Positions 1-64,000 of a stretch of 64,000 nucleotides of DNA are shown one piece after another. The DNA comes from Paraglaciecola marina. Its GTDB lineage: Bacteria; Pseudomonadota; Gammaproteobacteria; Enterobacterales; Alteromonadaceae. The notes under the pieces were generated by a model. It did not search any database. It had not been told where the DNA came from and saw only the letters and a list, made by a program, of their open reading frames with translations. The number at the start of each line of letters is the position of its first letter. Within the stretch, counting starts at the first letter, position 1. A program made the translations under genes and the position numbers. The stretch covers positions 124,001-188,000 of the forward strand of contig NZ_SAIS01000004.1 of assembly GCF_004360155.1 (NCBI RefSeq), in the 5' to 3' direction.

Positions 1-1644
1 TCTATAGACCCCATTACTACAGAAATCATCCAAAGCTCGATGAAAGCGATAACCGATGAAATGTTTGTGACCATGCGAAAAACTGCTATGAGTTCTGTTA
101 TCTATGAAGTTCTCGACTTTGGTGTGGCTATGTTTGACGCAAATGGCCAGCTCGCCAGCTCCGGATCAGGAATCCCCGGCTTTATCGGTATGTTGGAGCC
201 AGGCGTGCAATCCGTTATGGAAAAATTCGATGAAACCATGATTGCACCAGGTGATATTTTTATTACCAATATTCCTCACAAAGGGGGAGTCAGCCATTTA
301 AATGATGTAGTGTTAATACTCCCAGTATTTTATCAAAGCAAACGAATTGGTTGGCTAGCCAACAAAGCCCACTGGGTGGATGTTGGCGGCTCATTTCCAG
401 GTAGCATTAGTGCAGAAGCAACTGAGATATATCAAGAAGGGCTGCAATTACCCTGCGTAAAAGTCATAGCAAAAGGAGAATTAAATCAGGCCGTGCTCGA
501 TATTATGATGATTAACAGCAGGCAGCCAGAAACCACGCAAGGTGACTTTTGGGCAGGCGTGGCGTCAATGCGAGCAGGAGAAAAGCGCTTTCTCAACTTG
601 GCCAAAAAGTATGGTGTTGATGCCCTAGATTTTGCCATAGCCGACTATATTGAACTTGCAGAGAAAATATCTAGAAATGCACTTGCTAAATTGCCAGCGG
701 GCACCTATCAGGCAAACGAAGTCACTGATGACGGACTCGATATCAAAGCGACCGTCACCATTACCCCAGAAGAATTTATAGTTGACCTAACGGGTAATCC
801 TCCACAGCAGGCCAACGCATTGAATGCTTCCTATGACGCGACTATGGTCGATTTACAAATGATTTTTAAAGCCATTGCTAGCCCACAGACATTTGCTAAT
901 GCAGGCTCTTTTAAGCCAATTAAATTGTTGGTAGATGATAATTCAATGTTTGCTGCTAAATATCCGTCAGCGATGAGCGTTTATTACGAGACCAGTATTA
1001 TGCTGTTTGATTTAATTTGGAAAGCGCTAGCGCCGGCCATCCCTGAATCCTTAACGGCTGGCCATTACGCTTCAATATGTGGCACCTTCTTGGGTGGTCC
1101 TCATCCAGATACAGGCTTACCACTGAGCATAGTAGAGCCTCAAATTGGAGGATGGGGCGCAAGCCGCAGTCGAGACGGTGTGAATGCACTATATACAGGT
1201 TACCATGGGGATACATTTAACGTCCCCGCAGAAGTAACCGAGCAACGCAATGGGATCATGATCGAGCGTTTGGAGTTAAATGATGAACCGGGTGGAGAGG
1301 GCGAGTTTATAGGCGGCAAAGGGATCAAGCTTTACTACCGTATATTAGCTGACAACTGGTGGATAACTATGGCCTATGTGCGCTCTTGTGTTGGCCCATG
1401 GGGCTTAGACGGCGGGCTAAGAGGCTCACACAATTACATTAATGTAGTCAAAAAAGATGGTAAAAAAACACGTTATCGGATTTGTACTGCCTTACAGCTT
1501 AATAAAGGAGATGTAATTGAAGTATTCACTGCCAATGGTGGTGGGTATGGTAAACCTGAAAATCGGTCGTTAGACGCTATTCAAAATGATTTGAAAAACG
1601 GCTACATCACGCCGGAGCGGGCAAAAGAAATCTATAAGGTTTAA
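1..1644 (+). CDS. Hydantoinase B / 5-oxoprolinase family protein (5' truncated by window)
   Basis: The reading frame is open from base 1, and the residues before the first Met (DPITTEII at bases 7-30) are the usual start of HyuB proteins, so the gene begins upstream of the window. HyuB-type proteins are the beta subunit of ATP-dependent N-methylhydantoinases, acetophenone carboxylase-like enzymes and 5-oxoprolinase, acting on cyclic or activated amides in the cytoplasm. Family landmarks are the N-terminal ITDEM segment, GDIFITN, and the C-terminal glycine-rich GGGYGKP near the end. At about 547 visible residues it is close to full length. A HyuA-like partner is expected just upstream but lies outside the window. 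Four genes follow on the same strand at tight spacing, suggesting a catabolic operon. The substrate cannot be read from the sequence. Confidence 0.85.
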   Translation, partial: SIDPITTEIIQSSMKAITDEMFVTMRKTAMSSVIYEVLDFGVAMFDANGQLASSGSGIPGFIGMLEPGVQSVMEKFDETMIAPGDIFITNIPHKGGVSHLNDVVLILPVFYQSKRIGWLANKAHWVDVGGSFPGSISAEATEIYQEGLQLPCVKVIAKGELNQAVLDIMMINSRQPETTQGDFWAGVASMRAGEKRFLNLAKKYGVDALDFAIADYIELAEKISRNALAKLPAGTYQANEVTDDGLDIKATVTITPEEFIVDLTGNPPQQANALNASYDATMVDLQMIFKAIASPQTFANAGSFKPIKLLVDDNSMFAAKYPSAMSVYYETSIMLFDLIWKALAPAIPESLTAGHYASICGTFLGGPHPDTGLPLSIVEPQIGGWGASRSRDGVNALYTGYHGDTFNVPAEVTEQRNGIMIERLELNDEPGGEGEFIGGKGIKLYYRILADNWWITMAYVRSCVGPWGLDGGLRGSHNYINVVKKDGKKTRYRICTALQLNKGDVIEVFTANGGGYGKPENRSLDAIQNDLKNGYITPERAKEIYKV

Positions 1645-1657
1645 AAAGATACAAGTC

Positions 1658-2194
1658 ATGAATGTTAAAATTCACCACATTAAAGTATCCACGAAAATAG
1701 GCAGCTTTTGCATTCAGTTGAATGCAAAAGAGGCCCCTCATACATGTGAATATTTTCAGAATATTATTCACAATAATAAACTGGAAGAAGGTACGATATT
1801 TAGGGTGCTAACCGCCCAAAATCAAACATCTGAACCGCGTATTCACGCCTTGCAGATGGGGAGTCATAATGCATTGTCAGAGTTTCGTTCTCATATTCTC
1901 CATGAACATACAAAGATGACAGGGTTAGCTCATCGCAAATGGAGTGTATCTGCCGCAAGGTATGCGCCAGGCGAGCTTTACCAAAGTTTTTTTATTTGTA
2001 TGCGAGATGAGCCTTGTTTGGATTTCCAAGGTGAACGACATCCAGACAAACAAGGGTTTGCATGCTTTGGAGAAATAGTCAGTGGGTATGATGTAATTGA
2101 AAAACTTTACACCCAAGCGGGTCAACAAGAAATCCTCAATCCACCTATCAAGATTGAGAGCTTTCATTTAACTGACTCCATCAATAAGAAATAA
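1658..2194 (+). CDS. Divergent cyclophilin-type peptidyl-prolyl isomerase-like protein
   Basis: A 178-residue cytoplasmic protein without a signal peptide. The cyclophilin fold is suggested by IGSFCIQLNAKEAPHTCEYF near the N-terminus (the usual G.I.l.L....AP.tv.NF), by IFRVL (the catalytic-Arg FHRV segment with the His missing), by QSFFICM (usually SQFFI) and by FGEIVSGYDVIEKL (usually FGkVveGmdVv). Active-site positions are partly degenerate, for example QMGS where QGGD is usual, so isomerase activity is uncertain. It starts 13 bases after the HyuB-like gene and ends 9 bases before the MFS gene, so it is probably co-transcribed. Cyclophilin-like proteins are known in amide-hydrolase operons as small companion proteins; a catalytic role on a cyclic substrate instead of proline isomerisation is possible but speculative. 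Confidence 0.7.
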   Translation: MNVKIHHIKVSTKIGSFCIQLNAKEAPHTCEYFQNIIHNNKLEEGTIFRVLTAQNQTSEPRIHALQMGSHNALSEFRSHILHEHTKMTGLAHRKWSVSAARYAPGELYQSFFICMRDEPCLDFQGERHPDKQGFACFGEIVSGYDVIEKLYTQAGQQEILNPPIKIESFHLTDSINKK

Positions 2195-2203
2195 GTAGGC
2201 ACT

Positions 2204-3529
2204 ATGTTAAATAATAAGACCAACAACACCATGCAACATTCAATAAGTGAGTGGTACACAAAAATTTTGTTTAATCGGGCACATTTATTAATAGGCCTGT
2301 GTCTTTTCGTCACATTTGCCATGGAATCTTGGGAAATGATGATCCTCATTTATAACAGCGCAGAGATAGCCAAAGAATTCAATCTGACCACCACTCAAAT
2401 TGGTTCGTTAATCTCCGCCCTATTCCTTGGCATGATACCCGGTGCGCTTATTTGGGGGAAAGTAATGGGGGTTATTGGACGTAAAAAATCCCTTATTTTA
2501 AGTATAGGTTTATATGGCATTTTTCCTCTTATCAGTGCCTTTGCTAGTTCATTTGAAATGTTATGGGCAGCACGCTTTATGTGCGGCATGATCCTAGTAG
2601 GAAGCCTAGTCATTACCTTCCCTTATTTTGAAGAGCTAGTACCTGTTGCCTCTCGAGGCCGAGCCACAGTGTATTTGTCGTCAGGCTGGCCTGTTGGTGT
2701 GCTCATTGCCATTGGCATTAGTTATAGTCTGGAGTCAATGGGGTGGCGCGTTATTATTGGCATGGGTACATTAACTTCACTTTGGGCATTAATGATTTGG
2801 AAATTTGTCCCTGAGTCACCTTATTGGTTAGTTGAAAACAATGATAAAGAAGGGGCGGAGAGTGCCTTAAAAACATTGTGTAACGGGCAGTTTGTTGAGC
2901 CAAAGGTAATATTAGAAACCGCACACACTAGTGCGTCAGGTACATTTTTAGATTTGTTTAAAGGGGTGGTAGCTAAAACCACATTTTTACAGCTTATTAT
3001 AAACTTTTGTTTTTCATGGGGATATTGGGCAATGGCCAGCTGGATGCCATTGCTGTTGAGTAAAAAAGGACTAAGTACCCCAGAAGGACTTGGCTTTCTG
3101 GCTATTTCAGCACTTTTCATGTTTCCCGGTTATATATCGGCAAGTTACCTAACAGGAAAGTTTGGTAGAAAAAAGATCATGATGACCTATGTATTCATGT
3201 CCGCCGTAGCAGGGCTTGCACTAGCTAATGCCGCTACTGTGAATGAACTATATGTATGGAACTTCACATTATCATTCTTTAGCCTAGGCGCATGGGGGGT
3301 TTGGAATACATGGGTAGGAGAAATTTACGACACTCGAAATCGAGGCAATGGCACAGCAGTAGGGGTCGTCTCTCAGCGCATCGCTAACTCTATAGCACCC
3401 TTAGTTATTGGTTCAATATTAGCCAGCAGTAGTTTTACTTTTACCGTTGCGTTTATTTCATTGTTTTTCATTCTTACATTAATCACCACGCTATTTTTAG
3501 AAGAAACTGAAGGTGTTTCCCTTAAATAA
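2204..3529 (+). CDS. MFS transporter, aromatic/organic acid:H+ symporter-like
   Basis: A 441-residue protein with about twelve hydrophobic segments. The MFS signature is present between TM2 and TM3 (GKVMGVIGRKKS) and repeated in the second half (GKFGRKK). VPESPYWLVE after TM6 is typical of the sugar-porter/AAHS branch that carries small organic acids. It sits between the cyclophilin-like gene and a medium-chain reductase, so it is the likely inner-membrane importer for the substrate of this amide-hydrolase cluster. The downstream reductase frame overlaps its 3' end by only a few codons if a far-upstream start is used. Substrate unknown. Confidence 0.85.
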   Translation: MLNNKTNNTMQHSISEWYTKILFNRAHLLIGLCLFVTFAMESWEMMILIYNSAEIAKEFNLTTTQIGSLISALFLGMIPGALIWGKVMGVIGRKKSLILSIGLYGIFPLISAFASSFEMLWAARFMCGMILVGSLVITFPYFEELVPVASRGRATVYLSSGWPVGVLIAIGISYSLESMGWRVIIGMGTLTSLWALMIWKFVPESPYWLVENNDKEGAESALKTLCNGQFVEPKVILETAHTSASGTFLDLFKGVVAKTTFLQLIINFCFSWGYWAMASWMPLLLSKKGLSTPEGLGFLAISALFMFPGYISASYLTGKFGRKKIMMTYVFMSAVAGLALANAATVNELYVWNFTLSFFSLGAWGVWNTWVGEIYDTRNRGNGTAVGVVSQRIANSIAPLVIGSILASSSFTFTVAFISLFFILTLITTLFLEETEGVSLK

Positions 3530-3566
3530 ATACCACTGGAACACATATAACAATTTAGGAATGATT

Positions 3567-4565
3567 ATGCCAAGAGAATGGGTTATTGATAAATATGTAG
3601 GTTACGAAGGCCTGCGTTTAACAGAATGTAATATTGAACAACCAGGGGCAACAGAAGTGCGATTAAAAATAGAAGCCTTCGCCCTAAACTGGGGAGACAA
3701 CGACTTGATGAACGACCGCTATTCTTTTAGCTTTTCATCGCTTCCCGCCCGAGTTGGAATGGAAGCTGCCGGCATAGTCGAAGCAGTAGGAAGTAATGTG
3801 AAGGGAGTGACTACTGGTGAGCGATATTGCACACTCCCCCATTTCTACGATCGTTCTGGCGCATCCGGCGAGACGCTCATCATTGATCAAGCGTACATTA
3901 CTCCAGCGCCATCGGGGTTAAGTGCCGTCGAAGCATCTTCAGTATGGATGCAATTTATGACCGCTTATTTTCCTATCGTAGAGCTTTGCAAAGCCGGACC
4001 AGAAAAAAACATTTTCATTCCTGCCGGTACAAGCACTGCGGGTTGGGCAGCGATTCAAATCGCGAAATTGCAAGATGCAACCGTCATTACAACAACGCGT
4101 TCTCAAGCGAATGTGCAATATCTGTATGACGCCGGGGCTGACCATGTATTTGTTGATGAAGGCGGAGATATTGAGCAATATTTGAAAGAAATCACCCACT
4201 CGGTTGGTATTCATGGAAGTTTTGATCCCGTGGGCGGCAATTTTATGGAAAGATACGCCAATGCGATGGCCAAAGGAGGCATGTTGATTTTATATGGGGG
4301 GTTAAGTGGTACCTACTCCCACCCTCCATTTTTACCTATGATCCAAAACAGTTTGTGGTTTCATGCGTACTCTTTGTTTAACTATGTGGAAAACACCGAG
4401 AGCTGCGAACGAGGAAAGGCTTATGTATATGAAGCCTTAAAGTCTGGAAAGTTAAAACCCAAAGTAGATAAGGTATTCCAAATGGAAGAGTACATTGAGG
4501 CTTGGAAGTACCTTTCATCTAATCGCTGTAGTTATGGTAAAGTGGTAGTAAAAACAGGGCTTTGA
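3567..4565 (+). CDS. Zinc-independent medium-chain reductase (quinone oxidoreductase-like)
   Basis: About 332 residues. The frame is open further upstream, but AGGA at 3557-3560 sits six bases before the ATG at 3567 (MPREWVIDKY), so this start is preferred over 3561 or 3513. The N-terminal GroES-like domain (residues about 1-120) lacks the GHE zinc motif of alcohol dehydrogenases. The Rossmann domain has PAGTSTAGWAAIQIAK where QORs have an AASGGVG-type motif, followed by FDPVGG and a late LYGGLSG. These point to an NAD(P)H-dependent reductase of quinones or enoyl compounds. It closes the cluster that starts with the hydantoinase-like gene, and may reduce an intermediate of that pathway. Exact reaction unknown. 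Confidence 0.85.
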   Translation: MPREWVIDKYVGYEGLRLTECNIEQPGATEVRLKIEAFALNWGDNDLMNDRYSFSFSSLPARVGMEAAGIVEAVGSNVKGVTTGERYCTLPHFYDRSGASGETLIIDQAYITPAPSGLSAVEASSVWMQFMTAYFPIVELCKAGPEKNIFIPAGTSTAGWAAIQIAKLQDATVITTTRSQANVQYLYDAGADHVFVDEGGDIEQYLKEITHSVGIHGSFDPVGGNFMERYANAMAKGGMLILYGGLSGTYSHPPFLPMIQNSLWFHAYSLFNYVENTESCERGKAYVYEALKSGKLKPKVDKVFQMEEYIEAWKYLSSNRCSYGKVVVKTGL

Positions 4566-4605
4566 TCCGTCTAAATTGGTTAAACTCTCAATCTGAGATT
4601 TAAGA

Positions 4606-4637
4606 TAAGAAAGGCCAATTACTTGAGTGTATTGGCC
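4606..4637 (-). terminator. Hairpin downstream of pepQ
   Basis: Inverted repeat GGCCAAT (4613-4619) and ATTGGCC (4631-4637) with an 11-base loop. Read on the minus strand, it is followed by CTTTCTTATC, a weak T-rich tail. It lies between two convergent genes and most likely ends the pepQ transcript. Confidence 0.5.
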
Positions 4638-4659
4638 AAAACTAACAACCACCATGATA

Positions 4660-5982
<1,323 letters not shown>

Positions 5983-6082
5983 TTACTCTCGAAAATAAAT
6001 AATAGGCTAGATTAACACACTGTACTTTATGTCCAAACTACCTAAACAGGTGGGTTAGTTGTGACTTCCCATAAGCTGGAGC

Positions 6083-8029
6083 TTAACTCTTAGGGGCTAT
6101 TTGCATTTTCACCCAGTCTTGAAACATATTATCTTTGTTTCCTAGATGTTGATGATAGATTTGCTGATATGCCAAAACGGCCTTCACATAGTTTCGTGTT
6201 TCTTTGTAGGGAATAGTTTCAATCCACACATCCAAAGGCATAGTACCTGTCTCAGGTTGCCACTCTTTAACTTTACGCCATCCAGCATTGTAAGAAGCGG
6301 TAGCGAGTACAGGATTATTATCCATTTTATCTAACAAATAACGCATGTACTGAGTTCCTAGCTCTACATTTTGCTGTGGATCAAATAACACTTTTCTTTG
6401 TACTTTTTTCTTTGCTAAATAATGAGCAGTACCCGGCATCAGTTGCATCAAACCTAATGCTCCAGCACCAGAGGCAGCATCAACCATAAAGGAGCTTTCT
6501 CTTCTAGCAATGGCGTAAGCCCAAGCCACGTCAACATCATTTTTTTCAGCATTAACTTGAACTTCATTATCAAAGGGCATGGGAAAACGTTTATCTAAAT
6601 CATCAAGATAACCCACCCTAGCAAAGCCAAAAATAGCTTGGGCGTGCCAACCTTGTTGATCAGCTAATACCGCAGCTGCCACTTTTTGTTGTTCATTCAA
6701 GTTACCTTGTAAGTAATACCACTCTCTTCTAGCGCTTAAATTGCGCTCCAGAGCTCTAAACTCAAAAGCCCGTTGAGCCGCCGGCTCTGACATCAGCTCA
6801 TCAACCTCTGCTTGGGGAATTTGAACTGGCTTATTGTTTAAGCTGGTATTTACCGATAATTGAGCACTAGCTAAAAAGCCATAATAGTGACGTTGTTTGG
6901 CTAAGTGTTGAAATCCTTGCTCCGCTAACTCATCAGCTCCCAGTTCTTTATAAGCAATTGCCTGCCAATATCTAAACACATTATCTATGCCCCCTTGCTC
7001 GATGGCATAATCAGCCACAACCAGAGCATGCTGCCAATCTTTTTTTCTAATCACATGAGCTAAATGCCAGCGTGACAGTTCTGAATCAACACCAAACTCA
7101 ATGGCCTTCTCAAGCCAGAGATCCGCTTGATCATGATTGCTAAGAGCTAAAGCAACAGCAAATCTATGAAATATTTGTTGCTGCTGTTCTTTAGTAAAAA
7201 CAAGTCGTTTACTAAGCTCATCCCAACTACGCAGCGCTAAATCCCTGTCTTGCCAAACCAAACGTTTTAAACCGTAAATAGCAATTTCAGTTTCTAAGAT
7301 AGAGATTTTATTGGGAAAGTTAGAAAGGCGACTCACCTGACTTGGAGCCCAGCGCACTTTTAACCAAAGATCAGCCAAATACTTTTGTTCTTGGGGTAAT
7401 AAGGTTTTTAAATAGGGGATCAGGGTTTGATTGCCTCCCATAGCTACTTTAGTTAATCGTTTCCATATTAACTCTGGAGTGCGTTGCCCTAATTTTTGCC
7501 ACTTAGTAAAAAGAGGATCACAAGCTTTAGGTTGTGACTTTCCTACCACCCATAGTGTTTCTGCCAGCTTTGACGCTTTGGCTCTTGTGTCTTCATCTTT
7601 TATTAACAGTTCCGCATAATGACAGGTCAGTTTTACATCACCTACGTCACGATAAGAAGCAACAAACAAGTCATCATGATTTTGCTTCTGCAAATAGCTA
7701 AGCCACTTTTTACGGAGTGGTCTATCGAGGGGGGATGATTCATATTTGATTAGAAAGGCTTCAATCTGAGCTTTATTCGCCATAAAAGGGAATTTAGTAA
7801 GCGTCTTGAGCTCAAGATAGGGCTTTAATGGATACCCATCTAACTGCTGCATGTAACTTTGATAAGCCTTGCTATTAGGCTTATCAGTGAAAGCTTCGGC
7901 CTCAATGAATAAATTTCTTTGCTGCTCCAAGGTAAGTTTCGACGCAGCTAAACTTACCTGAGGTTTCAAGACAATAAACACGACTAACCAAATTAAATAG
8001 CGAGTAATCACAGATTCCACAGTCAACAA
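6083..8029 (-). CDS. slt: Soluble lytic murein transglycosylase Slt70
   Basis: A 648-residue periplasmic enzyme that cleaves the MurNAc-GlcNAc bond of peptidoglycan with formation of 1,6-anhydroMurNAc. A signal peptide covers residues 1-29 (hydrophobic IWLVVFIVL core, cut near SLAA). Residues about 30-470 form the helical superhelix typical of Slt70. The C-terminal catalytic domain contains the signature RRESSF, with catalytic Glu511, followed by GLMQLMPGTA and later ATASYNAG. The length matches E. coli Slt (645). It is divergent from fadB, with a 274-base spacer that carries the fad operator. Confidence 0.95.
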   Translation of the reverse strand: MLTVESVITRYLIWLVVFIVLKPQVSLAASKLTLEQQRNLFIEAEAFTDKPNSKAYQSYMQQLDGYPLKPYLELKTLTKFPFMANKAQIEAFLIKYESSPLDRPLRKKWLSYLQKQNHDDLFVASYRDVGDVKLTCHYAELLIKDEDTRAKASKLAETLWVVGKSQPKACDPLFTKWQKLGQRTPELIWKRLTKVAMGGNQTLIPYLKTLLPQEQKYLADLWLKVRWAPSQVSRLSNFPNKISILETEIAIYGLKRLVWQDRDLALRSWDELSKRLVFTKEQQQQIFHRFAVALALSNHDQADLWLEKAIEFGVDSELSRWHLAHVIRKKDWQHALVVADYAIEQGGIDNVFRYWQAIAYKELGADELAEQGFQHLAKQRHYYGFLASAQLSVNTSLNNKPVQIPQAEVDELMSEPAAQRAFEFRALERNLSARREWYYLQGNLNEQQKVAAAVLADQQGWHAQAIFGFARVGYLDDLDKRFPMPFDNEVQVNAEKNDVDVAWAYAIARRESSFMVDAASGAGALGLMQLMPGTAHYLAKKKVQRKVLFDPQQNVELGTQYMRYLLDKMDNNPVLATASYNAGWRKVKEWQPETGTMPLDVWIETIPYKETRNYVKAVLAYQQIYHQHLGNKDNMFQDWVKMQIAPKS

Positions 8030-8129
8030 AAAAACTAAACAAGGATAAGTAATGATAGTAACAAATTTACCTAGGTCTTTTTGTAGCTAATTAAAGAAAG
8101 CTGAAAATTTATCAAAAACATTCAAGTTT

Positions 8130-8146
8130 AACTGGAATGACCAGTT
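8130..8146. promoter_or_regulatory. FadR-like operator upstream of fadB
   Basis: The sequence AACTGGAATGACCAGTT has 6-bp palindromic arms and matches the FadR consensus as I remember it (AACTGGTCNGACCAGTT) at all but two central positions. It lies about 160 bases before the fadB start, in the slt-fadB divergent spacer. FadR represses beta-oxidation genes until long-chain acyl-CoA binds it. The neighbouring TTCAAG repeats (8121 and around 8204) could be half-sites for another fatty-acid regulator, but they are too weak to call. Confidence 0.7.
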
Positions 8147-8303
8147 GAAATCAGTATAGTTGCCCACATGTAATTATTCTTGGTAAATATTGTTAAAATT
8201 AGATTCAAGTGAAACTTATTTTTAACAATACTGGCCTCAAAAAATTTAAGAACGAGAGTGCGCGTTGCAATCTGCGCTCTGGCTCACATCACAGGAGATG
8301 ATA

Positions 8304-10454
8304 ATGATATACGAAGGTAACAGCCTCTCGGTAAATTTGCTGCAAGACGGTATTGCAGAATTAGTATTTGACGCATCAGGTTCGGTCAACAAGTTTGATC
8401 AACAAACCGTTGCCGAATTAGATGCCGCCACTCAAGCACTAAAAGATAACACTGACGTAAAAGGTGTAGTAGTTCGTTCAGCTAAACCAGCTTTTATAGT
8501 TGGCGCTGATATAACTGAATTTACAGGCTTGTTCGATATGCCTGATGAAGAGGTATTAACTTGGGTATCTAAAACCTCACAAGTATTTGATAGATTTGAA
8601 GATTTACCTTTTCCTACTATCGCAGCAGTGAACGGCTTTGCCCTAGGCGGCGGCTGTGAAATGACTCTAGCCTGTGACTTCCGTGTGGCCGATACAACGG
8701 CTAGCCTAGGTTTACCTGAAGTCAAATTAGGTATTATGCCTGGCTTTGGCGGTACCGTTCGTTTGCCTAGATTAATTGGCTCTGACAACGCACTAGAGTG
8801 GATGACAACTGGCCGGGATCGCAAGGCAGCGAAAGCCCTAGCAGAAGGTGCCGTGGATGCAGTGGTTGCTCCAGACAAACTAGTAGAGGCCGCAAGCAGC
8901 ATGCTTAAAGATGCCATTGCGGGTGAGTTTGATTGGCAAGCCCGACGTGCAGAGAAAAAAGCCCCCCTTAAGCTAAACAAAAATGAAGCTATGATGAGCT
9001 TTTCAACCGCAAAAGCTATGGTGGCCGCTCAAGCAGGTAGGCATTACCCTGCTCCACATATGATGGTGGATACTGTAGCTAAAGCAGCAAACCTAGACAG
9101 AGAAGGCGCCCTTAAATTAGAAAACCAAGGGTTTGCAACTCTTGCGAAAACAGATGAAGCTAGGGCCCAAGTGGGTATCTTTTTAGCGGATCAACTAGTT
9201 AAAGGTAAAGGTAAAAAGCAAGCTAAAGCCGCCACTAAAGCAGTGAAGCAAACCGCTGTATTAGGCGCGGGTATCATGGGTGGCGGTATCGCATATCAAT
9301 CTGCGGTTAAAGGCACACCTGTTATCATGAAAGATATCAATCAGGCTGCATTAGATTTAGGTTTAAAAGAAGCCGCCACCATACTAGGAAAAGGTATGAA
9401 GCGCGGTAAAGTGGATGCCACTAAAATGGCCACCACACTAAACAACATTACCCCAACTCTTGAGTATTCAGCCATAAAAGATGTCGATCTTGTGATTGAA
9501 GCGGTTGTAGAAAACCCTAAAGTTAAAGGCATAGTGTTGGCAGAAACCGAAACTCATGTGGCTGACGATGCCATTATCTGTTCTAACACCTCTACCATTT
9601 CAATTAATCAATTAGCAGAGAGTTTACAAAAGCCTGAACGCTTCTGCGGTATGCACTTCTTCAATCCTGTGCACAAAATGCCATTAGTTGAGATTATTCG
9701 CGGTGAAAAAACCACTGAAGACACTATCTCTGCCGTCGTTGCCGCTACCCTAAAAATGGGTAAAACCCCCATAGTAGTTAACGATTGCCCAGGCTTCTTA
9801 GTGAATCGTGTGTTATTTCCTTACTTTGCTGGTTTCAGCAAACTGGTTATGGACGGCGCCGACTTTGTTGCCGTTGATAAAGTCATGGAGAAAATATTTG
9901 GTTGGCCCATGGGCCCAGCATTTTTGCTAGACGTAGTAGGCATGGACACAGCAGATCACGCATCAGGCGTAATGGCTGACGGCATTCCTGAGCGTATGCA
10001 AAAAATTGCAAATGACCCGGTCACCTTACTATACAAAGCAGAACGATTTGGTCAGAAAAACGGCAAAGGCTTTTACAACTTCAGCTTAGACAAGCGCGGC
10101 CGTCCTGTTAAAACAGCTGCCCCAGAAGCCTATGAATTGTTCGCTCCACATTGTGCTGCCACAAAAGAGTTCGACAAAGATGAAATCATCGCACGTGTGA
10201 TGATCCCTATGGCTAACGAAGCCATTCGTTGCCTTGAAGAAGGCATAGTCGCCAGTGCAGCCGAAGCTGATATGGCGTTACTTTATGGATTAGGTTTCCC
10301 TCCGTTTAAAGGTGGTATATTCCGTTACATAGAAACTATGGGCTTAACCAACTTTGTGGCGTTAGCAGATAAATACGCAGACTTAGGTCCTATTTATCAA
10401 ATATCAGATGGTGTGCGCGACATGGCCGCCTCTAATAAATCATACTTTGCATAA
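8304..10454 (+). CDS. fadB: Fatty acid oxidation complex subunit alpha
   Basis: Multifunctional enoyl-CoA hydratase/isomerase and 3-hydroxyacyl-CoA dehydrogenase of aerobic beta-oxidation. The start at 8304 (MIYEGNSL) is chosen because AGGAG at 8293-8297 is correctly spaced and because it places the hydratase catalytic Glu119 (GGGCEM) and Glu139 (LPEVKLG) at exactly the E. coli numbers. The product is 716 residues against 729 in E. coli. The dehydrogenase half begins with the NAD motif [10 protein letters not shown] (residues about 321-330) and carries catalytic His451 in MHFFNPVH. It forms the alpha2beta2 complex with FadA, encoded 18 bases downstream. A FadR-like site lies upstream. Confidence 0.96.
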
Positions 10455-10457
10455 TAG

Positions 10458-11636
<1,179 letters not shown>

Positions 11637-11656
11637 AGAATCCAATAACAAATAAA

Positions 11657-11690
11657 AACTAAAAAAGTTCCTTACGGAGCTTTTTTAGTT
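11657..11690 (+). terminator. Rho-independent terminator of fadBA
   Basis: Stem AACTAAAAAAG-TCC pairs with GGA-CTTTTTTAGTT around the loop TTAC, giving a strong hairpin with a run of six T in the 3' arm. It begins 20 bases after the fadA stop codon. Confidence 0.85.
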
Positions 11691-11833
11691 TATACAATTA
11701 TCAAATTGCCAAATCTTTTTGTAACTTCAACCGTCTCTTATAAATTTTCATCACGATACAAGGTCAAGTAGCTCTGCTGTGTACACCAAAAAACTATGAG
11801 TTACTAACTTAGATTGTCAATGAGCGCAAGTAG

Positions 11834-11852
11834 GTTATTGATAATCATTACT
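11834..11852. promoter_or_regulatory. Fur box upstream of the siderophore receptor
   Basis: GTTATTGATAATCATTACT matches 15 of 19 positions of the classical Fur box. It lies about 50 bases before the receptor start and just before an AT-rich TATAGT that could be the -10 element. This predicts Fur-Fe(II) repression of the receptor. Confidence 0.8.
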
Positions 11853-11901
11853 ATTTAGATTATAGTCCTGCGCCTCAAATTCTATTCGGAGAATCCGTGC
11901 T

Positions 11902-14043
11902 GTGTCTGCAAAAATCACGTTAATAGCCATGCAAGTCTGTGGCGTATTATTTATATCAAATTCGGCTTTTGGCCAAGCTACACCGCAAGATGCGTCGGTT
12001 AACCAAGGAACTTCAGCCAGCCAAGACGCTGAGCTAGAAGTGCTTACTGTAGAAGGTCGAGCTTTATCTTTGTATCAAGGCAATGGCGCTGTATTTGCCA
12101 CACGCACTAATTCAGATATTGATAAAATCCCACAAACGGTTCAAATCATCACCCAAGAGCTCATTGAAGACCAAGCTGCCTATGAAATATCCGACCTATT
12201 CCGTTCAATGTCAGGTGTGTCTTATTTAAATTACGGCATTGTTAAAATGCGCGGTTTCGAGCAAGAAAGCCAAGTGTTTTATGACGGCATAAAAGGTGAC
12301 CCTTTTAGAACCTTTACTATTCCTCAACTTTTTAATATTGAACAAGTTCAAACCTTAAAAGGACCGTCTGGTGCTGCTTACGGAGCAGGGGAAGCAGGTG
12401 GAGCCATTAACTATGTCACTAAAAAGCCGACTTTTGAGCAAGAAAATACTGCTGAGTTAAGACTGGGTAACAAGGGGTTCTTCAGTGGCAGCATAGAATC
12501 TTCTGGGCCAGTAAATGAAGACAGCTCACAGCGTTATCGCGTGGGTGTTTACTCGAGCACAGAAGACTCTTACCGTAACAATGTTGAAGAAGATAACCTA
12601 ATTCTTGACCTAGGCTATGCTTGGGATTTTAGTAACGATAGTACATTAACGGTTCAATACACACATTTTGACCAGTTAGGTGAGCGCTTACGTGGCGTAC
12701 CCATTGATGAAAATGGTAATTTTTTAACGGATATATCTTGGAATAGCAACGAACCTGACGATGAGCAAGATTTTCAGTCAGACATTTTTCAAGTTAACCT
12801 CGAACACTCTTTCAATGATTGGCTAAGCAGTAACTCTACTGTGCGTTATTACGACACGGAAGAAGTGATCAAGTTTCATCAAGCAAGGGCTTTGGTAGAC
12901 AACGATGATGACGGTGTCTACGACGAAATAACGCGCCGCTACCAAGATCAAACCCGTATTTACCAAGGGATAGATCTAGCATCTTACCTTGTTGCCGATT
13001 TAGGTGAACACACTGTAGTAGCGGGTGCTGATTACCATTTCGCTAGTGAAGATGAAGTCTTTTATTATGCTAATGGTGTAAATAACGGCGTGTCTAATTT
13101 AAGCCTCACAAACCCAAGTTACGACTCTGATATCAGTGCTTACAATGCAACCTTAAACCGAGACAGGCTAACTGAATTAGACCAAATAGGTGTTTACATT
13201 CAAGACCAGTGGCAAGCAACAGCTAAACTAAATGTATTGGCCGGTGCACGACTCGATTATTTTTCTGAAGATTATATCGATAATGAAGATAATGCCGACA
13301 ACACCTCATACAATGACTTAGGTTACTCAGTTCGTCTAGGCGCCACTTATGATCTAAACGCGCAGATCAAACCTTATACTTCTTTCTCTACCGGTTTAAC
13401 CCCACAAACTGCATCTGATCAAGAAGACTCGCTAGATGGTGAGCTATTTGATCCTGAGGAAGCGCAACAGTTTGAAGTAGGGGTGCGTAGCTATCTGTTA
13501 GACAACATCCTGAATCTGAACGCTGCGATTTATCATATTGATCGCAAAAACACCATATCCGCAGATGAAGATGGTAATACCTCTGCAATTGGTAAAGTAC
13601 GTAGTCAAGGCTTTGAAGTTGATGCGCTTATGGATATTACCCCACGCTGGGTTGCTAGTATCAATTACACCTATACAGATGTTGAAGCAGATGATATATC
13701 TGAAGACAACACTGTTTATCGTATTTTAGCCAACAACCCTTATCATCAAGTAGGGGTATGGACCCGTTATGAGTTCCCAGCTATTTCATCTTCTATCGCT
13801 TTTGGCGCTGAATACGTAGGTGAAAGAACCGACCGAACTACCAGCTATGACGCACCTTTCACTATTCAGCCTTACACTATTTACGATTTGTCTTGGCAGA
13901 CCGCAGTGCAAGATTGGAAACTTCAACTGAATATCAAAAATTTATTTGATAAAGAATTTGCTCTTGCAGGTTTCAATGAGGTATCCGGTGCCATTGTTGG
14001 CGAACGCCGTCGTATCTACTTACAAGCATCATATGATTTTTAA
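11902..14043 (+). CDS. TonB-dependent siderophore receptor
   Basis: A 713-residue outer-membrane receptor of the FhuA/FhuE/FpvA type that imports Fe(III)-siderophore using TonB energy. The start is GTG (VSAKITLIAM). A signal peptide of about 24 residues ends near SAFGQA. The plug domain shows IPQTVQIITQELI, MRGFEQESQVFYDGI and LKGPSGAAYGAGEAGGAINYVTKKP-like features of the siderophore subfamily (residues about 70-180). The rest alternates aromatic beta-strands and ends in Phe (SYDF), as expected for a Bam-inserted barrel. A Fur box upstream fits an iron role. No biosynthesis or inner-membrane ferric-siderophore genes are adjacent, so the ligand is unknown and is probably a xenosiderophore. 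Confidence 0.93.
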   Translation: MSAKITLIAMQVCGVLFISNSAFGQATPQDASVNQGTSASQDAELEVLTVEGRALSLYQGNGAVFATRTNSDIDKIPQTVQIITQELIEDQAAYEISDLFRSMSGVSYLNYGIVKMRGFEQESQVFYDGIKGDPFRTFTIPQLFNIEQVQTLKGPSGAAYGAGEAGGAINYVTKKPTFEQENTAELRLGNKGFFSGSIESSGPVNEDSSQRYRVGVYSSTEDSYRNNVEEDNLILDLGYAWDFSNDSTLTVQYTHFDQLGERLRGVPIDENGNFLTDISWNSNEPDDEQDFQSDIFQVNLEHSFNDWLSSNSTVRYYDTEEVIKFHQARALVDNDDDGVYDEITRRYQDQTRIYQGIDLASYLVADLGEHTVVAGADYHFASEDEVFYYANGVNNGVSNLSLTNPSYDSDISAYNATLNRDRLTELDQIGVYIQDQWQATAKLNVLAGARLDYFSEDYIDNEDNADNTSYNDLGYSVRLGATYDLNAQIKPYTSFSTGLTPQTASDQEDSLDGELFDPEEAQQFEVGVRSYLLDNILNLNAAIYHIDRKNTISADEDGNTSAIGKVRSQGFEVDALMDITPRWVASINYTYTDVEADDISEDNTVYRILANNPYHQVGVWTRYEFPAISSSIAFGAEYVGERTDRTTSYDAPFTIQPYTIYDLSWQTAVQDWKLQLNIKNLFDKEFALAGFNEVSGAIVGERRRIYLQASYDF

Positions 14044-14446
14044 GTGACTAACTGACACGTTTGGGTTGCTCTAATTACGCAGCCCAAACACCACTGGTCG
14101 CTGGCCGCTATACTTGTTGCAATACTATTGGAATTAGTCACTCTGCCTAGCTCTGTGGGTAAGCCTTGCAACTAACTTGAGGTTACTAAGACAACTTTAA
14201 AACAAAAGACTAACAAACATATCGACTCCTCTCTTGCTAATATAATAATAAGATTTTAAAAATATTGGTTACACCCTAAACAAATGAACTTGAGGACAGT
14301 CGTCCTAAATTAGGAATAAATAGAAAAAACAAACACATAAATTGTATGTTTTTTAACCAAAAAAACATTGCATTCAAGTTGAGAGTTTGAAAAAGTAAGT
14401 AAGACTTCTATCTCCTAAGCTCGAAAAACTCGAAGGTGGCAACCTA
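14044..14446. other. Gene-free spacer of 403 bases
   Basis: No coding frame is supported here. At 14059-14089 a GC-containing inverted repeat (GTTTGGGTTGC pairing with GCAGCCCAAAC, one wobble) probably ends the receptor transcript, although no T-run follows. A short perfect hairpin AGGAC-AGTC-GTCCT lies at 14293-14306. The rest is AT-rich and presumably holds the promoter of the oxidoreductase gene; its ribosome site is AAGGTGG, eight bases before 14447. Confidence 0.5.
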
Positions 14447-16225
14447 ATGTTTACAATTCGATTTTACACGCAGCAGTTTCGCCCCAATCACTCAATAACA
14501 ATTTCCGGCAGTGCATTCAATAACTGGGGAATTCACGTTCCAGGACTCTATCAAGAAGGTGCCTGGATATTCACCTTTGAAAAGGATAATTATCCTAACC
14601 AGATCGAATTTAAATTCAGATTAGATTGCCAATATTGGCAAGAGGGTGCAAACAATAACGTGATAATTCCCTTCGACGGAGCTGTGTTTGATTACACTGA
14701 GGCCAATGTGAATTTTCCGGCTACAACCGAAATATTTGTGGAAAATAGTCGTTTACAAAGGCACTTTCTGCAACCCAACTTAGATGAATCTGAACAATAT
14801 GATGTGATAGTAATCGGCTCTGGTATGGGTGGAGGCATAGTTGCAGAACAACTTGCTGATTTTGGTAAAAAGGTACTGGTACTGGAGGCTGGTTCCTATT
14901 TGTTTCCAACTCATGTAGGAAACTTACCACGTCGACATATTTCTGGAAAATTCGACAAGCACCTTTGGCAACTATGGCCTGATTTTCAAACAAAAAATTT
15001 TAAAAATCCCGAGGCTCACGTTTACCAAGGTGCCGCTGGATTTAATTTAGGTGGGCGCTCAGTTTTTTGGGGTGCCTTGATCCCCAGACCAGCTTGGTGG
15101 GAACTGGAACCATGGCCAGATGAAATTCGCTATCAATTAGAAGATGTATACTTCGATAAAGCTGAAAACTTGATGAAATTAAGTAGATTGGAAAGCTCAT
15201 ATCAATCAAAGGCTAAAACCTGGTTCAATCAAGAGTTTCCTAATTGGCATGTCACCACTGCCCCAATGGCCGTGCAGCGAGGAGATGGAGAAGCAAGGAC
15301 TTTATCCGCAGGAGTATTCAATACAGCCTCATTGTTAATGGAGGCAGCCATGACTGACGATACTGATTTAACCATAAATTTAAATCATGCTGTAAACCAA
15401 TTATTAGTCGATGAAGATAAAATAACTGGCGTTCGTGCATATGATTTAATCGCTCGGCAAAACAGGACTTATCAAGCCGATAAGGTCATATTGGCCGCAG
15501 GGTCCATTGAAAGTTCTAAAATAGTACAACTTAGTGGTCTACAAACTGAATCAAACAAAGTGGGCAAAGGTTTTACCGACCACCCCATATTCTTCACCCA
15601 CTTTGCTATCCCAGTTAGCCACCCGCTATACGACAGACAAGCATCTTCTAAAATCACAGCTAGGATGACGGTAACCGATGACGACACAGCCCATAGATTT
15701 TTAATTGTTATTGAGCTCGGCGCCGATTTTAATCAAGGGCGTTACATTGACCCCGAATTTGCTGAAAAACATACTCAAGATCGAAACGATGAAATGCTTT
15801 GTGAAATTGTGTTTCTATGTGAAAGCCCTTTAGTAGAAGAGAATGAAGTCACGCAAAATGGACCAGATTACGAAGACGTAGACATAACGATGCAGGCTAG
15901 TCAGTCTGCAAATAACCTTATCGATGAAATGACCCAAATAAAAAATGAAGTCCTTAACAAACTAAATGCGACCGTACTTGAAAATGACAATCATTTTTTA
16001 AATCTAGCGCCATTGGGAGGAGTTGCTCATGAAGTTGGAACATTGCGACTAGGCGAAAATGCTCAAGGTGTGGTTGATACCCAGCTCAAATTTGATCAAT
16101 ATGAAAACTTGTACTGTTGCGATTTGTCTGTTTTCCCTAACTCACTTGCCGCAAACCCGAGCCTAACATTAGCCGCGTTAGCCCTACGATTGGCAGATAC
16201 ACTTCGAGAGGATATGCCTCCCTAG
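14447..16225 (+). CDS. GMC-family FAD oxidoreductase with N-terminal starch-binding-like domain
   Basis: A 592-residue protein. Residues 1 to about 95 resemble a CBM20/CBM48-like beta-sandwich: ITISGSAFNNWG near the start, then alternating aromatic strands (WIFTFEKDNYPNQIEFKFR). From about residue 118 the FAD-binding Rossmann motif DVIVIGSGMGGG is followed by VLVLEAGS, GGRSVFWGALIPRP, and the C-terminal GMC signatures HEVGTLRLG and FPNSLAANPSLT. GMC enzymes oxidise alcohols, sugars or choline with FAD. The added N-terminal domain suggests a glucan- or glycan-bound substrate. No signal peptide is visible, so it is probably cytoplasmic. Nothing adjacent fixes the substrate. Confidence 0.8.
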   Translation: MFTIRFYTQQFRPNHSITISGSAFNNWGIHVPGLYQEGAWIFTFEKDNYPNQIEFKFRLDCQYWQEGANNNVIIPFDGAVFDYTEANVNFPATTEIFVENSRLQRHFLQPNLDESEQYDVIVIGSGMGGGIVAEQLADFGKKVLVLEAGSYLFPTHVGNLPRRHISGKFDKHLWQLWPDFQTKNFKNPEAHVYQGAAGFNLGGRSVFWGALIPRPAWWELEPWPDEIRYQLEDVYFDKAENLMKLSRLESSYQSKAKTWFNQEFPNWHVTTAPMAVQRGDGEARTLSAGVFNTASLLMEAAMTDDTDLTINLNHAVNQLLVDEDKITGVRAYDLIARQNRTYQADKVILAAGSIESSKIVQLSGLQTESNKVGKGFTDHPIFFTHFAIPVSHPLYDRQASSKITARMTVTDDDTAHRFLIVIELGADFNQGRYIDPEFAEKHTQDRNDEMLCEIVFLCESPLVEENEVTQNGPDYEDVDITMQASQSANNLIDEMTQIKNEVLNKLNATVLENDNHFLNLAPLGGVAHEVGTLRLGENAQGVVDTQLKFDQYENLYCCDLSVFPNSLAANPSLTLAALALRLADTLREDMPP

Positions 16226-16569
16226 TCGCCACATCCTAATCCAAATAAAAACTAGGATTTATCCCTCAATAAACCGTCCCAATTCAGGACTTGCTATTGG
16301 CTTGTTATCCCTATTCGCCTGCTACTGGCCACTGCGTCAGTATATAAATCAGCCTGCTATTTATTCATTGCGTAACAGTGAATAATTGGCGATTAAAGGC
16401 ATATTTTTAAGGAAAAATTGAACCCGTCAGAATATATATTATATTGCCTGAGTGATGCCATGATGGCGGAGTAAAATTCCCCGTTAGCGTAAGAGAATTA
16501 AAGCACATCATTTAGGCGCTATTATAAAAAAAGCTCCCTTAGGAGCTTTAGAATAACACTTAAAACTGA
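16226..16569. other. Gene-free spacer between convergent genes
   Basis: It contains an inverted repeat ATCCTA (16233-16238) / TAGGAT (16253-16258) just after the oxidoreductase stop, a possible weak terminator, and the protease terminator at 16526-16550. The middle, about 16270-16520, shows no coding frame, RNA gene or repeat that I can support. Confidence 0.5.
16526..16550 (-). terminator. Terminator of the subtilisin gene
   Basis: Read on the minus strand, AAAGCTCC-TAAG-GGAGCTTT is followed by a T-run (TTTTATAAT). It begins about 20 bases beyond the stop codon of the protease gene. Confidence 0.85.
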
Positions 16570-18279
16570 CTAATTAACTGAGCCTGACAAGGTAACTCCA
16601 GTCGTTGCTCTATAAGCTCTAACACTAATATACCATGTGCCCGTTTGAGGGGAACTCACAGTTACTGATTCGTTATTACCATTTAAGTATGGACGGTAGT
16701 CCCAATTTCCTACAGTGGGCTGTGCACCATAACGTATATACAAATCAGCATCTCCAGTCCCCCCAGAAATATCTACACTCAATGTCGACGCACCCGGCTC
16801 AACATCCAAGGTATAATGCGCCCAACTACGACGTGACAAATCAGGAATATTTACTGAAAAAGTAACAGGTTCAAAGTCACCATCATCGCCACCTCCATCA
16901 TCATTTGTATCTAGTAACTCATCGATTGCAGCACTTGCATCGGCTATACCAGAACCACATTGGCTACATGTTCCAGGAAAAGCAGCAGCAGAATCTACAA
17001 TTGCAGCTTCAATCTCATCTGGCGTGGCACTAGGGTCGGCCTCATATAATAGTGCGGCAATGCCCGCTACATGTGGTGCTGCCATTGACGTACCTTGATA
17101 ATACGCATAGGTATCGGAAACTGGGCTTCCTGTTCCGGTATTTAAAGTAGAATATACACCACTAGAGGTACCAAAAGATAAATCACCACCCGGCGCCGCT
17201 ACATCAACTACGTTACCATAGTTAGTGTAATAAGCACTTGCACCAGTCGGCCCAGTTGCAGCAACTGAAATAATATCGGCACAGTTTGCAGGTACTGCAT
17301 TTGATGCATTAACTCCTGAGTTTCCAGCCGCAATGACTATCGTTGCGCCATTCGCTCTAGCTGAACTAATCGCTGCAACGTAAGACTGTGAACAACTACC
17401 AGATCCCCCTAAACTCAAATTAATAACTTGTGCAGGTGTAGTATTAGTAGGCACACCAGATACACTGCCGCCAGCAGCCCAAATTATTCCGTCAGTAATA
17501 TCTGAGGTGTAACCACCACATTTGCCTAATACACGTACCGGAAGAATTTGTGCATCGAAAGCGACCCCTGCTACCCCTGAATTATTATCAGTTACCGCTG
17601 CAATTGTTCCTGCTACATGAGTACCATGCCAAGAACTAGATGACGCGGGATACCCAAAACCACATTCATTAGCGGCAGTTGCATCGCCTGGATCTAAGGC
17701 ATTGCTGTCTCTGCCATCACCATCATTAGCAATGAAGGAATCACTGATCATATCGTAACCTGGCAAAACATTAGCGGCCAAATCTGCATGAGCCAGATAT
17801 CCAGTATCCAGCACAGCAACAACTACGCCATTGCCTGTAGCCTTGTCCCAAGCAGGTTCAACATTGATGCTGGTACCTGAATCAAAATAATGCCATTGAT
17901 TACTATATAAGGTGTCATTGGGTTGCAGTTGATGCTGCATAAGCTTGTCTTCTTCAGCGTATAAGACGCCAGCCATACTGCTTAACTTGTTTATCATCTC
18001 TTGCATGTCTGAGTCTGTCATGTCTTCTATTTCAAACACGTCAGATCCAAGAGCTGTGCGTTTCAAATGTTTAGCTTTTTTTGATAGGTAATTGGAAACC
18101 TTTAGTGCTCTTGAAGTTCTTCTTTGGCTTTCTGTACTAAGATCATTTTCGTTCTCTATGAACTTAATAATCACTCTATTATGCTTGAGCCCTTCAGCAA
18201 CAGCGACATGAGAGTATGTACCGAGTGAGAGAGCAACAAGTGTTAGTGGTATTAATGTAGATAGTTTTGATAGTTTCAT
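16570..18279 (-). CDS. Secreted subtilisin-like serine protease (S8) with C-terminal PPC domain
   Basis: A 569-residue extracellular protease. The start at 18279 (MKLSKLSTL) is preferred over the in-frame ATG at 18333 because it begins a clean signal peptide ending near VAVAEG and has an AGGCAG ribosome site. Residues about 28-120 are an I9-type propeptide inhibitor. The S8 triad is complete: Asp158 (VLDTG), His218 (WHGTHVAGT) and Ser398 (GTSMAAPHVAG), with oxyanion Asn319 (AAGNSG). Cys residues in the catalytic domain suggest disulfides, as in other marine S8A proteases. After an Asp/Gly linker, residues about 470-569 form a bacterial pre-peptidase (PPC) beta-sandwich, with DADLYIRYG. It is a likely type II secretion substrate with its own terminator. 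Confidence 0.93.
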   Translation of the reverse strand: MKLSKLSTLIPLTLVALSLGTYSHVAVAEGLKHNRVIIKFIENENDLSTESQRRTSRALKVSNYLSKKAKHLKRTALGSDVFEIEDMTDSDMQEMINKLSSMAGVLYAEEDKLMQHQLQPNDTLYSNQWHYFDSGTSINVEPAWDKATGNGVVVAVLDTGYLAHADLAANVLPGYDMISDSFIANDGDGRDSNALDPGDATAANECGFGYPASSSSWHGTHVAGTIAAVTDNNSGVAGVAFDAQILPVRVLGKCGGYTSDITDGIIWAAGGSVSGVPTNTTPAQVINLSLGGSGSCSQSYVAAISSARANGATIVIAAGNSGVNASNAVPANCADIISVAATGPTGASAYYTNYGNVVDVAAPGGDLSFGTSSGVYSTLNTGTGSPVSDTYAYYQGTSMAAPHVAGIAALLYEADPSATPDEIEAAIVDSAAAFPGTCSQCGSGIADASAAIDELLDTNDDGGGDDGDFEPVTFSVNIPDLSRRSWAHYTLDVEPGASTLSVDISGGTGDADLYIRYGAQPTVGNWDYRPYLNGNNESVTVSSPQTGTWYISVRAYRATTGVTLSGSVN

Positions 18280-18437
18280 TTTTTCTGCCTGATAATTATT
18301 ATTTTTAAATTTAGGGTAATAAATATACCCCAAAATAAAATAGGCAAAATTTTGCTAAAACGCAATGTTAATAGGTAATTATATTAACCACACAAGAAGA
18401 TGAGAGAACTAACTTTTTAACGCTAGCTAAAATACAA

Positions 18438-18653
18438 CTATTTTATGAGTTTATCTTTAACAGCCTGCATAAGGCGCTGCTTAACCTGTGGTGTTAAACC
18501 AAGGCTCACCAAAAATGAAGAAAAAGCACTGATAAATATGATGCTTTTTAAAATTTTCACACCTGTAAAAGCCATCACCAAGATTAAAATCGCCACATAA
18601 GCCAATCCAATCATACCCAAAAATAAACACATACCTTTTATTTCTTTACTCAT
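18438..18653 (-). CDS. Small inner-membrane protein, hypothetical
   Basis: A 71-residue protein with two hydrophobic segments (residues about 8-30 and 35-52) and a basic C-terminal tail (QRLMQAVKDKLIK). An excellent ribosome site, AAGGAGG, is placed eight bases before the ATG, which supports it as a real gene despite its size. I do not recognise a family. It lies between the protease and the dienelactone hydrolase-like gene, all on the minus strand. Confidence 0.65.
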   Translation of the reverse strand: MSKEIKGMCLFLGMIGLAYVAILILVMAFTGVKILKSIIFISAFSSFLVSLGLTPQVKQRLMQAVKDKLIK

Positions 18654-18743
18654 CAGTGAATTCCTCCTTTGTCCTTTTCTTAATAGTGTTCATTTATATA
18701 ACCCTGTCACAGAGTACCTGATAACAGGGTTTCATTTGAATTT

Positions 18744-19637
18744 TTAGCTTAAATGTTCTTTAAAAAAACTTAAGGTACGAGACCAAGCTAGCTCTGCCAT
18801 TTCAGGATTGTAACGGCTAGTAGAGTCGTTATGGAAACCGTGTTGTGTTTTTGGGTAAGTATGGGCAATGAAGTCCACCTTGTTAGCTTTTAATGCTGCT
18901 TCATAATCAGGCCAACTTGCATTCACCCTTTTATCATTTTCAGCAAACTGAATCATAATAGGTGCTTTGACATTTTTCACTAACTCACCTTTAGCTGGAG
19001 TGCCATAAAAAGGTACGGCGGCATCAATTAACTCTGGTGCTACGGCTGCCAACATATTGCTTATATAACCACCAAAACAAAAACCTACCACTCCTAATTT
19101 ATCCGTTGTAGCCTCATTTATTTTCAAAAATTCAGCCGCAGCAATAAAGTCTTGCTCTATTTTAGAACGGTCCATTCCACGCTGCATAGTACGACCTTCA
19201 TCGTCGTTACCTGGGTATCCACCCAGCGGAAATAAAGCATCAGGAGCAAAGGCGATAAAGCCTTGTTTAGCTAAACGGCGAGCGACATCTTTAATATACG
19301 GATTGAGACCTCTATTTTCATGAACCACCAAAACCGCTGGAGCCTTAGCTTTTAGCTCAGTAGGTACAACCAAATACCCCTGACCAGTACCGTGCCCTTT
19401 CGCAGATTCAAACGTTTCATAAGTTGCTTTAATAGCTGAATCATTAAAAGATACTTGCTCAGCCAATACATAGTTAGGAGTGAGTGCACCCGCTACCGCA
19501 CCAAATGTTAGGCCAGCAATAGGCAATGTCGCTAAACGACTCATAAAAGTACGGCGGTCGATATCACCATGAGCATAATCATCGTACCAATCAAATGCTT
19601 GCTGGGGGATCTGTTCGTTAGAAATGTGTGTCATCAT
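18744..19637 (-). CDS. Dienelactone hydrolase family protein with Tat signal
   Basis: About 297 residues. AAGGA lies five bases before the ATG at 19637, so this start (or the next codon) is preferred over 19655. A twin-arginine motif (DRRTFMSRL) followed by a hydrophobic stretch ending near NYVLAEQ marks it for folded export to the periplasm. The alpha/beta-hydrolase core shows VVHENRGLNPYIKDVARRLA, the nucleophile elbow GFCFGG with Cys (as in dienelactone hydrolase, where Ser is usual in other hydrolases), an Asp in FAENDKRVN and a late His in KTQHGFHN. The Cys-Asp-His triad therefore looks complete. The substrate is unknown; exported members are common in Alteromonadales. Confidence 0.9.
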   Translation of the reverse strand: MMTHISNEQIPQQAFDWYDDYAHGDIDRRTFMSRLATLPIAGLTFGAVAGALTPNYVLAEQVSFNDSAIKATYETFESAKGHGTGQGYLVVPTELKAKAPAVLVVHENRGLNPYIKDVARRLAKQGFIAFAPDALFPLGGYPGNDDEGRTMQRGMDRSKIEQDFIAAAEFLKINEATTDKLGVVGFCFGGYISNMLAAVAPELIDAAVPFYGTPAKGELVKNVKAPIMIQFAENDKRVNASWPDYEAALKANKVDFIAHTYPKTQHGFHNDSTSRYNPEMAELAWSRTLSFFKEHLS

Positions 19638-19730
19638 TTTGTTCCTTATAGTCATCTCTCAGAGGTGAGAAACATATCATGGCATTCTAAAATTTACTGT
19701 TAGTTTAGATTCGTCCACTCAAAATATTAC

Positions 19731-19770
19731 ACATAAAAACCTCATGTCATTTTTATTTAGGTTTTTATGT
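19731..19770. repeat. Perfect 12-bp inverted repeat
   Basis: ACATAAAAACCT (19731-19742) and AGGTTTTTATGT (19759-19770) form a perfect stem with a 16-base AT-rich loop. It lies between the dienelactone hydrolase gene and the GH109 terminator, a gene-free stretch of about 310 bases. It could be a second, back-up terminator for the GalNAc operon or an operator. Confidence 0.55.
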
Positions 19771-19821
19771 TAAAGCGTAACTCATAGCTGCTCGAATGTT
19801 CAGTTAACATCCATTAGATAC

Positions 19822-19856
19822 AAAAACCTGAAATTTACTTTCATTTTTATTTCAGG
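19822..19856 (-). terminator. Terminator of the nagP-nagK-nagA-GH109 transcript
   Basis: On the minus strand, CCTGAAAT pairs with ATTTCAGG around a 14-base loop and is followed directly by TTTTTG. It lies about 95 bases after the GH109 stop codon. Confidence 0.75.
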
Positions 19857-19950
19857 CCACCACGATATTTCAATTGCCCTTATTATTGTTAACAAAAGCA
19901 TATAAGTAACAGAACATAGCGTGTATTTAATCGCACACGATTTTTTAGAT

Positions 19951-21306
19951 TTAATACCTGTCGTCTAATCCAAATATAGGTTGTCTAGTTAACCATTTAC
20001 CACGGGTGAAATCAGGAAAGTGCATAGGCTTACCGCCACTAGCGATAGACTTTTCAGACATACAAGTGACCGCAGCCCAAGACGCATGATCGTACACATC
20101 CATCGGCATAGGCTCATTCCTTTTTAATGCCTCAACAAAAGCATGGATAACAAAGAAATCCATACCACCGTGACCTGCACCTTGCGCATCGCCTTGATAT
20201 TTTTTCCATAATGGATGATCGTATTTTTCCATATACGCAGCATCGTTTTCCCACTCATGTGCAGGACTCTTACCTTCAATATGTATACTGTTATTCAAAT
20301 CCATCCAAATACCATCAGTGCCTTGTACCCTAAACCCTAAAGAATAAGGTCGAGGTAAGTTTGTATCATGGGTTAACACTATGGTTTCACCTTGGGCACA
20401 TTTAATAACGGTGGTAACAATATCCCCCAATCTAAAATCAACAGAAGCATTGGGATGAGACTCACCTCCATTTGGATGCTCATCAATGTACTCATTTAAT
20501 CCTCGAGCTTTAGTAGCTGTCGATGTTAGATATTCAAAGCGATTACCTCTATTATTATTAATACAATTAGCAACTGGACCTAACCCATGAGTAGGGTATA
20601 AATCTCCGTTTCGAAGCACCGAATGGTTGGTTCTCCAGCGCGCCTCACTGTAGCCTTTTTGACCAAATTCTACGCCACCACCATACAATTGCTTACCATT
20701 ATTAAATTTAACGTGACGAAGATCATGTTGGTAGCCCCCCTGAAGATGAACAATTTCACCAAAAAGGTTTTGTCTTACCATATTTAAAACAGCCATCACG
20801 TCACGGCGATAAGCTACATTCTCTAAGATCATGAAAGGCGTTTGAGTTCGTTCATAAGCATCGACTAATGCCCAACATTCTTCAATATCAAAGGCACCGG
20901 CTACTTCAAGGCCAACTGCTTTTTTAGCTTCCATTGCATCAATCGCCATAGGCGTATGCCAAACCCAAGGTGTTGAAATAATCACTGCATCAACATCATC
21001 TCTAAGTAAAAGGTTCTTATAATCTTCATCGCCTGCACCAAACATGGCAGGTTTAGCCATGCCTGCACTCTCAACCATTTTTGCTGAATTTTCGAGTCTC
21101 TCTTTGTCTACATCACAAACGGCAGTTACAACAATATCTTTTCTTTTTAAGGTAAGGGCTAGCTGCCCTGTTCCCCGCGCACCAATCCCAATAAAACCTA
21201 AACGTAATTTGCTAGCAGTCGATGATGTAGCATAAGAAAATGGCGTAGCTGAAAGGGCTAATGCTGCACTAGCAGCGGTGTTAACTAAAAATTTTCTTCT
21301 ATTCAT
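19951..21306 (-). CDS. GH109 alpha-N-acetylgalactosaminidase-like protein, Tat-exported
   Basis: A 451-residue protein with start MNRRKFL at 21306. NRRKFLVNTAASAALALSA is a twin-arginine signal, expected for an enzyme exported with bound NAD. The N-terminal Rossmann domain has GFIGIGARGTGQLA and CDVDKERL, as in the Gfo/Idh/MocA fold. The middle and C-terminal regions carry features I associate with GH109 rather than dehydrogenases: NVAYRRDVMAVLNMVR, GGYQHDLR, ARWRTNHSVLRNGDLYPTHG, ARGLNEYI and GAGHGGMDFFV. GH109 enzymes remove terminal alpha-GalNAc by an NAD-assisted oxidation/elimination mechanism. It is last in a minus-strand series with nagP, nagK and nagA, which fits release of GalNAc in the periplasm before uptake. 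No operator is visible directly upstream, so it is probably read from the nagP promoter. Confidence 0.9.
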   Translation of the reverse strand: MNRRKFLVNTAASAALALSATPFSYATSSTASKLRLGFIGIGARGTGQLALTLKRKDIVVTAVCDVDKERLENSAKMVESAGMAKPAMFGAGDEDYKNLLLRDDVDAVIISTPWVWHTPMAIDAMEAKKAVGLEVAGAFDIEECWALVDAYERTQTPFMILENVAYRRDVMAVLNMVRQNLFGEIVHLQGGYQHDLRHVKFNNGKQLYGGGVEFGQKGYSEARWRTNHSVLRNGDLYPTHGLGPVANCINNNRGNRFEYLTSTATKARGLNEYIDEHPNGGESHPNASVDFRLGDIVTTVIKCAQGETIVLTHDTNLPRPYSLGFRVQGTDGIWMDLNNSIHIEGKSPAHEWENDAAYMEKYDHPLWKKYQGDAQGAGHGGMDFFVIHAFVEALKRNEPMPMDVYDHASWAAVTCMSEKSIASGGKPMHFPDFTRGKWLTRQPIFGLDDRY

Positions 21307-21435
21307 AATCAATATTTATCCGTTGAGAAATACGCAAGACCAAAGCCCAACGCAGATTAAAAAACAAGAACATCTTCTAAAGAGAACAACAGGTAAATCA
21401 GCGTTATTCTTTAATCAAAGATGACAGCATAATGT

Positions 21436-22584
21436 TCATTCGCTGAGATATCTCTGGCCGCTAATCCAAGTGCCGATCACATTTTGTTCCTCATCTAATT
21501 CGACAAAGTTCGCTTGATAGCCTGATTTAATGCGTCCAAATTGATGCTCTAAGCCGATAGCGTGAGCTGGATAGAGAGACGCCATGCGAACCGCCTCGAC
21601 CCAACTTACCCGCGCAAATTTCATCGCGTTTTTAATAGCCGCATTCATATCTAAGTCTGAACCAGCTAGTGATCCCGCAGCATTAGTACAGCGCCCATCA
21701 ACTGCATAAATAGTTTCACCATCTAACACGAAAGACTTATCAATTGCCCCCACGGTTGACATCGCATCAGTTACCAATACCGCCCCGCCAGTTTGCTTCG
21801 CTGCAACAGCAACACGAAACGCAGCTGGGTGCATATGAAAACCATCGGCAATAATTCCAAACCAACTATTTTCGTCGTTAAGTGCGGCTCCTACCATCCC
21901 TGGGGCACGGCTTTGAAGAGGTGTCATGGCGTTATATAAATGAGTAAAGCCTGTTACACCGGCAGCTAATGCATCACACGTCTGCTCATAATCCGCTCCT
22001 GTATGACCTGCACAAATAGTGATGCCTTTATCGCAGATTCGCTTAATCATATCCGTGGTAGTCAATTCAGGTGCAATGGTGATTATGGTTTTGCCTACAT
22101 TTAATGAACTAATGACTTCTAAGCCTTCTTCATCAATTAGGCAAAATTTTTCTTCTGCATGTGCCCCTTTGCGTTCAGGGTTTAAGAACGGTCCTTCTAG
22201 ATGAATACCCAAAATACCAGGTACCCCTTCATCAATAGCTTGCTTTACCGCAGAAATGGCCTGTCTCATTACGTCAAAACTGTCTGTGATTAGGGTTGGC
22301 ATCAGGCCTGTAGTACCAAAACGCCTATGGGCACTGGCGATAGTTCGTAACCCTTCAACAGTAGGGGCATTGTTAAACATCACACCACCACCGCCATTAA
22401 CCTGAAGGTCAATAAACCCAGGAACGAGGTAACGCCCCGACAAGTCGAATCGTCTTTCTATCGTAGCTGGCAGTTCACTTTGGGGCATGACCGCAACAAC
22501 TTTGTCGCTATCTACAATAACGGCATGGTTTTGAAGTACTGATTGCCCTGTAAATATTTGAGTATTAATAAGTGCTGAAGTCAT
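21436..22584 (-). CDS. nagA: N-acetylhexosamine-6-phosphate deacetylase (NagA/AgaA)
   Basis: A 382-residue cytoplasmic amidohydrolase, the length of E. coli NagA. It removes acetate from GlcNAc-6-P or GalNAc-6-P. Metal and catalytic motifs are present: HLEGPFLNPERKGAH (metal-binding Glu), AGHTGA and THLYNAM (metal-binding His residues), and LVTDAMS (catalytic Asp). The protein cannot be assigned to GlcNAc-6-P or GalNAc-6-P by motif alone; context with AgaS, GH109 and an AgaR-like regulator favours a role on GalNAc-6-P (AgaA function). It lies 51 bases after nagK, in the same direction. Confidence 0.93.
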   Translation of the reverse strand: MTSALINTQIFTGQSVLQNHAVIVDSDKVVAVMPQSELPATIERRFDLSGRYLVPGFIDLQVNGGGGVMFNNAPTVEGLRTIASAHRRFGTTGLMPTLITDSFDVMRQAISAVKQAIDEGVPGILGIHLEGPFLNPERKGAHAEEKFCLIDEEGLEVISSLNVGKTIITIAPELTTTDMIKRICDKGITICAGHTGADYEQTCDALAAGVTGFTHLYNAMTPLQSRAPGMVGAALNDENSWFGIIADGFHMHPAAFRVAVAAKQTGGAVLVTDAMSTVGAIDKSFVLDGETIYAVDGRCTNAAGSLAGSDLDMNAAIKNAMKFARVSWVEAVRMASLYPAHAIGLEHQFGRIKSGYQANFVELDEEQNVIGTWISGQRYLSE

Positions 22585-22635
22585 AGCTTGTTTTTTCTTT
22601 TTTGTGTATTGGTTGTTCTTTGTAGCGCGGTCGCT

Positions 22636-23544
22636 TTACTCACCTGCACATTTCCCGAGATACGCAGCCCCTCTAACACCACTAGAGTCTCCAAATATAG
22701 GGGCGACAACGTTAGGAGGCATAACCCCTTTAAACAAATACTGTTTCATTACCGCAGATAAAGGAGGATAGAGTTCATTAATATTTGATAGACCACCACC
22801 TAATACTATGATGTCAGGGTCATACATCAGGGTTAGTTGTGCTAAATAACAACCTAAGCAGTCGATGTAAGCATCAAAGGTTTTTTGGGCTTTACTTTCG
22901 CCTGCTTGTAACCCTTTTATGAGTGCTGGCACAGATGTATAACCTGCCTCAAAGTGTGTGCACATCCAAAGTAATCCTGGGCCAGCTAGATATTCTTCAA
23001 CGCAGCTAAGTAAGCCGCAACCACATTGGCGCAGAGGGAATTGATAACGCTGCTGCAAAATAGCAGGAAGTGGTATATGTCCAAATTCACAAGCCACATT
23101 TTGCTTACTGCGAAAAAGTTGCCCATCAATGCACACCCCCCCTGCGACTCCCGTACCCAAAACTAAACCCAGTACATTTTTCTGCCCCTGTGCTGCACCG
23201 CCATTGGCCTCAGATAACACAAAGGCTTTTACATCATTCTCAAATCCCACTGGACGATTCAGTACTTTAAGGGTGTCTGCCACCAGAGGCTGGCCATTAA
23301 TACTTGGAATATTGGCAGAAACAGCACATCCTAGACTGTCTACAATACCCGGGAAGCCAATACCTACTGACCCTTGACAACCAGTTGTTTGATCCGCTTT
23401 ATCAACCATTTCAGCTAGGGTTGCTAAAAGGTGTTGGTAATTATCCCCAGGTGTCGCCACTCTCCATGAGTTGCTTAGTGTGAAGTCAGCATTAAAAATC
23501 GCTATTTCGATTTTTGTGCCTCCCACGTCCAGACCGTAATGCAT
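22636..23544 (-). CDS. nagK: ROK-family N-acetylhexosamine kinase (NagK-like)
   Basis: A 302-residue cytoplasmic kinase that phosphorylates an N-acetylhexosamine at O6 with ATP. It aligns along its length with E. coli NagK (303): YGLDVGGTKIEIAIF (ATP phosphate loop), GSVGIGFPG, FENDVKAFVLSEA, LGTGVAGG, EFGHIPLP, the zinc motif CGCGLLSC (one Gly replaced by Ser, all Cys kept) and VLGGGLSN. NagK enzymes act on GlcNAc; whether this copy prefers GalNAc is not visible. A second, unrelated kinase lies at 36171-37133, so the two may divide GlcNAc and GalNAc. Confidence 0.9.
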   Translation of the reverse strand: MHYGLDVGGTKIEIAIFNADFTLSNSWRVATPGDNYQHLLATLAEMVDKADQTTGCQGSVGIGFPGIVDSLGCAVSANIPSINGQPLVADTLKVLNRPVGFENDVKAFVLSEANGGAAQGQKNVLGLVLGTGVAGGVCIDGQLFRSKQNVACEFGHIPLPAILQQRYQFPLRQCGCGLLSCVEEYLAGPGLLWMCTHFEAGYTSVPALIKGLQAGESKAQKTFDAYIDCLGCYLAQLTLMYDPDIIVLGGGLSNINELYPPLSAVMKQYLFKGVMPPNVVAPIFGDSSGVRGAAYLGKCAGE

Positions 23545-23648
23545 ATTTTTCTTCTTACCTATATTTTTCTAATATGAGTAACTGTAGTTGCCAATCTAGT
23601 TGACACGTGACTCATAGCTATGTCGCAAAATGTACTCGTTTAAGCCAA

Positions 23649-24965
23649 TTAACTAGCTCGCCAGTGAGTTAACTTGTGTCCTTTGACTGCGTAAAAAGCA
23701 ATAAACACATAACAAGGCACCATGATCCAATATGGGCTTTGCAAATCACCCGAACCATCAGCTAGATAACCATAAATCAAAGGAATAATTGCACCACCGG
23801 CAATTCCCATAATTAATAATGCAGATGCTGTACTAGTATCTTTCTGATTCAAACCGCTAAGAGCTAATGGCCATACAGCTGGCCAGACTAAGGCATTAGC
23901 TAAACCAAGTAAGGCAACGTATAACACTGCATTTGGAATAGCCGGAACACCTGTCCAACCGAACAGTAAGTCCCATAAGTCTGTTGAAACTGTGCTTGCG
24001 TTAAGCAGTAATACTGTAAAGGTCGCCCCAGCGATTGCAGAAATTGCCAAAGCAAAGCTTTGACTGAGCATGCGAGGGATGAACAACATACCTAACACGT
24101 AGCCAACAACCATAAAACCCATAGTATAGGAGGTTAACTCACCAAAATTAGTGACACCCAGCTCTTTACTAAACAAACCAATTGTATCACCAGCAAGCAC
24201 CTCTACTCCGACGTAGAAAAACAAAGCAATAGCTCCAAGTATGACTTGTGGTTTTTGCAAAATACTGCTGTCGTCATCTTCACTTGCTTCTTCATCTGAA
24301 TTGATATCAGGCAAAGGAACCGATTTAATAAACAAGCCAAGTACGAATAACATCCCGGCCATAATCAAATAAGGCGTGATCAAACGTGATGACAGCTCTG
24401 CAAGTTCCACTGCTCTTTGTTCCATATCCAATGAGGCTAATCTAGTTTCGGTAAATTGAGACATGTCTGTTAGCACAAATGCAGTAAATACAAGTGGGGC
24501 GACAATACCTGCACCTTTATTTAAAATACCCATAATACTGATACGAACAGCAGCAGTTTCTCGTGGACCCAGTAGTACAATATAAGGATTAGAAGCAGTT
24601 TGTAGAATCGTTAGACCAGCACCTAACATAAACAACGCCACTAAAAAAATGCTATACATTCTAAAATAAGCGGCTGGTATGAACATTAAGGCTCCCACTA
24701 CCATCACGAACAATCCCAGCACCATACCGTCTTTAAAACCCGTATGGCGTAAAATATAAGACATGGGTAATGCCATCACTGTATATGAAATATAGAAAGC
24801 AAATGTCACTAACAAAGCTTCAAAATGGCTCAATTCACAAGCTACTTTTAAAAATGGGATCAAAGAGCCATTGAGCCAAGTCACAAAGCCAAACATAAAA
24901 AATAATATGCCGATAATCAGCATAGGGAGCAAACTACTAGAAGGTTGATTATTTGTGCTTGTCAT
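23649..24965 (-). CDS. nagP: Amino-sugar:H+ symporter of the FHS family (NagP-like)
   Basis: A 438-residue MFS protein with twelve hydrophobic segments, related to the fucose/glucose/galactose:H+ symporters. The ATG at 24965 (MTSTNNQ) is preferred over a GTG three codons upstream. Landmarks are FFMFGFVTWLNGSLIPFLK in TM1, QTASNPYIVLLGP between TM4 and TM5, and a central acidic loop (SDEEASEDDDS). NagP of marine gammaproteobacteria imports N-acetylhexosamines through the inner membrane without phosphorylating them, so a cytoplasmic kinase is needed, and nagK is the next gene. The upstream spacer holds a 13-bp palindrome and AgaR-like repeats. Confidence 0.88.
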   Translation of the reverse strand: MTSTNNQPSSSLLPMLIIGILFFMFGFVTWLNGSLIPFLKVACELSHFEALLVTFAFYISYTVMALPMSYILRHTGFKDGMVLGLFVMVVGALMFIPAAYFRMYSIFLVALFMLGAGLTILQTASNPYIVLLGPRETAAVRISIMGILNKGAGIVAPLVFTAFVLTDMSQFTETRLASLDMEQRAVELAELSSRLITPYLIMAGMLFVLGLFIKSVPLPDINSDEEASEDDDSSILQKPQVILGAIALFFYVGVEVLAGDTIGLFSKELGVTNFGELTSYTMGFMVVGYVLGMLFIPRMLSQSFALAISAIAGATFTVLLLNASTVSTDLWDLLFGWTGVPAIPNAVLYVALLGLANALVWPAVWPLALSGLNQKDTSTASALLIMGIAGGAIIPLIYGYLADGSGDLQSPYWIMVPCYVFIAFYAVKGHKLTHWRAS

Positions 24966-25006
24966 GGAGAACACCGATTAAGTCATAAAATAAAAAAAGG
25001 TAATAT

Positions 25007-25019
25007 GGTAATCATTACC
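25007..25019. promoter_or_regulatory. Perfect palindrome GGTAATCATTACC before nagP
   Basis: GGTAAT-C-ATTACC is a perfect 13-bp palindrome about 40 bases upstream of the nagP ATG, with a further AGGTAAT half-site seven bases before it. Candidate owners are a GntR/NagQ- or LacI/NagR-type repressor encoded elsewhere. It also matches about 14 of 19 Fur-box positions, so Fur cannot be excluded. Confidence 0.5.
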
Positions 25020-25026
25020 TACATAC

Positions 25027-25094
25027 ATAATGAAAGAAACCTTACCACCCTTCATTATCTTTCACAAGACTGGATAACGAAAGAAAACGAAATC
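25027..25094 (-). promoter_or_regulatory. AgaR-like operator cluster before nagP
   Basis: On the minus strand, GATTTCGTTTTCTTTCGTT (about 25075-25093) closely follows the E. coli AgaR pattern of TTTC(A/G)TTT repeats. A second element, GGTTTCTTTCATT, lies at 25028-25040. They are about 108 and 62 bases before nagP. The distal site touches the 3' end of the upstream DUF4832 gene. Confidence 0.6.
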
Positions 25095-26664
25095 AATTTT
25101 TTACCTGTATACTTTGAAGTAGCGAGTTATACCCTTTTTGAGGTTGCCATGTACCTTGATTAGCAAATTGAATACTGTACTCAGGACGATGACTTATTAT
25201 TCCACCATTACTCACGTCAGCTATGTGCAGCGATATATGATATTGGCCTTTCTCCATAGAGGCAGGCAGTTGCAAGGTCTCTTCAATTCTAACGTTACTC
25301 TCTGGACGCCAGCTTCGAATATCATAACGTTCAGGATCGAGCACAACTGCATACTCTTGCCCGCTAGTATTATGAGTAAATATAACCCTAAGCTGCATTG
25401 GGAACATTGGAGACGTAAAACCTAGGTTTTCTATATCTAACGAGAAAAGCATAAGTCCACCAGCATTCGCAGCACTAGAGTACTCACCCTTCACCATGGC
25501 TAAACGATAACCAAGACGACGTTTGATATCCGACATACAGCCTTCGTCCTGCCAGTCATTATTGACTTGATTGTTATACGCTGAGTTTAAATAGGTATAA
25601 TTAAATCGATCTATAATATCGACTACATTATGACTACAGTTGTTTTGAGGAGAGTAGCCGTCATCACAGGTTTCCCCGCCCACAATAGTATAACGACTGT
25701 GCTGAGCTTGATGAGTTTTTAATGCATTTACTACTTTCTCGTTATTAACTGGGGCTTTAGCAGATGATCCGTAGTCGGCAAATGTTCCCCAATCATCTGA
25801 TGTAGCAAGAAAACAATCATTGTATAAACCTAACCTAGAAGCATCAGAGCCATTAAATGCCTGAAATTCGCGTAATGGGGCGGCAGTGACTGGAGCCTCA
25901 GCTCCATGCATAAACTTTTGAATTAATTGAGGTTTCCTAACTTGCACAGTTATGTCTTTTGGTACAGAGTCTAATATTGCTTTAACCATTTCAACTCGGT
26001 CATCCCAATTTTCATTGTAAATCCTACCTTGTGCATCAAAGTCACCAAAATGATCGGTGAACATCATCTCTCCCCATGTACCTATAAAGCCAGCCTGCCA
26101 AGTCAAAAGTACATCATGGTTTTTACTCAACACCTCCGAGACTTGCTCTATATGCGCCAAGACAATATCTTTACTGGCATCACCATAAGGAGGGCATATC
26201 CAGGAACCACAATCACCCGTTGGTGGAACATTGTTATAGGAGAATCTAACAATAAATTTAACCCCAGTTTTTCTGGCTGTATCAAAGTCACTTTGTAACT
26301 GCTGTAGAAAGGTCTCTGACAGCTCTTTAGTGTTAACAAAGCTATCTAAAATGTATTGCCTAAGAAAAAGTCCATGTCTGATTTGATAATTTCCGCCTAC
26401 GGGCGTTGAGTACGTATTCCGCAGCCTAAGCAGTTCCTCTTCAGTGACCGCCTCAAAACTACTGGCCTTCGTTGCATAAGGATAATAGAAGCCACGACCT
26501 GGGTTCATGATATCTTCGTCAGAAACAGTATATTTTACTTGATGGGTAGGACCGGTACTGCTACTTAAGCTACAACTGAACAACACCAAGCACAGACCTA
26601 AAACTAGAAGCGATTTGATTAGGCAAGCAGCGTTTATAACTGGGCCGTAAAATTTTTTAAACAT
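25093..26664 (-). CDS. DUF4874/DUF4832-type lipoprotein, putative glycoside hydrolase
   Basis: A 523-residue exported protein. A hydrophobic N-terminus ends in VLFSC, with Cys31 as the likely lipidated residue. Residues about 45-350 look like the TIM-barrel DUF4874 part (NPGRGFYYP, FDTARKTGVKFIVRFSY), and about 370-510 the DUF4832 beta-sandwich (RLGYRL, SLHIADVSNGG, RPEYSIQFAN). Two Glu residues are shared with the other two related proteins in the locus: Glu199 in GTWGE and Glu331 in VGGETC. They are plausible acid/base and nucleophile residues of a retaining barrel glycosidase, but that is inference. I know of no established function for the family. It sits between nagP and a small exported domain protein, inside the GalNAc locus. 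Confidence 0.75.
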   Translation of the reverse strand: MFKKFYGPVINAACLIKSLLVLGLCLVLFSCSLSSSTGPTHQVKYTVSDEDIMNPGRGFYYPYATKASSFEAVTEEELLRLRNTYSTPVGGNYQIRHGLFLRQYILDSFVNTKELSETFLQQLQSDFDTARKTGVKFIVRFSYNNVPPTGDCGSWICPPYGDASKDIVLAHIEQVSEVLSKNHDVLLTWQAGFIGTWGEMMFTDHFGDFDAQGRIYNENWDDRVEMVKAILDSVPKDITVQVRKPQLIQKFMHGAEAPVTAAPLREFQAFNGSDASRLGLYNDCFLATSDDWGTFADYGSSAKAPVNNEKVVNALKTHQAQHSRYTIVGGETCDDGYSPQNNCSHNVVDIIDRFNYTYLNSAYNNQVNNDWQDEGCMSDIKRRLGYRLAMVKGEYSSAANAGGLMLFSLDIENLGFTSPMFPMQLRVIFTHNTSGQEYAVVLDPERYDIRSWRPESNVRIEETLQLPASMEKGQYHISLHIADVSNGGIISHRPEYSIQFANQGTWQPQKGYNSLLQSIQVKN

Positions 26665-26777
26665 AGAATACCTATTTCTGATATAAAATTTGAGAGCATG
26701 GTAAAGGTCACCTCATCCCAAATAAGGACTCGACGGTTTCATTTTTAGATATTTTCTTCGAGTGATTTGGTCTAATT

Positions 26778-27407
26778 TTATTGAAAGGTGTATGTTGCCA
26801 TCGCTTTATCTGGACTTTCATCGGTCGCCCAGCCTTCTCCTGTAGATACAAATTTTACTTTAATGGCAGTACCTTTAACGGGTGAACCCAATTCACTCAA
26901 AGGAATTCTTCCTTTAATTTGCCTAGGAGTATCCACAACACTTGAAGTTAATGCATTGCTTTGTAGGGCAGATGACCAGCTACCAGACTGAGCCTCATAA
27001 CGCTCAACCACCCATTGCATGCTATCGTTAGTTATAAAACGAAAACCATAACTTGCATCTAACTGTTTAAGACTCGTAGCTCCTGCGGGTAAAGGATTGG
27101 CAGTGCGCCCCCTAGTATCCATACTGAAATACAATTCATGACGGTGCCAACTAGCAATATTATCTTTGTTATCAAAAGAGAAGTACAAAAATTGACTGTC
27201 ATTCACTAGGCGATTCTTTAACAGATTATTGTATCCTTCGGCAATATCATCACCATCTGTATAAATCGACCAATAAAGATTCTGATCTGAGTTTTTAACT
27301 GGAGTTTGCTTTGCTTTCACTTGATAAGAAGCCGTCAACGTAGCAATGACAGCTAAAGCAATGAAGATTGGAAGTAATAGTTTTTTCAGGTTAAAAAATG
27401 ACGACAT
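26778..27407 (-). CDS. Small exported protein with a recurring putative glycan-binding domain
   Basis: About 209 residues; the ATG at 27407 (MSSFFNLKK) is preferred over an upstream GTG. The hydrophobic stretch LLLPIFIALAVIATLTAS is a signal peptide or anchor. The remainder is one domain that also occurs twice in the lipoprotein at 31507-32718: WH, then DT, PAGATSLKQLDASYGFRF, IPLSELGSP, and VSTGEGWATDESPD near the end. The DT/GY.F strand pattern resembles CBM9-like beta-sandwiches, so glycan binding is plausible but unproven. It is the first gene of the minus-strand series leading to nagP and lies next to an AgaR-like operator. Confidence 0.65.
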   Translation of the reverse strand: MSSFFNLKKLLLPIFIALAVIATLTASYQVKAKQTPVKNSDQNLYWSIYTDGDDIAEGYNNLLKNRLVNDSQFLYFSFDNKDNIASWHRHELYFSMDTRGRTANPLPAGATSLKQLDASYGFRFITNDSMQWVVERYEAQSGSWSSALQSNALTSSVVDTPRQIKGRIPLSELGSPVKGTAIKVKFVSTGEGWATDESPDKAMATYTFQ

Positions 27408-27484
27408 AATATTTACTCTCACGAAAACAATTAACTTTTATGTTTCTTTTATTTCTTTTTAAATATTATAATCCTAAAAACCAA

Positions 27485-27508
27485 CCAAACGCAATCAAAT
27501 GAAACTCT
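27485..27508. promoter_or_regulatory. AgaR-like operator in the 27407/27662 divergent spacer
   Basis: GCAATCAAATGAAAC (27491-27505), within CCAAAC...CTCT, matches most of the 24-base E. coli AgaR consensus (reverse orientation) as I remember it. Its core is nearly identical to the site before the receptor at 35702. A second GAAA-rich stretch (27534-27560, with AAAGTGAAATA) follows. The spacer is 254 bases and serves both divergent genes. Confidence 0.65.
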
Positions 27509-27661
27509 TTAGGGTTGAAAAAGTCAAACACTTGAAAGAAAAATCACCCAAAGTGAAATATAAGACCGCTATTTCTAATTTGAGAAGTGCACCAAATTAA
27601 CCAGATAAATCTGTGAAACTAGCAATGACCACAGCTACAGAGACTGATTCAAACATAGAGA

Positions 27662-28945
27662 GTGATAAAGGTGAAAAAGAAACATATCCAGCTGATTTAT
27701 TTAATCGCATTGTTTTATCAAGGTTTTTTATACGGTACTGAAAACACCTTTAGCCCAATTCGATTGTCGACATCAATAAACAAAGTTCAACCCATGACGG
27801 GTATAGCCTTTTGGGCAAATAACAACAAAGCTCTTGAAGCCCTTGGAGACACTGTACAGTTAGAGTATTCTTACTTAACTTATAGTGATGTTATTGAAAC
27901 TAAAGGTCATTACAAATGGGAAGTCATCGACAATTTACTCAATGATATTGCCAGTCGTAAACATCAAGCAATCTTACGTTTTCACTATACTTACCCCGGT
28001 AAAGTCAAAATATCAGTACCTGCTTATATCTTTAATGATGAAGATTACGCCCGCACCTCAGCAACAATCGAAAATAAAAAGACTTTTGTGCCTGACTGGA
28101 GTTTTAAAGAACTAGAGACGTTCACCACTCAATTTTTCGCCAATTTTGCAGCTCGCTTCGACGGTGATCCTAGGTTGGCCATGATTCAAGTAGGCTTTGG
28201 GTCCTACGCAGAATACCACTTATATAATGGGCCGAGAGTTCTCGGTAAAACCTTCCCTACAAAGAAATTTCAGAAGACTTTTTTTAAAACAATGAATGAC
28301 AAGTTCGATACAACACAGTGGTCAGTGTCTATTGACGCAGCGAATTCTGAATACGGTCCATTTTCCAAAAAAGCTGAACATGCAAACCTTAACTTTGGTT
28401 TATTTGATGACTCAATGATGCATAAAACCCACTCTGTTACTGAAGATGAATACAACCTATCGTCTTGGAAGTTTTTTGGAATTGAACGCTACAAAAAAAA
28501 TATGATGGGTGGTGAATTCAGTTACTACTCTGATTATGACCAAAAAAGCGTACTTACCTATCCCGATGGTGCTTGGGGCAGAAGCTTTGAATCTTTTGTC
28601 GCACAATTTCATCTTAGCTACATCATTGGCAATGATCAGTTTCGTTACCAAGTGCCAGGGCGAATTAGAGAAGCTTCTATGTCAATGGGCTACAAGTTTC
28701 ATGTTAATAGCTTTGAGGCTTCTAACGAGCAAAGTCGCATCAGCATTTCCAATATTGGCGTAGCTCCTTTCTATTACGACGCCTACCCTGCTGTTAATGG
28801 TGTGCGATCGAACATATCATTAAAAGGGTTACTCCCAAATCAGACTATAGAGTTTCTTATAGAATCAGGGGGTGACAAACCCAGTTTCACGATAGAAAGT
28901 GAGTATCTGGTTGAGGGTCAAGTAATTGGATTTTCAGCAGATTAA
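27662..28945 (+). CDS. Exported DUF4832-like barrel protein, divergent member
   Basis: Up to 427 residues. The frame starts with GTG at 27662, and a second GTG at 27671 gives VKKKHIQL; both yield the same signal peptide (LIYLIALFYQGFLYG), without a lipobox Cys. The body resembles the DUF4874/4832 proteins nearby: RFHYTYPG near residue 106, GFGSYAEYHLY with Glu184 in place of the GTWGE Glu, and MMGGEFSYY with Glu285 in place of VGGET. It lacks much of the C-terminal region of the other two. It is divergent from the minus-strand series and shares its AgaR-like operator region. Function unknown; a periplasmic or secreted glycosidase acting with its relatives is a reasonable guess. Confidence 0.65.
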   Translation: MIKVKKKHIQLIYLIALFYQGFLYGTENTFSPIRLSTSINKVQPMTGIAFWANNNKALEALGDTVQLEYSYLTYSDVIETKGHYKWEVIDNLLNDIASRKHQAILRFHYTYPGKVKISVPAYIFNDEDYARTSATIENKKTFVPDWSFKELETFTTQFFANFAARFDGDPRLAMIQVGFGSYAEYHLYNGPRVLGKTFPTKKFQKTFFKTMNDKFDTTQWSVSIDAANSEYGPFSKKAEHANLNFGLFDDSMMHKTHSVTEDEYNLSSWKFFGIERYKKNMMGGEFSYYSDYDQKSVLTYPDGAWGRSFESFVAQFHLSYIIGNDQFRYQVPGRIREASMSMGYKFHVNSFEASNEQSRISISNIGVAPFYYDAYPAVNGVRSNISLKGLLPNQTIEFLIESGGDKPSFTIESEYLVEGQVIGFSAD

Positions 28946-28993
28946 AGGGCGTAAATTGCCTTAAAAATACGTTTTAATTTAAGATGACGCCCT
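28946..28993. terminator. Inverted repeat between convergent genes
   Basis: AGGGCGT (28946-28952) and ACGCCCT (28987-28993) enclose an inner weaker TTAAAA...TTTTAA repeat. It lies between the stop codons of two convergent genes (28945 and 29036), and the A/T-rich flanks (TTTAAAAA) suit termination in both directions. Confidence 0.6.
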
Positions 28994-29035
28994 ATTTAAA
29001 AACCTCTGAAGGTACCGATAGTTCACTGATTGATT

Positions 29036-31246
29036 TCAATCGGTGAGAGGCAAACTATAGGCCGACATGACTTCATCGGCCAGCGGCAACCGTGATTGAA
29101 CCTGCCACATAACATCAACATCATTTACCCCGATATTAATGCTCGAGTTAATCGGGTCAATATCGCTCTGTTCTATACTTAGCTCAATAAAGTTAGTTGA
29201 ACTGTTAGCTTCAATACTATGTGTATTTTGTGGCTCCCAGCTCCAATCTGAACCCGTTGATTTATATAAAGTAACTATGTCACCAGTGCCTTGTTGAATT
29301 AAATAATCAGCACCTGACAACGCCCAATCAGATGATTGGAAACCTGTAGAATTGTCGCCGTCAGAGTTGATAAACAAGTCAAAATAAGGCCCCATCTCGT
29401 TACCCTCCATCGCTATATATAAATATGTTTCATCAGCAATCACTTTTAATGATGTGACTTGTTGATTTTCGGCACTAGCGAGTAGCGAAATACTATCCCA
29501 ATCATTAGCATTACCATCAATTGAAATATTCACAACCACGGGCTGAATGGACGGTTCGGATTCAAGCTCAATTAAAGGTTCTGTTGGCCTTGTGTTTTTA
29601 TCCTCCCCCTCCACATATGCCGAGACAGTCATAGTTTGCTCGAGATTATTATAACCGTTTAACTCATCCCATAAGCCAACATTAGCGAGTTGAATGCTAT
29701 ATTCAGGGCGTGTGGCTATCACACCATGATTCGACACGTCTGCAATATGTAAGAATAAATCGTAACTACCTATGGCCAAATTATCAGGTAGTTTAATGTA
29801 CTCACCTATTTCTGTGGTACCGGATTGCCAAGTGCGTATATCATTGCCTGTAGCCTCTAGAACAATAGTCGTTTCTAGTCCTGTGATTTGATGCTTCAAT
29901 ATAAGTCGTAACTCCATAGCAGTAATGACAGACGTAAAACCATCATTATCAACAGTCAGCAAAAATGGTACATAATTGCCAGCATTGGCTGTAGCCACTG
30001 CTGTAGAGCTAGTCATCGCTAGGCGATAACCTAATCTATTTTTAATTTCGTCCATGCAGGCATCATCACCCTCGGTCCAATCGTTATTGACGGAATTATT
30101 ATAATCAGTATTGAGGTAACTATAATTAAGCTCATCCATGGTATTAACCACATCATCACTACAATCATTTGCATAAGACACTGGTGGAATAGCCCAATCC
30201 TCATCCTTGCAAGTCTCACCTCCCACAATAACAAATTGACTATCGTTTTGGTGGTAACTCTTTAGAATACCCACTGCATTACCCTGTTTTTCTCCTCCGG
30301 CAGTACCATAATCAGCATAGGTACCAGTATCAGAATCGTCTGTCAAAAAGCAGTCATTATGAAAACCAATCCGGGCAATATCTCCACCACTAAAAGCACC
30401 ATCAGCCGTTAAACTACCCTCTGTTCCACTAAGTCCAGCAGTAATTGGCGCATCAGCGCCGTATATAAGCTTTTGTTTCGCTTGTGGTGTTCTTACTTGC
30501 ACCATAGTCGACTCAGCAGTTGCCGTTAACAACGCGGCCAATACTTCACTTCTATCAAGCCAATTTTGGTCAGTATAGCTAGCACTAACGTCTCCGGCGG
30601 GACTAAAGTTATCGGTGTAGTATTGCTCGCCCCACGCACCAATGAAACCTTGTTGTATGGTTAATATAACATCAGCATTTTCGGTCAAAATGGGTTGTAG
30701 TTGCTCAATATGAGCAAGAATTGTGGCTTTATCAGGATCGCCATAAGGCTCACTAGCATTTTTATGATAATAAAAACGTACCACCATCTTAATGCCAGCT
30801 TCTCGGGCGGTATCAAAATCAGTTTGAGTTTGGCTTAAGGTCTGGCTCGACAACGTTGCGTTGTCAACGTAGTTATCTAAAATAAAAGCTCTTAAAATAA
30901 TGGTGGCATTAACGCTATAACTCGCATCAGCTGCTTGATAGCCATTTCTATTGGCGACCAAATCGTCTTTATTTAAAGGTATAAACGCACTGGTTTGTGT
31001 TTCTGTGTGCTGATAGAAACCTCTGCTAGGGTTAGCAATGTCTTCATCAGATTTAATATAATATTTGTTCGTTACAGTGAAGCCCCCTAATAATTCAGCT
31101 TCTGGTGCTGTTTCAGGCTCAGAAACACTCGGAATAGTTGGCGTCTCATTGCCGCCTACTTCTTGACCAGAACCAGTGCTGCCGCTACAACTAGATAAAG
31201 CAGCGATCAATAAACTAAATATCAATATATTTTGAAGAATTATCAT
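29036..31246 (-). CDS. DUF4874/DUF4832 lipoprotein with C-terminal CBM9-like domain
   Basis: A 736-residue lipoprotein with a canonical lipobox (AALSSC, Cys20) and a Gly/Ser/Pro-Glu linker to about residue 55. The DUF4874-like barrel (about 60-375) starts with NPSRGFYQH and carries Glu207 in GAWGE and Glu344 in VGGETC. The DUF4832 part follows to about 540 (RLGYRLAM, HIADVSNHG, RPEYSIQLAN). After an acidic linker, residues about 572-734 look like a CBM9-type binding domain (IDGNANDWDS, LYIAMEGN, FDLFINSDGDNSTGF). Putative surface glycanase plus binding module. It is the last gene after a receptor and a repeat lipoprotein on the minus strand. Catalytic function is inferred only. Confidence 0.77.
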   Translation of the reverse strand: MIILQNILIFSLLIAALSSCSGSTGSGQEVGGNETPTIPSVSEPETAPEAELLGGFTVTNKYYIKSDEDIANPSRGFYQHTETQTSAFIPLNKDDLVANRNGYQAADASYSVNATIILRAFILDNYVDNATLSSQTLSQTQTDFDTAREAGIKMVVRFYYHKNASEPYGDPDKATILAHIEQLQPILTENADVILTIQQGFIGAWGEQYYTDNFSPAGDVSASYTDQNWLDRSEVLAALLTATAESTMVQVRTPQAKQKLIYGADAPITAGLSGTEGSLTADGAFSGGDIARIGFHNDCFLTDDSDTGTYADYGTAGGEKQGNAVGILKSYHQNDSQFVIVGGETCKDEDWAIPPVSYANDCSDDVVNTMDELNYSYLNTDYNNSVNNDWTEGDDACMDEIKNRLGYRLAMTSSTAVATANAGNYVPFLLTVDNDGFTSVITAMELRLILKHQITGLETTIVLEATGNDIRTWQSGTTEIGEYIKLPDNLAIGSYDLFLHIADVSNHGVIATRPEYSIQLANVGLWDELNGYNNLEQTMTVSAYVEGEDKNTRPTEPLIELESEPSIQPVVVNISIDGNANDWDSISLLASAENQQVTSLKVIADETYLYIAMEGNEMGPYFDLFINSDGDNSTGFQSSDWALSGADYLIQQGTGDIVTLYKSTGSDWSWEPQNTHSIEANSSTNFIELSIEQSDIDPINSSINIGVNDVDVMWQVQSRLPLADEVMSAYSLPLTD

Positions 31247-31454
31247 AAGTTCCTAATGTACGTCTGTTTAAATCAGTTTTATCCTGAGTGCAGATATAAG
31301 GTCGGTGATTTTGCCAATGAAAATAGCCAGTGAGTAAAAGACTTTAGGTTGAAGCTAATACGAACAGGTGTCTTTGTTTTCGATAAAAAACCTATTTCTT
31401 TGCACACCAGTGATATTTTGAGCGCAAGAAGAGGATTAACATAATTAAGCTTTG

Positions 31455-31487
31455 AGAAAAACGGCACCTAACAAAGGCACCGTTTTA
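31455..31487 (-). terminator. Hairpin between the repeat lipoprotein and the DUF4832 gene
   Basis: On the minus strand, AAAACGGTGCC pairs with GGTGCCGTTTT (two G-U pairs) around TTTGTTA and runs into GTTTTTC. The pairing is good only in minus-strand RNA, so it ends or attenuates the transcript after the 31507-32718 gene and would lower expression of the DUF4832 gene behind it. Confidence 0.65.
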
Positions 31488-31506
31488 TCTAGCTTAATAG
31501 ACAGAT

Positions 31507-32718
31507 TTAAGGTGCTTCAGCAGTATAATCATACATACCAGCATCAGGTATTTGATCTGTTCCCCACCCAGCTCCTGTTCCTACAAACATCATTTTGATT
31601 GTCGTTATATCTGTAGGATTACCAATTTCACTTAGCGGAATAGACATGGTCGTGTAAACAGAATCACCGCCCTGTGCAGCTGCTGTGGTTTCTGCTTCGA
31701 CCCAAACGCTTTGATCCACAACTTTCTTATAAGAATTCCAGCCTTCTCCGGTATATTCAAAGCTATATCCATATTCAGCAACTAAGCCTGTTAGACTTGC
31801 CGCACCGCCAGCCATAGGTTCAGTAGTGGTATCACTATCATCTGTGTTCAAATATACACTGATCGTATGCCAAGCATCTTTGGCAGCTTTATGCTTTTGT
31901 GTAATGACTAAGTCGCTGTCATCTATATTAACGGTCACTGACTCAATGTTATTACCAAGAGGGGTAATATCATCATCTGCTTCCTCAATTTCAATGGTTA
32001 TTGGTTTATCAAATTGAAACATTGCATCATTGGGGGCTTGATCTGTTCCCCACCCAGCTCCGGTGCCTACAAACATAATATCGAATGCTGCGACGTCCAC
32101 TGGTTCGCCAATTTCACTTAATGGAATTGTGATAGTCGTAATTACAGTGTCACCACCTGTCGCTGTTGCAGTTGTATCTGCATCAACCCAACCACCTTGA
32201 TCTACGTCTTTTTTCGAAGCGTTCCAGCCTTCTCCAGTATATTCAAAGTTATATCCATATTCGGCAACTAAGCCAGTTAAGCTTGCCGCCCCGCCCGCTA
32301 TCGGCGTACTTGTGGTATCGGTGTCATCGGTATTTACATATACTCGAATGGTATGCCATGCGTCTTTAGCAGCTTTATGGGCTTGTGTTATGACTAAGTC
32401 AGTATCGACAACTTTATAAGACACATAGTCAATATCATTTCCAAGTGGGCTAATATCATCATCGGTTTCGGTAAGTAGTGCGACTTCTGCACTTGCTGCG
32501 GCTTCTTCTGCGGCGGCTAAGGCTGCGGCTTCTGCAGCTTCTGCTGCGGCAATGGCTTCTGCTTCCGCCTGTGCAGCGGCTTCTGCTTCTGCTTCTGCAA
32601 TAGCAGCGACAAGCGCTTCATCAACTGGCTCTACATTACTTTCTAGCTCTTGCTCCCAGCAACCGCTTAACGTTATAGACAGTAAACTCAGTACAAATAT
32701 ATATTTTAAACTCTTCAT
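31507..32718 (-). CDS. Lipoprotein with Ala/Glu-rich stalk and two tandem putative glycan-binding domains
   Basis: A 403-residue protein with lipobox ITLSGC (Cys20). Residues about 34-80 are almost entirely Ala and Glu (AEAEAEAAAQAEAEA and similar), a likely helical stalk. Two homologous domains follow, about 87-236 and 248-399. Each has ISPLGN or ITPLGN, HKAAKDAWHTI, NTDD, GGAASLTGLVAEYGY, TGEGWN, IPLSEIG and FVGTGAGWGTDQ. The same domain is single in the protein at 26778-27407. The design (lipid anchor, spacer, repeated beta-rich domains, position directly after a TonB receptor) is that of a surface glycan-binding protein, analogous to SusE/SusF, but no known family is recognised. Confidence 0.75.
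   Translation of the reverse strand: MKSLKYIFVLSLLSITLSGCWEQELESNVEPVDEALVAAIAEAEAEAAAQAEAEAIAAAEAAEAAALAAAEEAAASAEVALLTETDDDISPLGNDIDYVSYKVVDTDLVITQAHKAAKDAWHTIRVYVNTDDTDTTSTPIAGGAASLTGLVAEYGYNFEYTGEGWNASKKDVDQGGWVDADTTATATGGDTVITTITIPLSEIGEPVDVAAFDIMFVGTGAGWGTDQAPNDAMFQFDKPITIEIEEADDDITPLGNNIESVTVNIDDSDLVITQKHKAAKDAWHTISVYLNTDDSDTTTEPMAGGAASLTGLVAEYGYSFEYTGEGWNSYKKVVDQSVWVEAETTAAAQGGDSVYTTMSIPLSEIGNPTDITTIKMMFVGTGAGWGTDQIPDAGMYDYTAEAP
31522..32460 (-). repeat. Internal tandem duplication encoding the two binding-type domains
   Basis: The segments 32011-32460 and 31522-31977 are homologous at DNA and protein level; stretches around GCAGCTTTATG and CCAGCTCC are the same in both copies. It is an in-frame domain duplication inside one gene, with enough divergence that it is not very recent. 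Confidence 0.8.
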
Positions 32719-32819
32719 AAGAAATTGCTCTGCTGTATATGTTTATTGATGGGCGCCTAATATAGACGCCAACTTTTTATGGGTGTCCATCATGATTTTT
32801 AAGGGATCGGGTATATTGA

Positions 32820-35702
32820 TTAAAACTTATAACGTACACCTGCTTTTGCGGTTCGGCCCCACTCAGCATAACTACCCGGTAAGTTAGTGGTGCCACTGAA
32901 ACCATGCCAGCCTTCATCTAATAAGTTATCTAGTTGCACGTAAGCTTCTAGACCTTCAGCCACATAGAAGGTTGCCGATGCAGATGCCCATGTAGTTGGC
33001 GAAGCCATACTTTTATAGGTATCGGTAACACTACCATCTGCATCATAAACATTGAGTGGCGACCAATGACTGGTTACAAAAGCCTCTGAATGATAAGCCG
33101 ATAAATTTAAACTCATCTTATCGTTGTTATACAGCAGGCTGAGAGAGTAAGAGGTGTCTGGTATATTTTCTAAAACACCGACTGAAAATCCACTGACGAT
33201 AGACTCTGTATCGATATAAGTATAATTAGATGTAATACCAAAACCTGAATCAAAGAAGTGTTGCAAGGCAAATTCATATCCTAAGATTTTTGCTTGGTCT
33301 AAATTTCTTGGTCCTGCAATCGTAAAGGCCACTTCTTCATACATACCTGATGGGGCCCAACGTACTGGGTTCTCCACAAGATAAGTAGGTTTATCTTCTG
33401 GATTATCTTGATAAAGATCTATACCTGATTGCACAAAGCCTCTAATGTCTTTTTGAAATACAGCAGCACTAATCGAAGAACCCTCTTTGTAGTACCATTC
33501 AATAGATATATCGGCTTGCTGAGCGGTTACAGGGCTTAAATTGGGGTCACCAATATTAGTGATGTACCATTGATTATAAGTAAGGGCGTCATGATCTACC
33601 TGTGTTGATAGCTGGTCTATGCCCGGCCTTGACATCACTTCGGCGTACGACAAACGTACAAGTAGCTCTTCTGAAAATTCGAACTGAAGATTCATAGAAG
33701 GCAATAGTTTGTCGTAATCATTTTCGACCGAAATTGCAACGGTAGGCCCATAATCAACTACAGAAGCCCAAATAGTTTCAGGCGCCTCTGATACGCTTAA
33801 AATGGGTCTATCCCAACCAGTGGATGTCACATCAGTTTGCACATACCTCACACCTAGATTACCGGAGATGTTCACAAAATCGAATTCGGTGCTAAAGTTA
33901 GCTTGTACAAAGATAGACACAGTTTCTTCTTCAACAGCGCCTGACAAATTAGAGTTAAAAACGGGAAACAATGTATCCGAGTAGCCATCGACATAGGGCT
34001 CACCCGTAAGAGGGTTGATAACATTCGCATTCCCATCTGCTGACTTGATTGCTTCAAATGCATTGGCAACATCAAATATCGCAAACTCGCGAGGAAAATC
34101 TCCACTTACGCCATCAAGAAAATTATCAAACGGAAAAGCTTTTACTACATCAGCATCAACATCGTCCCATGTAAATGGCGCTCCGCTATACAATGACATG
34201 TTGGCGCTATTGTCATACTGCTCACGTTCTTTAGTTCGTTTGTTGTATACCACACCGTATTCAACACTATTTATAACGTCCAAATCCAAAAAAATCTGAT
34301 GTTCCAATGAAGCTCCTATCACTTCATCGTCAATATTAATGCCTTCTAACCGAGTAAAATGAGGACCAAATTGACCATTTCCAACAATGTCACTGACTTC
34401 AGTGATCCCCCCCTCATTATCAGCAAAATCTAAGGTAATGCTTGGTAAACCGCCATCTGTTAATTCCATCCTAGCGGTTGTCTCACCAGCAACTACAGGC
34501 ACAGAAACAACAAATCTATCTTTGCCACCGGCTTCGCGAGTTGCATTAGACATATATACATCACCGGTTAACACTGAGTTTTCAGTCACGTTATAGGTAA
34601 AGTTTGCCCCCAAATTGACAGTGTCTACAACACGATGCTCTTCAAGCGTCACCAATTGCGGTAAGAGATTTTGCACGGTTAGACCGGTAACTAATGTGCC
34701 TAGCGGATTCAACTCAGTTTTTATTCCACCATATGTAGCATCTGTGCCACTTGCGATAACGTCTGGGAAAAAATAAGATTCGGTATAACCTTTACTGGGC
34801 GTGTCTAAACGAGTCCATAATGCGTCAACAACAATATCTAAATCACTATTAGGTCTGTATTGGAATGCGGCAGAAATCGCTGTACGCTCTTTATTTTCTT
34901 CACGAGCAGTATAGGCAATGGTACCTGGGAAAATTAACTCGTTATCCGCTGGGTCGTTCGTTAGGCCATCACCATTTCGATCCCAAGACCAATTTGTACT
35001 GGTTGAAGGCTCCCACCAATTATCTGACAATTCATCAGTTCGAGTTGGCGCTCTGCTATATAGGGCAGAAACTAAAATACCCATAGTGTCATCATTAAAT
35101 GTATGACTACCTACGCCTGTTAACTTGTAACCATATTTATCTGCCTGTTCTCGATATATACCTTCAGCTCCGAAAGCACCATGAGTACCAGCGTTGTCAA
35201 ACGGTCGAGCAGTTTTAAGATTGATAGCGCCACCAATACTGCCTTCTAATTGCGAAGCGGTAACTGATTTATGCACCCAAGCTTCAGAAATAACCGAAGA
35301 AGGTAAAACGTCAAAAGCAAAGTCACGACTTGATGAATCTGTTGCCATAATACGATTATTGATTGTAACAATACTAAATTCTGGCCCCAAACCACGAATA
35401 CTCACGCCTTGTCCTTCACCTCCAGATGTTCTATCTATGGTGATACCTGTGATGTGTGATAACGAATCTGCTACGTTAGCATCAGGGAAAACACCTAACT
35501 CAGCTGCTGTAATGCCATCGACAATAGAATCGCTCTCACGTTTCACATCCAACGCCTTGATAAGACTTTTCTGAGAAGAAGTCACTGTGATGACTTCATA
35601 TTCATCCTCCATGACTTCTTCATCAGCAGCATAAGTAAATGCCGAACTACATAGCAGGCTTATTGCCAGAGTCAGTCTTGTTTTCCTAAATTTATTATTC
35701 AT
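32820..35702 (-). CDS. TonB-dependent receptor, carbohydrate type (receptor 1)
   Basis: A 960-residue outer-membrane receptor. A signal peptide ends near FTYAAD, and EVITVTS is a TonB-box-like segment. The plug has the form seen in sugar-locus receptors of Alteromonadales and Caulobacter: FPDANVADSLSHITGITIDR, IRGLGPEFSIVTINNR, SIGGAINLKTARPFD. The barrel ends in RYKF. It presumably imports oligosaccharides produced by the surface DUF4832-type proteins. A GAAATCAAATGAAA operator lies about 75 bases upstream. The repeat lipoprotein gene follows 101 bases downstream, so receptor and binding protein are probably co-expressed. It is a paralogue of the receptor at 39910-42642. Confidence 0.9.
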   Translation of the reverse strand: MNNKFRKTRLTLAISLLCSSAFTYAADEEVMEDEYEVITVTSSQKSLIKALDVKRESDSIVDGITAAELGVFPDANVADSLSHITGITIDRTSGGEGQGVSIRGLGPEFSIVTINNRIMATDSSSRDFAFDVLPSSVISEAWVHKSVTASQLEGSIGGAINLKTARPFDNAGTHGAFGAEGIYREQADKYGYKLTGVGSHTFNDDTMGILVSALYSRAPTRTDELSDNWWEPSTSTNWSWDRNGDGLTNDPADNELIFPGTIAYTAREENKERTAISAAFQYRPNSDLDIVVDALWTRLDTPSKGYTESYFFPDVIASGTDATYGGIKTELNPLGTLVTGLTVQNLLPQLVTLEEHRVVDTVNLGANFTYNVTENSVLTGDVYMSNATREAGGKDRFVVSVPVVAGETTARMELTDGGLPSITLDFADNEGGITEVSDIVGNGQFGPHFTRLEGINIDDEVIGASLEHQIFLDLDVINSVEYGVVYNKRTKEREQYDNSANMSLYSGAPFTWDDVDADVVKAFPFDNFLDGVSGDFPREFAIFDVANAFEAIKSADGNANVINPLTGEPYVDGYSDTLFPVFNSNLSGAVEEETVSIFVQANFSTEFDFVNISGNLGVRYVQTDVTSTGWDRPILSVSEAPETIWASVVDYGPTVAISVENDYDKLLPSMNLQFEFSEELLVRLSYAEVMSRPGIDQLSTQVDHDALTYNQWYITNIGDPNLSPVTAQQADISIEWYYKEGSSISAAVFQKDIRGFVQSGIDLYQDNPEDKPTYLVENPVRWAPSGMYEEVAFTIAGPRNLDQAKILGYEFALQHFFDSGFGITSNYTYIDTESIVSGFSVGVLENIPDTSYSLSLLYNNDKMSLNLSAYHSEAFVTSHWSPLNVYDADGSVTDTYKSMASPTTWASASATFYVAEGLEAYVQLDNLLDEGWHGFSGTTNLPGSYAEWGRTAKAGVRYKF

Positions 35703-36170
35703 ATTTTCACCACTCGATTTAGTTTTTTATTATGTGTAATCAATATGTCATAAACTTTTTATCAAAAAGAAACACTGAAATCAAATGAAATTTCAAAACA
35801 TTATCGAAACGAAACATAAATAGTCAAAAAAAACGCAAGTGAAACAAAAAGTGACATTAAAAAATGATTTTTTATATAGAAAAGACATAGTAAATTTCAT
35901 TTTGCAGCAATTAGGGAATATCGTTAAAGTTAAGGTTAAATCCCATTCAAGAAACGTATCATAACTGCAGATTTATTGAGGTTTCCAAACATACTCTGGT
36001 GATAGAGCGGCTCATCTGTGCGTAACGCAAACCACCCTAAAAGCGTGGTTCATATTGGATGGGGGTAATAGAATTAGATTCATCTTGATAAAGTCAGATG
36101 TCAGAAATTACCTATGACCATTTACTATGCTTTTCTGACTGTTACTTGATAGGCTAGCATGACTCTGAAT
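35703..36170. other. Spacer of 468 bases between receptor 1 and the BadF-type kinase
   Basis: The part next to the receptor (35703-35880) is AT-rich and holds its promoter and AgaR-like repeats. The part next to the kinase (about 35940-36170) contains a weak minus-strand hairpin, AACCAC (36029-36034 region) with GTGGTT (36045-36050), possibly the end of the kbaZ-agaS-kinase transcript. No coding frame is supported. Confidence 0.5.
35777..35850. promoter_or_regulatory. AgaR-like operator cluster before receptor 1
   Basis: Three GAAA-repeat elements: GAAATCAAATGAAATTTC (35777-35794), TCGAAACGAAACAT (35804-35817) and CGCAAGTGAAAC (about 35834-35845). The first shares its ATCAAATGAAA core with the site at 27491-27505. 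Arrangement and sequence resemble the tandem TTTC repeats bound by AgaR in E. coli. Confidence 0.65.
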
Positions 36171-37133
36171 TTAGAGGTTTTGCAACTTATGTAAGCATGA
36201 CTTAGAGGCAGTTTCACCTGATAAATGCATAGCATACAAAGCCGAGCCAATTACAGGGCTATACAAAGGTGATGAAATAGAAAAACGCAATGTAGTTTGA
36301 TTAAGGGCGTCTTTCATTGGCTTAGAAACCAATGAGCCCGAGCGAAACACACCGCCCGAAAATGAAAGGTTAACATGCTCATTTTCAGTAAAACCTAGCA
36401 CTTCACGGGTACTGAGTACAATTTTAGCTAGCTCTTTGCCGGCTTCTTCCATGATCCTCAAAGCTTCATAATCCCCTAAACCCGCAGCTTTGCTCACCAA
36501 AATTGATACCGCTGCAATCCGGCTACGCTCGCCTTGCCACTTAGACAATACGAGTCCGGTAATATCTAAATCTTGCCCAATAGCTAAGTCTTGTTTAATG
36601 ACTTCGTATAAAGGCCCTTTTTTTAATCTACCGTCAGACATTTGTGAGAATGCACGCAACCCGTTTATGGCAACCCAATATGCTGAGCCTTCGTCACTAA
36701 ACAGTTCTCCCCAACCACCACAACGAGCACGCTGATTTTTTCGCACGCCGTAAGCAATAGATCCAGTTCCAGCTACAATATTAATGCCGTCCTGCCCACC
36801 AAATGCAGCTGCCCAGCCGTTCACCATATCATTGTCACATTGGTATTGCTTTGCTGACAATATACTACTGGGCAACTCGGAGATGCGGTTATCGACTTCA
36901 CTATCTTCACCGAAAGCGGGTAACCCAAAGAAAGCGTAAGTAAGGTCATTAACGTTTTTTTTAGCTAAATGTAGCGTCTTTGAAATGCCACTTTCAATGA
37001 CATTCCTTGCTCCATCAAGTCCCACTTGGATGTGATAGCAGGTTGGCTCTGAATGTTCAGCTAAAATGTGACCATTTTTATCAATGAGCACAAACGCGGT
37101 TTTTGTGCCCCCGCCATCAACACCTAAAAACAT
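36171..37133 (-). CDS. BadF/BadG/BcrA/BcrD-family sugar kinase (candidate GalNAc kinase)
   Basis: A 320-residue ASKHA-fold kinase. The ATP-binding loop is FLGVDGGGTKTAFVLID, followed by VAGTGSIAYGV and GGWGELFSDEGSAYWVAI, all typical of the N-acetylglucosamine kinase branch of the BadF/BadG family. A late FSGGVFRSG is the adenosine motif. It is third in the kbaZ-agaS-kinase series, 29 bases behind agaS, which argues for phosphorylating the substrate of the AgaS route, that is GalNAc or galactosamine at O6. The locus also has a ROK kinase, so the two are either redundant or divide substrates. Confidence 0.85.
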   Translation of the reverse strand: MFLGVDGGGTKTAFVLIDKNGHILAEHSEPTCYHIQVGLDGARNVIESGISKTLHLAKKNVNDLTYAFFGLPAFGEDSEVDNRISELPSSILSAKQYQCDNDMVNGWAAAFGGQDGINIVAGTGSIAYGVRKNQRARCGGWGELFSDEGSAYWVAINGLRAFSQMSDGRLKKGPLYEVIKQDLAIGQDLDITGLVLSKWQGERSRIAAVSILVSKAAGLGDYEALRIMEEAGKELAKIVLSTREVLGFTENEHVNLSFSGGVFRSGSLVSKPMKDALNQTTLRFSISSPLYSPVIGSALYAMHLSGETASKSCLHKLQNL

Positions 37134-37162
37134 GAGACTTACCTCTTCTAACCATATCTCAC

Positions 37163-38314
37163 TTACAAGGCGTGGATATGCACTCCTTGAACCACACGAT
37201 TAATCGTACCCGATGAACTTGGATTATCTGGCGTATTATTTATCGCCAAAGAATGTTGTAAGGCATACACCTGAGCAGACGCAATAAATGGGAACATTAA
37301 ATAAGTATCGTCAACCTCAGACATATTATCCAACATCACACACTCACCTTGTTTAAACACTGGGTCACTTTTAGCCGTAATTGATAAAATCTGCCCAACT
37401 TCTTGATCATTCTGTAATTCTGCGAGTAACTCTAGGTCATATTGTCGAGTGTATGGATCGTTTGAAATAAAAATAATCACTAAGGTTTTATCATTAACCA
37501 CTGCTTTCGGCCCGTGGCGAAACCCTAGAGGTGAATCAAAGGTAGACAATGCTTGCCCGTCTGTTAGTTCAAGTAACTTCAAAGCTCCCTCTTGAGCCAA
37601 GCCTTTAGATACACCGCTACCCAAATAAACCACACGCTCGAACTTTTTCATTGCCACACTTTTCAACATCATATTGTAGGTTTTCAATAATGCTGAGGTC
37701 GCATTAATCGCTGCAGTTAAGTGCTGTTCGAAAGCATCCGAGGGGCAAAACACGTAAAGAGCAGTCAACAACATACAACTAAAACTTGAAGTCATAGCGA
37801 AGCTCTTATCATTGGTCTCTTCTGGCATAAGCAACGCAAGTTTATTGTCACCTTGGCAACGTTTATACAAGGCCCCTTCTGCATTACAAGTAATCGCAAT
37901 TTGAGAGCAGTTTTTTACCAGTTTTTCTGCACACTCAAATGCTGCAACACTTTCTGGGCTATTCCCTGAACGAGCGAATGACACTAATAAAGTGGGTACA
38001 TCCTCTTGAAAGAACTCATGGGGATTAGACACCAAGTCTGTAGTTGGAATGGCTTCAACTCGGCCACCAAAGCTTTTTAAAATAGCAGGGGCAATACTGG
38101 CACCTACAAATGCTGAAGTACCTGCACCAGTCAAAATTATGCGAATATTTTTGGTGTCTAACACTGGCCTTAAAAACGCTTCTATTTTGCCTTTGTTAGC
38201 CTCTAGCATTTGATAAGTTTTTTGCCATGTCGCGGGTTGCTGCTCAATTTCTTTGGCAGTCCAATAAGCATCCATACTTCGTAATGTTGCTTCTGAGTAA
38301 TCTAAATAGGTCAT
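37163..38314 (-). CDS. agaS: AgaS: galactosamine-6-phosphate deaminase/isomerase (SIS domains)
   Basis: A 383-residue protein, equal in length to E. coli AgaS (384). It has two SIS domains: the first with LTGAGTSAFVG and SFARSGNSPESVAAFE, the second with YLGSGVSKGLAQEGALKLLELT and FRHGPKAVVN. AgaS converts galactosamine-6-P to tagatose-6-P with release of ammonia. A strong ribosome site (AAGGAGG) precedes the ATG. It is the clearest marker that this locus degrades GalNAc and not only GlcNAc, since GlcNAc catabolism uses NagB. It lies 27 bases after kbaZ. Confidence 0.93.
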   Translation of the reverse strand: MTYLDYSEATLRSMDAYWTAKEIEQQPATWQKTYQMLEANKGKIEAFLRPVLDTKNIRIILTGAGTSAFVGASIAPAILKSFGGRVEAIPTTDLVSNPHEFFQEDVPTLLVSFARSGNSPESVAAFECAEKLVKNCSQIAITCNAEGALYKRCQGDNKLALLMPEETNDKSFAMTSSFSCMLLTALYVFCPSDAFEQHLTAAINATSALLKTYNMMLKSVAMKKFERVVYLGSGVSKGLAQEGALKLLELTDGQALSTFDSPLGFRHGPKAVVNDKTLVIIFISNDPYTRQYDLELLAELQNDQEVGQILSITAKSDPVFKQGECVMLDNMSEVDDTYLMFPFIASAQVYALQHSLAINNTPDNPSSSGTINRVVQGVHIHAL

Positions 38315-38341
38315 AATTTTACACCTCCTTCGTAGTTCGGC

Positions 38342-39619
38342 TTAATTGCTATGACAAGCAGCTGAATATTGTGCTAACACTTCTGATATTTTATGAAAAA
38401 TCAGTTCTTGAGTACTGGTACCTATCTCTCCATTCACTATAGCGCCATACTGATTAGGCAAGTACTGGCTCACTAATGTAAGAGGTGGTGGAGTGTTATC
38501 TAAGTTTTCAATCAGTTTATTCAAACTAGCTGTGACCTCCGGTTGTGGCCAGTAGTAGCGAATACGGTCACTCAAGCTATATTGACAATCCAATGCCTGT
38601 TCTTTGGTGTCTTGTGAATAATACTTCTTCCAATAGACAGGCTTGTCCTGCATGGCTTGCAGTAAAGTTTGTTTCAAATTTGCACGGTTTGCCTGCTCAA
38701 TCCACTCTTGCTCGATTAAATCTAGCGCCCAACATGCTTCACGTAAAGCATAGGTTAACCATGGTCCAACCTTGAGAATGGCAAAGTGTCCTTTAACCAA
38801 ATCAGCCAAGTGCTCAGCAGTTTGATAGTCTGTTGAGTGCGCTTCGTAGATCATAAGGGGATCATTTTCAATATTTTGACTGAGTGCCTGGGCTTTTTCT
38901 GGCTTAAACGCCATCACTTTATGATGATCGAATTCAACACCTGGCTGCACAACCAATGCAATGATCCTCGGCCATGTTAATTTAAGGCCTGCATCAAAAA
39001 AAGCGTGTTTATGAATTGCAATGGTTTCGGTTGCCGCCTCTACTGAAGTGGGAGTCAGATCATCTAAACCTTCCTGAGCACCACCAGGAACTGGCACTTC
39101 AGTTCCTATAATATATACGGGTGCTTCGCCACCCACTTGTTGCCACGTTTGTTCTGCAACCGCACAAAGCCTAGCCGCTCTTAATGCAACCAAATCATCA
39201 CCTAAAGGCACAGGGTCATCACTGCATGACATTGAACAGTCTAAGTGAATTTTTCTAAAGCCTGCCTTGATATACTCTGCAATTAATATATCTGACTTCT
39301 GCATAGCTTCTTCGGCAGTTAAATCTTGCCAACAGTTTGGACCTAGGTGATCGCCTCCCATAATGACACGGTTTCGTGGTAAACCTACTGTATCTGCTAT
39401 CGAAAAAACCAGATTACAGAAGTCATTAGGGCGCATACCCGTATAACCACCATCTTGGTTTACTTGATTAGAAGTTGCTTCAATAACTAAGGTTTCGCCT
39501 TGCTTCAACGCATGACGCATTGAAGCCTCAATGACTAAAGGGTGAGAAGAACATACCGAATAAACACCGGTTATCTCACCTGCTTTGTGCCTTTGCACCA
39601 TTTGTAATAATGCTTCCAA
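38342..39619 (-). CDS. kbaZ: Tagatose-bisphosphate aldolase non-catalytic subunit family (KbaZ/GatZ/AgaZ)
   Basis: A 425-residue protein, the same length as E. coli KbaZ (426), with the same N-terminal pattern (LLQMVQRHKAGE), then SSHPLVIEA, IEATSNQVNQDGGYTGM, GGDHLGPNCWQ, HLDCSMSC, GTEVPVPGGA, VVQPGVEFDH and SQYLPNQY near the end. The start is TTG with AGAGGT upstream; the first ATG, seven codons in, would break the family N-terminus. In enterobacteria KbaZ stabilises the aldolase KbaY, while in marine bacteria lacking KbaY a tagatose-6-P kinase role has been proposed for this family. No KbaY/GatY and no PfkB-type kinase is present in the window. It heads the kbaZ-agaS-kinase operon. Confidence 0.9.
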   Translation of the reverse strand: MEALLQMVQRHKAGEITGVYSVCSSHPLVIEASMRHALKQGETLVIEATSNQVNQDGGYTGMRPNDFCNLVFSIADTVGLPRNRVIMGGDHLGPNCWQDLTAEEAMQKSDILIAEYIKAGFRKIHLDCSMSCSDDPVPLGDDLVALRAARLCAVAEQTWQQVGGEAPVYIIGTEVPVPGGAQEGLDDLTPTSVEAATETIAIHKHAFFDAGLKLTWPRIIALVVQPGVEFDHHKVMAFKPEKAQALSQNIENDPLMIYEAHSTDYQTAEHLADLVKGHFAILKVGPWLTYALREACWALDLIEQEWIEQANRANLKQTLLQAMQDKPVYWKKYYSQDTKEQALDCQYSLSDRIRYYWPQPEVTASLNKLIENLDNTPPPLTLVSQYLPNQYGAIVNGEIGTSTQELIFHKISEVLAQYSAACHSN

Positions 39620-39660
39620 ATCTTTTACCTCTTATCTAACGATTAAACTCCACCAAAGGA

Positions 39661-39834
39661 ATCAAAGTGAAACAAAAACAAATAGAATATAACACACAAT
39701 GTTTCATATGCTTACTTTTTTTAAGTAAAAGTATAATAAAGCTAAACATAAGAACAATCAATGAAACGAAAAACCTATACAACTTCATTTTATTTCCTAT
39801 TGCCTTGACTTGAGTTTCATTTGGCTTCATTATC
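39661..39834. promoter_or_regulatory. AgaR-like operator cluster between kbaZ and receptor 2
   Basis: Four elements in the 290-base divergent spacer: CAAAGTGAAAC (about 39663-39673), CAATCAATGAAACGAAAAAC (about 39756-39775), CTTCATTTTATTTCC (39783-39797) and AGTTTCATTTGGCTTCATT (39813-39831). The last two follow the TTTC(A/G)TTT repeat of the E. coli AgaR consensus on the plus strand. Their position allows control of both divergent operons. Confidence 0.7.
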
Positions 39835-39909
39835 AATTCCAGCTTATCAAATTTTGTTTGACTACTAGAACAACATTACAAACTGAAATAAAAATGAGAG
39901 GGTGAAGAG

Positions 39910-42642
39910 ATGATAAAAATACTGGAAAGAAAGTTTAGAAGAACAGCACTATCCATAGCGGTTGTATCCGTTATGTCAGTTCCACAGGCTATTGCACAGG
40001 ATGATACAGAAGTCATCTCAGTCTCTGGAGTGAGAAGTAGCTTGGCAGAATCTTTGTCTAACAAAAAGGAAGCAAAATCTCTTGTAGACTCAATAGCAGC
40101 TGAGGAGTTAGGACGCTTTCCAGATGACAATGTCGCAGACTCTCTTTCTCATATTTCTGGTATTACAGTAAGTAGGACCCGTGGTGGGGAGGCTCAGTAC
40201 GTTAATATTCGAGGCTTAGGACCAGAGTTTAGTATCGTTACCCTCAACAACCGAATTTTAGCGACCGACGATGGAGGGCGTAATTTTGCTTTCGACGTTA
40301 TCCCTTCAGAAATGATAAGCGGTGCAGATGTATGGAAAACAGTTCAAGCTAAAAATGTTGAAGGCAGCATTGGTGGTGCGGTAAACCTCAAATCAGCCCG
40401 CGCATTTGATAATCCAGGCATGCAGGGAGTTGTATCTGTCACAGGCGATTACAATGACCTTTCTGAAGAGGTAGGTAAAAAATTCAATGGTGTATTCAGT
40501 AACACTTTTGCGGATGACACTCTTGGCTTTATTGTCAGTCTTAGTTCGTCATCAGGTACTGAAAGAGCTGATGAGATGATAGACAACTATGTGTTTGGCG
40601 TAAATGATGGTTTGAGTTATGACGTCAACAATGACGGCACGATTAGCTCAGATGAAGAAAATTTGGTGATCCCGGGGTCATACGCTCTAGGTGCTTATGC
40701 CACAGACTTCAAACGCAATGGCCTAACCTCTTCATTACAGTGGCGCCCAAATAGCCGTTTAGAAGTCACTGCAGATATGATGATAACTCAATTAGAAGCG
40801 GACTCTACAGGCTACACTCAATCATTTTATATGGTAGATGCAAGTGCTGCACAAGACCGCCTTACCAACATTGTATTAGATGGTAACGTAGTCACTCAAA
40901 TGGATATCGCAGATGTGACTATGGAAGTAGTAACATTAGATGAACACCGCACAGTAGATAGTAGTATGTTCGCCTTAAGTGCTGAGTATATGGTAACTGA
41001 TGATCTAACCATTAAAGGTGATATTTACCGGTCTAGCTCTGAGCGTGATTCTGGAGGAAAAAACACCTTTGTAGTAGCGGGTTCGCCTGGTGCGCACTCA
41101 GGTACATATAGCCTAAATGCGGGTGGCTTACCAGATTACATCCCTAACTGGACCGAAGGCCGTAGCTCCGATGACTTTGGAAATGATGACTTTTCACCTC
41201 ATTGGGCAGCACGTGATGGCAGTGATATAGAAGATGAAGTCACTGGTTATACCTTGGATGGTGATTGGCAATTCAGTCATGACTATTTGGTGAGTGTAGA
41301 CTTTGGCATTGCATATACCAGTCGAAATAAAACAAATACAGCCTATGATAACTACAGCGCAGGAGCATGTAATTATTGTGGATACCCTTTTACTTTTGGT
41401 GAAGTGGGCGCTGATGTTGTATTACCTTTTCCTTACGACAACCTTTTCGACGGCGAATCAGGCAACTTTCCTAGATCGTTTCCTATTTTCAGTATTCCTG
41501 ATTATGCTTTAGGACTTGCTGCATCTGACGGAATGACACTAACAGACTATAACGGCAACACTCGTACATTTGGCGAAAATGAATCAGCTCTTTGGGAGCC
41601 AGTCTACAACCCAGTTAATTCTTATGACATAACAGAAGATACAACAGCCTTATATGCCCAAGCCAATTTAGAAGGTGACAATTGGTACGCAAATATTGGC
41701 GCAAGGGTAATAGATACCGATGTGACTGCCGCATATTCGTATAACAACATTCTGTCGATAGACGTTGTTGATCCAGACTCGTCAAATCCTTCATGGGATG
41801 TAGAATATTCTGATGGTTCCGCGCAAACTGCAAAAGGAGGTTATACAAAGTTCTTACCTGCGGCCAACTTCGGCATTTACCTGCAAGAAGATTTATTATT
41901 TAGAGCTGCTGCTGCAAAATCACTATCTCGCCCCACAATTGACCAAATGGCTCCTTTAACAACAGACAATGCTCAATCAGGATTATTCACTATGAATATT
42001 AGCGGTAACCCTGACATTGAGCCCGTTTACTCAAATCAAATCGATGCTGCATTAGAATGGTATTTTGAAGAGAACAGCTTACTCAGCGCCTCTCTATTTT
42101 GGAAGGATTTAGATGGCTTTATCACCTTGAATACCACCAATGTAGTTATTGCAGGTGAAAACTTTACAGTGACTCAGCCAATTAATGGCGATACGGCTAA
42201 AGTTAAAGGGTTTGAATTAGGTATTCAGAAGTTTTTTGAAAATGGTTTTGGTGTAACTGCAAGTTATGCTTATACCGACTCTAGCACAGTAGTCGATGGC
42301 GTTGATGCCGGAGCACTAGTTGGGGTGGCTGACAATTCTTATTCATTATCTCTAATTTACGAGAAAGACAAAATCAGTACACAAATAGCATTGGACTACA
42401 CGGGTGAGTTAGTTGCCGATTCATTCAGTCCTCTTGGAGATGACTATCAAAGTACGACGAATGCCGTGTCCATGGTAAGTGCTTCTTTTAATTATAACGT
42501 AAATGACAATGCCCAATTGTTCGTTGAAGGAAACAATCTATTAGGCGAGTCAAACCGCACATTCCAAGGTCGCAACGATCTGCCAGGCAATATTCAAGTC
42601 TACGGTAGAACCTTAAAATTCGGCGCTCGTTATACTTTTTAA
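39910..42642 (+). CDS. TonB-dependent receptor, carbohydrate type (receptor 2)
   Basis: A 910-residue outer-membrane receptor. The signal peptide ends near PQAIAQ, and EVISVSG is the TonB-box-like segment. The plug FPDDNVADSLSHISGITVSR, IRGLGPEFSIVTLNNR and SIGGAVNLKSARAFD closely follow receptor 1. The barrel ends in RYTF. It leads a plus-strand series with a halogenase-like protein, SapC, a DMT transporter, GH36 and a TlpA-like protein, with small gaps throughout. Substrate inferred as GalNAc-containing oligosaccharide from gene context and AgaR-like sites upstream. Confidence 0.9.
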   Translation: MIKILERKFRRTALSIAVVSVMSVPQAIAQDDTEVISVSGVRSSLAESLSNKKEAKSLVDSIAAEELGRFPDDNVADSLSHISGITVSRTRGGEAQYVNIRGLGPEFSIVTLNNRILATDDGGRNFAFDVIPSEMISGADVWKTVQAKNVEGSIGGAVNLKSARAFDNPGMQGVVSVTGDYNDLSEEVGKKFNGVFSNTFADDTLGFIVSLSSSSGTERADEMIDNYVFGVNDGLSYDVNNDGTISSDEENLVIPGSYALGAYATDFKRNGLTSSLQWRPNSRLEVTADMMITQLEADSTGYTQSFYMVDASAAQDRLTNIVLDGNVVTQMDIADVTMEVVTLDEHRTVDSSMFALSAEYMVTDDLTIKGDIYRSSSERDSGGKNTFVVAGSPGAHSGTYSLNAGGLPDYIPNWTEGRSSDDFGNDDFSPHWAARDGSDIEDEVTGYTLDGDWQFSHDYLVSVDFGIAYTSRNKTNTAYDNYSAGACNYCGYPFTFGEVGADVVLPFPYDNLFDGESGNFPRSFPIFSIPDYALGLAASDGMTLTDYNGNTRTFGENESALWEPVYNPVNSYDITEDTTALYAQANLEGDNWYANIGARVIDTDVTAAYSYNNILSIDVVDPDSSNPSWDVEYSDGSAQTAKGGYTKFLPAANFGIYLQEDLLFRAAAAKSLSRPTIDQMAPLTTDNAQSGLFTMNISGNPDIEPVYSNQIDAALEWYFEENSLLSASLFWKDLDGFITLNTTNVVIAGENFTVTQPINGDTAKVKGFELGIQKFFENGFGVTASYAYTDSSTVVDGVDAGALVGVADNSYSLSLIYEKDKISTQIALDYTGELVADSFSPLGDDYQSTTNAVSMVSASFNYNVNDNAQLFVEGNNLLGESNRTFQGRNDLPGNIQVYGRTLKFGARYTF

Positions 42643-42718
42643 CAACAATAGCTGGCAGCAAAATGCTCACCCATTTTGCTGCTATTTGAGTTAATCAATA
42701 AAAGTTTCCTCCTTTGTC

Positions 42719-44260
42719 ATGAATAAATCAGTCAATAACATAATCATTGTAGGTGGCGGAACATCAGGTTGGATTAGCGCAGCCATTTTGGCAAAAAAAT
42801 TCGCCTCAATCCAAGGAGCACCTAAAGTCACCTTAATTGAGTCAAAGAGTGTGCCTACTATAGGAGTGGGTGAGGGGACCTGGCCCACCATGCGCAATAC
42901 CTTAAAACGTATAGGCATTACCGAAACTGATTTAATCACCCAATGCGATGCTACCTTTAAACAAGCCAGTAAATTTGAGGGATGGGTAACGGGTGATAAA
43001 TCAGATGTTTATTTTCACCCATTCAATAGTACTAAGGGATATCCACGTATTAATCTAGCTAATTTCTGGGGGCAAGATAGTGAGATTGACGCTTCATTCT
43101 CTAGGGCTGTAAGTTGCCAAGAATCATTATGTGAACAAGGTTTAGCGCCCAAGTTAATTAGTACCGCAGAATACAAAGACTTGGCTAATTACGGGTACCA
43201 TTTAGATGCGGCGAAATTTGCCTCTCTTTTAAAAAATCACTGTTTAACCAAGCTTAATGTCAAACATATTGAAGACCAAGTCGTCGACGTAAAAACCTGT
43301 ATAGCAGGAAATATTAGCGCGGTAGTTACCCAGCATCATCAAACTGTGCACGGAGACTTATTTATAGATTGCAGTGGTTTTTCAAGTATTTTGTTAGGCA
43401 AGGCACTTGATGTGCCGTTTATCTCTAAACAGCATATCCTTTTTAACGACAGCGCCATAACCGCACATGTTCCCTATGCGAGTGAAGACCAGTCTATTCC
43501 TTGCTTTACTCGTTCTAGCGCCCAACCTGCAGGCTGGATATGGGATATCGGTTTACCCCACCGCCGAGGTGTGGGGTATGTTTATTCAAGCCAGCACTGC
43601 TCTGACACACAAGCTAAAAAGCAGTTACAGATGTATATAGGTACGCAATCAGTACCCACTGAATTTCGTAAAATTTCATTTAAAGCGGGCCACAGGGAGG
43701 TATCTTGGAAAAATAATTGCGTTGCCATTGGACTATCTGCTGGCTTTCTCGAGCCTTTAGAGGCATCGGCATTAATGTTTGTAGAAACCGCTGCCACTAT
43801 GCTCGCTGATCAATTTCCGGCTACGTATGAGTCTATGCCGAGTTGTGCCAAGCGGTTCAACCATGCTTTTATCTATCGATGGCACAGAGTCATTGATTTT
43901 CTAAAACTACATTACGTTTTAAGCCAACGCTCAGAGCAATATTGGCGTGATAACCGCGAAGCCAGCTCAATACCAACCTCATTGCAAGCGCTACTAGAAG
44001 ACTGGAAACATATGCCTCCCTCAGATATTGACTTTGCTAGCCAACTAGACCTATTTCGAGCCCCAAGTTACCAATATGTACTCTATGGTATGGGGTTTAA
44101 AACTAACTTTGCCGCCGCCAAGCACACATTAGACAATTCAGAACTTGCGAATAAGTTTTTTGACTTGAGACAACAGGAACAACAAAAACTATCTATTAGG
44201 CTACCTAAACACAGAGAATTAATAGATAAAATTCATCAGTATGGATTCATGGAAATTTAA
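42719..44260 (+). CDS. FAD-dependent tryptophan halogenase-like protein
   Basis: A 513-residue flavoprotein of the PrnA/RebH type. It has the FAD motif IIIVGGGTSGW (residues about 9-18), IGVGEGTWPTMRNTL, and the halogenase tunnel motif as WIWDIG (normally WxWxIP). The residues needed for chlorination in PrnA, Lys79 and Glu346, have direct counterparts in Lys81 (ATFKQASKF) and Glu348 (GFLEPLEAS), both at a constant offset of two, so the active site appears intact. Homologues sit behind TonB receptors in many sugar-utilisation loci, where no halogenation has been shown. It overlaps sapC by 20 bases. The product may modify tryptophan, an aromatic group or something glycan-linked; this is unknown. 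Confidence 0.85.
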   Translation: MNKSVNNIIIVGGGTSGWISAAILAKKFASIQGAPKVTLIESKSVPTIGVGEGTWPTMRNTLKRIGITETDLITQCDATFKQASKFEGWVTGDKSDVYFHPFNSTKGYPRINLANFWGQDSEIDASFSRAVSCQESLCEQGLAPKLISTAEYKDLANYGYHLDAAKFASLLKNHCLTKLNVKHIEDQVVDVKTCIAGNISAVVTQHHQTVHGDLFIDCSGFSSILLGKALDVPFISKQHILFNDSAITAHVPYASEDQSIPCFTRSSAQPAGWIWDIGLPHRRGVGYVYSSQHCSDTQAKKQLQMYIGTQSVPTEFRKISFKAGHREVSWKNNCVAIGLSAGFLEPLEASALMFVETAATMLADQFPATYESMPSCAKRFNHAFIYRWHRVIDFLKLHYVLSQRSEQYWRDNREASSIPTSLQALLEDWKHMPPSDIDFASQLDLFRAPSYQYVLYGMGFKTNFAAAKHTLDNSELANKFFDLRQQEQQKLSIRLPKHRELIDKIHQYGFMEI

Positions 44261-45005
44261 GATGGCAAATTCTCATATACAAGCCCTAAATCCTAGCACC
44301 CACAAAGACTTAAAATTAAATGTCGACCCTCTATTTACCTACACTAAGACTATTCAGTTTACTCCATTACATGTAAATGAATTTGCTCCAGCCAGCACCT
44401 GTTACCCAATTTACTTCATTAAGGATAGAGCAACGGGAAAGCTGTTTAGTGTGGCATTATTCGGACTAGAAGAAAAAGAAAACCTGTTCTATAGCGATAC
44501 ACAATGGCGGGCAAGTTATGTTTCTGAAAGTATGCAATGTTGGCCTTTTACTATGGCAAAAACATCTGACAACCAATGGTCACCCCATATCGATACCAGC
44601 AGCCCACTGTTATCCAATGATCAAGGGCAGCTACTCTATAAGTCCGGTCGCCCTAGTGAAACACTAAACACCACCTTGCAGCGTTTACAGCAATCCTATC
44701 AACAAAAATTGCAGAGCATGGCATTCGTTGAATGGCTTTTAGAATTAAAATTGCTGAAACCTGTGCGTTTAGGTATGAAATATTTATCTGGTGAAAAAAG
44801 TATCATTAATGGGATGTACAGCATCGACGCAAGCGCTTTACAGCAACTCCCACCAGACGCACTAAGCTTGGGCCATAAGCATGGATACCTAGCACCTATA
44901 TATGCGTTACTTGCATCTCATTACAACTTATACGACTTAATCCGTCTTAAAAAAACATTTTCAAAGCGACCTATTAGCTCACTACAGCTTATTGAGAGCG
45001 AGTGA
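44241..45005 (+). CDS. SapC family protein
   Basis: Up to 254 residues (247 if translation starts at the ATG at 44262, just after the halogenase stop). The SapC family pattern is visible: LNPSTHKDLKL near the start, FAPASTCYPIYFIKD, LFGLEEKENLF, YVSESMQCWPF, and the C-terminal LSLGHKHGYLAPIYALLASHYNL. There is no signal peptide or membrane segment. SapC proteins were first named from a surface-layer locus, and their biochemical role is unknown to me. Co-occurrence with a receptor and a halogenase-like protein is a recurring arrangement in carbohydrate loci of Alteromonadales and Caulobacter. The 20-base overlap suggests translational coupling with the halogenase. Confidence 0.82.
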   Translation: MDSWKFKMANSHIQALNPSTHKDLKLNVDPLFTYTKTIQFTPLHVNEFAPASTCYPIYFIKDRATGKLFSVALFGLEEKENLFYSDTQWRASYVSESMQCWPFTMAKTSDNQWSPHIDTSSPLLSNDQGQLLYKSGRPSETLNTTLQRLQQSYQQKLQSMAFVEWLLELKLLKPVRLGMKYLSGEKSIINGMYSIDASALQQLPPDALSLGHKHGYLAPIYALLASHYNLYDLIRLKKTFSKRPISSLQLIESE

Positions 45006-45072
45006 AAATTTTATAATAAAACGATGTTTATATTTTTTAGCGGATAATAAATAGCATGTTATGGAGAAAAAA

Positions 45073-45972
45073 ATGAAATCAAAAAAGTGGCTAGTATTTG
45101 CCTTGATCACCACCTTATCTTGGGGTTTATGGGGGGCGATGACAGGCTTGTTCGCAAATGAAACCATCCCTTCTACTTTGGTCTATTCAATATGGGCACT
45201 AACGATGATCCCCCCCTGCCTTATTGCTCTAAAGCTCATTGCTTGGAAACTAGATTATGATAAACGCTCAGTGATACTTGGATGCTCAATTGGCTTACTT
45301 GGCTCCGGTGGCCAGATGTTGTTATTTCAAGCCGTCAATGTAGGCCCTGCTTATTTAATATTTCCCATTGTTTCTCTTTCTCCCATTATCACCATTGCCT
45401 TATCTTTTGGGCTATTAAGGGAACGCACCGGAAAATTTGGGGCATTAGGTATAGTGTTAGCGCTCATTGCCTTACCTTTATTTGAATACTCGGCTGGGCC
45501 AGCAGAGTCTCAGAGTCAAGGCTTGCTGTGGTTTGCCTTAGCTTTATTTGTGATGGCTGCTTGGGGGCTACAAGCATTCTTTATGAAATTCTCAAATGAA
45601 AGCATGAGTGCTGAAAGTATTTTCTTTTACATGACAATCACCGCACTAGCGCTTATCCCAGTGGCATATGCCATGACGGACTTCACTCAAGAGATAAACA
45701 CCAGTGGCTCGGTATTATTAACCACTGCAGGCATCCAAGTCCTGAATTCGGTTGGCGCGCTTTGCTTGGTCTATGCGTTTAGGCACGGCAAAGCTATTTT
45801 AGTTTCTCCCCTCACAAATGCTGGTGCTCCGCTTATATCAGCTGTGCTGGCCATAATATTAATGGGTGTAGTTCCCTCAGACGCAAAAATGCTAGGTATA
45901 GCCTTGGCAATCATTGCCGCTGTTATTCTCGCCATTGAACCCGAAGACAAAACCAATATTGAAAAACACTAA
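45073..45972 (+). CDS. DMT-superfamily (EamA-type) transporter
   Basis: A 299-residue membrane protein with about ten hydrophobic helices in two EamA repeats (FALITTLSWGLWGAMTGLF at the start; LLWFALALFVMAAWGLQAFF in the second half). GGAG at 45063-45066 favours the ATG at 45073 over 45061. DMT carriers move amino acids, nucleotide sugars or other metabolites, often outward. Within this operon it could move a sugar, an amino sugar or a halogenase-related metabolite across the inner membrane. Direction and substrate are not visible. Confidence 0.82.
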   Translation: MKSKKWLVFALITTLSWGLWGAMTGLFANETIPSTLVYSIWALTMIPPCLIALKLIAWKLDYDKRSVILGCSIGLLGSGGQMLLFQAVNVGPAYLIFPIVSLSPIITIALSFGLLRERTGKFGALGIVLALIALPLFEYSAGPAESQSQGLLWFALALFVMAAWGLQAFFMKFSNESMSAESIFFYMTITALALIPVAYAMTDFTQEINTSGSVLLTTAGIQVLNSVGALCLVYAFRHGKAILVSPLTNAGAPLISAVLAIILMGVVPSDAKMLGIALAIIAAVILAIEPEDKTNIEKH

Positions 45973-46000
45973 TCTTACGATTTTACAATAGGACGTTATT

Positions 46001-48118
46001 ATGAAGATGACACTGCAAAAGAATGTGGTAATTTTGTTGTTCAGCAGTTTGCTGACATTAAGCATAATTGGATGCACTCACACCAGCCAATCATTAGTAG
46101 AGAAAAACCACGCTAGGCCACAAACTACTTACACAGTCACGAACGAATTAATTAGCATTGAGTTCGACCAAAATTTACACAGCCGAGTCATCTCTAACCT
46201 AGATGGCACCATGCAGAAGATTGGCAATTTTCAAGCCAGTGAATATGTAATTTTGGAAGGGGGCAAGGTCATCAGTGAGTTTGCTTTTATAAGTCGTTCT
46301 GAACATGACATTGACACTGAACTAGGCCCAGGAAAGCAAGTTACTATACTTGGAGATTCGACTTTAGGGTTACGAAAAACAATCTCAATAAAACGTTTCG
46401 ATGCATATCCTTCGATGCTATTTTTCAGCCTGATTTATGACAATACCTCAGACCAACCGATGAAAATTATAAAGTGGGTCAATAATCACTACGCACTGAC
46501 TAGCGATTCAGATAATACGTCACAACAAGCTGCATTTTGGTCATACCAAGGGGCTTCATTCTCTGACAGACGTGATTGGGTTATGCCTTTAAAACCTGGC
46601 TTTTCGCAACAAAATTATATGGGCATGAATGCTTCAGATTATGGTAGCGGTACAGCAATTTCGGATATATGGAGAAAAGACATAGGGCTAGCTGTAGGTC
46701 ATAGTGAAGTAGACCCTAAACTGGTAGCGATTCCCGTTAGCTACCCAGAAAATAGTCACGCTGCGCAGTTACACATAGAGCTAGAGCAAACCGTTCGGCT
46801 GGCTCCAGGACAATCGACTCAAACAATTGAAACCTTCGTCAATGTGCACAAAGGCGACTACTACGCCACTCTCAAAAATTATCGAAACACTATGGCTGAT
46901 AAAGGCTTAAAAATGGATGACATTCCCGATTCAGCCTACGAATCCATATGGTGTGCATGGGGTTACGAACGAGATTTTAGTGTTGACGAAGTGCTGGCCA
47001 CTCTGCCTAAAGCCAAAGAAATGGGGTTAAAGTGGGCTGTATTAGATGATGGTTGGCAAACAGCAGAAGGTGACTGGTATTTACACCCAGAGAAGTTTCC
47101 GAATGGCGACAAAGATATGCAAGCCTTTGTAAAAGCAATTAACGACCAAGGTTTAAAAGCTAAGTTATGGTGGGCGCCATTAGCAGTGGATCCAGGTACC
47201 GACTTATTACATGAACATTCAGATATGCTACTCCTTGACGAAAACGGTGCAGTGCATGATGTGACGTGGTGGAATAGCTTCTACCTCTGCCCAGCCTATG
47301 AAGGCACCATTGAATATACCAAAGAACTGGTTAAGAAAATGATGGGAACTTGGGGTTATTCAGGGTTAAAGATTGATGGCCAACACCTAAATGGGGTTCC
47401 CCCTTGTTATAACCCTAAACACAATCATGCATCACCAAACGAATCTGTAGAAAAATTAGCCGAGTTTTGGAAAATGGTGTACGACACTGCCCTTGAAATA
47501 GACAAGCAAGCGGTAGTTGAAATATGTCCATGTGGCACTTCTTACGCGTTTCATAACTTACCTTACATGAACCAAGCCGTTAGCTCAGACCCACTGACAT
47601 CATGGCAAGTTCGTCTCAAGGGCAAAACATTGAAAGGATTAATGGGAGAGTCAGCCCCTTATTATGGTGACCATGTCGAATTAAGTGATAACGCCAGTGA
47701 TTTTGCTTCATCATTAGGAATAGGGGCAGTAGTAGGCACAAAGTTTACCATTCCTTCAGAAAACAAGGCAGCTGAAGCTTTTCTATTAAATACCCAGCAA
47801 GAACAAGAGTGGGGTAAATGGATTGCTTTGTACAACGAAAAAATGCTGCCTAAAGGTGAATATCTAGGTGAGCTTTACGATATTGGTTTTGACCTACCAG
47901 AAGCTCACGCTATCACCAAAGGTGAGCGCCTATACTATGGATTTTATGCCAAACAGTGGAATGGTGATATTGAACTGCGCGGTTTACAAACCGGTCACTA
48001 TCAAGTCTATGATTACATCAATGACCAAGATCTAGGTACAGTCAGTGGGCCCAATGCAATGTTAGAAGTAGCGTTTAATGATTATCTGCTACTCGAACTC
48101 ATTCCCATCACTCACTAG
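46001..48118 (+). CDS. GH36 lipoprotein: alpha-galactosidase / alpha-N-acetylgalactosaminidase-like
   Basis: A 705-residue exported enzyme with a lipobox-like SIIGC (Cys25). An N-terminal beta-sandwich (about 40-300) is followed by the GH36 barrel: SIWCAWGY, WAVLDDGWQT (about 345-353), LKAKLWWAP, GLKIDGQH with Asp459 as likely nucleophile, and SSDPLTSW with Asp530 as likely acid/base. GH36 includes alpha-galactosidases, alpha-GalNAcases and galactosaminidases; the locus favours one of the latter two, but the sequence alone does not decide. As a lipoprotein it should act at the outer membrane or in the periplasm on terminal alpha-linked residues. TAGGA lies eight bases before the ATG. Confidence 0.83.
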   Translation: MKMTLQKNVVILLFSSLLTLSIIGCTHTSQSLVEKNHARPQTTYTVTNELISIEFDQNLHSRVISNLDGTMQKIGNFQASEYVILEGGKVISEFAFISRSEHDIDTELGPGKQVTILGDSTLGLRKTISIKRFDAYPSMLFFSLIYDNTSDQPMKIIKWVNNHYALTSDSDNTSQQAAFWSYQGASFSDRRDWVMPLKPGFSQQNYMGMNASDYGSGTAISDIWRKDIGLAVGHSEVDPKLVAIPVSYPENSHAAQLHIELEQTVRLAPGQSTQTIETFVNVHKGDYYATLKNYRNTMADKGLKMDDIPDSAYESIWCAWGYERDFSVDEVLATLPKAKEMGLKWAVLDDGWQTAEGDWYLHPEKFPNGDKDMQAFVKAINDQGLKAKLWWAPLAVDPGTDLLHEHSDMLLLDENGAVHDVTWWNSFYLCPAYEGTIEYTKELVKKMMGTWGYSGLKIDGQHLNGVPPCYNPKHNHASPNESVEKLAEFWKMVYDTALEIDKQAVVEICPCGTSYAFHNLPYMNQAVSSDPLTSWQVRLKGKTLKGLMGESAPYYGDHVELSDNASDFASSLGIGAVVGTKFTIPSENKAAEAFLLNTQQEQEWGKWIALYNEKMLPKGEYLGELYDIGFDLPEAHAITKGERLYYGFYAKQWNGDIELRGLQTGHYQVYDYINDQDLGTVSGPNAMLEVAFNDYLLLELIPITH

Positions 48119-48137
48119 ATAATTAGGAATTAAGGCC

Positions 48138-48635
48138 ATGAAGTTAGCTATCTTATTAATACTGTTTACTAGTGTAGGACTTAGCAAGCAGGTGAATGCG
48201 TTGCAAGTTGGTGATCTCGCTCCCAATTTTTCGCTTTCATCTATGCATAATGAAAATCTTGTTAAACTAAGCGATTTTGCAGGAAAAGTGGTGTATCTGG
48301 ATTTTTGGGCCTCTTGGTGTGGCCCTTGTCGAACCTCTTTCCCTATTCTGTCTAAACTTTATCAAAATTACCACGCACAGGGGTTTGAAATCGTATCGAT
48401 TAACCTGGATGAAAAACCTAAGCTCGCCGAAGCATTTTTGCAACAATATCCAGTATCTTTTGAGCATCTTAGTGGCTTTGGCTCCGAAGTTGACAAAACT
48501 TATGGCGTTAATGCCATGCCTACCGGTATATTCATTGATGCCAAAGGAAAGGTAAGACTTATACATAGGGGATTTAAACCAAACCATAAGCCATTTATTG
48601 AAGCTGTTTTACAAAAATTAATTTCTGAAGTGTAA
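48138..48635 (+). CDS. TlpA-like periplasmic thioredoxin
   Basis: A 165-residue thiol-disulfide protein with a signal peptide ending near KQVNA. The active site is WASWCGPC, preceded by KVVYLDF and followed by a cis-Pro loop NAMPTGIFID. Members of the TlpA/ResA group reduce specific periplasmic disulfides. It starts 19 bases after the GH36 gene and is probably co-transcribed. Its role in a sugar locus is unclear; reduction of Cys-containing exported enzymes of the same locus is a possibility. Confidence 0.88.
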   Translation: MKLAILLILFTSVGLSKQVNALQVGDLAPNFSLSSMHNENLVKLSDFAGKVVYLDFWASWCGPCRTSFPILSKLYQNYHAQGFEIVSINLDEKPKLAEAFLQQYPVSFEHLSGFGSEVDKTYGVNAMPTGIFIDAKGKVRLIHRGFKPNHKPFIEAVLQKLISEV

Positions 48636-48664
48636 CTCAAACTTATAAAGTTGAAAGGCAGCCA

Positions 48665-48699
48665 AGCGAAGTGAAACCTTTTATTGAATAAAAGTTTCA
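48665..48699. promoter_or_regulatory. AgaR-like autoregulatory operator before agaR
   Basis: A near-palindrome: TGAAACCTTTTATT (48672 on) faces GAATAAAAGTTTCA (to about 48699), with one extra base in the left arm, preceded by AAGCGAAG. The TGAAAC/GTTTCA arms are the same element seen in the other operators. It lies about 60-90 bases before agaR. An AT-rich hairpin ending the upstream operon is an alternative reading. Confidence 0.6.
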
Positions 48700-48756
48700 T
48701 TGTGGGTATGATATCGACCAAAACACTTAACACCGAAAGAACCATAAGGAAATTTA

Positions 48757-49533
48757 ATGCGCGATACTAGCCAAAGACGAGTAGAAATATCTAAAATGCT
48801 CAAAGATAAAGGCAGTGTTCAAGTGCCTGCCCTAGCTAGTATATATAACGTATCAACTGTCACCATCAGAAAAGATTTAAGGTTCTTGGAACAGCAAGGC
48901 ATTGCCACTCGTTCATACGGTGGCGCGATGCTTAAAGAAAACGGTATTATCGAAACTGAAGTCACTGTCAATGATAAACAAACTTTACACGCTGAAGAAA
49001 AATCATGCATAGGAACGGTAGCGGCAGACTTAGTTAAAGATGGCGACTCTATCATTTTAGATTCTGGTTCTACTACGCTACAAATAGCCACACACTTAGC
49101 CAATAAAGAAAATGTAACTATTGTGACTAACGGCTTAAACATTTTGAATGAACTATCCCATCATGAAAAACTTAATGTCATGTTATTAGGCGGCACTCTT
49201 AGGCGTAAGAGCCAGTCTTTTTTTGGAAGTTGTGCAGAAAACACCTTAAGAGATCTACATGTAGATAAACTATTTTTAGGGGTAGATGGCTTCCATATGG
49301 AACGAGGGATCACCACTCATTTTGAGGCGGAAGCTCTACTTAATAAACTTATGTGCAGAGTGGCTAGTGAAGTAATCGTCGTCACTGACTCTTCAAAGTT
49401 TGGCCAAGTTTGCCTACATAAAATTTTAGAACCCGCAGGTGTTAGAAGAATAGTGACAGACCAAAATATCCCTCAAGACTATTTAGATGGCTTGAGACGA
49501 CTAGGAATAGAAGTCACCATTGTAGAAATCTAA
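48757..49533 (+). CDS. agaR: DeoR-family transcriptional regulator, AgaR-like
   Basis: A 258-residue repressor with start supported by AAGGAA. The N-terminal helix-turn-helix VPALASIYNVSTVTIRKDL (residues about 24-42) is followed by RSYGGA. The sugar-phosphate-sensing domain has DSGSTTLQIATHLA, VTNGLNI, LLGGTLRRKSQSFFG and FLGVDGFHMERGITTH. DeoR-type AgaR is derepressed by amino-sugar phosphates. The gene is directly beside the GalNAc genes, and the TTTC-repeat operators in the locus resemble the E. coli AgaR motif, so it is the obvious owner of these sites. It likely represses receptor 1, receptor 2, kbaZ, nagP and its own promoter. Confidence 0.85.
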   Translation: MRDTSQRRVEISKMLKDKGSVQVPALASIYNVSTVTIRKDLRFLEQQGIATRSYGGAMLKENGIIETEVTVNDKQTLHAEEKSCIGTVAADLVKDGDSIILDSGSTTLQIATHLANKENVTIVTNGLNILNELSHHEKLNVMLLGGTLRRKSQSFFGSCAENTLRDLHVDKLFLGVDGFHMERGITTHFEAEALLNKLMCRVASEVIVVTDSSKFGQVCLHKILEPAGVRRIVTDQNIPQDYLDGLRRLGIEVTIVEI

Positions 49534-49554
49534 ATTTGTTAGTCGTCAATAAGG

Positions 49555-49578
49555 AAGCATTTAGAGGGTTAAATGCTC
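49555..49578 (+). terminator. Hairpin after agaR
   Basis: AGCATTTA pairs with TAAATGCT around GAGGGT, 22 bases after the agaR stop. The T-run is missing (CTCAGACT follows), so termination may be weak. Confidence 0.45.
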
Positions 49579-49751
49579 TCAGACTAAAAATCACGCTAGT
49601 GCCACTATTAACCAGTAATTCGTAAAGAAAGTTATACACTTCCGCTAAAAATCCTTTTACCTATCTCTAGGGGTAGGCTATTCAACCACAACGCTTTGTG
49701 TAAAATCCGCGCCAAAGTTACCCACTCAAGAAAAGACGAAGGGATACCCAC

Positions 49752-50399
49752 ATGAATTTTCCAAGCCACAGATTTTATGAAGATCTAATCGCATTGTTTT
49801 GTGCTGGAGTTTTAGTGTCTTTTGGCATTGTTTTATTTGAAAAACACAACTTACTTACCGGTGGTACTGCGGGTATTGCAATCATAGGTACTCACTTAAC
49901 TAGCCTTAGTTTTGGTCTGTTATTTTTTCTAGTGAACATTCCCTTTTACTACATTGCATGGACACGTTTAAGTAAACGTTTCACCATTAACACCTTTATA
50001 TCAGTGACTGTGGTATCGGTTATGACAGAGAAAATGGGCTCTTTTATCACTATTTCTCATATTGAGCCGCTCTTTTCTAGCATAGTAGGCGGGATATTAA
50101 TTGGTGTCGGTGTGTTAATCATGTTCAGACACAAATCTAGCTTAGGAGGTCTAGGAATTTTAGCGCTGTACCTGCAAAATAAATTCAATATTCGCGCAGG
50201 TAAATTTGGGTTGTTGATAGATGCATTGATTTTATCTTCATCGATTTTTATTTTTAGCTTTGACTTGGTCATTCTCTCTATTGTTGGAGCAATAACCTTA
50301 AACCTACTCGTTGCCGTTAATCATAAACCGGGACGTTATCAGGCTTACATTGAACCTAAAAACGAGTCTAAAATAACCGACACAGCGACACAGACCTAG
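49752..50399 (+). CDS. YitT family membrane protein
   Basis: A 215-residue inner-membrane protein with about five or six hydrophobic segments and the family motif LLTGGTAGIAII near residues 33-45. AAGGG precedes the ATG. The YitT (DUF161) family has no settled biochemical function in gammaproteobacteria. The C-terminal DUF2179 domain common in Firmicutes homologues is absent, as is usual for the short form. It is convergent with the outer-membrane protein gene. Confidence 0.85.
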   Translation: MNFPSHRFYEDLIALFCAGVLVSFGIVLFEKHNLLTGGTAGIAIIGTHLTSLSFGLLFFLVNIPFYYIAWTRLSKRFTINTFISVTVVSVMTEKMGSFITISHIEPLFSSIVGGILIGVGVLIMFRHKSSLGGLGILALYLQNKFNIRAGKFGLLIDALILSSSIFIFSFDLVILSIVGAITLNLLVAVNHKPGRYQAYIEPKNESKITDTATQT

Positions 50400-50412
50400 A
50401 CGTTAAAACGGC

Positions 50413-51384
50413 TTAGAAATTCAAGGCGTATTTTATCCCCAATTGGGCCCGCGTGTTGTCATCATGCACTTCAAATTTAGCGAACCAATCTAAAGGTACA
50501 AAATTTAAGCTAGACTCAACCTCTATAGCTAGACCATGGCCCGTAGCTAAAAAGTCTTCTGTGAGTTCGGCTCTAGCTCCAAAGCTTTCAGACACATAGC
50601 TGTAGTAGCCAAACACCTCCAGCTGTTGCGAAAACAACTCCACAGTAGTTGCTGCACTAAGCACCAATTTTAATCCGTCAGACGAGACGTTATGGATAAG
50701 CTCTGTTGCGTAGGTTACACCTATGCCTGCTTGGTAACGCACTTCACCAGACGCAAAATTATCGGTCAATAGATGCTCTGCGCTTACCTCAAAACTAAAA
50801 TGGGAGTTAATATTTCCTGAGTATTCTAATTCAAAAAAATTAAGGTCTTTGGCTAAATGTAAAGCTGAGCTAGCTTGGGTATTTTTAAGTTCACCAAACA
50901 CAATTTCAAACTGCCCATGAGCCACATTTTGCACGTGGCGTAAGCCTTTAATCCAACCATCTTTCGATAACCCAGTAGATGAAACCCTACCTTTATAGGT
51001 AGGCAAAACCCCTAGCTCAGTTTTACCATCTTTGGATGCGTAGCGTAAAAATAACCGCCGTAAATACAAATTGTCACTGACACTATGGTTGAAAGTATTA
51101 TGACTAGACGAAAAACTATCACCGGTTACCGCAAAGCCATTAACACTCCAATCGCTGTTTTCACCGAATACCAACGACGGATAAGCCCGAACACGATATT
51201 GATAACGCAAGTCTTTACCAGAACGTTCATCTAGCCTTATCTGCGTATCGAGTTTTCCAGAAAACTCAGCACTATTAGCCACACTAAGAAATAAAAAGCC
51301 TGAAAACCAAAACGACCAAAGCAGCTTGACCTGCTTTGGCCGTTTTAATGTGGTTAAGGAATCATCTATAATTTGAATAAACAA
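50413..51384 (-). CDS. Putative outer-membrane beta-barrel protein, start uncertain
   Basis: About 323 residues. After a signal peptide (VKLLWSFWFSGFLFLSVANSA, cut before EFSG) the protein alternates polar and aromatic residues and ends in KYALNF, as outer-membrane barrels do. I do not recognise a family; porin-like or transport roles are possible. The only available start for the complete signal peptide is a TTG at 51384 with a poorly spaced AGGA. A dps terminator hairpin (51309-51346) lies inside codons about 13-26, so expression may depend on read-through from dps. Confidence 0.6.
   Translation of the reverse strand: MFIQIIDDSLTTLKRPKQVKLLWSFWFSGFLFLSVANSAEFSGKLDTQIRLDERSGKDLRYQYRVRAYPSLVFGENSDWSVNGFAVTGDSFSSSHNTFNHSVSDNLYLRRLFLRYASKDGKTELGVLPTYKGRVSSTGLSKDGWIKGLRHVQNVAHGQFEIVFGELKNTQASSALHLAKDLNFFELEYSGNINSHFSFEVSAEHLLTDNFASGEVRYQAGIGVTYATELIHNVSSDGLKLVLSAATTVELFSQQLEVFGYYSYVSESFGARAELTEDFLATGHGLAIEVESSLNFVPLDWFAKFEVHDDNTRAQLGIKYALNF
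51303..51346 (-). terminator. Strong hairpin downstream of dps, inside the barrel gene
   Basis: In minus-strand RNA, AAAACGGCCAAAGCAG pairs with CTGCTTTGGTCGTTTT: 16 bp with one G-U, loop GTCAAG, then GGTTTTC. On the plus strand the G-U becomes an A-C mismatch, so minus-strand use (dps) is favoured. It starts 64 bases after the dps stop. Confidence 0.8.
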
Positions 51385-51409
51385 GATCCTGCAAGTTAAG
51401 TGAGGTCGA

Positions 51410-51877
51410 TTAGCTTAACGCTCTTAGCATCCAAGCTGTTTTCTCATGAATTCGCATTCTATCAGAGACAAGCGCCGCAGAAGACTCATCATCAGCTTCT
51501 TGAGCTGACACTAACACTTTACGGCACGTCTTCACTACAGCTTCGTGGCCAGCTAATAAGATTTTTACCATTTCAGTACCAGAAGGTACACCATCAACTT
51601 CTGCAATTGAACTCAACTTAGCGAACTCTTTATATGTTCCGGGTGCCGCCACGTCTAGGGTACGAATACGTTCTGCGATATCATCTACAGCAACGGCTAG
51701 TTCGGTGTAATGCTCTTCAAACATTAGGTGAAGCTCTCTGAACTGTGCACCTGTTACGTTCCAATGAAAGTTATGGGTTTGAAGATACAAGGTATATGAA
51801 TCGGCAAGTAAGCACTTTAACCCTTGGGCGATAACTCCACGGTCTTGCTCATTAATACCAATGTTAATTGAACTCAT
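51410..51877 (-). CDS. dps: Dps ferritin-like DNA-protection protein
   Basis: A 155-residue member of the Dps/miniferritin family, which assembles into a 12-mer that oxidises and stores iron and protects DNA from peroxide. The intersubunit ferroxidase residues are present in [10 protein letters not shown] and [22 protein letters not shown] (His, His, Asp, Glu). The N-terminus is short, lacking the Lys-rich DNA-binding tail of E. coli Dps. AGAGGAC precedes the ATG. It has its own terminator. An inverted repeat at 51969-51992 lies upstream. Confidence 0.95.
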
Positions 51878-51968
51878 TGTGTTGTCCTCTTATTTGATTG
51901 GATAAAAGCATAGACCTTGCGGAGTCTTTTAACCATTGAATAAAATTAAACTTCAGCTTCTATAAAAC

Positions 51969-51992
51969 CTATCAATAATCAAAAAATGATAG
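51969..51992. repeat. Inverted repeat CTATCA-N12-TGATAG between the VOC gene and dps
   Basis: Perfect 6-bp arms. On the minus strand it is followed by GTTTTATAG, so it may end the aldehyde dehydrogenase-VOC transcript. It is also about 95 bases upstream of dps and its TGATAG/CTATCA arms recall OxyR-type sites, so an operator role is an alternative. Confidence 0.4.
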
Positions 51993-52040
51993 CTAACTAA
52001 GACTGAAGGTATTCTGAGTATTCCATATTAAGCAAGATCT

Positions 52041-52460
52041 TCAGCTTGCAAATAATTGCTCAATATCTTGAAATGCCTTAAATTCTAGGGCATTTCCACA
52101 AGGGTCAAGAAAAAACATGGTGGCTTGCTCGCCAACTTGCCCCTTAAATCTTATATGGGGCTCTATCACGAAATCTACAAGGGCCGACTGCAATTTTTCA
52201 CTTAAAGCTTGCCAATCTTGCCACTCAAGCACCACCCCAAAGTGTGGCACAGGCACGGCATGACTATCGACTATATTATGCTGCGGTAAACTCGGCATTT
52301 CTGCCACCAAATGGGTTACCAGTTGATGTCCAAAAAGATTCCAATCAATCCACTGCTGCGAGCTACGGCCTTTGGAACAGCCTAATAACTGTCCATAAAA
52401 AACTTCTGAATCTTGTAAATTTGTTACAGGAATAGCCAAGTGAAAAGGAGCAACTGACAT
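52041..52460 (-). CDS. VOC (glyoxalase/bleomycin-resistance) family protein
   Basis: A 139-residue single VOC protein. It starts with [23 protein letters not shown], a typical first beta-alpha-beta unit, and ends with [20 protein letters not shown], including the metal-ligand Glu. The length and the motif [17 protein letters not shown] suggest the dioxygenase-like branch. It begins 8 bases after the aldehyde dehydrogenase stop, so it is co-transcribed. Function unknown; aldehyde or dicarbonyl detoxification would fit the neighbour. Confidence 0.85.
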
Positions 52461-52468
52461 AAGGTCAC

Positions 52469-53878
52469 CTAGAGTAGTTTTTTAAGAATTTTAAATTTTT
52501 TCGATGTAAAAGGCGGGTACCTAAGGGGGACATCAAACCAAAAACTGCGCTTCATTACCGTTTTTAAATGGCTAAAATTATCAAAGCCAATTTTACCATG
52601 GTAGGCCCCCATACCACTGGCCCCAACGCCACCAAAAGGTAAATTAGGGTTAAGCGCAAACATAAAACCATCATTTATACCAACCATACCTGCACTCGTT
52701 TGCTGTAATACAGTTTGTTCAAAGGTCTTATTTTTTGTATATAAATATAGAGATAAAGGTTTAGCTCTTTTACTCACAAAGGGCACTGCCTGCTCGATAT
52801 TATCAAGGGTGATAATGGGTAAAACAGGACCAAAAATTTCCTGTTCCATCAGAGGGCTATCTTCTGCTGGCTCCAGCACTATGGTTGGTTGTATATACTT
52901 AGTCGACTCATCACTTTCACCACCATACACAACATTTTGTCCATCAAGATAGTTAACAATACGCGCAAAGTGTCGTGCATTTACAATGCGCCCATAATCA
53001 TCACTTGCTGAAACCTTAGCAGTATAAAATTCTGCAATCTTTACTTTTATGGCGTCGATTAACTTAGGTGCAAAAGACTTTTCTACCAAAACGTAATCTG
53101 GAGCCACACAGGTTTGCCCTGCGTTCATAAACTTGCTCCACACAATCCGTGACGCCGTTACCTCAAGGTCGGTATTACTATCAACAATACAAGGACTTTT
53201 ACCCCCTAACTCAAGGGTAACTGGAGTTAAAAACTCAGCAGCAGCACGCATCACAATTTTACCCACCACTTCACCGCCTGTGTATATGATGTGATCAAAT
53301 TGGTTTTGCAATAACTCAGAGGTTTCATCTACCGCCCCTTCAACCACCTCCACAGCTAGTTGATCTAAGTACTTAGGAATTTGTTCCGCTAATAACCCAG
53401 AGATATTTGGTGAGAGTTCTGATGGTTTTATCAGTGCGCAATTACCAGCTGAAATGGCTGCAATCAAAGGCCCTAATACCAAGAGTAAAGGGTAATTCCA
53501 TGCTCCAATTATGAGAACTGTGCCCAAAGGTTCAGGTAATACATAACTTTTCCCCGGCTGGGCTGCAATAGGAGTAGAGACTTTGCGAGGCTTCATCCAT
53601 TTTTTTAAATGCTTTACTGTATGCTCAACTTCACTTATCACACCACCTAGCTCCGCAGTCCATGACTCCATATCACAGCGACCTAAGTCTTTTTGTAGTG
53701 CTAATAAAATTGGCTCTTGCTTTTCAGCAACCAATTTTTTGATTCGTTGCAGCTGCGCTATGCGCCACTCAATATTTTTTGTATGGCCGGCAGCAAAGGT
53801 CTGACGTAAGCCCTCAATTTTAGGGCTTATAAGAGATAAATTGGTGGTGCATCTATCGGAAGAGGAGTCGGTTAACAT
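52469..53878 (-). CDS. Class 3 aldehyde dehydrogenase (coniferyl/fatty aldehyde type)
   Basis: A 469-residue NAD(P)-dependent aldehyde dehydrogenase of the short, class 3-like branch that oxidises fatty or aromatic aldehydes. Motifs: [11 protein letters not shown] (cofactor domain), [12 protein letters not shown] equivalent as YTGGEVVGK, catalytic Glu in LELGGKSP and catalytic Cys in [11 protein letters not shown], followed by EEIFGPVLP as [10 protein letters not shown]. The C-terminus is extended with basic residues ([10 protein letters not shown]), which in membrane-associated members can bind lipid. It is the first gene of a two-gene operon with the VOC protein. Confidence 0.92.
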
Positions 53879-53984
53879 AGCTCACTTGTGTCTCAAGTAC
53901 ATTTAAGTGGCCATGTTAACCCACATTGTGAGCTAGATGAAATTTACGACTTAACGAATAGCCCACGAAAAATTTTTAGTCCAA

Positions 53985-55022
53985 TCACACTTGATTGACT
54001 TGCTCTACTAGAGTGAAACTACTGTTTTCAGTTCCTTTGACAAAGACAGTACATTGCCCCCAACTTTCCGGGATCGTCCATGTCAAATCATTAGCTATGG
54101 TGCTACGAGAACGCTTGTTATCGCAACGGATCTCCATTTCATCTAACTGGCCGTTAATATTATTCATGGAAAAGCTATTTCTAGTTAGCTGATGGGTCCA
54201 ATTACGGCTGCCTTGCAATCTGGCTGCTCGGGCAATTGGTTGGTCACTATTGAGCACTTCTTTAATTTTAGCTACGTACACCTCTAAAGGTTTCGCAGCC
54301 TCAGCACCATTTTTCGATTCAACCAAATGTTTATAGGTTTCTAATGCTGCAGGAAGCTGGTTATCTTGTAGTTGCAGTATAAACAAACGAGATTGCAGAT
54401 ACTGATAGTTTTGTGTGCCTAAGGCATCTTCTCCACTTAGCACTCCTCGAAAACTAGATGCTAATTCACGGTGGCTATCTTTCGTCGCATTCGCGAAATT
54501 TGCATCTAGCAACCAATACCAAGCACTCTCTGTTCGATTCCATAACTTATCTTCTTTAAATTCTTGTAAACCTAACTCTGCACTCTCAAAGTCCTGCTCG
54601 GCAATGGCATTAGATATTTTTATATACTTGTTACGAAATTTTCGACGAACGCCAGATTCTTTATTATTGTCTAATTTAAAGTCCAGTTGCACTCGAGTTT
54701 GGCACTGTTCAATGGCTTCACCGCCTCGCGTGGCTGGGTTATATTGCCACTTTTCAACAGAACGCAACGCTGCCTTTTCTAAACTAGCAATGCCACTAGA
54801 ATCTGTGACTATCGGGTCTAGCACTTTGCCATCATCACCAATCACAAAGCTAACTTGCACCCAACCTTCTTGCTTCAACCTTGCAGCACTCATTGGATAT
54901 TTAGGAGGTACGCGTTCAATGGGCTCAGCCACAATGACTGTATCAAAGATTTCGGCTTTTACAGGGCTTTCTGCCTGACTTAAGAGAGGTAAAACCAATA
55001 AACCTAAGAGTGAATATTTCAC
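53985..55022 (-). CDS. TonB C-terminal-domain protein, periplasmic, with TPR-like tail
   Basis: About 345 residues. The GTG at 55022 is preferred over the ATG at 55082 because AAGGA lies six bases before it and the product then starts with a signal peptide (VKYSLLGLLVLPLLSQA). The TonB C-terminal fold is at the N-terminus (about 28-115: RVPPKYPMSAARLKQEGWVQVSFVI, VEKWQYNPA). The rest is mostly helical and repeat-like and ends with a small beta region. It has no transmembrane anchor or proline-rich spacer, so it cannot act as a classical TonB with ExbBD. It may bind receptors or use the fold for other contacts. It follows purA in the same direction, separated by a terminator. Confidence 0.78.
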   Translation of the reverse strand: MKYSLLGLLVLPLLSQAESPVKAEIFDTVIVAEPIERVPPKYPMSAARLKQEGWVQVSFVIGDDGKVLDPIVTDSSGIASLEKAALRSVEKWQYNPATRGGEAIEQCQTRVQLDFKLDNNKESGVRRKFRNKYIKISNAIAEQDFESAELGLQEFKEDKLWNRTESAWYWLLDANFANATKDSHRELASSFRGVLSGEDALGTQNYQYLQSRLFILQLQDNQLPAALETYKHLVESKNGAEAAKPLEVYVAKIKEVLNSDQPIARAARLQGSRNWTHQLTRNSFSMNNINGQLDEMEIRCDNKRSRSTIANDLTWTIPESWGQCTVFVKGTENSSFTLVEQVNQV

Positions 55023-55114
55023 ATGCAATCCTTGTTTGACTAAATACTGTATAAAAAAATACCAAAGTAACGACAGGCGCACAATACCCTAGGAACTGTT
55101 TTATATACAAGTAC

Positions 55115-55140
55115 AAAAAAGGCTGCAAGTTGCAGCCTTT
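55115..55140 (-). terminator. Terminator of purA
   Basis: A perfect stem AAAGGCTGCAA/TTGCAGCCTTT at 55118-55140 with further A/T flanks, read into TTTTTTG on the minus strand. It starts about 25 bases after the purA stop. Confidence 0.85.
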
Positions 55141-55164
55141 CTTTAAATAGTGAGTATTAACTAA

Positions 55165-56541
<1,377 letters not shown>

Positions 56542-56582
56542 TTATAATCAATTTAACGGAAATATGACTGGATAAAAAAGGG

Positions 56583-56780
56583 CTAAATGAGATACAGCAA
56601 ACTTACCAAGCCAATTGTGACTAAAACTCCCCCTGTAGTTTTTAAATGATTTGAGGGCTGCAATGACATCTGCAATAAATATTGCTGCCATTTTTTAGTA
56701 AATAACATAGGCCCAAACCCCTCAATCACTAACACTGCAGCCAATGCTATTAGTAGGGTGTCGGTTAAGGTGTAACTCAT
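56583..56780 (-). CDS. DUF2065 small membrane protein (YjeT-like)
   Basis: A 65-residue protein with two hydrophobic helices (LLIALAAVLVIEGFGPMLF and the C-terminal GVLVTIGLVSLLYLI), separated by a basic WQQYLLQM loop. This is the YjeT/DUF2065 form usually found between hflC and purA. Here purA follows as expected, but the gene upstream is a response regulator and not hflC. Function unknown. Confidence 0.88.
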   Translation of the reverse strand: MSYTLTDTLLIALAAVLVIEGFGPMLFTKKWQQYLLQMSLQPSNHLKTTGGVLVTIGLVSLLYLI

Positions 56781-56854
56781 GAAATGGTGCTCAGCAAAAT
56801 AATGAAGGGCACAGGTTAACCCATTCTATGTATTAAGCCCAATGCATCACTTTT

Positions 56855-57589
56855 TCAAATATGACTATCAACCACTCCTTCAGGATTAAACTTATATCCC
56901 ACTCCCCATACGGTTTGAACTATTTGTGGTGAGGTAGCATCAGCTTCTATTTTTGCGCGCAACCGATTGATATGAGAGTTAACAGTATGCTCATAACCGC
57001 TATGGTGATAACCCCAAACCGTTTCTAAAAGTTGGCTACGATTGAATACTTGATTAGGATGACTCGCTAAATGATGCAACAATTCAAACTCTGTGGCAGT
57101 CAACTCTAAGGTGTTATCTGCCAGCACCACTTGGTGGTTTTTTTGATTGATTTGTAAGTTACCAATAGTCAATATTTTTTCATCACTAGTTGGTGTAGCC
57201 TGACTAGTTACATTTTGCATCACATGTACTTTTCGTAGTTGCGATCGCACCCTTGCCTGCAATTCGCGGGCGCTGAATGGTTTAGTCATATAATCGTCAG
57301 CCCCTAACTCTAAGCCCAACACTCTGTCGGTTTCTGAGCTTTTGGCAGTTAACATAATAATCGCTTGTGAAGGCTTTTTATCACGCACTTGACGGCAAAT
57401 ATCTAAGCCACTCACCCCAGGCAACATTACATCAAGTATCAACAAGGAGTAGTCATTTTGTGTCGCAAGCATTAATGCTTGAGCGCCATTTTCTTGAATG
57501 CTAACTTCGACCCCCAACTCTTGTAAATTAACACTAATTAGCTCCGCAATATCACGGTCATCTTCTACTAACAACACAGTGTCAGACAT
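56855..57589 (-). CDS. OmpR/PhoB-family response regulator without adjacent kinase
   Basis: About 244 residues; the ATG at 57589 (MSDTVLLVEDD) fits with AGGAG eight bases upstream. The receiver domain has the acidic pair ED/D at residues about 9-12, the phosphoacceptor Asp in LLILDVMLPG and Lys in DYMTKPF. A winged-helix effector domain follows (about 140-240: LTATEFELLHHLASHP, SQLLETVWGY, VNSHINRLRAKIE, QTVWGVGYKF). No histidine kinase lies within the window on either side. It is downstream of two spondin-domain genes, whose upstream region has an 11-bp tandem repeat typical of sites for this family. Confidence 0.93.
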   Translation of the reverse strand: MSDTVLLVEDDRDIAELISVNLQELGVEVSIQENGAQALMLATQNDYSLLILDVMLPGVSGLDICRQVRDKKPSQAIIMLTAKSSETDRVLGLELGADDYMTKPFSARELQARVRSQLRKVHVMQNVTSQATPTSDEKILTIGNLQINQKNHQVVLADNTLELTATEFELLHHLASHPNQVFNRSQLLETVWGYHHSGYEHTVNSHINRLRAKIEADATSPQIVQTVWGVGYKFNPEGVVDSHI

Positions 57590-57622
57590 ATTATTCACTC
57601 CTACTACTTTTTATTTGAGTCA

Positions 57623-57667
57623 AAACTAAAAAACGCTCAATACTTTAATATTGAGCGTTTTTAGTTT
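57623..57667 (-). terminator. Terminator of the spondin-domain operon
   Basis: A long inverted repeat, AAACTAAAAACGCTCAATA facing TATTGAGCGTTTTTTAGTTT, in minus-strand RNA, with T-runs in the 3' arm. It lies directly after the second spondin-domain gene and separates it from the response regulator gene. Confidence 0.88.
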
Positions 57668-57677
57668 GCTCAATACC

Positions 57678-58418
57678 TTATTCTGTGCGCGTTACAACTA
57701 TACTCACAGTTGGGTTGTCAAATTTATGGTCAACAGTTAATACAGATGTTGATAAACCGTCATCACTTGAAACAACACCAGGATGCATGGCTACATAACC
57801 TGTATCTGTGCGATTAGGGTTATAACCTTCACCACCAGCAGCAGGACCAGGAACAGTTTCTGCAGACTCTGAATTGACTTCAGTACCCGCATCATAAGCT
57901 CTACCCACTCCGCTCCAAGTATCACCCACTTCTAGAGTACTTAAGTCTAGAGCATTAAGACCGGTAAACGCATCATTTGTATTCCCCAACATAGCGGTTA
58001 TTGACAAATTTGCATCGGTTACATCTTGAATGGTTATCGTAACTGTCTCATTTTCACCAGGCAAAATGGGGCCAGTACCTGAAGCAGAAGTCATTCCTAA
58101 ACTTAACATACCTTCACTCATACCGCTTTCAGCTAGCTGTTCTAGCTCAACTGATGCAACCTCGCCCACAGTAAAAATAGAATCATCATCAGTGTGCAAC
58201 ACAGCCGCAATTGGTGAAACCGGCTGCCCTTTAGTCAAGTTAGTTACGGTAATTTCATAACTTACATCAACAGGGACAGGCTCAGGTGCCGGTACTTCCA
58301 CAATAACTTCTACCGGTACTTCGACTTCTCTGACATCATCGCTACAAGCACTAATAGCAAGGGGTAAGGCTAATAGTAATGCTGAGCGAAAAGGTTTATT
58401 CTTAAATTGATTTAACAT
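57678..58418 (-). CDS. Spondin-domain lipoprotein
   Basis: A 246-residue lipoprotein (lipobox AISAC, Cys25) with a Val/Pro/Glu linker (VREVEVPVEVIVEVPAPEP). The Spondin_N-like domain covers about 50-246: YEITVTNLTKGQPVSPIAAVLHT, IFTVGEVASVELEQLAE, DTWSGVGRAYDAGTEVNSE and GYVAMHPGV near the end. Bacterial spondin-domain proteins are exported, and their function is not settled. It begins 10 bases after the related gene at 58429-59127, so the two are a tandem duplicate expressed together. Confidence 0.88.
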   Translation of the reverse strand: MLNQFKNKPFRSALLLALPLAISACSDDVREVEVPVEVIVEVPAPEPVPVDVSYEITVTNLTKGQPVSPIAAVLHTDDDSIFTVGEVASVELEQLAESGMSEGMLSLGMTSASGTGPILPGENETVTITIQDVTDANLSITAMLGNTNDAFTGLNALDLSTLEVGDTWSGVGRAYDAGTEVNSESAETVPGPAAGGEGYNPNRTDTGYVAMHPGVVSSDDGLSTSVLTVDHKFDNPTVSIVVTRTE

Positions 58419-58428
58419 AACAGTCTCC

Positions 58429-59127
58429 TTAGTTAACGGTTACTGTTACTTTGGCAACAGGGTTTAACCAACGGTGAATTGAGTTAGTAACATCACTGGC
58501 ACCATCTGTTAAAGAATCATCACCTATATTACCTGGGTGAATATGTACAGTAGCATTAGCTTCTGTAGACGCTACACCCGAACCACCCGTACCTAGAGTT
58601 AAGAAAGGTGGAGCTGGCATACCCGGCATACCTGGTTCACCGCTACCGACCAACTCATCATTGGCTTCGGTACCCGCATCGTAAGCATTTAAGTAAATAG
58701 TGTACGTGCCTACTTCGGTTGGGATTTCCCAATTATCTAAACCGATAAAACCATCGTTAGAAGGTAAAATCATTGCAACGACAGATAGTACGCTGTTGCC
58801 GTCTGTGGTCATAAATGTCCCAGCAACTTTTTCAGTTGGCGCTAAAGGTCCAGCAGTAGGCTCCGCTAACATGTCAGCACCTATTGCTGTAGCTACTGTA
58901 GTAATACCGGCTAAACTGCCACCTTCTGCCATTTCTTGAATCTCTGCACTGGCCATTTCACCTACTTCAAATAAACTAGTGTCAGGAGTGTGTGCAACAG
59001 CTGCGATAGGCGTAAAATAAAGCCCTTGAGTAATGTTTTGAATTTCAACTGTGACATCGGCTGCCATTGTTGGTAGGGCAGTCACAGCCAAGGCAGTGGC
59101 AGCACAGAATTTTTGTAAAGTTTTCAT
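58429..59127 (-). CDS. Exported spondin-domain protein
   Basis: A 232-residue protein with a clear signal peptide (FCAATALAVTALPTMAAD). The same Spondin_N pattern as the next gene is present: VEIQNITQGLYFTPIAAVAHT, LFEVGEMASAEIQEMAEGG, YLNAYDAGTEANDE and ATVHIHPGNIG. It is free periplasmic or secreted, while its paralogue is lipid-anchored. It heads the two-gene operon; an 11-bp tandem direct repeat at 59185-59217 is in its upstream region. Confidence 0.88.
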   Translation of the reverse strand: MKTLQKFCAATALAVTALPTMAADVTVEIQNITQGLYFTPIAAVAHTPDTSLFEVGEMASAEIQEMAEGGSLAGITTVATAIGADMLAEPTAGPLAPTEKVAGTFMTTDGNSVLSVVAMILPSNDGFIGLDNWEIPTEVGTYTIYLNAYDAGTEANDELVGSGEPGMPGMPAPPFLTLGTGGSGVASTEANATVHIHPGNIGDDSLTDGASDVTNSIHRWLNPVAKVTVTVN

Positions 59128-59184
59128 TTATGTTTCCTCGCTAAAGAATGATTTGTTGTTAGAACGAGGAGAAGTTTTACAAAC

Positions 59185-59217
59185 AAGTATCCCGAAAGTA
59201 TCACGAAAAAAGTACAA
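59185..59217 (-). promoter_or_regulatory. Tandem 11-bp direct repeats before the spondin-domain operon
   Basis: AAGTATCCCGA (59185-59195) is followed without gap by AAGTATCACGA (59196-59206) and a weaker AAAAAGTACAA (59207-59217). An 11-bp spacing puts each copy on the same face of the helix, the usual form of OmpR/PhoB-family binding sites. The adjacent regulator at 56855-57589 is the natural candidate. Confidence 0.6.
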
Positions 59218-59297
59218 ATTTCTAAAGTAAGTAAATTATCGAAAATACCTATATGCTTTAAACAAGATTAATGCAGTAGCAAGACCCACAAGCATAC

Positions 59298-59312
59298 GAT
59301 ATGATACATATC
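59298..59312. promoter_or_regulatory. Palindrome GATATG-ATA-CATATC before the ParD-like gene
   Basis: A perfect 15-bp palindrome 24 bases upstream of the ParD-like start, close to the expected promoter. Small antitoxin-type proteins often repress their own operon through such sites. Confidence 0.5.
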
Positions 59313-59335
59313 ACTACAAAACATATATTGGCATT

Positions 59336-59542
59336 ATGGGCATCGTAAAAATTTCAGACGAACTTCACGAAGAAGTACGTAAAAACAGCACAGTGATGGA
59401 GCGCTCTATCAACTCTCAAGCAGAATTCTGGCTTAAAATAGGTAGGTTAGCGGAGCAAAACCCAACCTTAACCTATGAAGAAATCCTGCGCCGTGAAATG
59501 AAAACTCAAAATGTCACCACAGTGAAGCTAGTTAATGAGTAA
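59336..59542 (+). CDS. ParD-like antitoxin family protein
   Basis: A 68-residue protein. The N-terminal GIVKISDELHEEVRKNSTVMERSINSQAEFWLKIG resembles the ribbon-helix-helix region of the ParD-like family (a beta strand, then two helices). The C-terminus (LTYEEILRREM) is a further helix. It overlaps the methionine aminopeptidase gene by eight bases, so the two are translationally coupled. No ParE-like toxin is present; the aminopeptidase takes the usual toxin position. A palindrome is just upstream, a possible autoregulatory site. Confidence 0.8.
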   Translation: MGIVKISDELHEEVRKNSTVMERSINSQAEFWLKIGRLAEQNPTLTYEEILRREMKTQNVTTVKLVNE

Positions 59543-60320
59543 TGCCCTTATAAAAACACCGCAAGAAATAGAGCTAATGCGAGAGTCAGGCAAATTACTG
59601 GCGCAAGTTTTTGCGGCGTTAGATAAGGTAATCAAAGTTGGCATGTCTACTATGGAGATTAACGACTTTGTTGAAGACTATATCGTCACCAAATTGCACT
59701 CTAGGCCGGCAAGTAAAGGGCAATACGGCTATCAATACGTTCTAAACTCCTCTATCAACGAAGTGGTTTGCCATGGCGTACCATCACCAGCCAAAAAGTT
59801 AAAAGAACGAGATATTGTTAATATCGATATTACCCTAGAAAAGAATGGATATATCGCCGACAGCAGCAAAATGTACACCATAGGTGAGGTTTTACCTTTG
59901 GCTCAAAAGTTAGTAGATGCAACCTATGATGCCATGTGGCAAGGCATTAAGTGTGTAAAACCAGGCGCCACTACAGGTGATATAGGCCATGCAATTCAAG
60001 TTTATGCCGAAAAGCACGGCTTTAGCGTAGTACGTGAATATTGCGGCCATGGCATTGGTAAAGAAATGCATGAGGACCCGCAAATTCTGCACTTTGGCAC
60101 ACCTCATACCGGCTTAGCCTTACGAGCAGGCATGATATTCACCATAGAGCCAATGATTAATCAGGGGTCGTATCGTACTAAGCAAAAGAAAGACGGCTGG
60201 ACAGTTATCACACGAGACAAGAAACTATCGGCGCAGTGGGAACATACTATTCTCGTTACCGAATCAAGCTTTGAAGTACTCACCCTACGCCAAGAAGAAA
60301 CACCACCAATCGTTACTTAA
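59535..60320 (+). CDS. map: Type I methionine aminopeptidase
   Basis: A 261-residue enzyme that removes the initiator Met from nascent proteins. All five metal ligands of the E. coli enzyme have counterparts: the two Asp in NIDITLEKNGYIADSSKM, the His in MHEDPQILHF, and the two Glu in FTIEPMIN and QWEHTILV; the substrate His is in CHGVPSP. It is not next to rpsB, where the housekeeping map normally resides, so it may be a second copy. It is coupled to the ParD-like gene upstream, an arrangement I know only as a loosely recurring one. Confidence 0.92.
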   Translation: MSNALIKTPQEIELMRESGKLLAQVFAALDKVIKVGMSTMEINDFVEDYIVTKLHSRPASKGQYGYQYVLNSSINEVVCHGVPSPAKKLKERDIVNIDITLEKNGYIADSSKMYTIGEVLPLAQKLVDATYDAMWQGIKCVKPGATTGDIGHAIQVYAEKHGFSVVREYCGHGIGKEMHEDPQILHFGTPHTGLALRAGMIFTIEPMINQGSYRTKQKKDGWTVITRDKKLSAQWEHTILVTESSFEVLTLRQEETPPIVT

Positions 60321-60344
60321 ATTCGCCCTTTCTAAAATGGCTTT

Positions 60345-60377
60345 GCTAGCTTTTAATTTTAAGCTAGTTTATTTTTG
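60345..60377 (+). terminator. Terminator of the parD-like/map operon
   Basis: CTAGCTT (60346-60352) pairs with AAGCTAG (60361-60367) around TTAATTTT, followed by TTTATTTTTG. It starts about 25 bases after the map stop. Confidence 0.8.
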
Positions 60378-60405
60378 CAGTCACTTAGTTACATAAGCAA
60401 TACGT

Positions 60406-61113
60406 ATGCAGAACACATTATCGATACGCTCTTACAGCCGCCAAAAAGTAAAGCATAGCCACGATTTTCATCAGGTGGTATTGCCGCTACGGGGGGTAAT
60501 TCATCTTGAAATTGATGACTACAAAGGCAAAGTAGCACCAGGGGAGTGTGTGGTTATTACAGCCCACAGCCTGCATCAATTCACCGCCGAAACCCAAGCT
60601 AGATTTGTGGTAGCCGATTTAACTGAGTTACCTAAAAATATCACCACCAGCCAATCCAGTGTATTTACTATTAACGCGCCTTTGTTACATTTTTTAAGCT
60701 TTGTAGAAGCGCAACTACAACACCAAGTAAATACAGAATTAGAACACATGTGTTTCAACACCCTATTTGCTTTATTAGGCGAGCAAAGACTGATTAAACA
60801 AATAGATAAACGACTAAAAAGTGTTATTGAGCATATAGATGCGCACATCACTAAGGTTATGCCCATAGAAGCTCTTGCAGAAATAGCCTGTTTAAGCCCC
60901 ACCCAATTTAAAAAGCTATTCAAAGCCCAGTTAGGGATCACGCCCATGCAATACCTAATTAAACTGCGTATGGAAAAAGCCCAAGCGCTACTTATTCACA
61001 CCGACTACCCCACTCAGATCATTGCCGAACAAGTAGGTTATTCTGATTACACAGCCTTTAGCCGCCGCTTTACCCAGCACTTTGGTTTGCCCCCTTCTAA
61101 AATTTCTAATTAA
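60406..61113 (+). CDS. AraC-family transcriptional regulator
   Basis: A 235-residue regulator. The N-terminal cupin-like sensor (about 10-90: HSHDFHQVVLPLRGVIHLEID, APGECVVITAHSLHQF) is followed by a two-part HTH domain (about 135-235: MPIEALAEIACLSPTQFKKLFKAQLG and AEQVGYSDYTAFSRRFTQHFG). The ligand is unknown. It is followed by an EamA-family transporter on the same strand 152 bases away, a common regulator-exporter pairing. Confidence 0.92.
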   Translation: MQNTLSIRSYSRQKVKHSHDFHQVVLPLRGVIHLEIDDYKGKVAPGECVVITAHSLHQFTAETQARFVVADLTELPKNITTSQSSVFTINAPLLHFLSFVEAQLQHQVNTELEHMCFNTLFALLGEQRLIKQIDKRLKSVIEHIDAHITKVMPIEALAEIACLSPTQFKKLFKAQLGITPMQYLIKLRMEKAQALLIHTDYPTQIIAEQVGYSDYTAFSRRFTQHFGLPPSKISN

Positions 61114-61265
61114 CCAGCTCCTTTAGAATTACATATAATTGCGTCTAGCTGGCACACAAAAGCGTCTTATCTGCAATATTTATAGTTATTATCCAAGGTA
61201 AACTAGTTACATAAAATCATAGCGCTATAAAAGCTCAGTAGTATGTTTAATAGAGGAAGTTAATC

Positions 61266-62195
61266 TTGGGAAACAACGCCACAGGTGGGGTTATCTGTAT
61301 CATAATTGCCTGCTCACTGTGGGCAACCACAGGCACAGCCGCCAATTTAGCCCCTAGCATTAGCCCATTAGCCATAGGTTCTTTTGCCATGGGTGTCGCG
61401 GGCTTATTATTATTGATAACCGCTTCCAAAACAGTCATTAAAGAGCGGGCTAAACTCAGTAAGGTGCCCGTCCTTTTAGTGCTTGGTGGCATATCTATCG
61501 CCATCTACCCCTTGGCATTTTACAGCTCAATGAAACTCGCAGGGGTAGCAATAGGCACAGTCGTGTCTTTAGCATCAGCCCCCTTTTTCTCCATAGTGTT
61601 TGAACGTCTCATCAACAAAAAGTCTATTTCATTACGCTGGACCATAAGTTTTATATTTGGAGTGGTGGGTGTTACCTTAATTGCTATGGGCAAGCAAGTT
61701 CACGGGCAGCCAACACTTGTCAACAACAGCGAGTATTTAGGGTTAAGTACCATGCACTTTGGGGTGATACTGGGGCTTATCGCTGGGCTAAGTTATGCTG
61801 TATATGCATGGGCTGCCAAGCAAATGATTGTTCAGGGCATTAGCTCAAACGCCTCTATGGCGAGTATGTTTGGCTTTGCCTCTATGTTATTACTGCCCTC
61901 GTTACTGATTACAGGGAATAACTTGTTTGCTACCCCTACAAACACTGCAGTGTCTATTTACATGGCTGTAGTACCCATGTTCATTGGCTACTTGTTATTT
62001 GGTTATGGTTTAAGACATATTGAAGCAAGCAAAGCGACCTTGATTACATTATTAGAGCCAGTGTTAGCCACCTTGCTGGCGGTAATAGTGGTAGGTGAGA
62101 AGTTTAATAGCTGGGGCTGGTTGGGTATGGTGTTAATTTTAGTGTGTTTAATGTTGCAAATGCTAAAAGTTCCACCAAAGGTCAACAATGCCTAA
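61266..62195 (+). CDS. EamA-family (DMT) transporter
   Basis: A 309-residue inner-membrane protein with about ten hydrophobic helices in two EamA repeats (GGVICIIIACSLWATTGTAANL at the start; VILGLIAGLSYAVYAWAAKQ in the second half). The start is TTG at 61266, supported by AGGAAG at a good distance; the N-terminal helix would be lost with later ATG codons. It likely exports amino acids or related metabolites. Its stop codon overlaps that of the convergent DUF3750 gene by four bases. Confidence 0.85.
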   Translation: MGNNATGGVICIIIACSLWATTGTAANLAPSISPLAIGSFAMGVAGLLLLITASKTVIKERAKLSKVPVLLVLGGISIAIYPLAFYSSMKLAGVAIGTVVSLASAPFFSIVFERLINKKSISLRWTISFIFGVVGVTLIAMGKQVHGQPTLVNNSEYLGLSTMHFGVILGLIAGLSYAVYAWAAKQMIVQGISSNASMASMFGFASMLLLPSLLITGNNLFATPTNTAVSIYMAVVPMFIGYLLFGYGLRHIEASKATLITLLEPVLATLLAVIVVGEKFNSWGWLGMVLILVCLMLQMLKVPPKVNNA

Positions 62196-62722
62196 TCAGC
62201 ATAACCACTACCTATGGCTCTAAAGGGTAGCTCCAATTCAAGTTCAGGGACTTGCAACCCCACCCATTGGGGGAAGGTATTACTATTTGGGCCGGGGAAT
62301 AAGGTGTATTCATTCGCCCAAGGGTAACGATTTATGGCTGCGGTTACTTCGGGTATTAGCCGTTTTGCTTTATCACCCTGAATAGATAACAGCTTATCGG
62401 GCTTAGCTCCGTACCAGTAGCGATCTGGCGTTGCGGTTTGATATTGTTTTAAAGCAGGCAGACCATGCTTCACTCGCCAGCCTACAACTTCATAGACTGT
62501 ATATTCAGCTGCATCAGCAGGTTTAATGGCAATCCAAGTATGCACCGCAAACCAACCTCGCCAGCTAAACGCATCTGCGGCGTAAAACTCAATTACTGCA
62601 TCTTTGGTAATGGCTGGGTCTACCGCTAGGCCCGCTGGCTCGCGACTGGCTTCTCGCCAGTTGGTATTTGAACAAGCAACCAACAATCCAATTAGCACTA
62701 TAACAACGGCTATTTTTCTCAC
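62192..62722 (-). CDS. DUF3750 lipoprotein
   Basis: About 176 residues. The start is a GTG at 62722 (VRKIAVVIVL), with GGGAGC upstream; a TTG four codons earlier is the alternative. Lipobox LLVACS. The family pattern WFAVHTWIAIKPADAAEYTVYEV, WYGAKPDKL and ANEYTLFPGPNSNTFPQWV is visible. Function of DUF3750 is unknown to me. The gene lies 43 bases after the exported protein gene upstream and may be co-transcribed. Confidence 0.85.
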   Translation of the reverse strand: MRKIAVVIVLIGLLVACSNTNWREASREPAGLAVDPAITKDAVIEFYAADAFSWRGWFAVHTWIAIKPADAAEYTVYEVVGWRVKHGLPALKQYQTATPDRYWYGAKPDKLLSIQGDKAKRLIPEVTAAINRYPWANEYTLFPGPNSNTFPQWVGLQVPELELELPFRAIGSGYAD

Positions 62723-62765
62723 ACATGCTCCCAAATTTTATGACATTACCTAACTTAAATTTGAA

Positions 62766-63704
62766 TTATTTAACTGTGTACCTGAACAAGATCACATTAT
62801 CTAATATAAGGTTGCTCGACCATATAAATTTTGCACCAGCGCCGGTAAATTGCTCTTGAAAATTCATATAAGCAGGCTTGTTATCTACCCCGATTTCATC
62901 TTCGGAATATTCTAAAGATTTAGGCCAATCTAGATAGCTATTATCTAAGATCCAATTACTTGGAATATCCCAATGTAATGAATAAGTCGTTTGATATTGA
63001 TAAGCACCTTTGGTGTCACAGGTGCTGGTTAACCTTTGCTGGCCTGTTTCTTCAACGCAGTTTAAGTCGTATATAGGCGCGGTATAAAAAGTCTGAGCCT
63101 TCCAATCTGAACTGGTGAGTGTACCGTCAGAAAAGCTCGCAATTAAGCCACCGTCTCCGGGGTGATATTGCTTACCTCTGTTATTCTCACTACCTAAACC
63201 AGAGTTTTCTTCCCAGTCCACCACCTTAATAGCAATATCGTAAGGCTTTTTAACCTTAAAGCGCACAATGTTAGAGTTAAACGGCGTAAAAGGCACTGGG
63301 TCTACCCCTATTAATTTTCCGTTAATAAAGAGTTCAAAGTAGTTATCTGCGAATATGTAACCTGTGATCACCTCACCATCGCTGTCGACCTCGATTATAG
63401 GTACTGTAGCCACATCTACATCAGCCAGAGACTTTGGCTCCACCTTAGAACATTGGTCATATAGGTTGGTTACAAAATTTTCCTCTTTATATAGGGTTTG
63501 TGCTGGGACTAGATAACTTTTCTCTCCCGCTTTTTTTATACCAATGGGAGACAAGCGCGAACGCCCATGTTCACAGGTAAATTGTGATTTAGAAAGGACT
63601 TCTGCAGGCCCTTCAATCACTATCACTTTTTCAGCTAAAACACTGAAAGTCGTGCCCCCTAAAAAACCTAAAGTGAAAACGTAACTAAGGCGAGTGATTT
63701 TCAT
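62766..63704 (-). CDS. Exported protein of unknown family, probable beta-sandwich
   Basis: About 312 residues. The ATG at 63704 (MKITRLSYVFTLGF) is chosen because it starts a signal peptide cut near FSVLAE and has TAGGAG upstream; the frame is open 71 codons further. The mature part includes IIEVDSDGEVITGYIFADNYFELFINGKLIG, similar in layout to galactose-binding-like or PA14-type sandwich domains, and a conserved-looking HPGDGGLIASFSDG. There are four or five Cys residues, likely forming disulfides. It follows the exported protein with the CGDG-type C-terminus by 25 bases. Function unknown. Confidence 0.7.
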   Translation of the reverse strand: MKITRLSYVFTLGFLGGTTFSVLAEKVIVIEGPAEVLSKSQFTCEHGRSRLSPIGIKKAGEKSYLVPAQTLYKEENFVTNLYDQCSKVEPKSLADVDVATVPIIEVDSDGEVITGYIFADNYFELFINGKLIGVDPVPFTPFNSNIVRFKVKKPYDIAIKVVDWEENSGLGSENNRGKQYHPGDGGLIASFSDGTLTSSDWKAQTFYTAPIYDLNCVEETGQQRLTSTCDTKGAYQYQTTYSLHWDIPSNWILDNSYLDWPKSLEYSEDEIGVDNKPAYMNFQEQFTGAGAKFIWSSNLILDNVILFRYTVK

Positions 63705-63729
63705 TTGATCTTGTACTCCTATGATGAAA

Positions 63730-64000
63730 CTAACAATCAGCCGGACACTGTTGTGAGGTTTCTGTGCTATCACAGATACCATCACCACAGTATTTTTTAC
63801 CTGCATCAACGTCTCGGATATTAGTGTTAGGGCTCTCTTTACTTTGCCCTTGCAATGATGAGTCTGACTTTTTATATACTTCAGTTGTGATATTTCCGTC
63901 GGCATCAACATATTCAAATTGATATAAACCCTCTTGATCCCAATTGTAATTTATACGATGACTATGGCCATTTAACTGATACTCTAAAGAGTAACTGTGG
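63730..64000 (-). CDS. C-terminal end of an exported Cys-rich protein (YHYH-type; truncated by window edge)
   Basis: On the minus strand an open frame enters from beyond base 64000 and stops at TAG 63730-63732; the visible part has 90 codons. It shows NGHSHRINYNWDQEGLYQFEY, a Ser/Gln/Asn-rich linker and a terminal Cys module, YCGDGICDSTETSQQCPADC. Such CGDG..C..E....CP.DC endings occur in secreted calcium-binding or YHYH-type proteins. The start and full length are outside the window. The next gene begins 25 bases downstream, suggesting one operon. Confidence 0.7.
   Translation of the reverse strand, partial: HSYSLEYQLNGHSHRINYNWDQEGLYQFEYVDADGNITTEVYKKSDSSLQGQSKESPNTNIRDVDAGKKYCGDGICDSTETSQQCPADC

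Follow-up and report, generated by a model that had tools for sequence, protein, structure and literature searches.

The locus and its gene content

The window (the whole stretch of 64,000 nucleotides that was analysed) carries the genes of three proteins, A, B and C, among genes of amino sugar metabolism (Table 1). In Pfam searches protein A matched DUF4832 with 175.6 bits and DUF4874 with 135.9 bits, and protein B with 158.8 and 147 bits respectively, all far above the cut-offs; protein C matched DUF4832 alone, at 18.1 bits, below the curated cut-off of 29.2. A and B are 44% identical, and comparison of C with A or B by BLAST gave no meaningful match. Alignment of the C family profile with the A family profile by hhalign yielded a probability of 98.9% (E 1.6e-17) and superimposed the two conserved Glu residues described below. 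Judged by its sequence profile, C is hence a homologue of A and B despite its sub-threshold Pfam score. No relatives of C were found in viral contigs. By eye, A and B look surface anchored, and small repeat proteins adjoin them.

Table 1. Genes of the locus and codons of the invariant acids, with positions in the window.
Feature	Position	Strand	Details
GH109-type alpha-N-acetylgalactosaminidase	19951-21312	-	PF21252 295 bits; PDB 2ixa E 5.2e-145
NagA/AgaA-type N-acetylhexosamine-6-phosphate deacetylase	21436-22584	-	TIGR00221 343 vs cut-off 226
ROK sugar kinase	22636-23544	-	
MFS transporter	23649-24974	-	
Protein A	25093-26664	-	523 aa; DUF4874+DUF4832; lipoprotein by eye
Protein A acid codons	E199 26068-26070; D283 25816-25818; E331 25672-25674	-	
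214-aa protein, exported by eye	26778-27422	-	no Pfam match; short DNA repeat common to 31507-32718
Protein C	27662-28945	+	427 aa; divergent DUF4832 protein; signal peptide by eye
Protein C acid codons	E184 28211-28213; D250 28409-28411; E285 28514-28516	+	
Protein B	29036-31246	-	736 aa; DUF4874+DUF4832; C-terminal extension of ~190 aa, family unknown
Protein B acid codons	E207 30626-30628; D298 30353-30355; E344 30215-30217	-	
403-aa protein, lipoprotein by eye	31507-32718	-	one domain, two copies
TonB-dependent receptor 1	32820-35702	-	TIGR01782 518 vs 310
BadF/BcrA-type sugar kinase	36171-37133	-	
AgaS-like galactosamine-6-phosphate deaminase/isomerase	37163-38314	-	TIGR02815 496.5, below subfamily cut-off 529.2
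AgaZ/GatZ/KbaZ tagatose-bisphosphate aldolase subunit	38342-39619	-	TIGR02810 643 vs 569
TonB-dependent receptor 2	39910-42642	+	
EamA transporter	45061-45972	+	
GH36-like alpha-galactosaminidase, Flavonifractor FpGalNase type	46001-48118	+	PDB 9awt E 2.9e-86, 8x1b 5.6e-87
AgaR repressor, GalNAc regulon	48757-49533	+	NF040755 337.4 vs equivalog cut-off 260

The original prediction had set the three proteins in a GalNAc context, and this is borne out by the GH109, galactosaminidase-like GH36, NagA, AgaS, KbaZ and AgaR genes. For the GH36-like protein, the next other PDB protein matched only at E 1.3e-15. The gene set resembles the Proteobacteria Aga pathway for GalNAc and GalN, as outlined in excerpts of PMC3668189, in its AgaR, AgaS-like protein, NagA-type deacetylase and KbaZ-type aldolase; unlike that pathway it includes TonB receptors and hydrolases, and no phosphotransferase-system gene was found among the 29 ORFs scanned. 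A shared operator motif was not found: scores at widths of 18, 20 and 22 were 64.8, 75.0 and 80.6, against 73.5, 75.7 and 81.9 for the best of 12 shuffles.

Three acids are invariant across both families

All three proteins had been predicted to keep a pair of Glu residues; the prediction did not include the equally invariant Asp reported below. On re-reading, the positions proved exact (Glu199/331 in A, Glu207/344 in B and Glu184/285 in C), and the measured spacings of 132, 137 and 101 residues agree with the proposed range of about 100-137. Searching the collected loci with both family profiles yielded 66 ORFs, 52 of them distinct and including the window's own three; by construction, this set is made of proteins similar enough for profile detection. 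Three of the 52 are fragments without one or more acid sites, and in all 49 that cover the sites both Glu are kept, together with an Asp (Asp283 in A, Asp298 in B, Asp250 in C). The conservation across families on which the prediction had staked itself is therefore found. Furthermore, exactly 2 of A's 26 Glu are invariant in the A family (27 sequences), namely Glu199 and Glu331, and exactly 2 of C's 25 in the C family (14 sequences), namely Glu184 and Glu285. Because only two Glu are invariant in each family, and precisely those noted beforehand, their retention goes beyond chance. The GGE motif assigned to the second Glu stands only in part: the Glu itself is always present, but the wording around it varies, with sequences such as PVSLE in eight members and TGE in three. 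B holds a second GGE, at 317-319, distinct from the conserved one. The residue preceding the first Glu is Gly198 in A, Gly206 in B and Ala183 in C, and hence not Asn.

Protein A is modelled as a TIM barrel

AlphaFold2 produced a confident barrel for A (pLDDT 89.8, pTM 0.87). In this model a TIM barrel, with strands from 58-66 to 358-360, is followed by a C-terminal beta-domain; Asp283 comes directly after strand 6 and Glu331 directly after strand 7, and Glu199 lies nine residues beyond strand 4. Foldseek returned 172 PDB matches with E<=1e-3, headed by GH140, GH5, GH30 and a Pseudomonas hydrolase, presumably for the most part members of clan GH-A. TM-scores were low (0.14-0.35 by query and 0.10-0.51 by target length, for the 50 matches listed), and some of the matches listed fall outside this clan (GH3-like enzymes, a transporter). 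As regards the fold, the comparison with clan GH-A suggested in the original prediction came out in its favour for A, and the model supports a TIM-barrel hydrolase fold with matches to clan GH-A structures. B and C, as relatives of A, would share this fold. A model of C alone (pLDDT 33.7) was discarded, and alignments of C to members of the A family, intended to improve on it, misplaced the first Glu and were not used. Sequence searches of the PDB gave no match with A, nor with the A-family profile up to E 10; with the C-family profile they gave 20 matches, among them a beta-amylase at E 1.1. Pfam GH42 matched 7 of 14 C-family members (best 7.4e-8). Pfam GH14 matched none of the 27 A-family and 14 C-family members, and none of the 274 genomes searched in the class exceeded the GH14 cut-off.

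Like GH5, GH30, GH39, GH42 and GH140, which we take to belong to clan GH-A, A combines a TIM barrel with one Glu near strand 4 and another after strand 7. In clan GH-A an Asn directly precedes the strand-4 acid/base Glu, and the enzymes mostly cut equatorial bonds, the substrate proposed here being axial. A, B and C differ in having no Asn before the first Glu, an extra invariant Asp (after strand 6 in A) and an expected substrate that would be alpha-linked. The retaining mechanism given in the original prediction finds no support in these results. Endo-alpha-galactosaminidases of GH114, GH135, GH166 and GH191 share with them the TIM barrel and the presumed substrate (PMC12054363, in part). 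The characterised ones are described there as using an Asp nucleophile and a Glu acid/base, which its loop numbering would place at strands 4 and 6; Asp comes first and Glu second, as opposed to Glu, Asp, Glu in A, B and C. Solved structures of these four families were not matched by the A-family profile (to E 10) or among the 20 matches of the C-family profile, nor did they appear among the 50 Foldseek matches listed.

The GalNAc link is local

Homologues of GH109, NagA, ROK or AgaS were present at 3 of the 6 close DUF4832 loci outside the window and at none of the 18 more distant ones (L005-L022): the GalNAc link of DUF4832 loci is local. One relative, G014, keeps the order GH109-A-MFS-ROK-NagA (L003), has the AgaR/GH36/AgaS block and A on separate contigs, and also carries a homologue of the 403-aa protein beside B; its C locus (L050) showed none of the four homologues. 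In another genus (G429, L051) C is accompanied by TonB, ROK, NagA and melibiase genes, and at the C locus of G383 (L052) the only sign of the GalNAc genes is a DeoR regulator sharing 32% identity with AgaR. Relatives of the EamA transporter (45-50% identity) occur in L007, L008 and L010, which also carry DUF4832 genes. Of 98 relatives, 2 carry the GH36 galactosaminidase, namely G014 and the window's own genome, and both have DUF4832. Given the window's genome, the only further GH36 carrier would fall among the 4 remaining DUF4832 carriers in 97 genomes with a chance of about 0.04 (calculated by hand), which lends weak support.

DUF4832 proteins and Pel

Pel is an alpha-1,4 GalN-GalNAc polymer (PMC9135694, in part). 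SIR_1591 of Streptococcus intermedius, a DUF4832 TIM-barrel protein, was reported in 2025 to be an active Pel hydrolase that disperses Pel aggregates (excerpts of PMC12345266), so hydrolase activity in the DUF4832 superfamily is not new. In its DUF4832 domain, its TIM barrel with beta-domain and its tie to GalNAc-rich Pel it appears to resemble A, B and C; it lies in the pel operon of a producer, whereas A and B also have DUF4874 and belong to a catabolic locus. The original prediction of new glycoside hydrolases is thus partly pre-empted, and the novelty would lie in finding the DUF4874+DUF4832 branch at a locus for feeding on an alpha-GalNAc/GalN polymer, where the genome has no PelF above the cut-off. 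Our literature search found no activity data for any DUF4874+DUF4832 protein.

In streptococci and clostridia, too, DUF4832 genes are neighbours of pel genes (PMC7112168, in part). On a Paenarthrobacter plasmid, just galE and a GHL15 protein gene lie between a C-family member and a PelF equivalog, and this member groups with C (424 versus 21 bits). We reject the idea that Pel production is a general trait of DUF4832 genomes: PelF exceeded the cut-off in just 3 of 16, and there it lay on a different contig or megabases from the DUF4832 gene. Elsewhere, a DUF4832 gene is among the listed capsule genes of Klebsiella oxytoca (PMC6258164, in part), and Ruminococcus cellulosomal proteins include a DUF4874-DUF4832-dockerin protein, in a study of lignocellulose rather than GalNAc (PMC7480376, in part), which fits a glycan-degrading role.

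Proposed function and alternatives

On balance we favour the view that A, B and C, as members of one DUF4832 superfamily, act as endo-glycoside hydrolases on an alpha-linked GalNAc/GalN polymer and form part of a feeding locus. In the pathway that we infer, whose activity, cutting mode, linkage, compartment and order of steps are all proposals, the three proteins would be secreted or anchored in the outer membrane, each with a TIM barrel bearing an acid cluster of Glu (after strand 4), Asp (after strand 6) and Glu (after strand 7), then a beta-domain. They would cut a Pel- or galactosaminogalactan-type polymer outside the cell; the fragments could enter through the TonB receptors, GH109 would remove alpha-GalNAc and the FpGalNase-like GH36 alpha-GalN, and the kinases, NagA, AgaS and KbaZ would pass the sugars to glycolysis under the control of AgaR. 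More tentatively, and at somewhat less than even confidence, the host could be a Paraglaciecola-like bacterium that lacks PelF above the cut-off and uses the locus to catabolise a cationic biofilm polysaccharide of the Pel type (alpha-1,4-GalN/GalNAc). DUF4874+DUF4832 proteins would then represent a new family of endo-galactosaminidases, its Glu-Asp-Glu centre laid out unlike the active sites of GH114/135/166/191 and its members paired with GH109 (for GalNAc) and GH36 (for GalN) exo-enzymes. This exo-enzyme pair makes the substrate prediction specific and quickly testable. Known enzymes that cut Pel or galactosaminogalactan, the polymers holding bacterial and mould biofilms together, are few. 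If true, the locus would show natural recycling of such slime by an organism feeding on that of other microbes, add an enzyme family with named residues, give two Pfam domains of unknown function a role, and offer a source of biofilm-dispersing enzymes.

A hydrolase of some other glycan, such as O-glycoproteins, a mixed exopolysaccharide or a plant polymer, is a doubtful but serious alternative to a Pel-like substrate. GH109, GH36 and GH27 also trim terminal alpha-GalNAc from glycoproteins, and the distant loci devoid of GalNAc genes, the Klebsiella capsule gene and the cellulosomal protein point the same way; the DUF4832 genes beside pel genes, the PelF-linked Paenarthrobacter member and the galactosaminidase-type GH36, which fits a partly deacetylated polymer, argue for Pel. 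Keeping the polymer alpha-1,4-linked, the proteins might instead work by inversion, as strand 4/7 enzymes of the beta-amylase (GH14) kind, with Glu199 as acid and Glu331 as base. The axial substrate would suit such a mechanism better than the mostly equatorial cutting of clan GH-A, we take the G-x-x-G-E loop to resemble that of beta-amylase, and the C-family profile did reach a beta-amylase, at an E-value above 1. We nevertheless consider it unlikely, as the 41 members matched no Pfam GH14 but, in half of the C family, GH42 instead, and beta-amylase is absent from the 50 Foldseek matches listed.

Returning to the favoured endo-acting enzymes and their substrate, the equal invariance of Asp283/298/250 (49/49) means that the catalytic pair could lie at strands 4 and 6 (Glu199 and Asp283), with Glu331 as a binding or helper residue. 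Such a pair would recall the layout of the known endo-alpha-galactosaminidases, with their Asp nucleophile and Glu acid/base, and that of clan GH-D, and the position of Asp283 at the end of strand 6 suits it; their reversed acid order (PMC12054363, in part) and the strand 4/7 layout of the mostly clan GH-A top matches make it still less likely. Finally, the apparent surface anchoring of A and B beside small repeat proteins would also befit non-catalytic glycan-binding proteins built on a dead TIM barrel. We find this very improbable: SIR_1591 is active, according to the excerpts of PMC12345266, and the three acids are kept in 49 of 49 homologues; in the model of A, two of these acids immediately follow a barrel strand.

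Conserved acids in the DUF4832 proteins

A and B, to both of which Pfam assigns DUF4874 and DUF4832, share 44% identity; C lies below the DUF4832 cut-off (Pfam), and BLAST matched it meaningfully to neither of them. The original prediction took a pair of glutamates in these proteins for the possible catalytic pair of candidate new retaining TIM-barrel glycoside hydrolases acting on a GalNAc polymer, an interpretation that is partly supported. The Glu pattern was indeed found in all three related proteins, and the positions claimed (A 199 and 331, B 207 and 344, C 184 and 285) were exact in the translated ORFs.

Positions of the proteins and gene groups discussed (window positions, or positions in the fetched comparison locus named)
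Feature	Positions	Strand	Length
A	25093-26664	minus	523 aa
214-aa protein	26778-27422	minus	214 aa
C	27662-28945	plus	427 aa
B	29036-31246	minus	736 aa
B, part beyond DUF4832 (from ~545)	29036-29614	minus	~190 residues
403-aa repeat protein	31507-32718	minus	403 aa
TonB receptor, tryptophan-halogenase-like protein, SapC	39910-45005		
DUF4832 paralogues of Alkaliflexus (L010)	587-13146		
pel-like set of plasmid pTC2 (L045)	8001-14488		
C-family gene and CotH-kinase-like gene (L053)	9141-13117		

The A-family alignment comprised 27 sequences, namely A, part of B, the matching proteins of 19 of 21 loci and six paralogues found there, with fragments L021 and L023 excluded. That of the C family comprised C and 13 relatives from genome searches and plasmids, with the partial matches L026 and L039 excluded. 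E199 and E331 are the sole invariant residues among the 26 Glu of A, as are E184 and E285 among the 25 Glu of C, and hhalign matched the two families with both Glu aligned (probability 98.9%). Both profiles were then run over all fetched loci, now with L026 and L039, yielding 66 ORFs (52 distinct, three of them fragments without one or more sites). Glu, Asp and Glu are present in 49 of the 49 distinct homologues covering the sites, which bears out the conservation claimed for the Glu pair in a sample that is uneven, because it holds only proteins detectable by profile, many of one Bacteroidota group. The third conserved acid, an Asp at position 283 of A, 298 of B and 250 of C, is absent from the original prediction.

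The ~190 C-terminal residues of B have no Pfam match; visual inspection suggests a small binding domain rich in beta structure.

Predicted fold and candidate catalytic pairs

The AlphaFold2 model of A, built from the 27-sequence alignment (mean pLDDT 89.8, pTM 0.87), lists strands at 58-66, 99-105, 136-143, 186-190, 239-242, 278-282, 328-330 and 358-360, which we read as a predicted eight-stranded TIM barrel followed by a beta-domain from 388. Foldseek returned 172 PDB matches at E<=1e-3; among the best 50, the top rows are GH140 apiosidase, GH5, GH30 and the Pseudomonas hydrolase 4zn2, presumably PslG, with low TM-scores and some rows that are other enzymes or a transporter. C modelled alone gave no fold (pLDDT 33.7). 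The C-family profile matched GH35/GH42 beta-galactosidases weakly (best E 2.6e-4), with matches ending upstream of the first Glu, and Pfam GH42 was matched by 7 of 14 members (best 7.4e-8).

Our best reading is that A, B and C would be surface endo-hydrolases cutting an alpha-GalNAc/GalN polymer. In the model of A, E199 lies nine residues beyond strand 4, D283 directly after strand 6 and E331 directly after strand 7. The catalytic pair may be that of strands 4 and 7 in a retaining enzyme, as originally proposed. The same pair may instead serve an inverting, beta-amylase-like reaction, which agrees with a substrate linked alpha-1,4 and with the resemblance to beta-amylase reported for SIR_1591, the DUF4832 protein of the Streptococcus intermedius pel operon, but no sequence match to GH14 was found among A- and C-family members. 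The pair may also be that of strands 4 and 6. The mechanism claim is trimmed to this extent.

Hydrolase activity in the superfamily is already published, since recombinant SIR_1591 was reported to disperse Pel aggregates (PMC12345266); the word 'catalytic' is absent from that paper. This 2025 report reduces the novelty of the proposal but does not remove it: in the open-licence papers searched we found no catalytic residues, DUF4874-branch activity or feeding locus. A DUF4874-DUF4832-dockerin protein figures in a rumen cellulosome list (PMC7480376). Among characterised endo-galactosaminidases, the enzymes of GH114, GH135 and GH166 reportedly act by retention and use Asp/Glu (PMC12054363).

GalNAc and GalN genes in the window

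The minus-strand neighbours encode GH109, NagA, a ROK kinase, an MFS transporter, A, the 214-aa protein, B and the 403-aa repeat protein and, further along, a TonB receptor, a BadF kinase and AgaS-like and KbaZ-like proteins. The plus strand encodes C, a TonB receptor, a tryptophan-halogenase-like protein, SapC, EamA, a GH36-like protein, a redoxin and AgaR. The best PDB match of the GH109 protein is alpha-N-acetylgalactosaminidase 2ixa. The GH36-like protein matches FpGalNase, a Flavonifractor alpha-galactosaminidase, at E 2.9e-86 and 8x1b at E 5.6e-87; the latter is labelled alpha-galactosidase and is almost identical to FpGalNase in the alignments shown, and the next different protein follows at E 1.3e-15. 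FpGalNase acts downstream of a deacetylase (PMC12703440), and E. coli requires AgaS to use GalNAc and GalN (PMC3668189); the AgaS-like protein here is slightly under its family cut-off. Given the GH109, the FpGalNase-like GH36 and the role of AgaS, the locus looks, by sequence, equipped for GalNAc as well as GalN, the pair of sugars that make up Pel (PMC9135694).

In the 403-aa protein one domain occurs twice (300-nt repeat, 74%), and a shorter repeat is common to it and the 214-aa protein; neither protein reaches the cut-off of any Pfam family. The TonB receptor, tryptophan-halogenase-like and SapC genes have KbaZ on one side and the EamA/GH36-like genes on the other.

Context in other genomes

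DUF4832 is rare (5/98 relatives and 13/398 genomes from the phylum, both counts including the window's own genome). Of the window's proteins, 22 were compared by BLASTP with the ORFs of fetched loci (E<=1e-8, coverage at least 50%). G014, probably the Paraglaciecola arctica genome of L003, keeps GH109-A-MFS-ROK-NagA in that locus, and AgaR-redoxin-GH36-EamA-TonB-KbaZ-AgaS-BadF form a second block on a different contig from A. A and two B copies accompany a TonB receptor and a GH109-like protein (37%) in L004 (genome G052), and C occurs with TonB, ROK, NagA and a melibiase with NPCBM (Pfam) in L051 (G429). The C locus of G014 (L050) has none of the GalNAc-context genes, that of G383 (L052) only a DeoR regulator with 32% identity to AgaR, and in the B locus of G014 (L049, at the end of a contig) the 403-aa protein was the single match. 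Of the six close loci beyond the window, three thus show the link to GalNAc genes. GH109, NagA, ROK and AgaS homologues occur in 0 of 18 further loci (L005-L022), whose flanks vary and are in some cases short; an EamA relative is found in L007, L008 and L010. Gene content strengthens the GalNAc-substrate idea in the window and close relatives, and not family-wide.

In the Alkaliflexus locus L010, four DUF4832 paralogues are found with an EamA transporter, an amidohydrolase, a GH31 enzyme and a DeoR regulator with 41% identity to the window's AgaR.

Links to pel genes

DUF4832 adjoins pel genes in streptococci and clostridia (PMC7112168). Of 16 DUF4832 genomes, three have PelF above the cut-off, in no case close to the DUF4832 gene; PelF exceeded it neither in the window's own genome nor in G066. 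In the latter, a C-family gene adjoins a CotH-kinase-like gene (L053), a pair that recalls the CotH and DUF4832 genes neighbouring pel operons in streptococci (PMC7112168).

A pel-like set is present on pTC2, a Paenarthrobacter aurescens TC1 plasmid typed as conjugative, in the order C-family DUF4832 gene, galE, GHL15 protein and PelF (score 243.6, cut-off 100), with a membrane protein also in the set.
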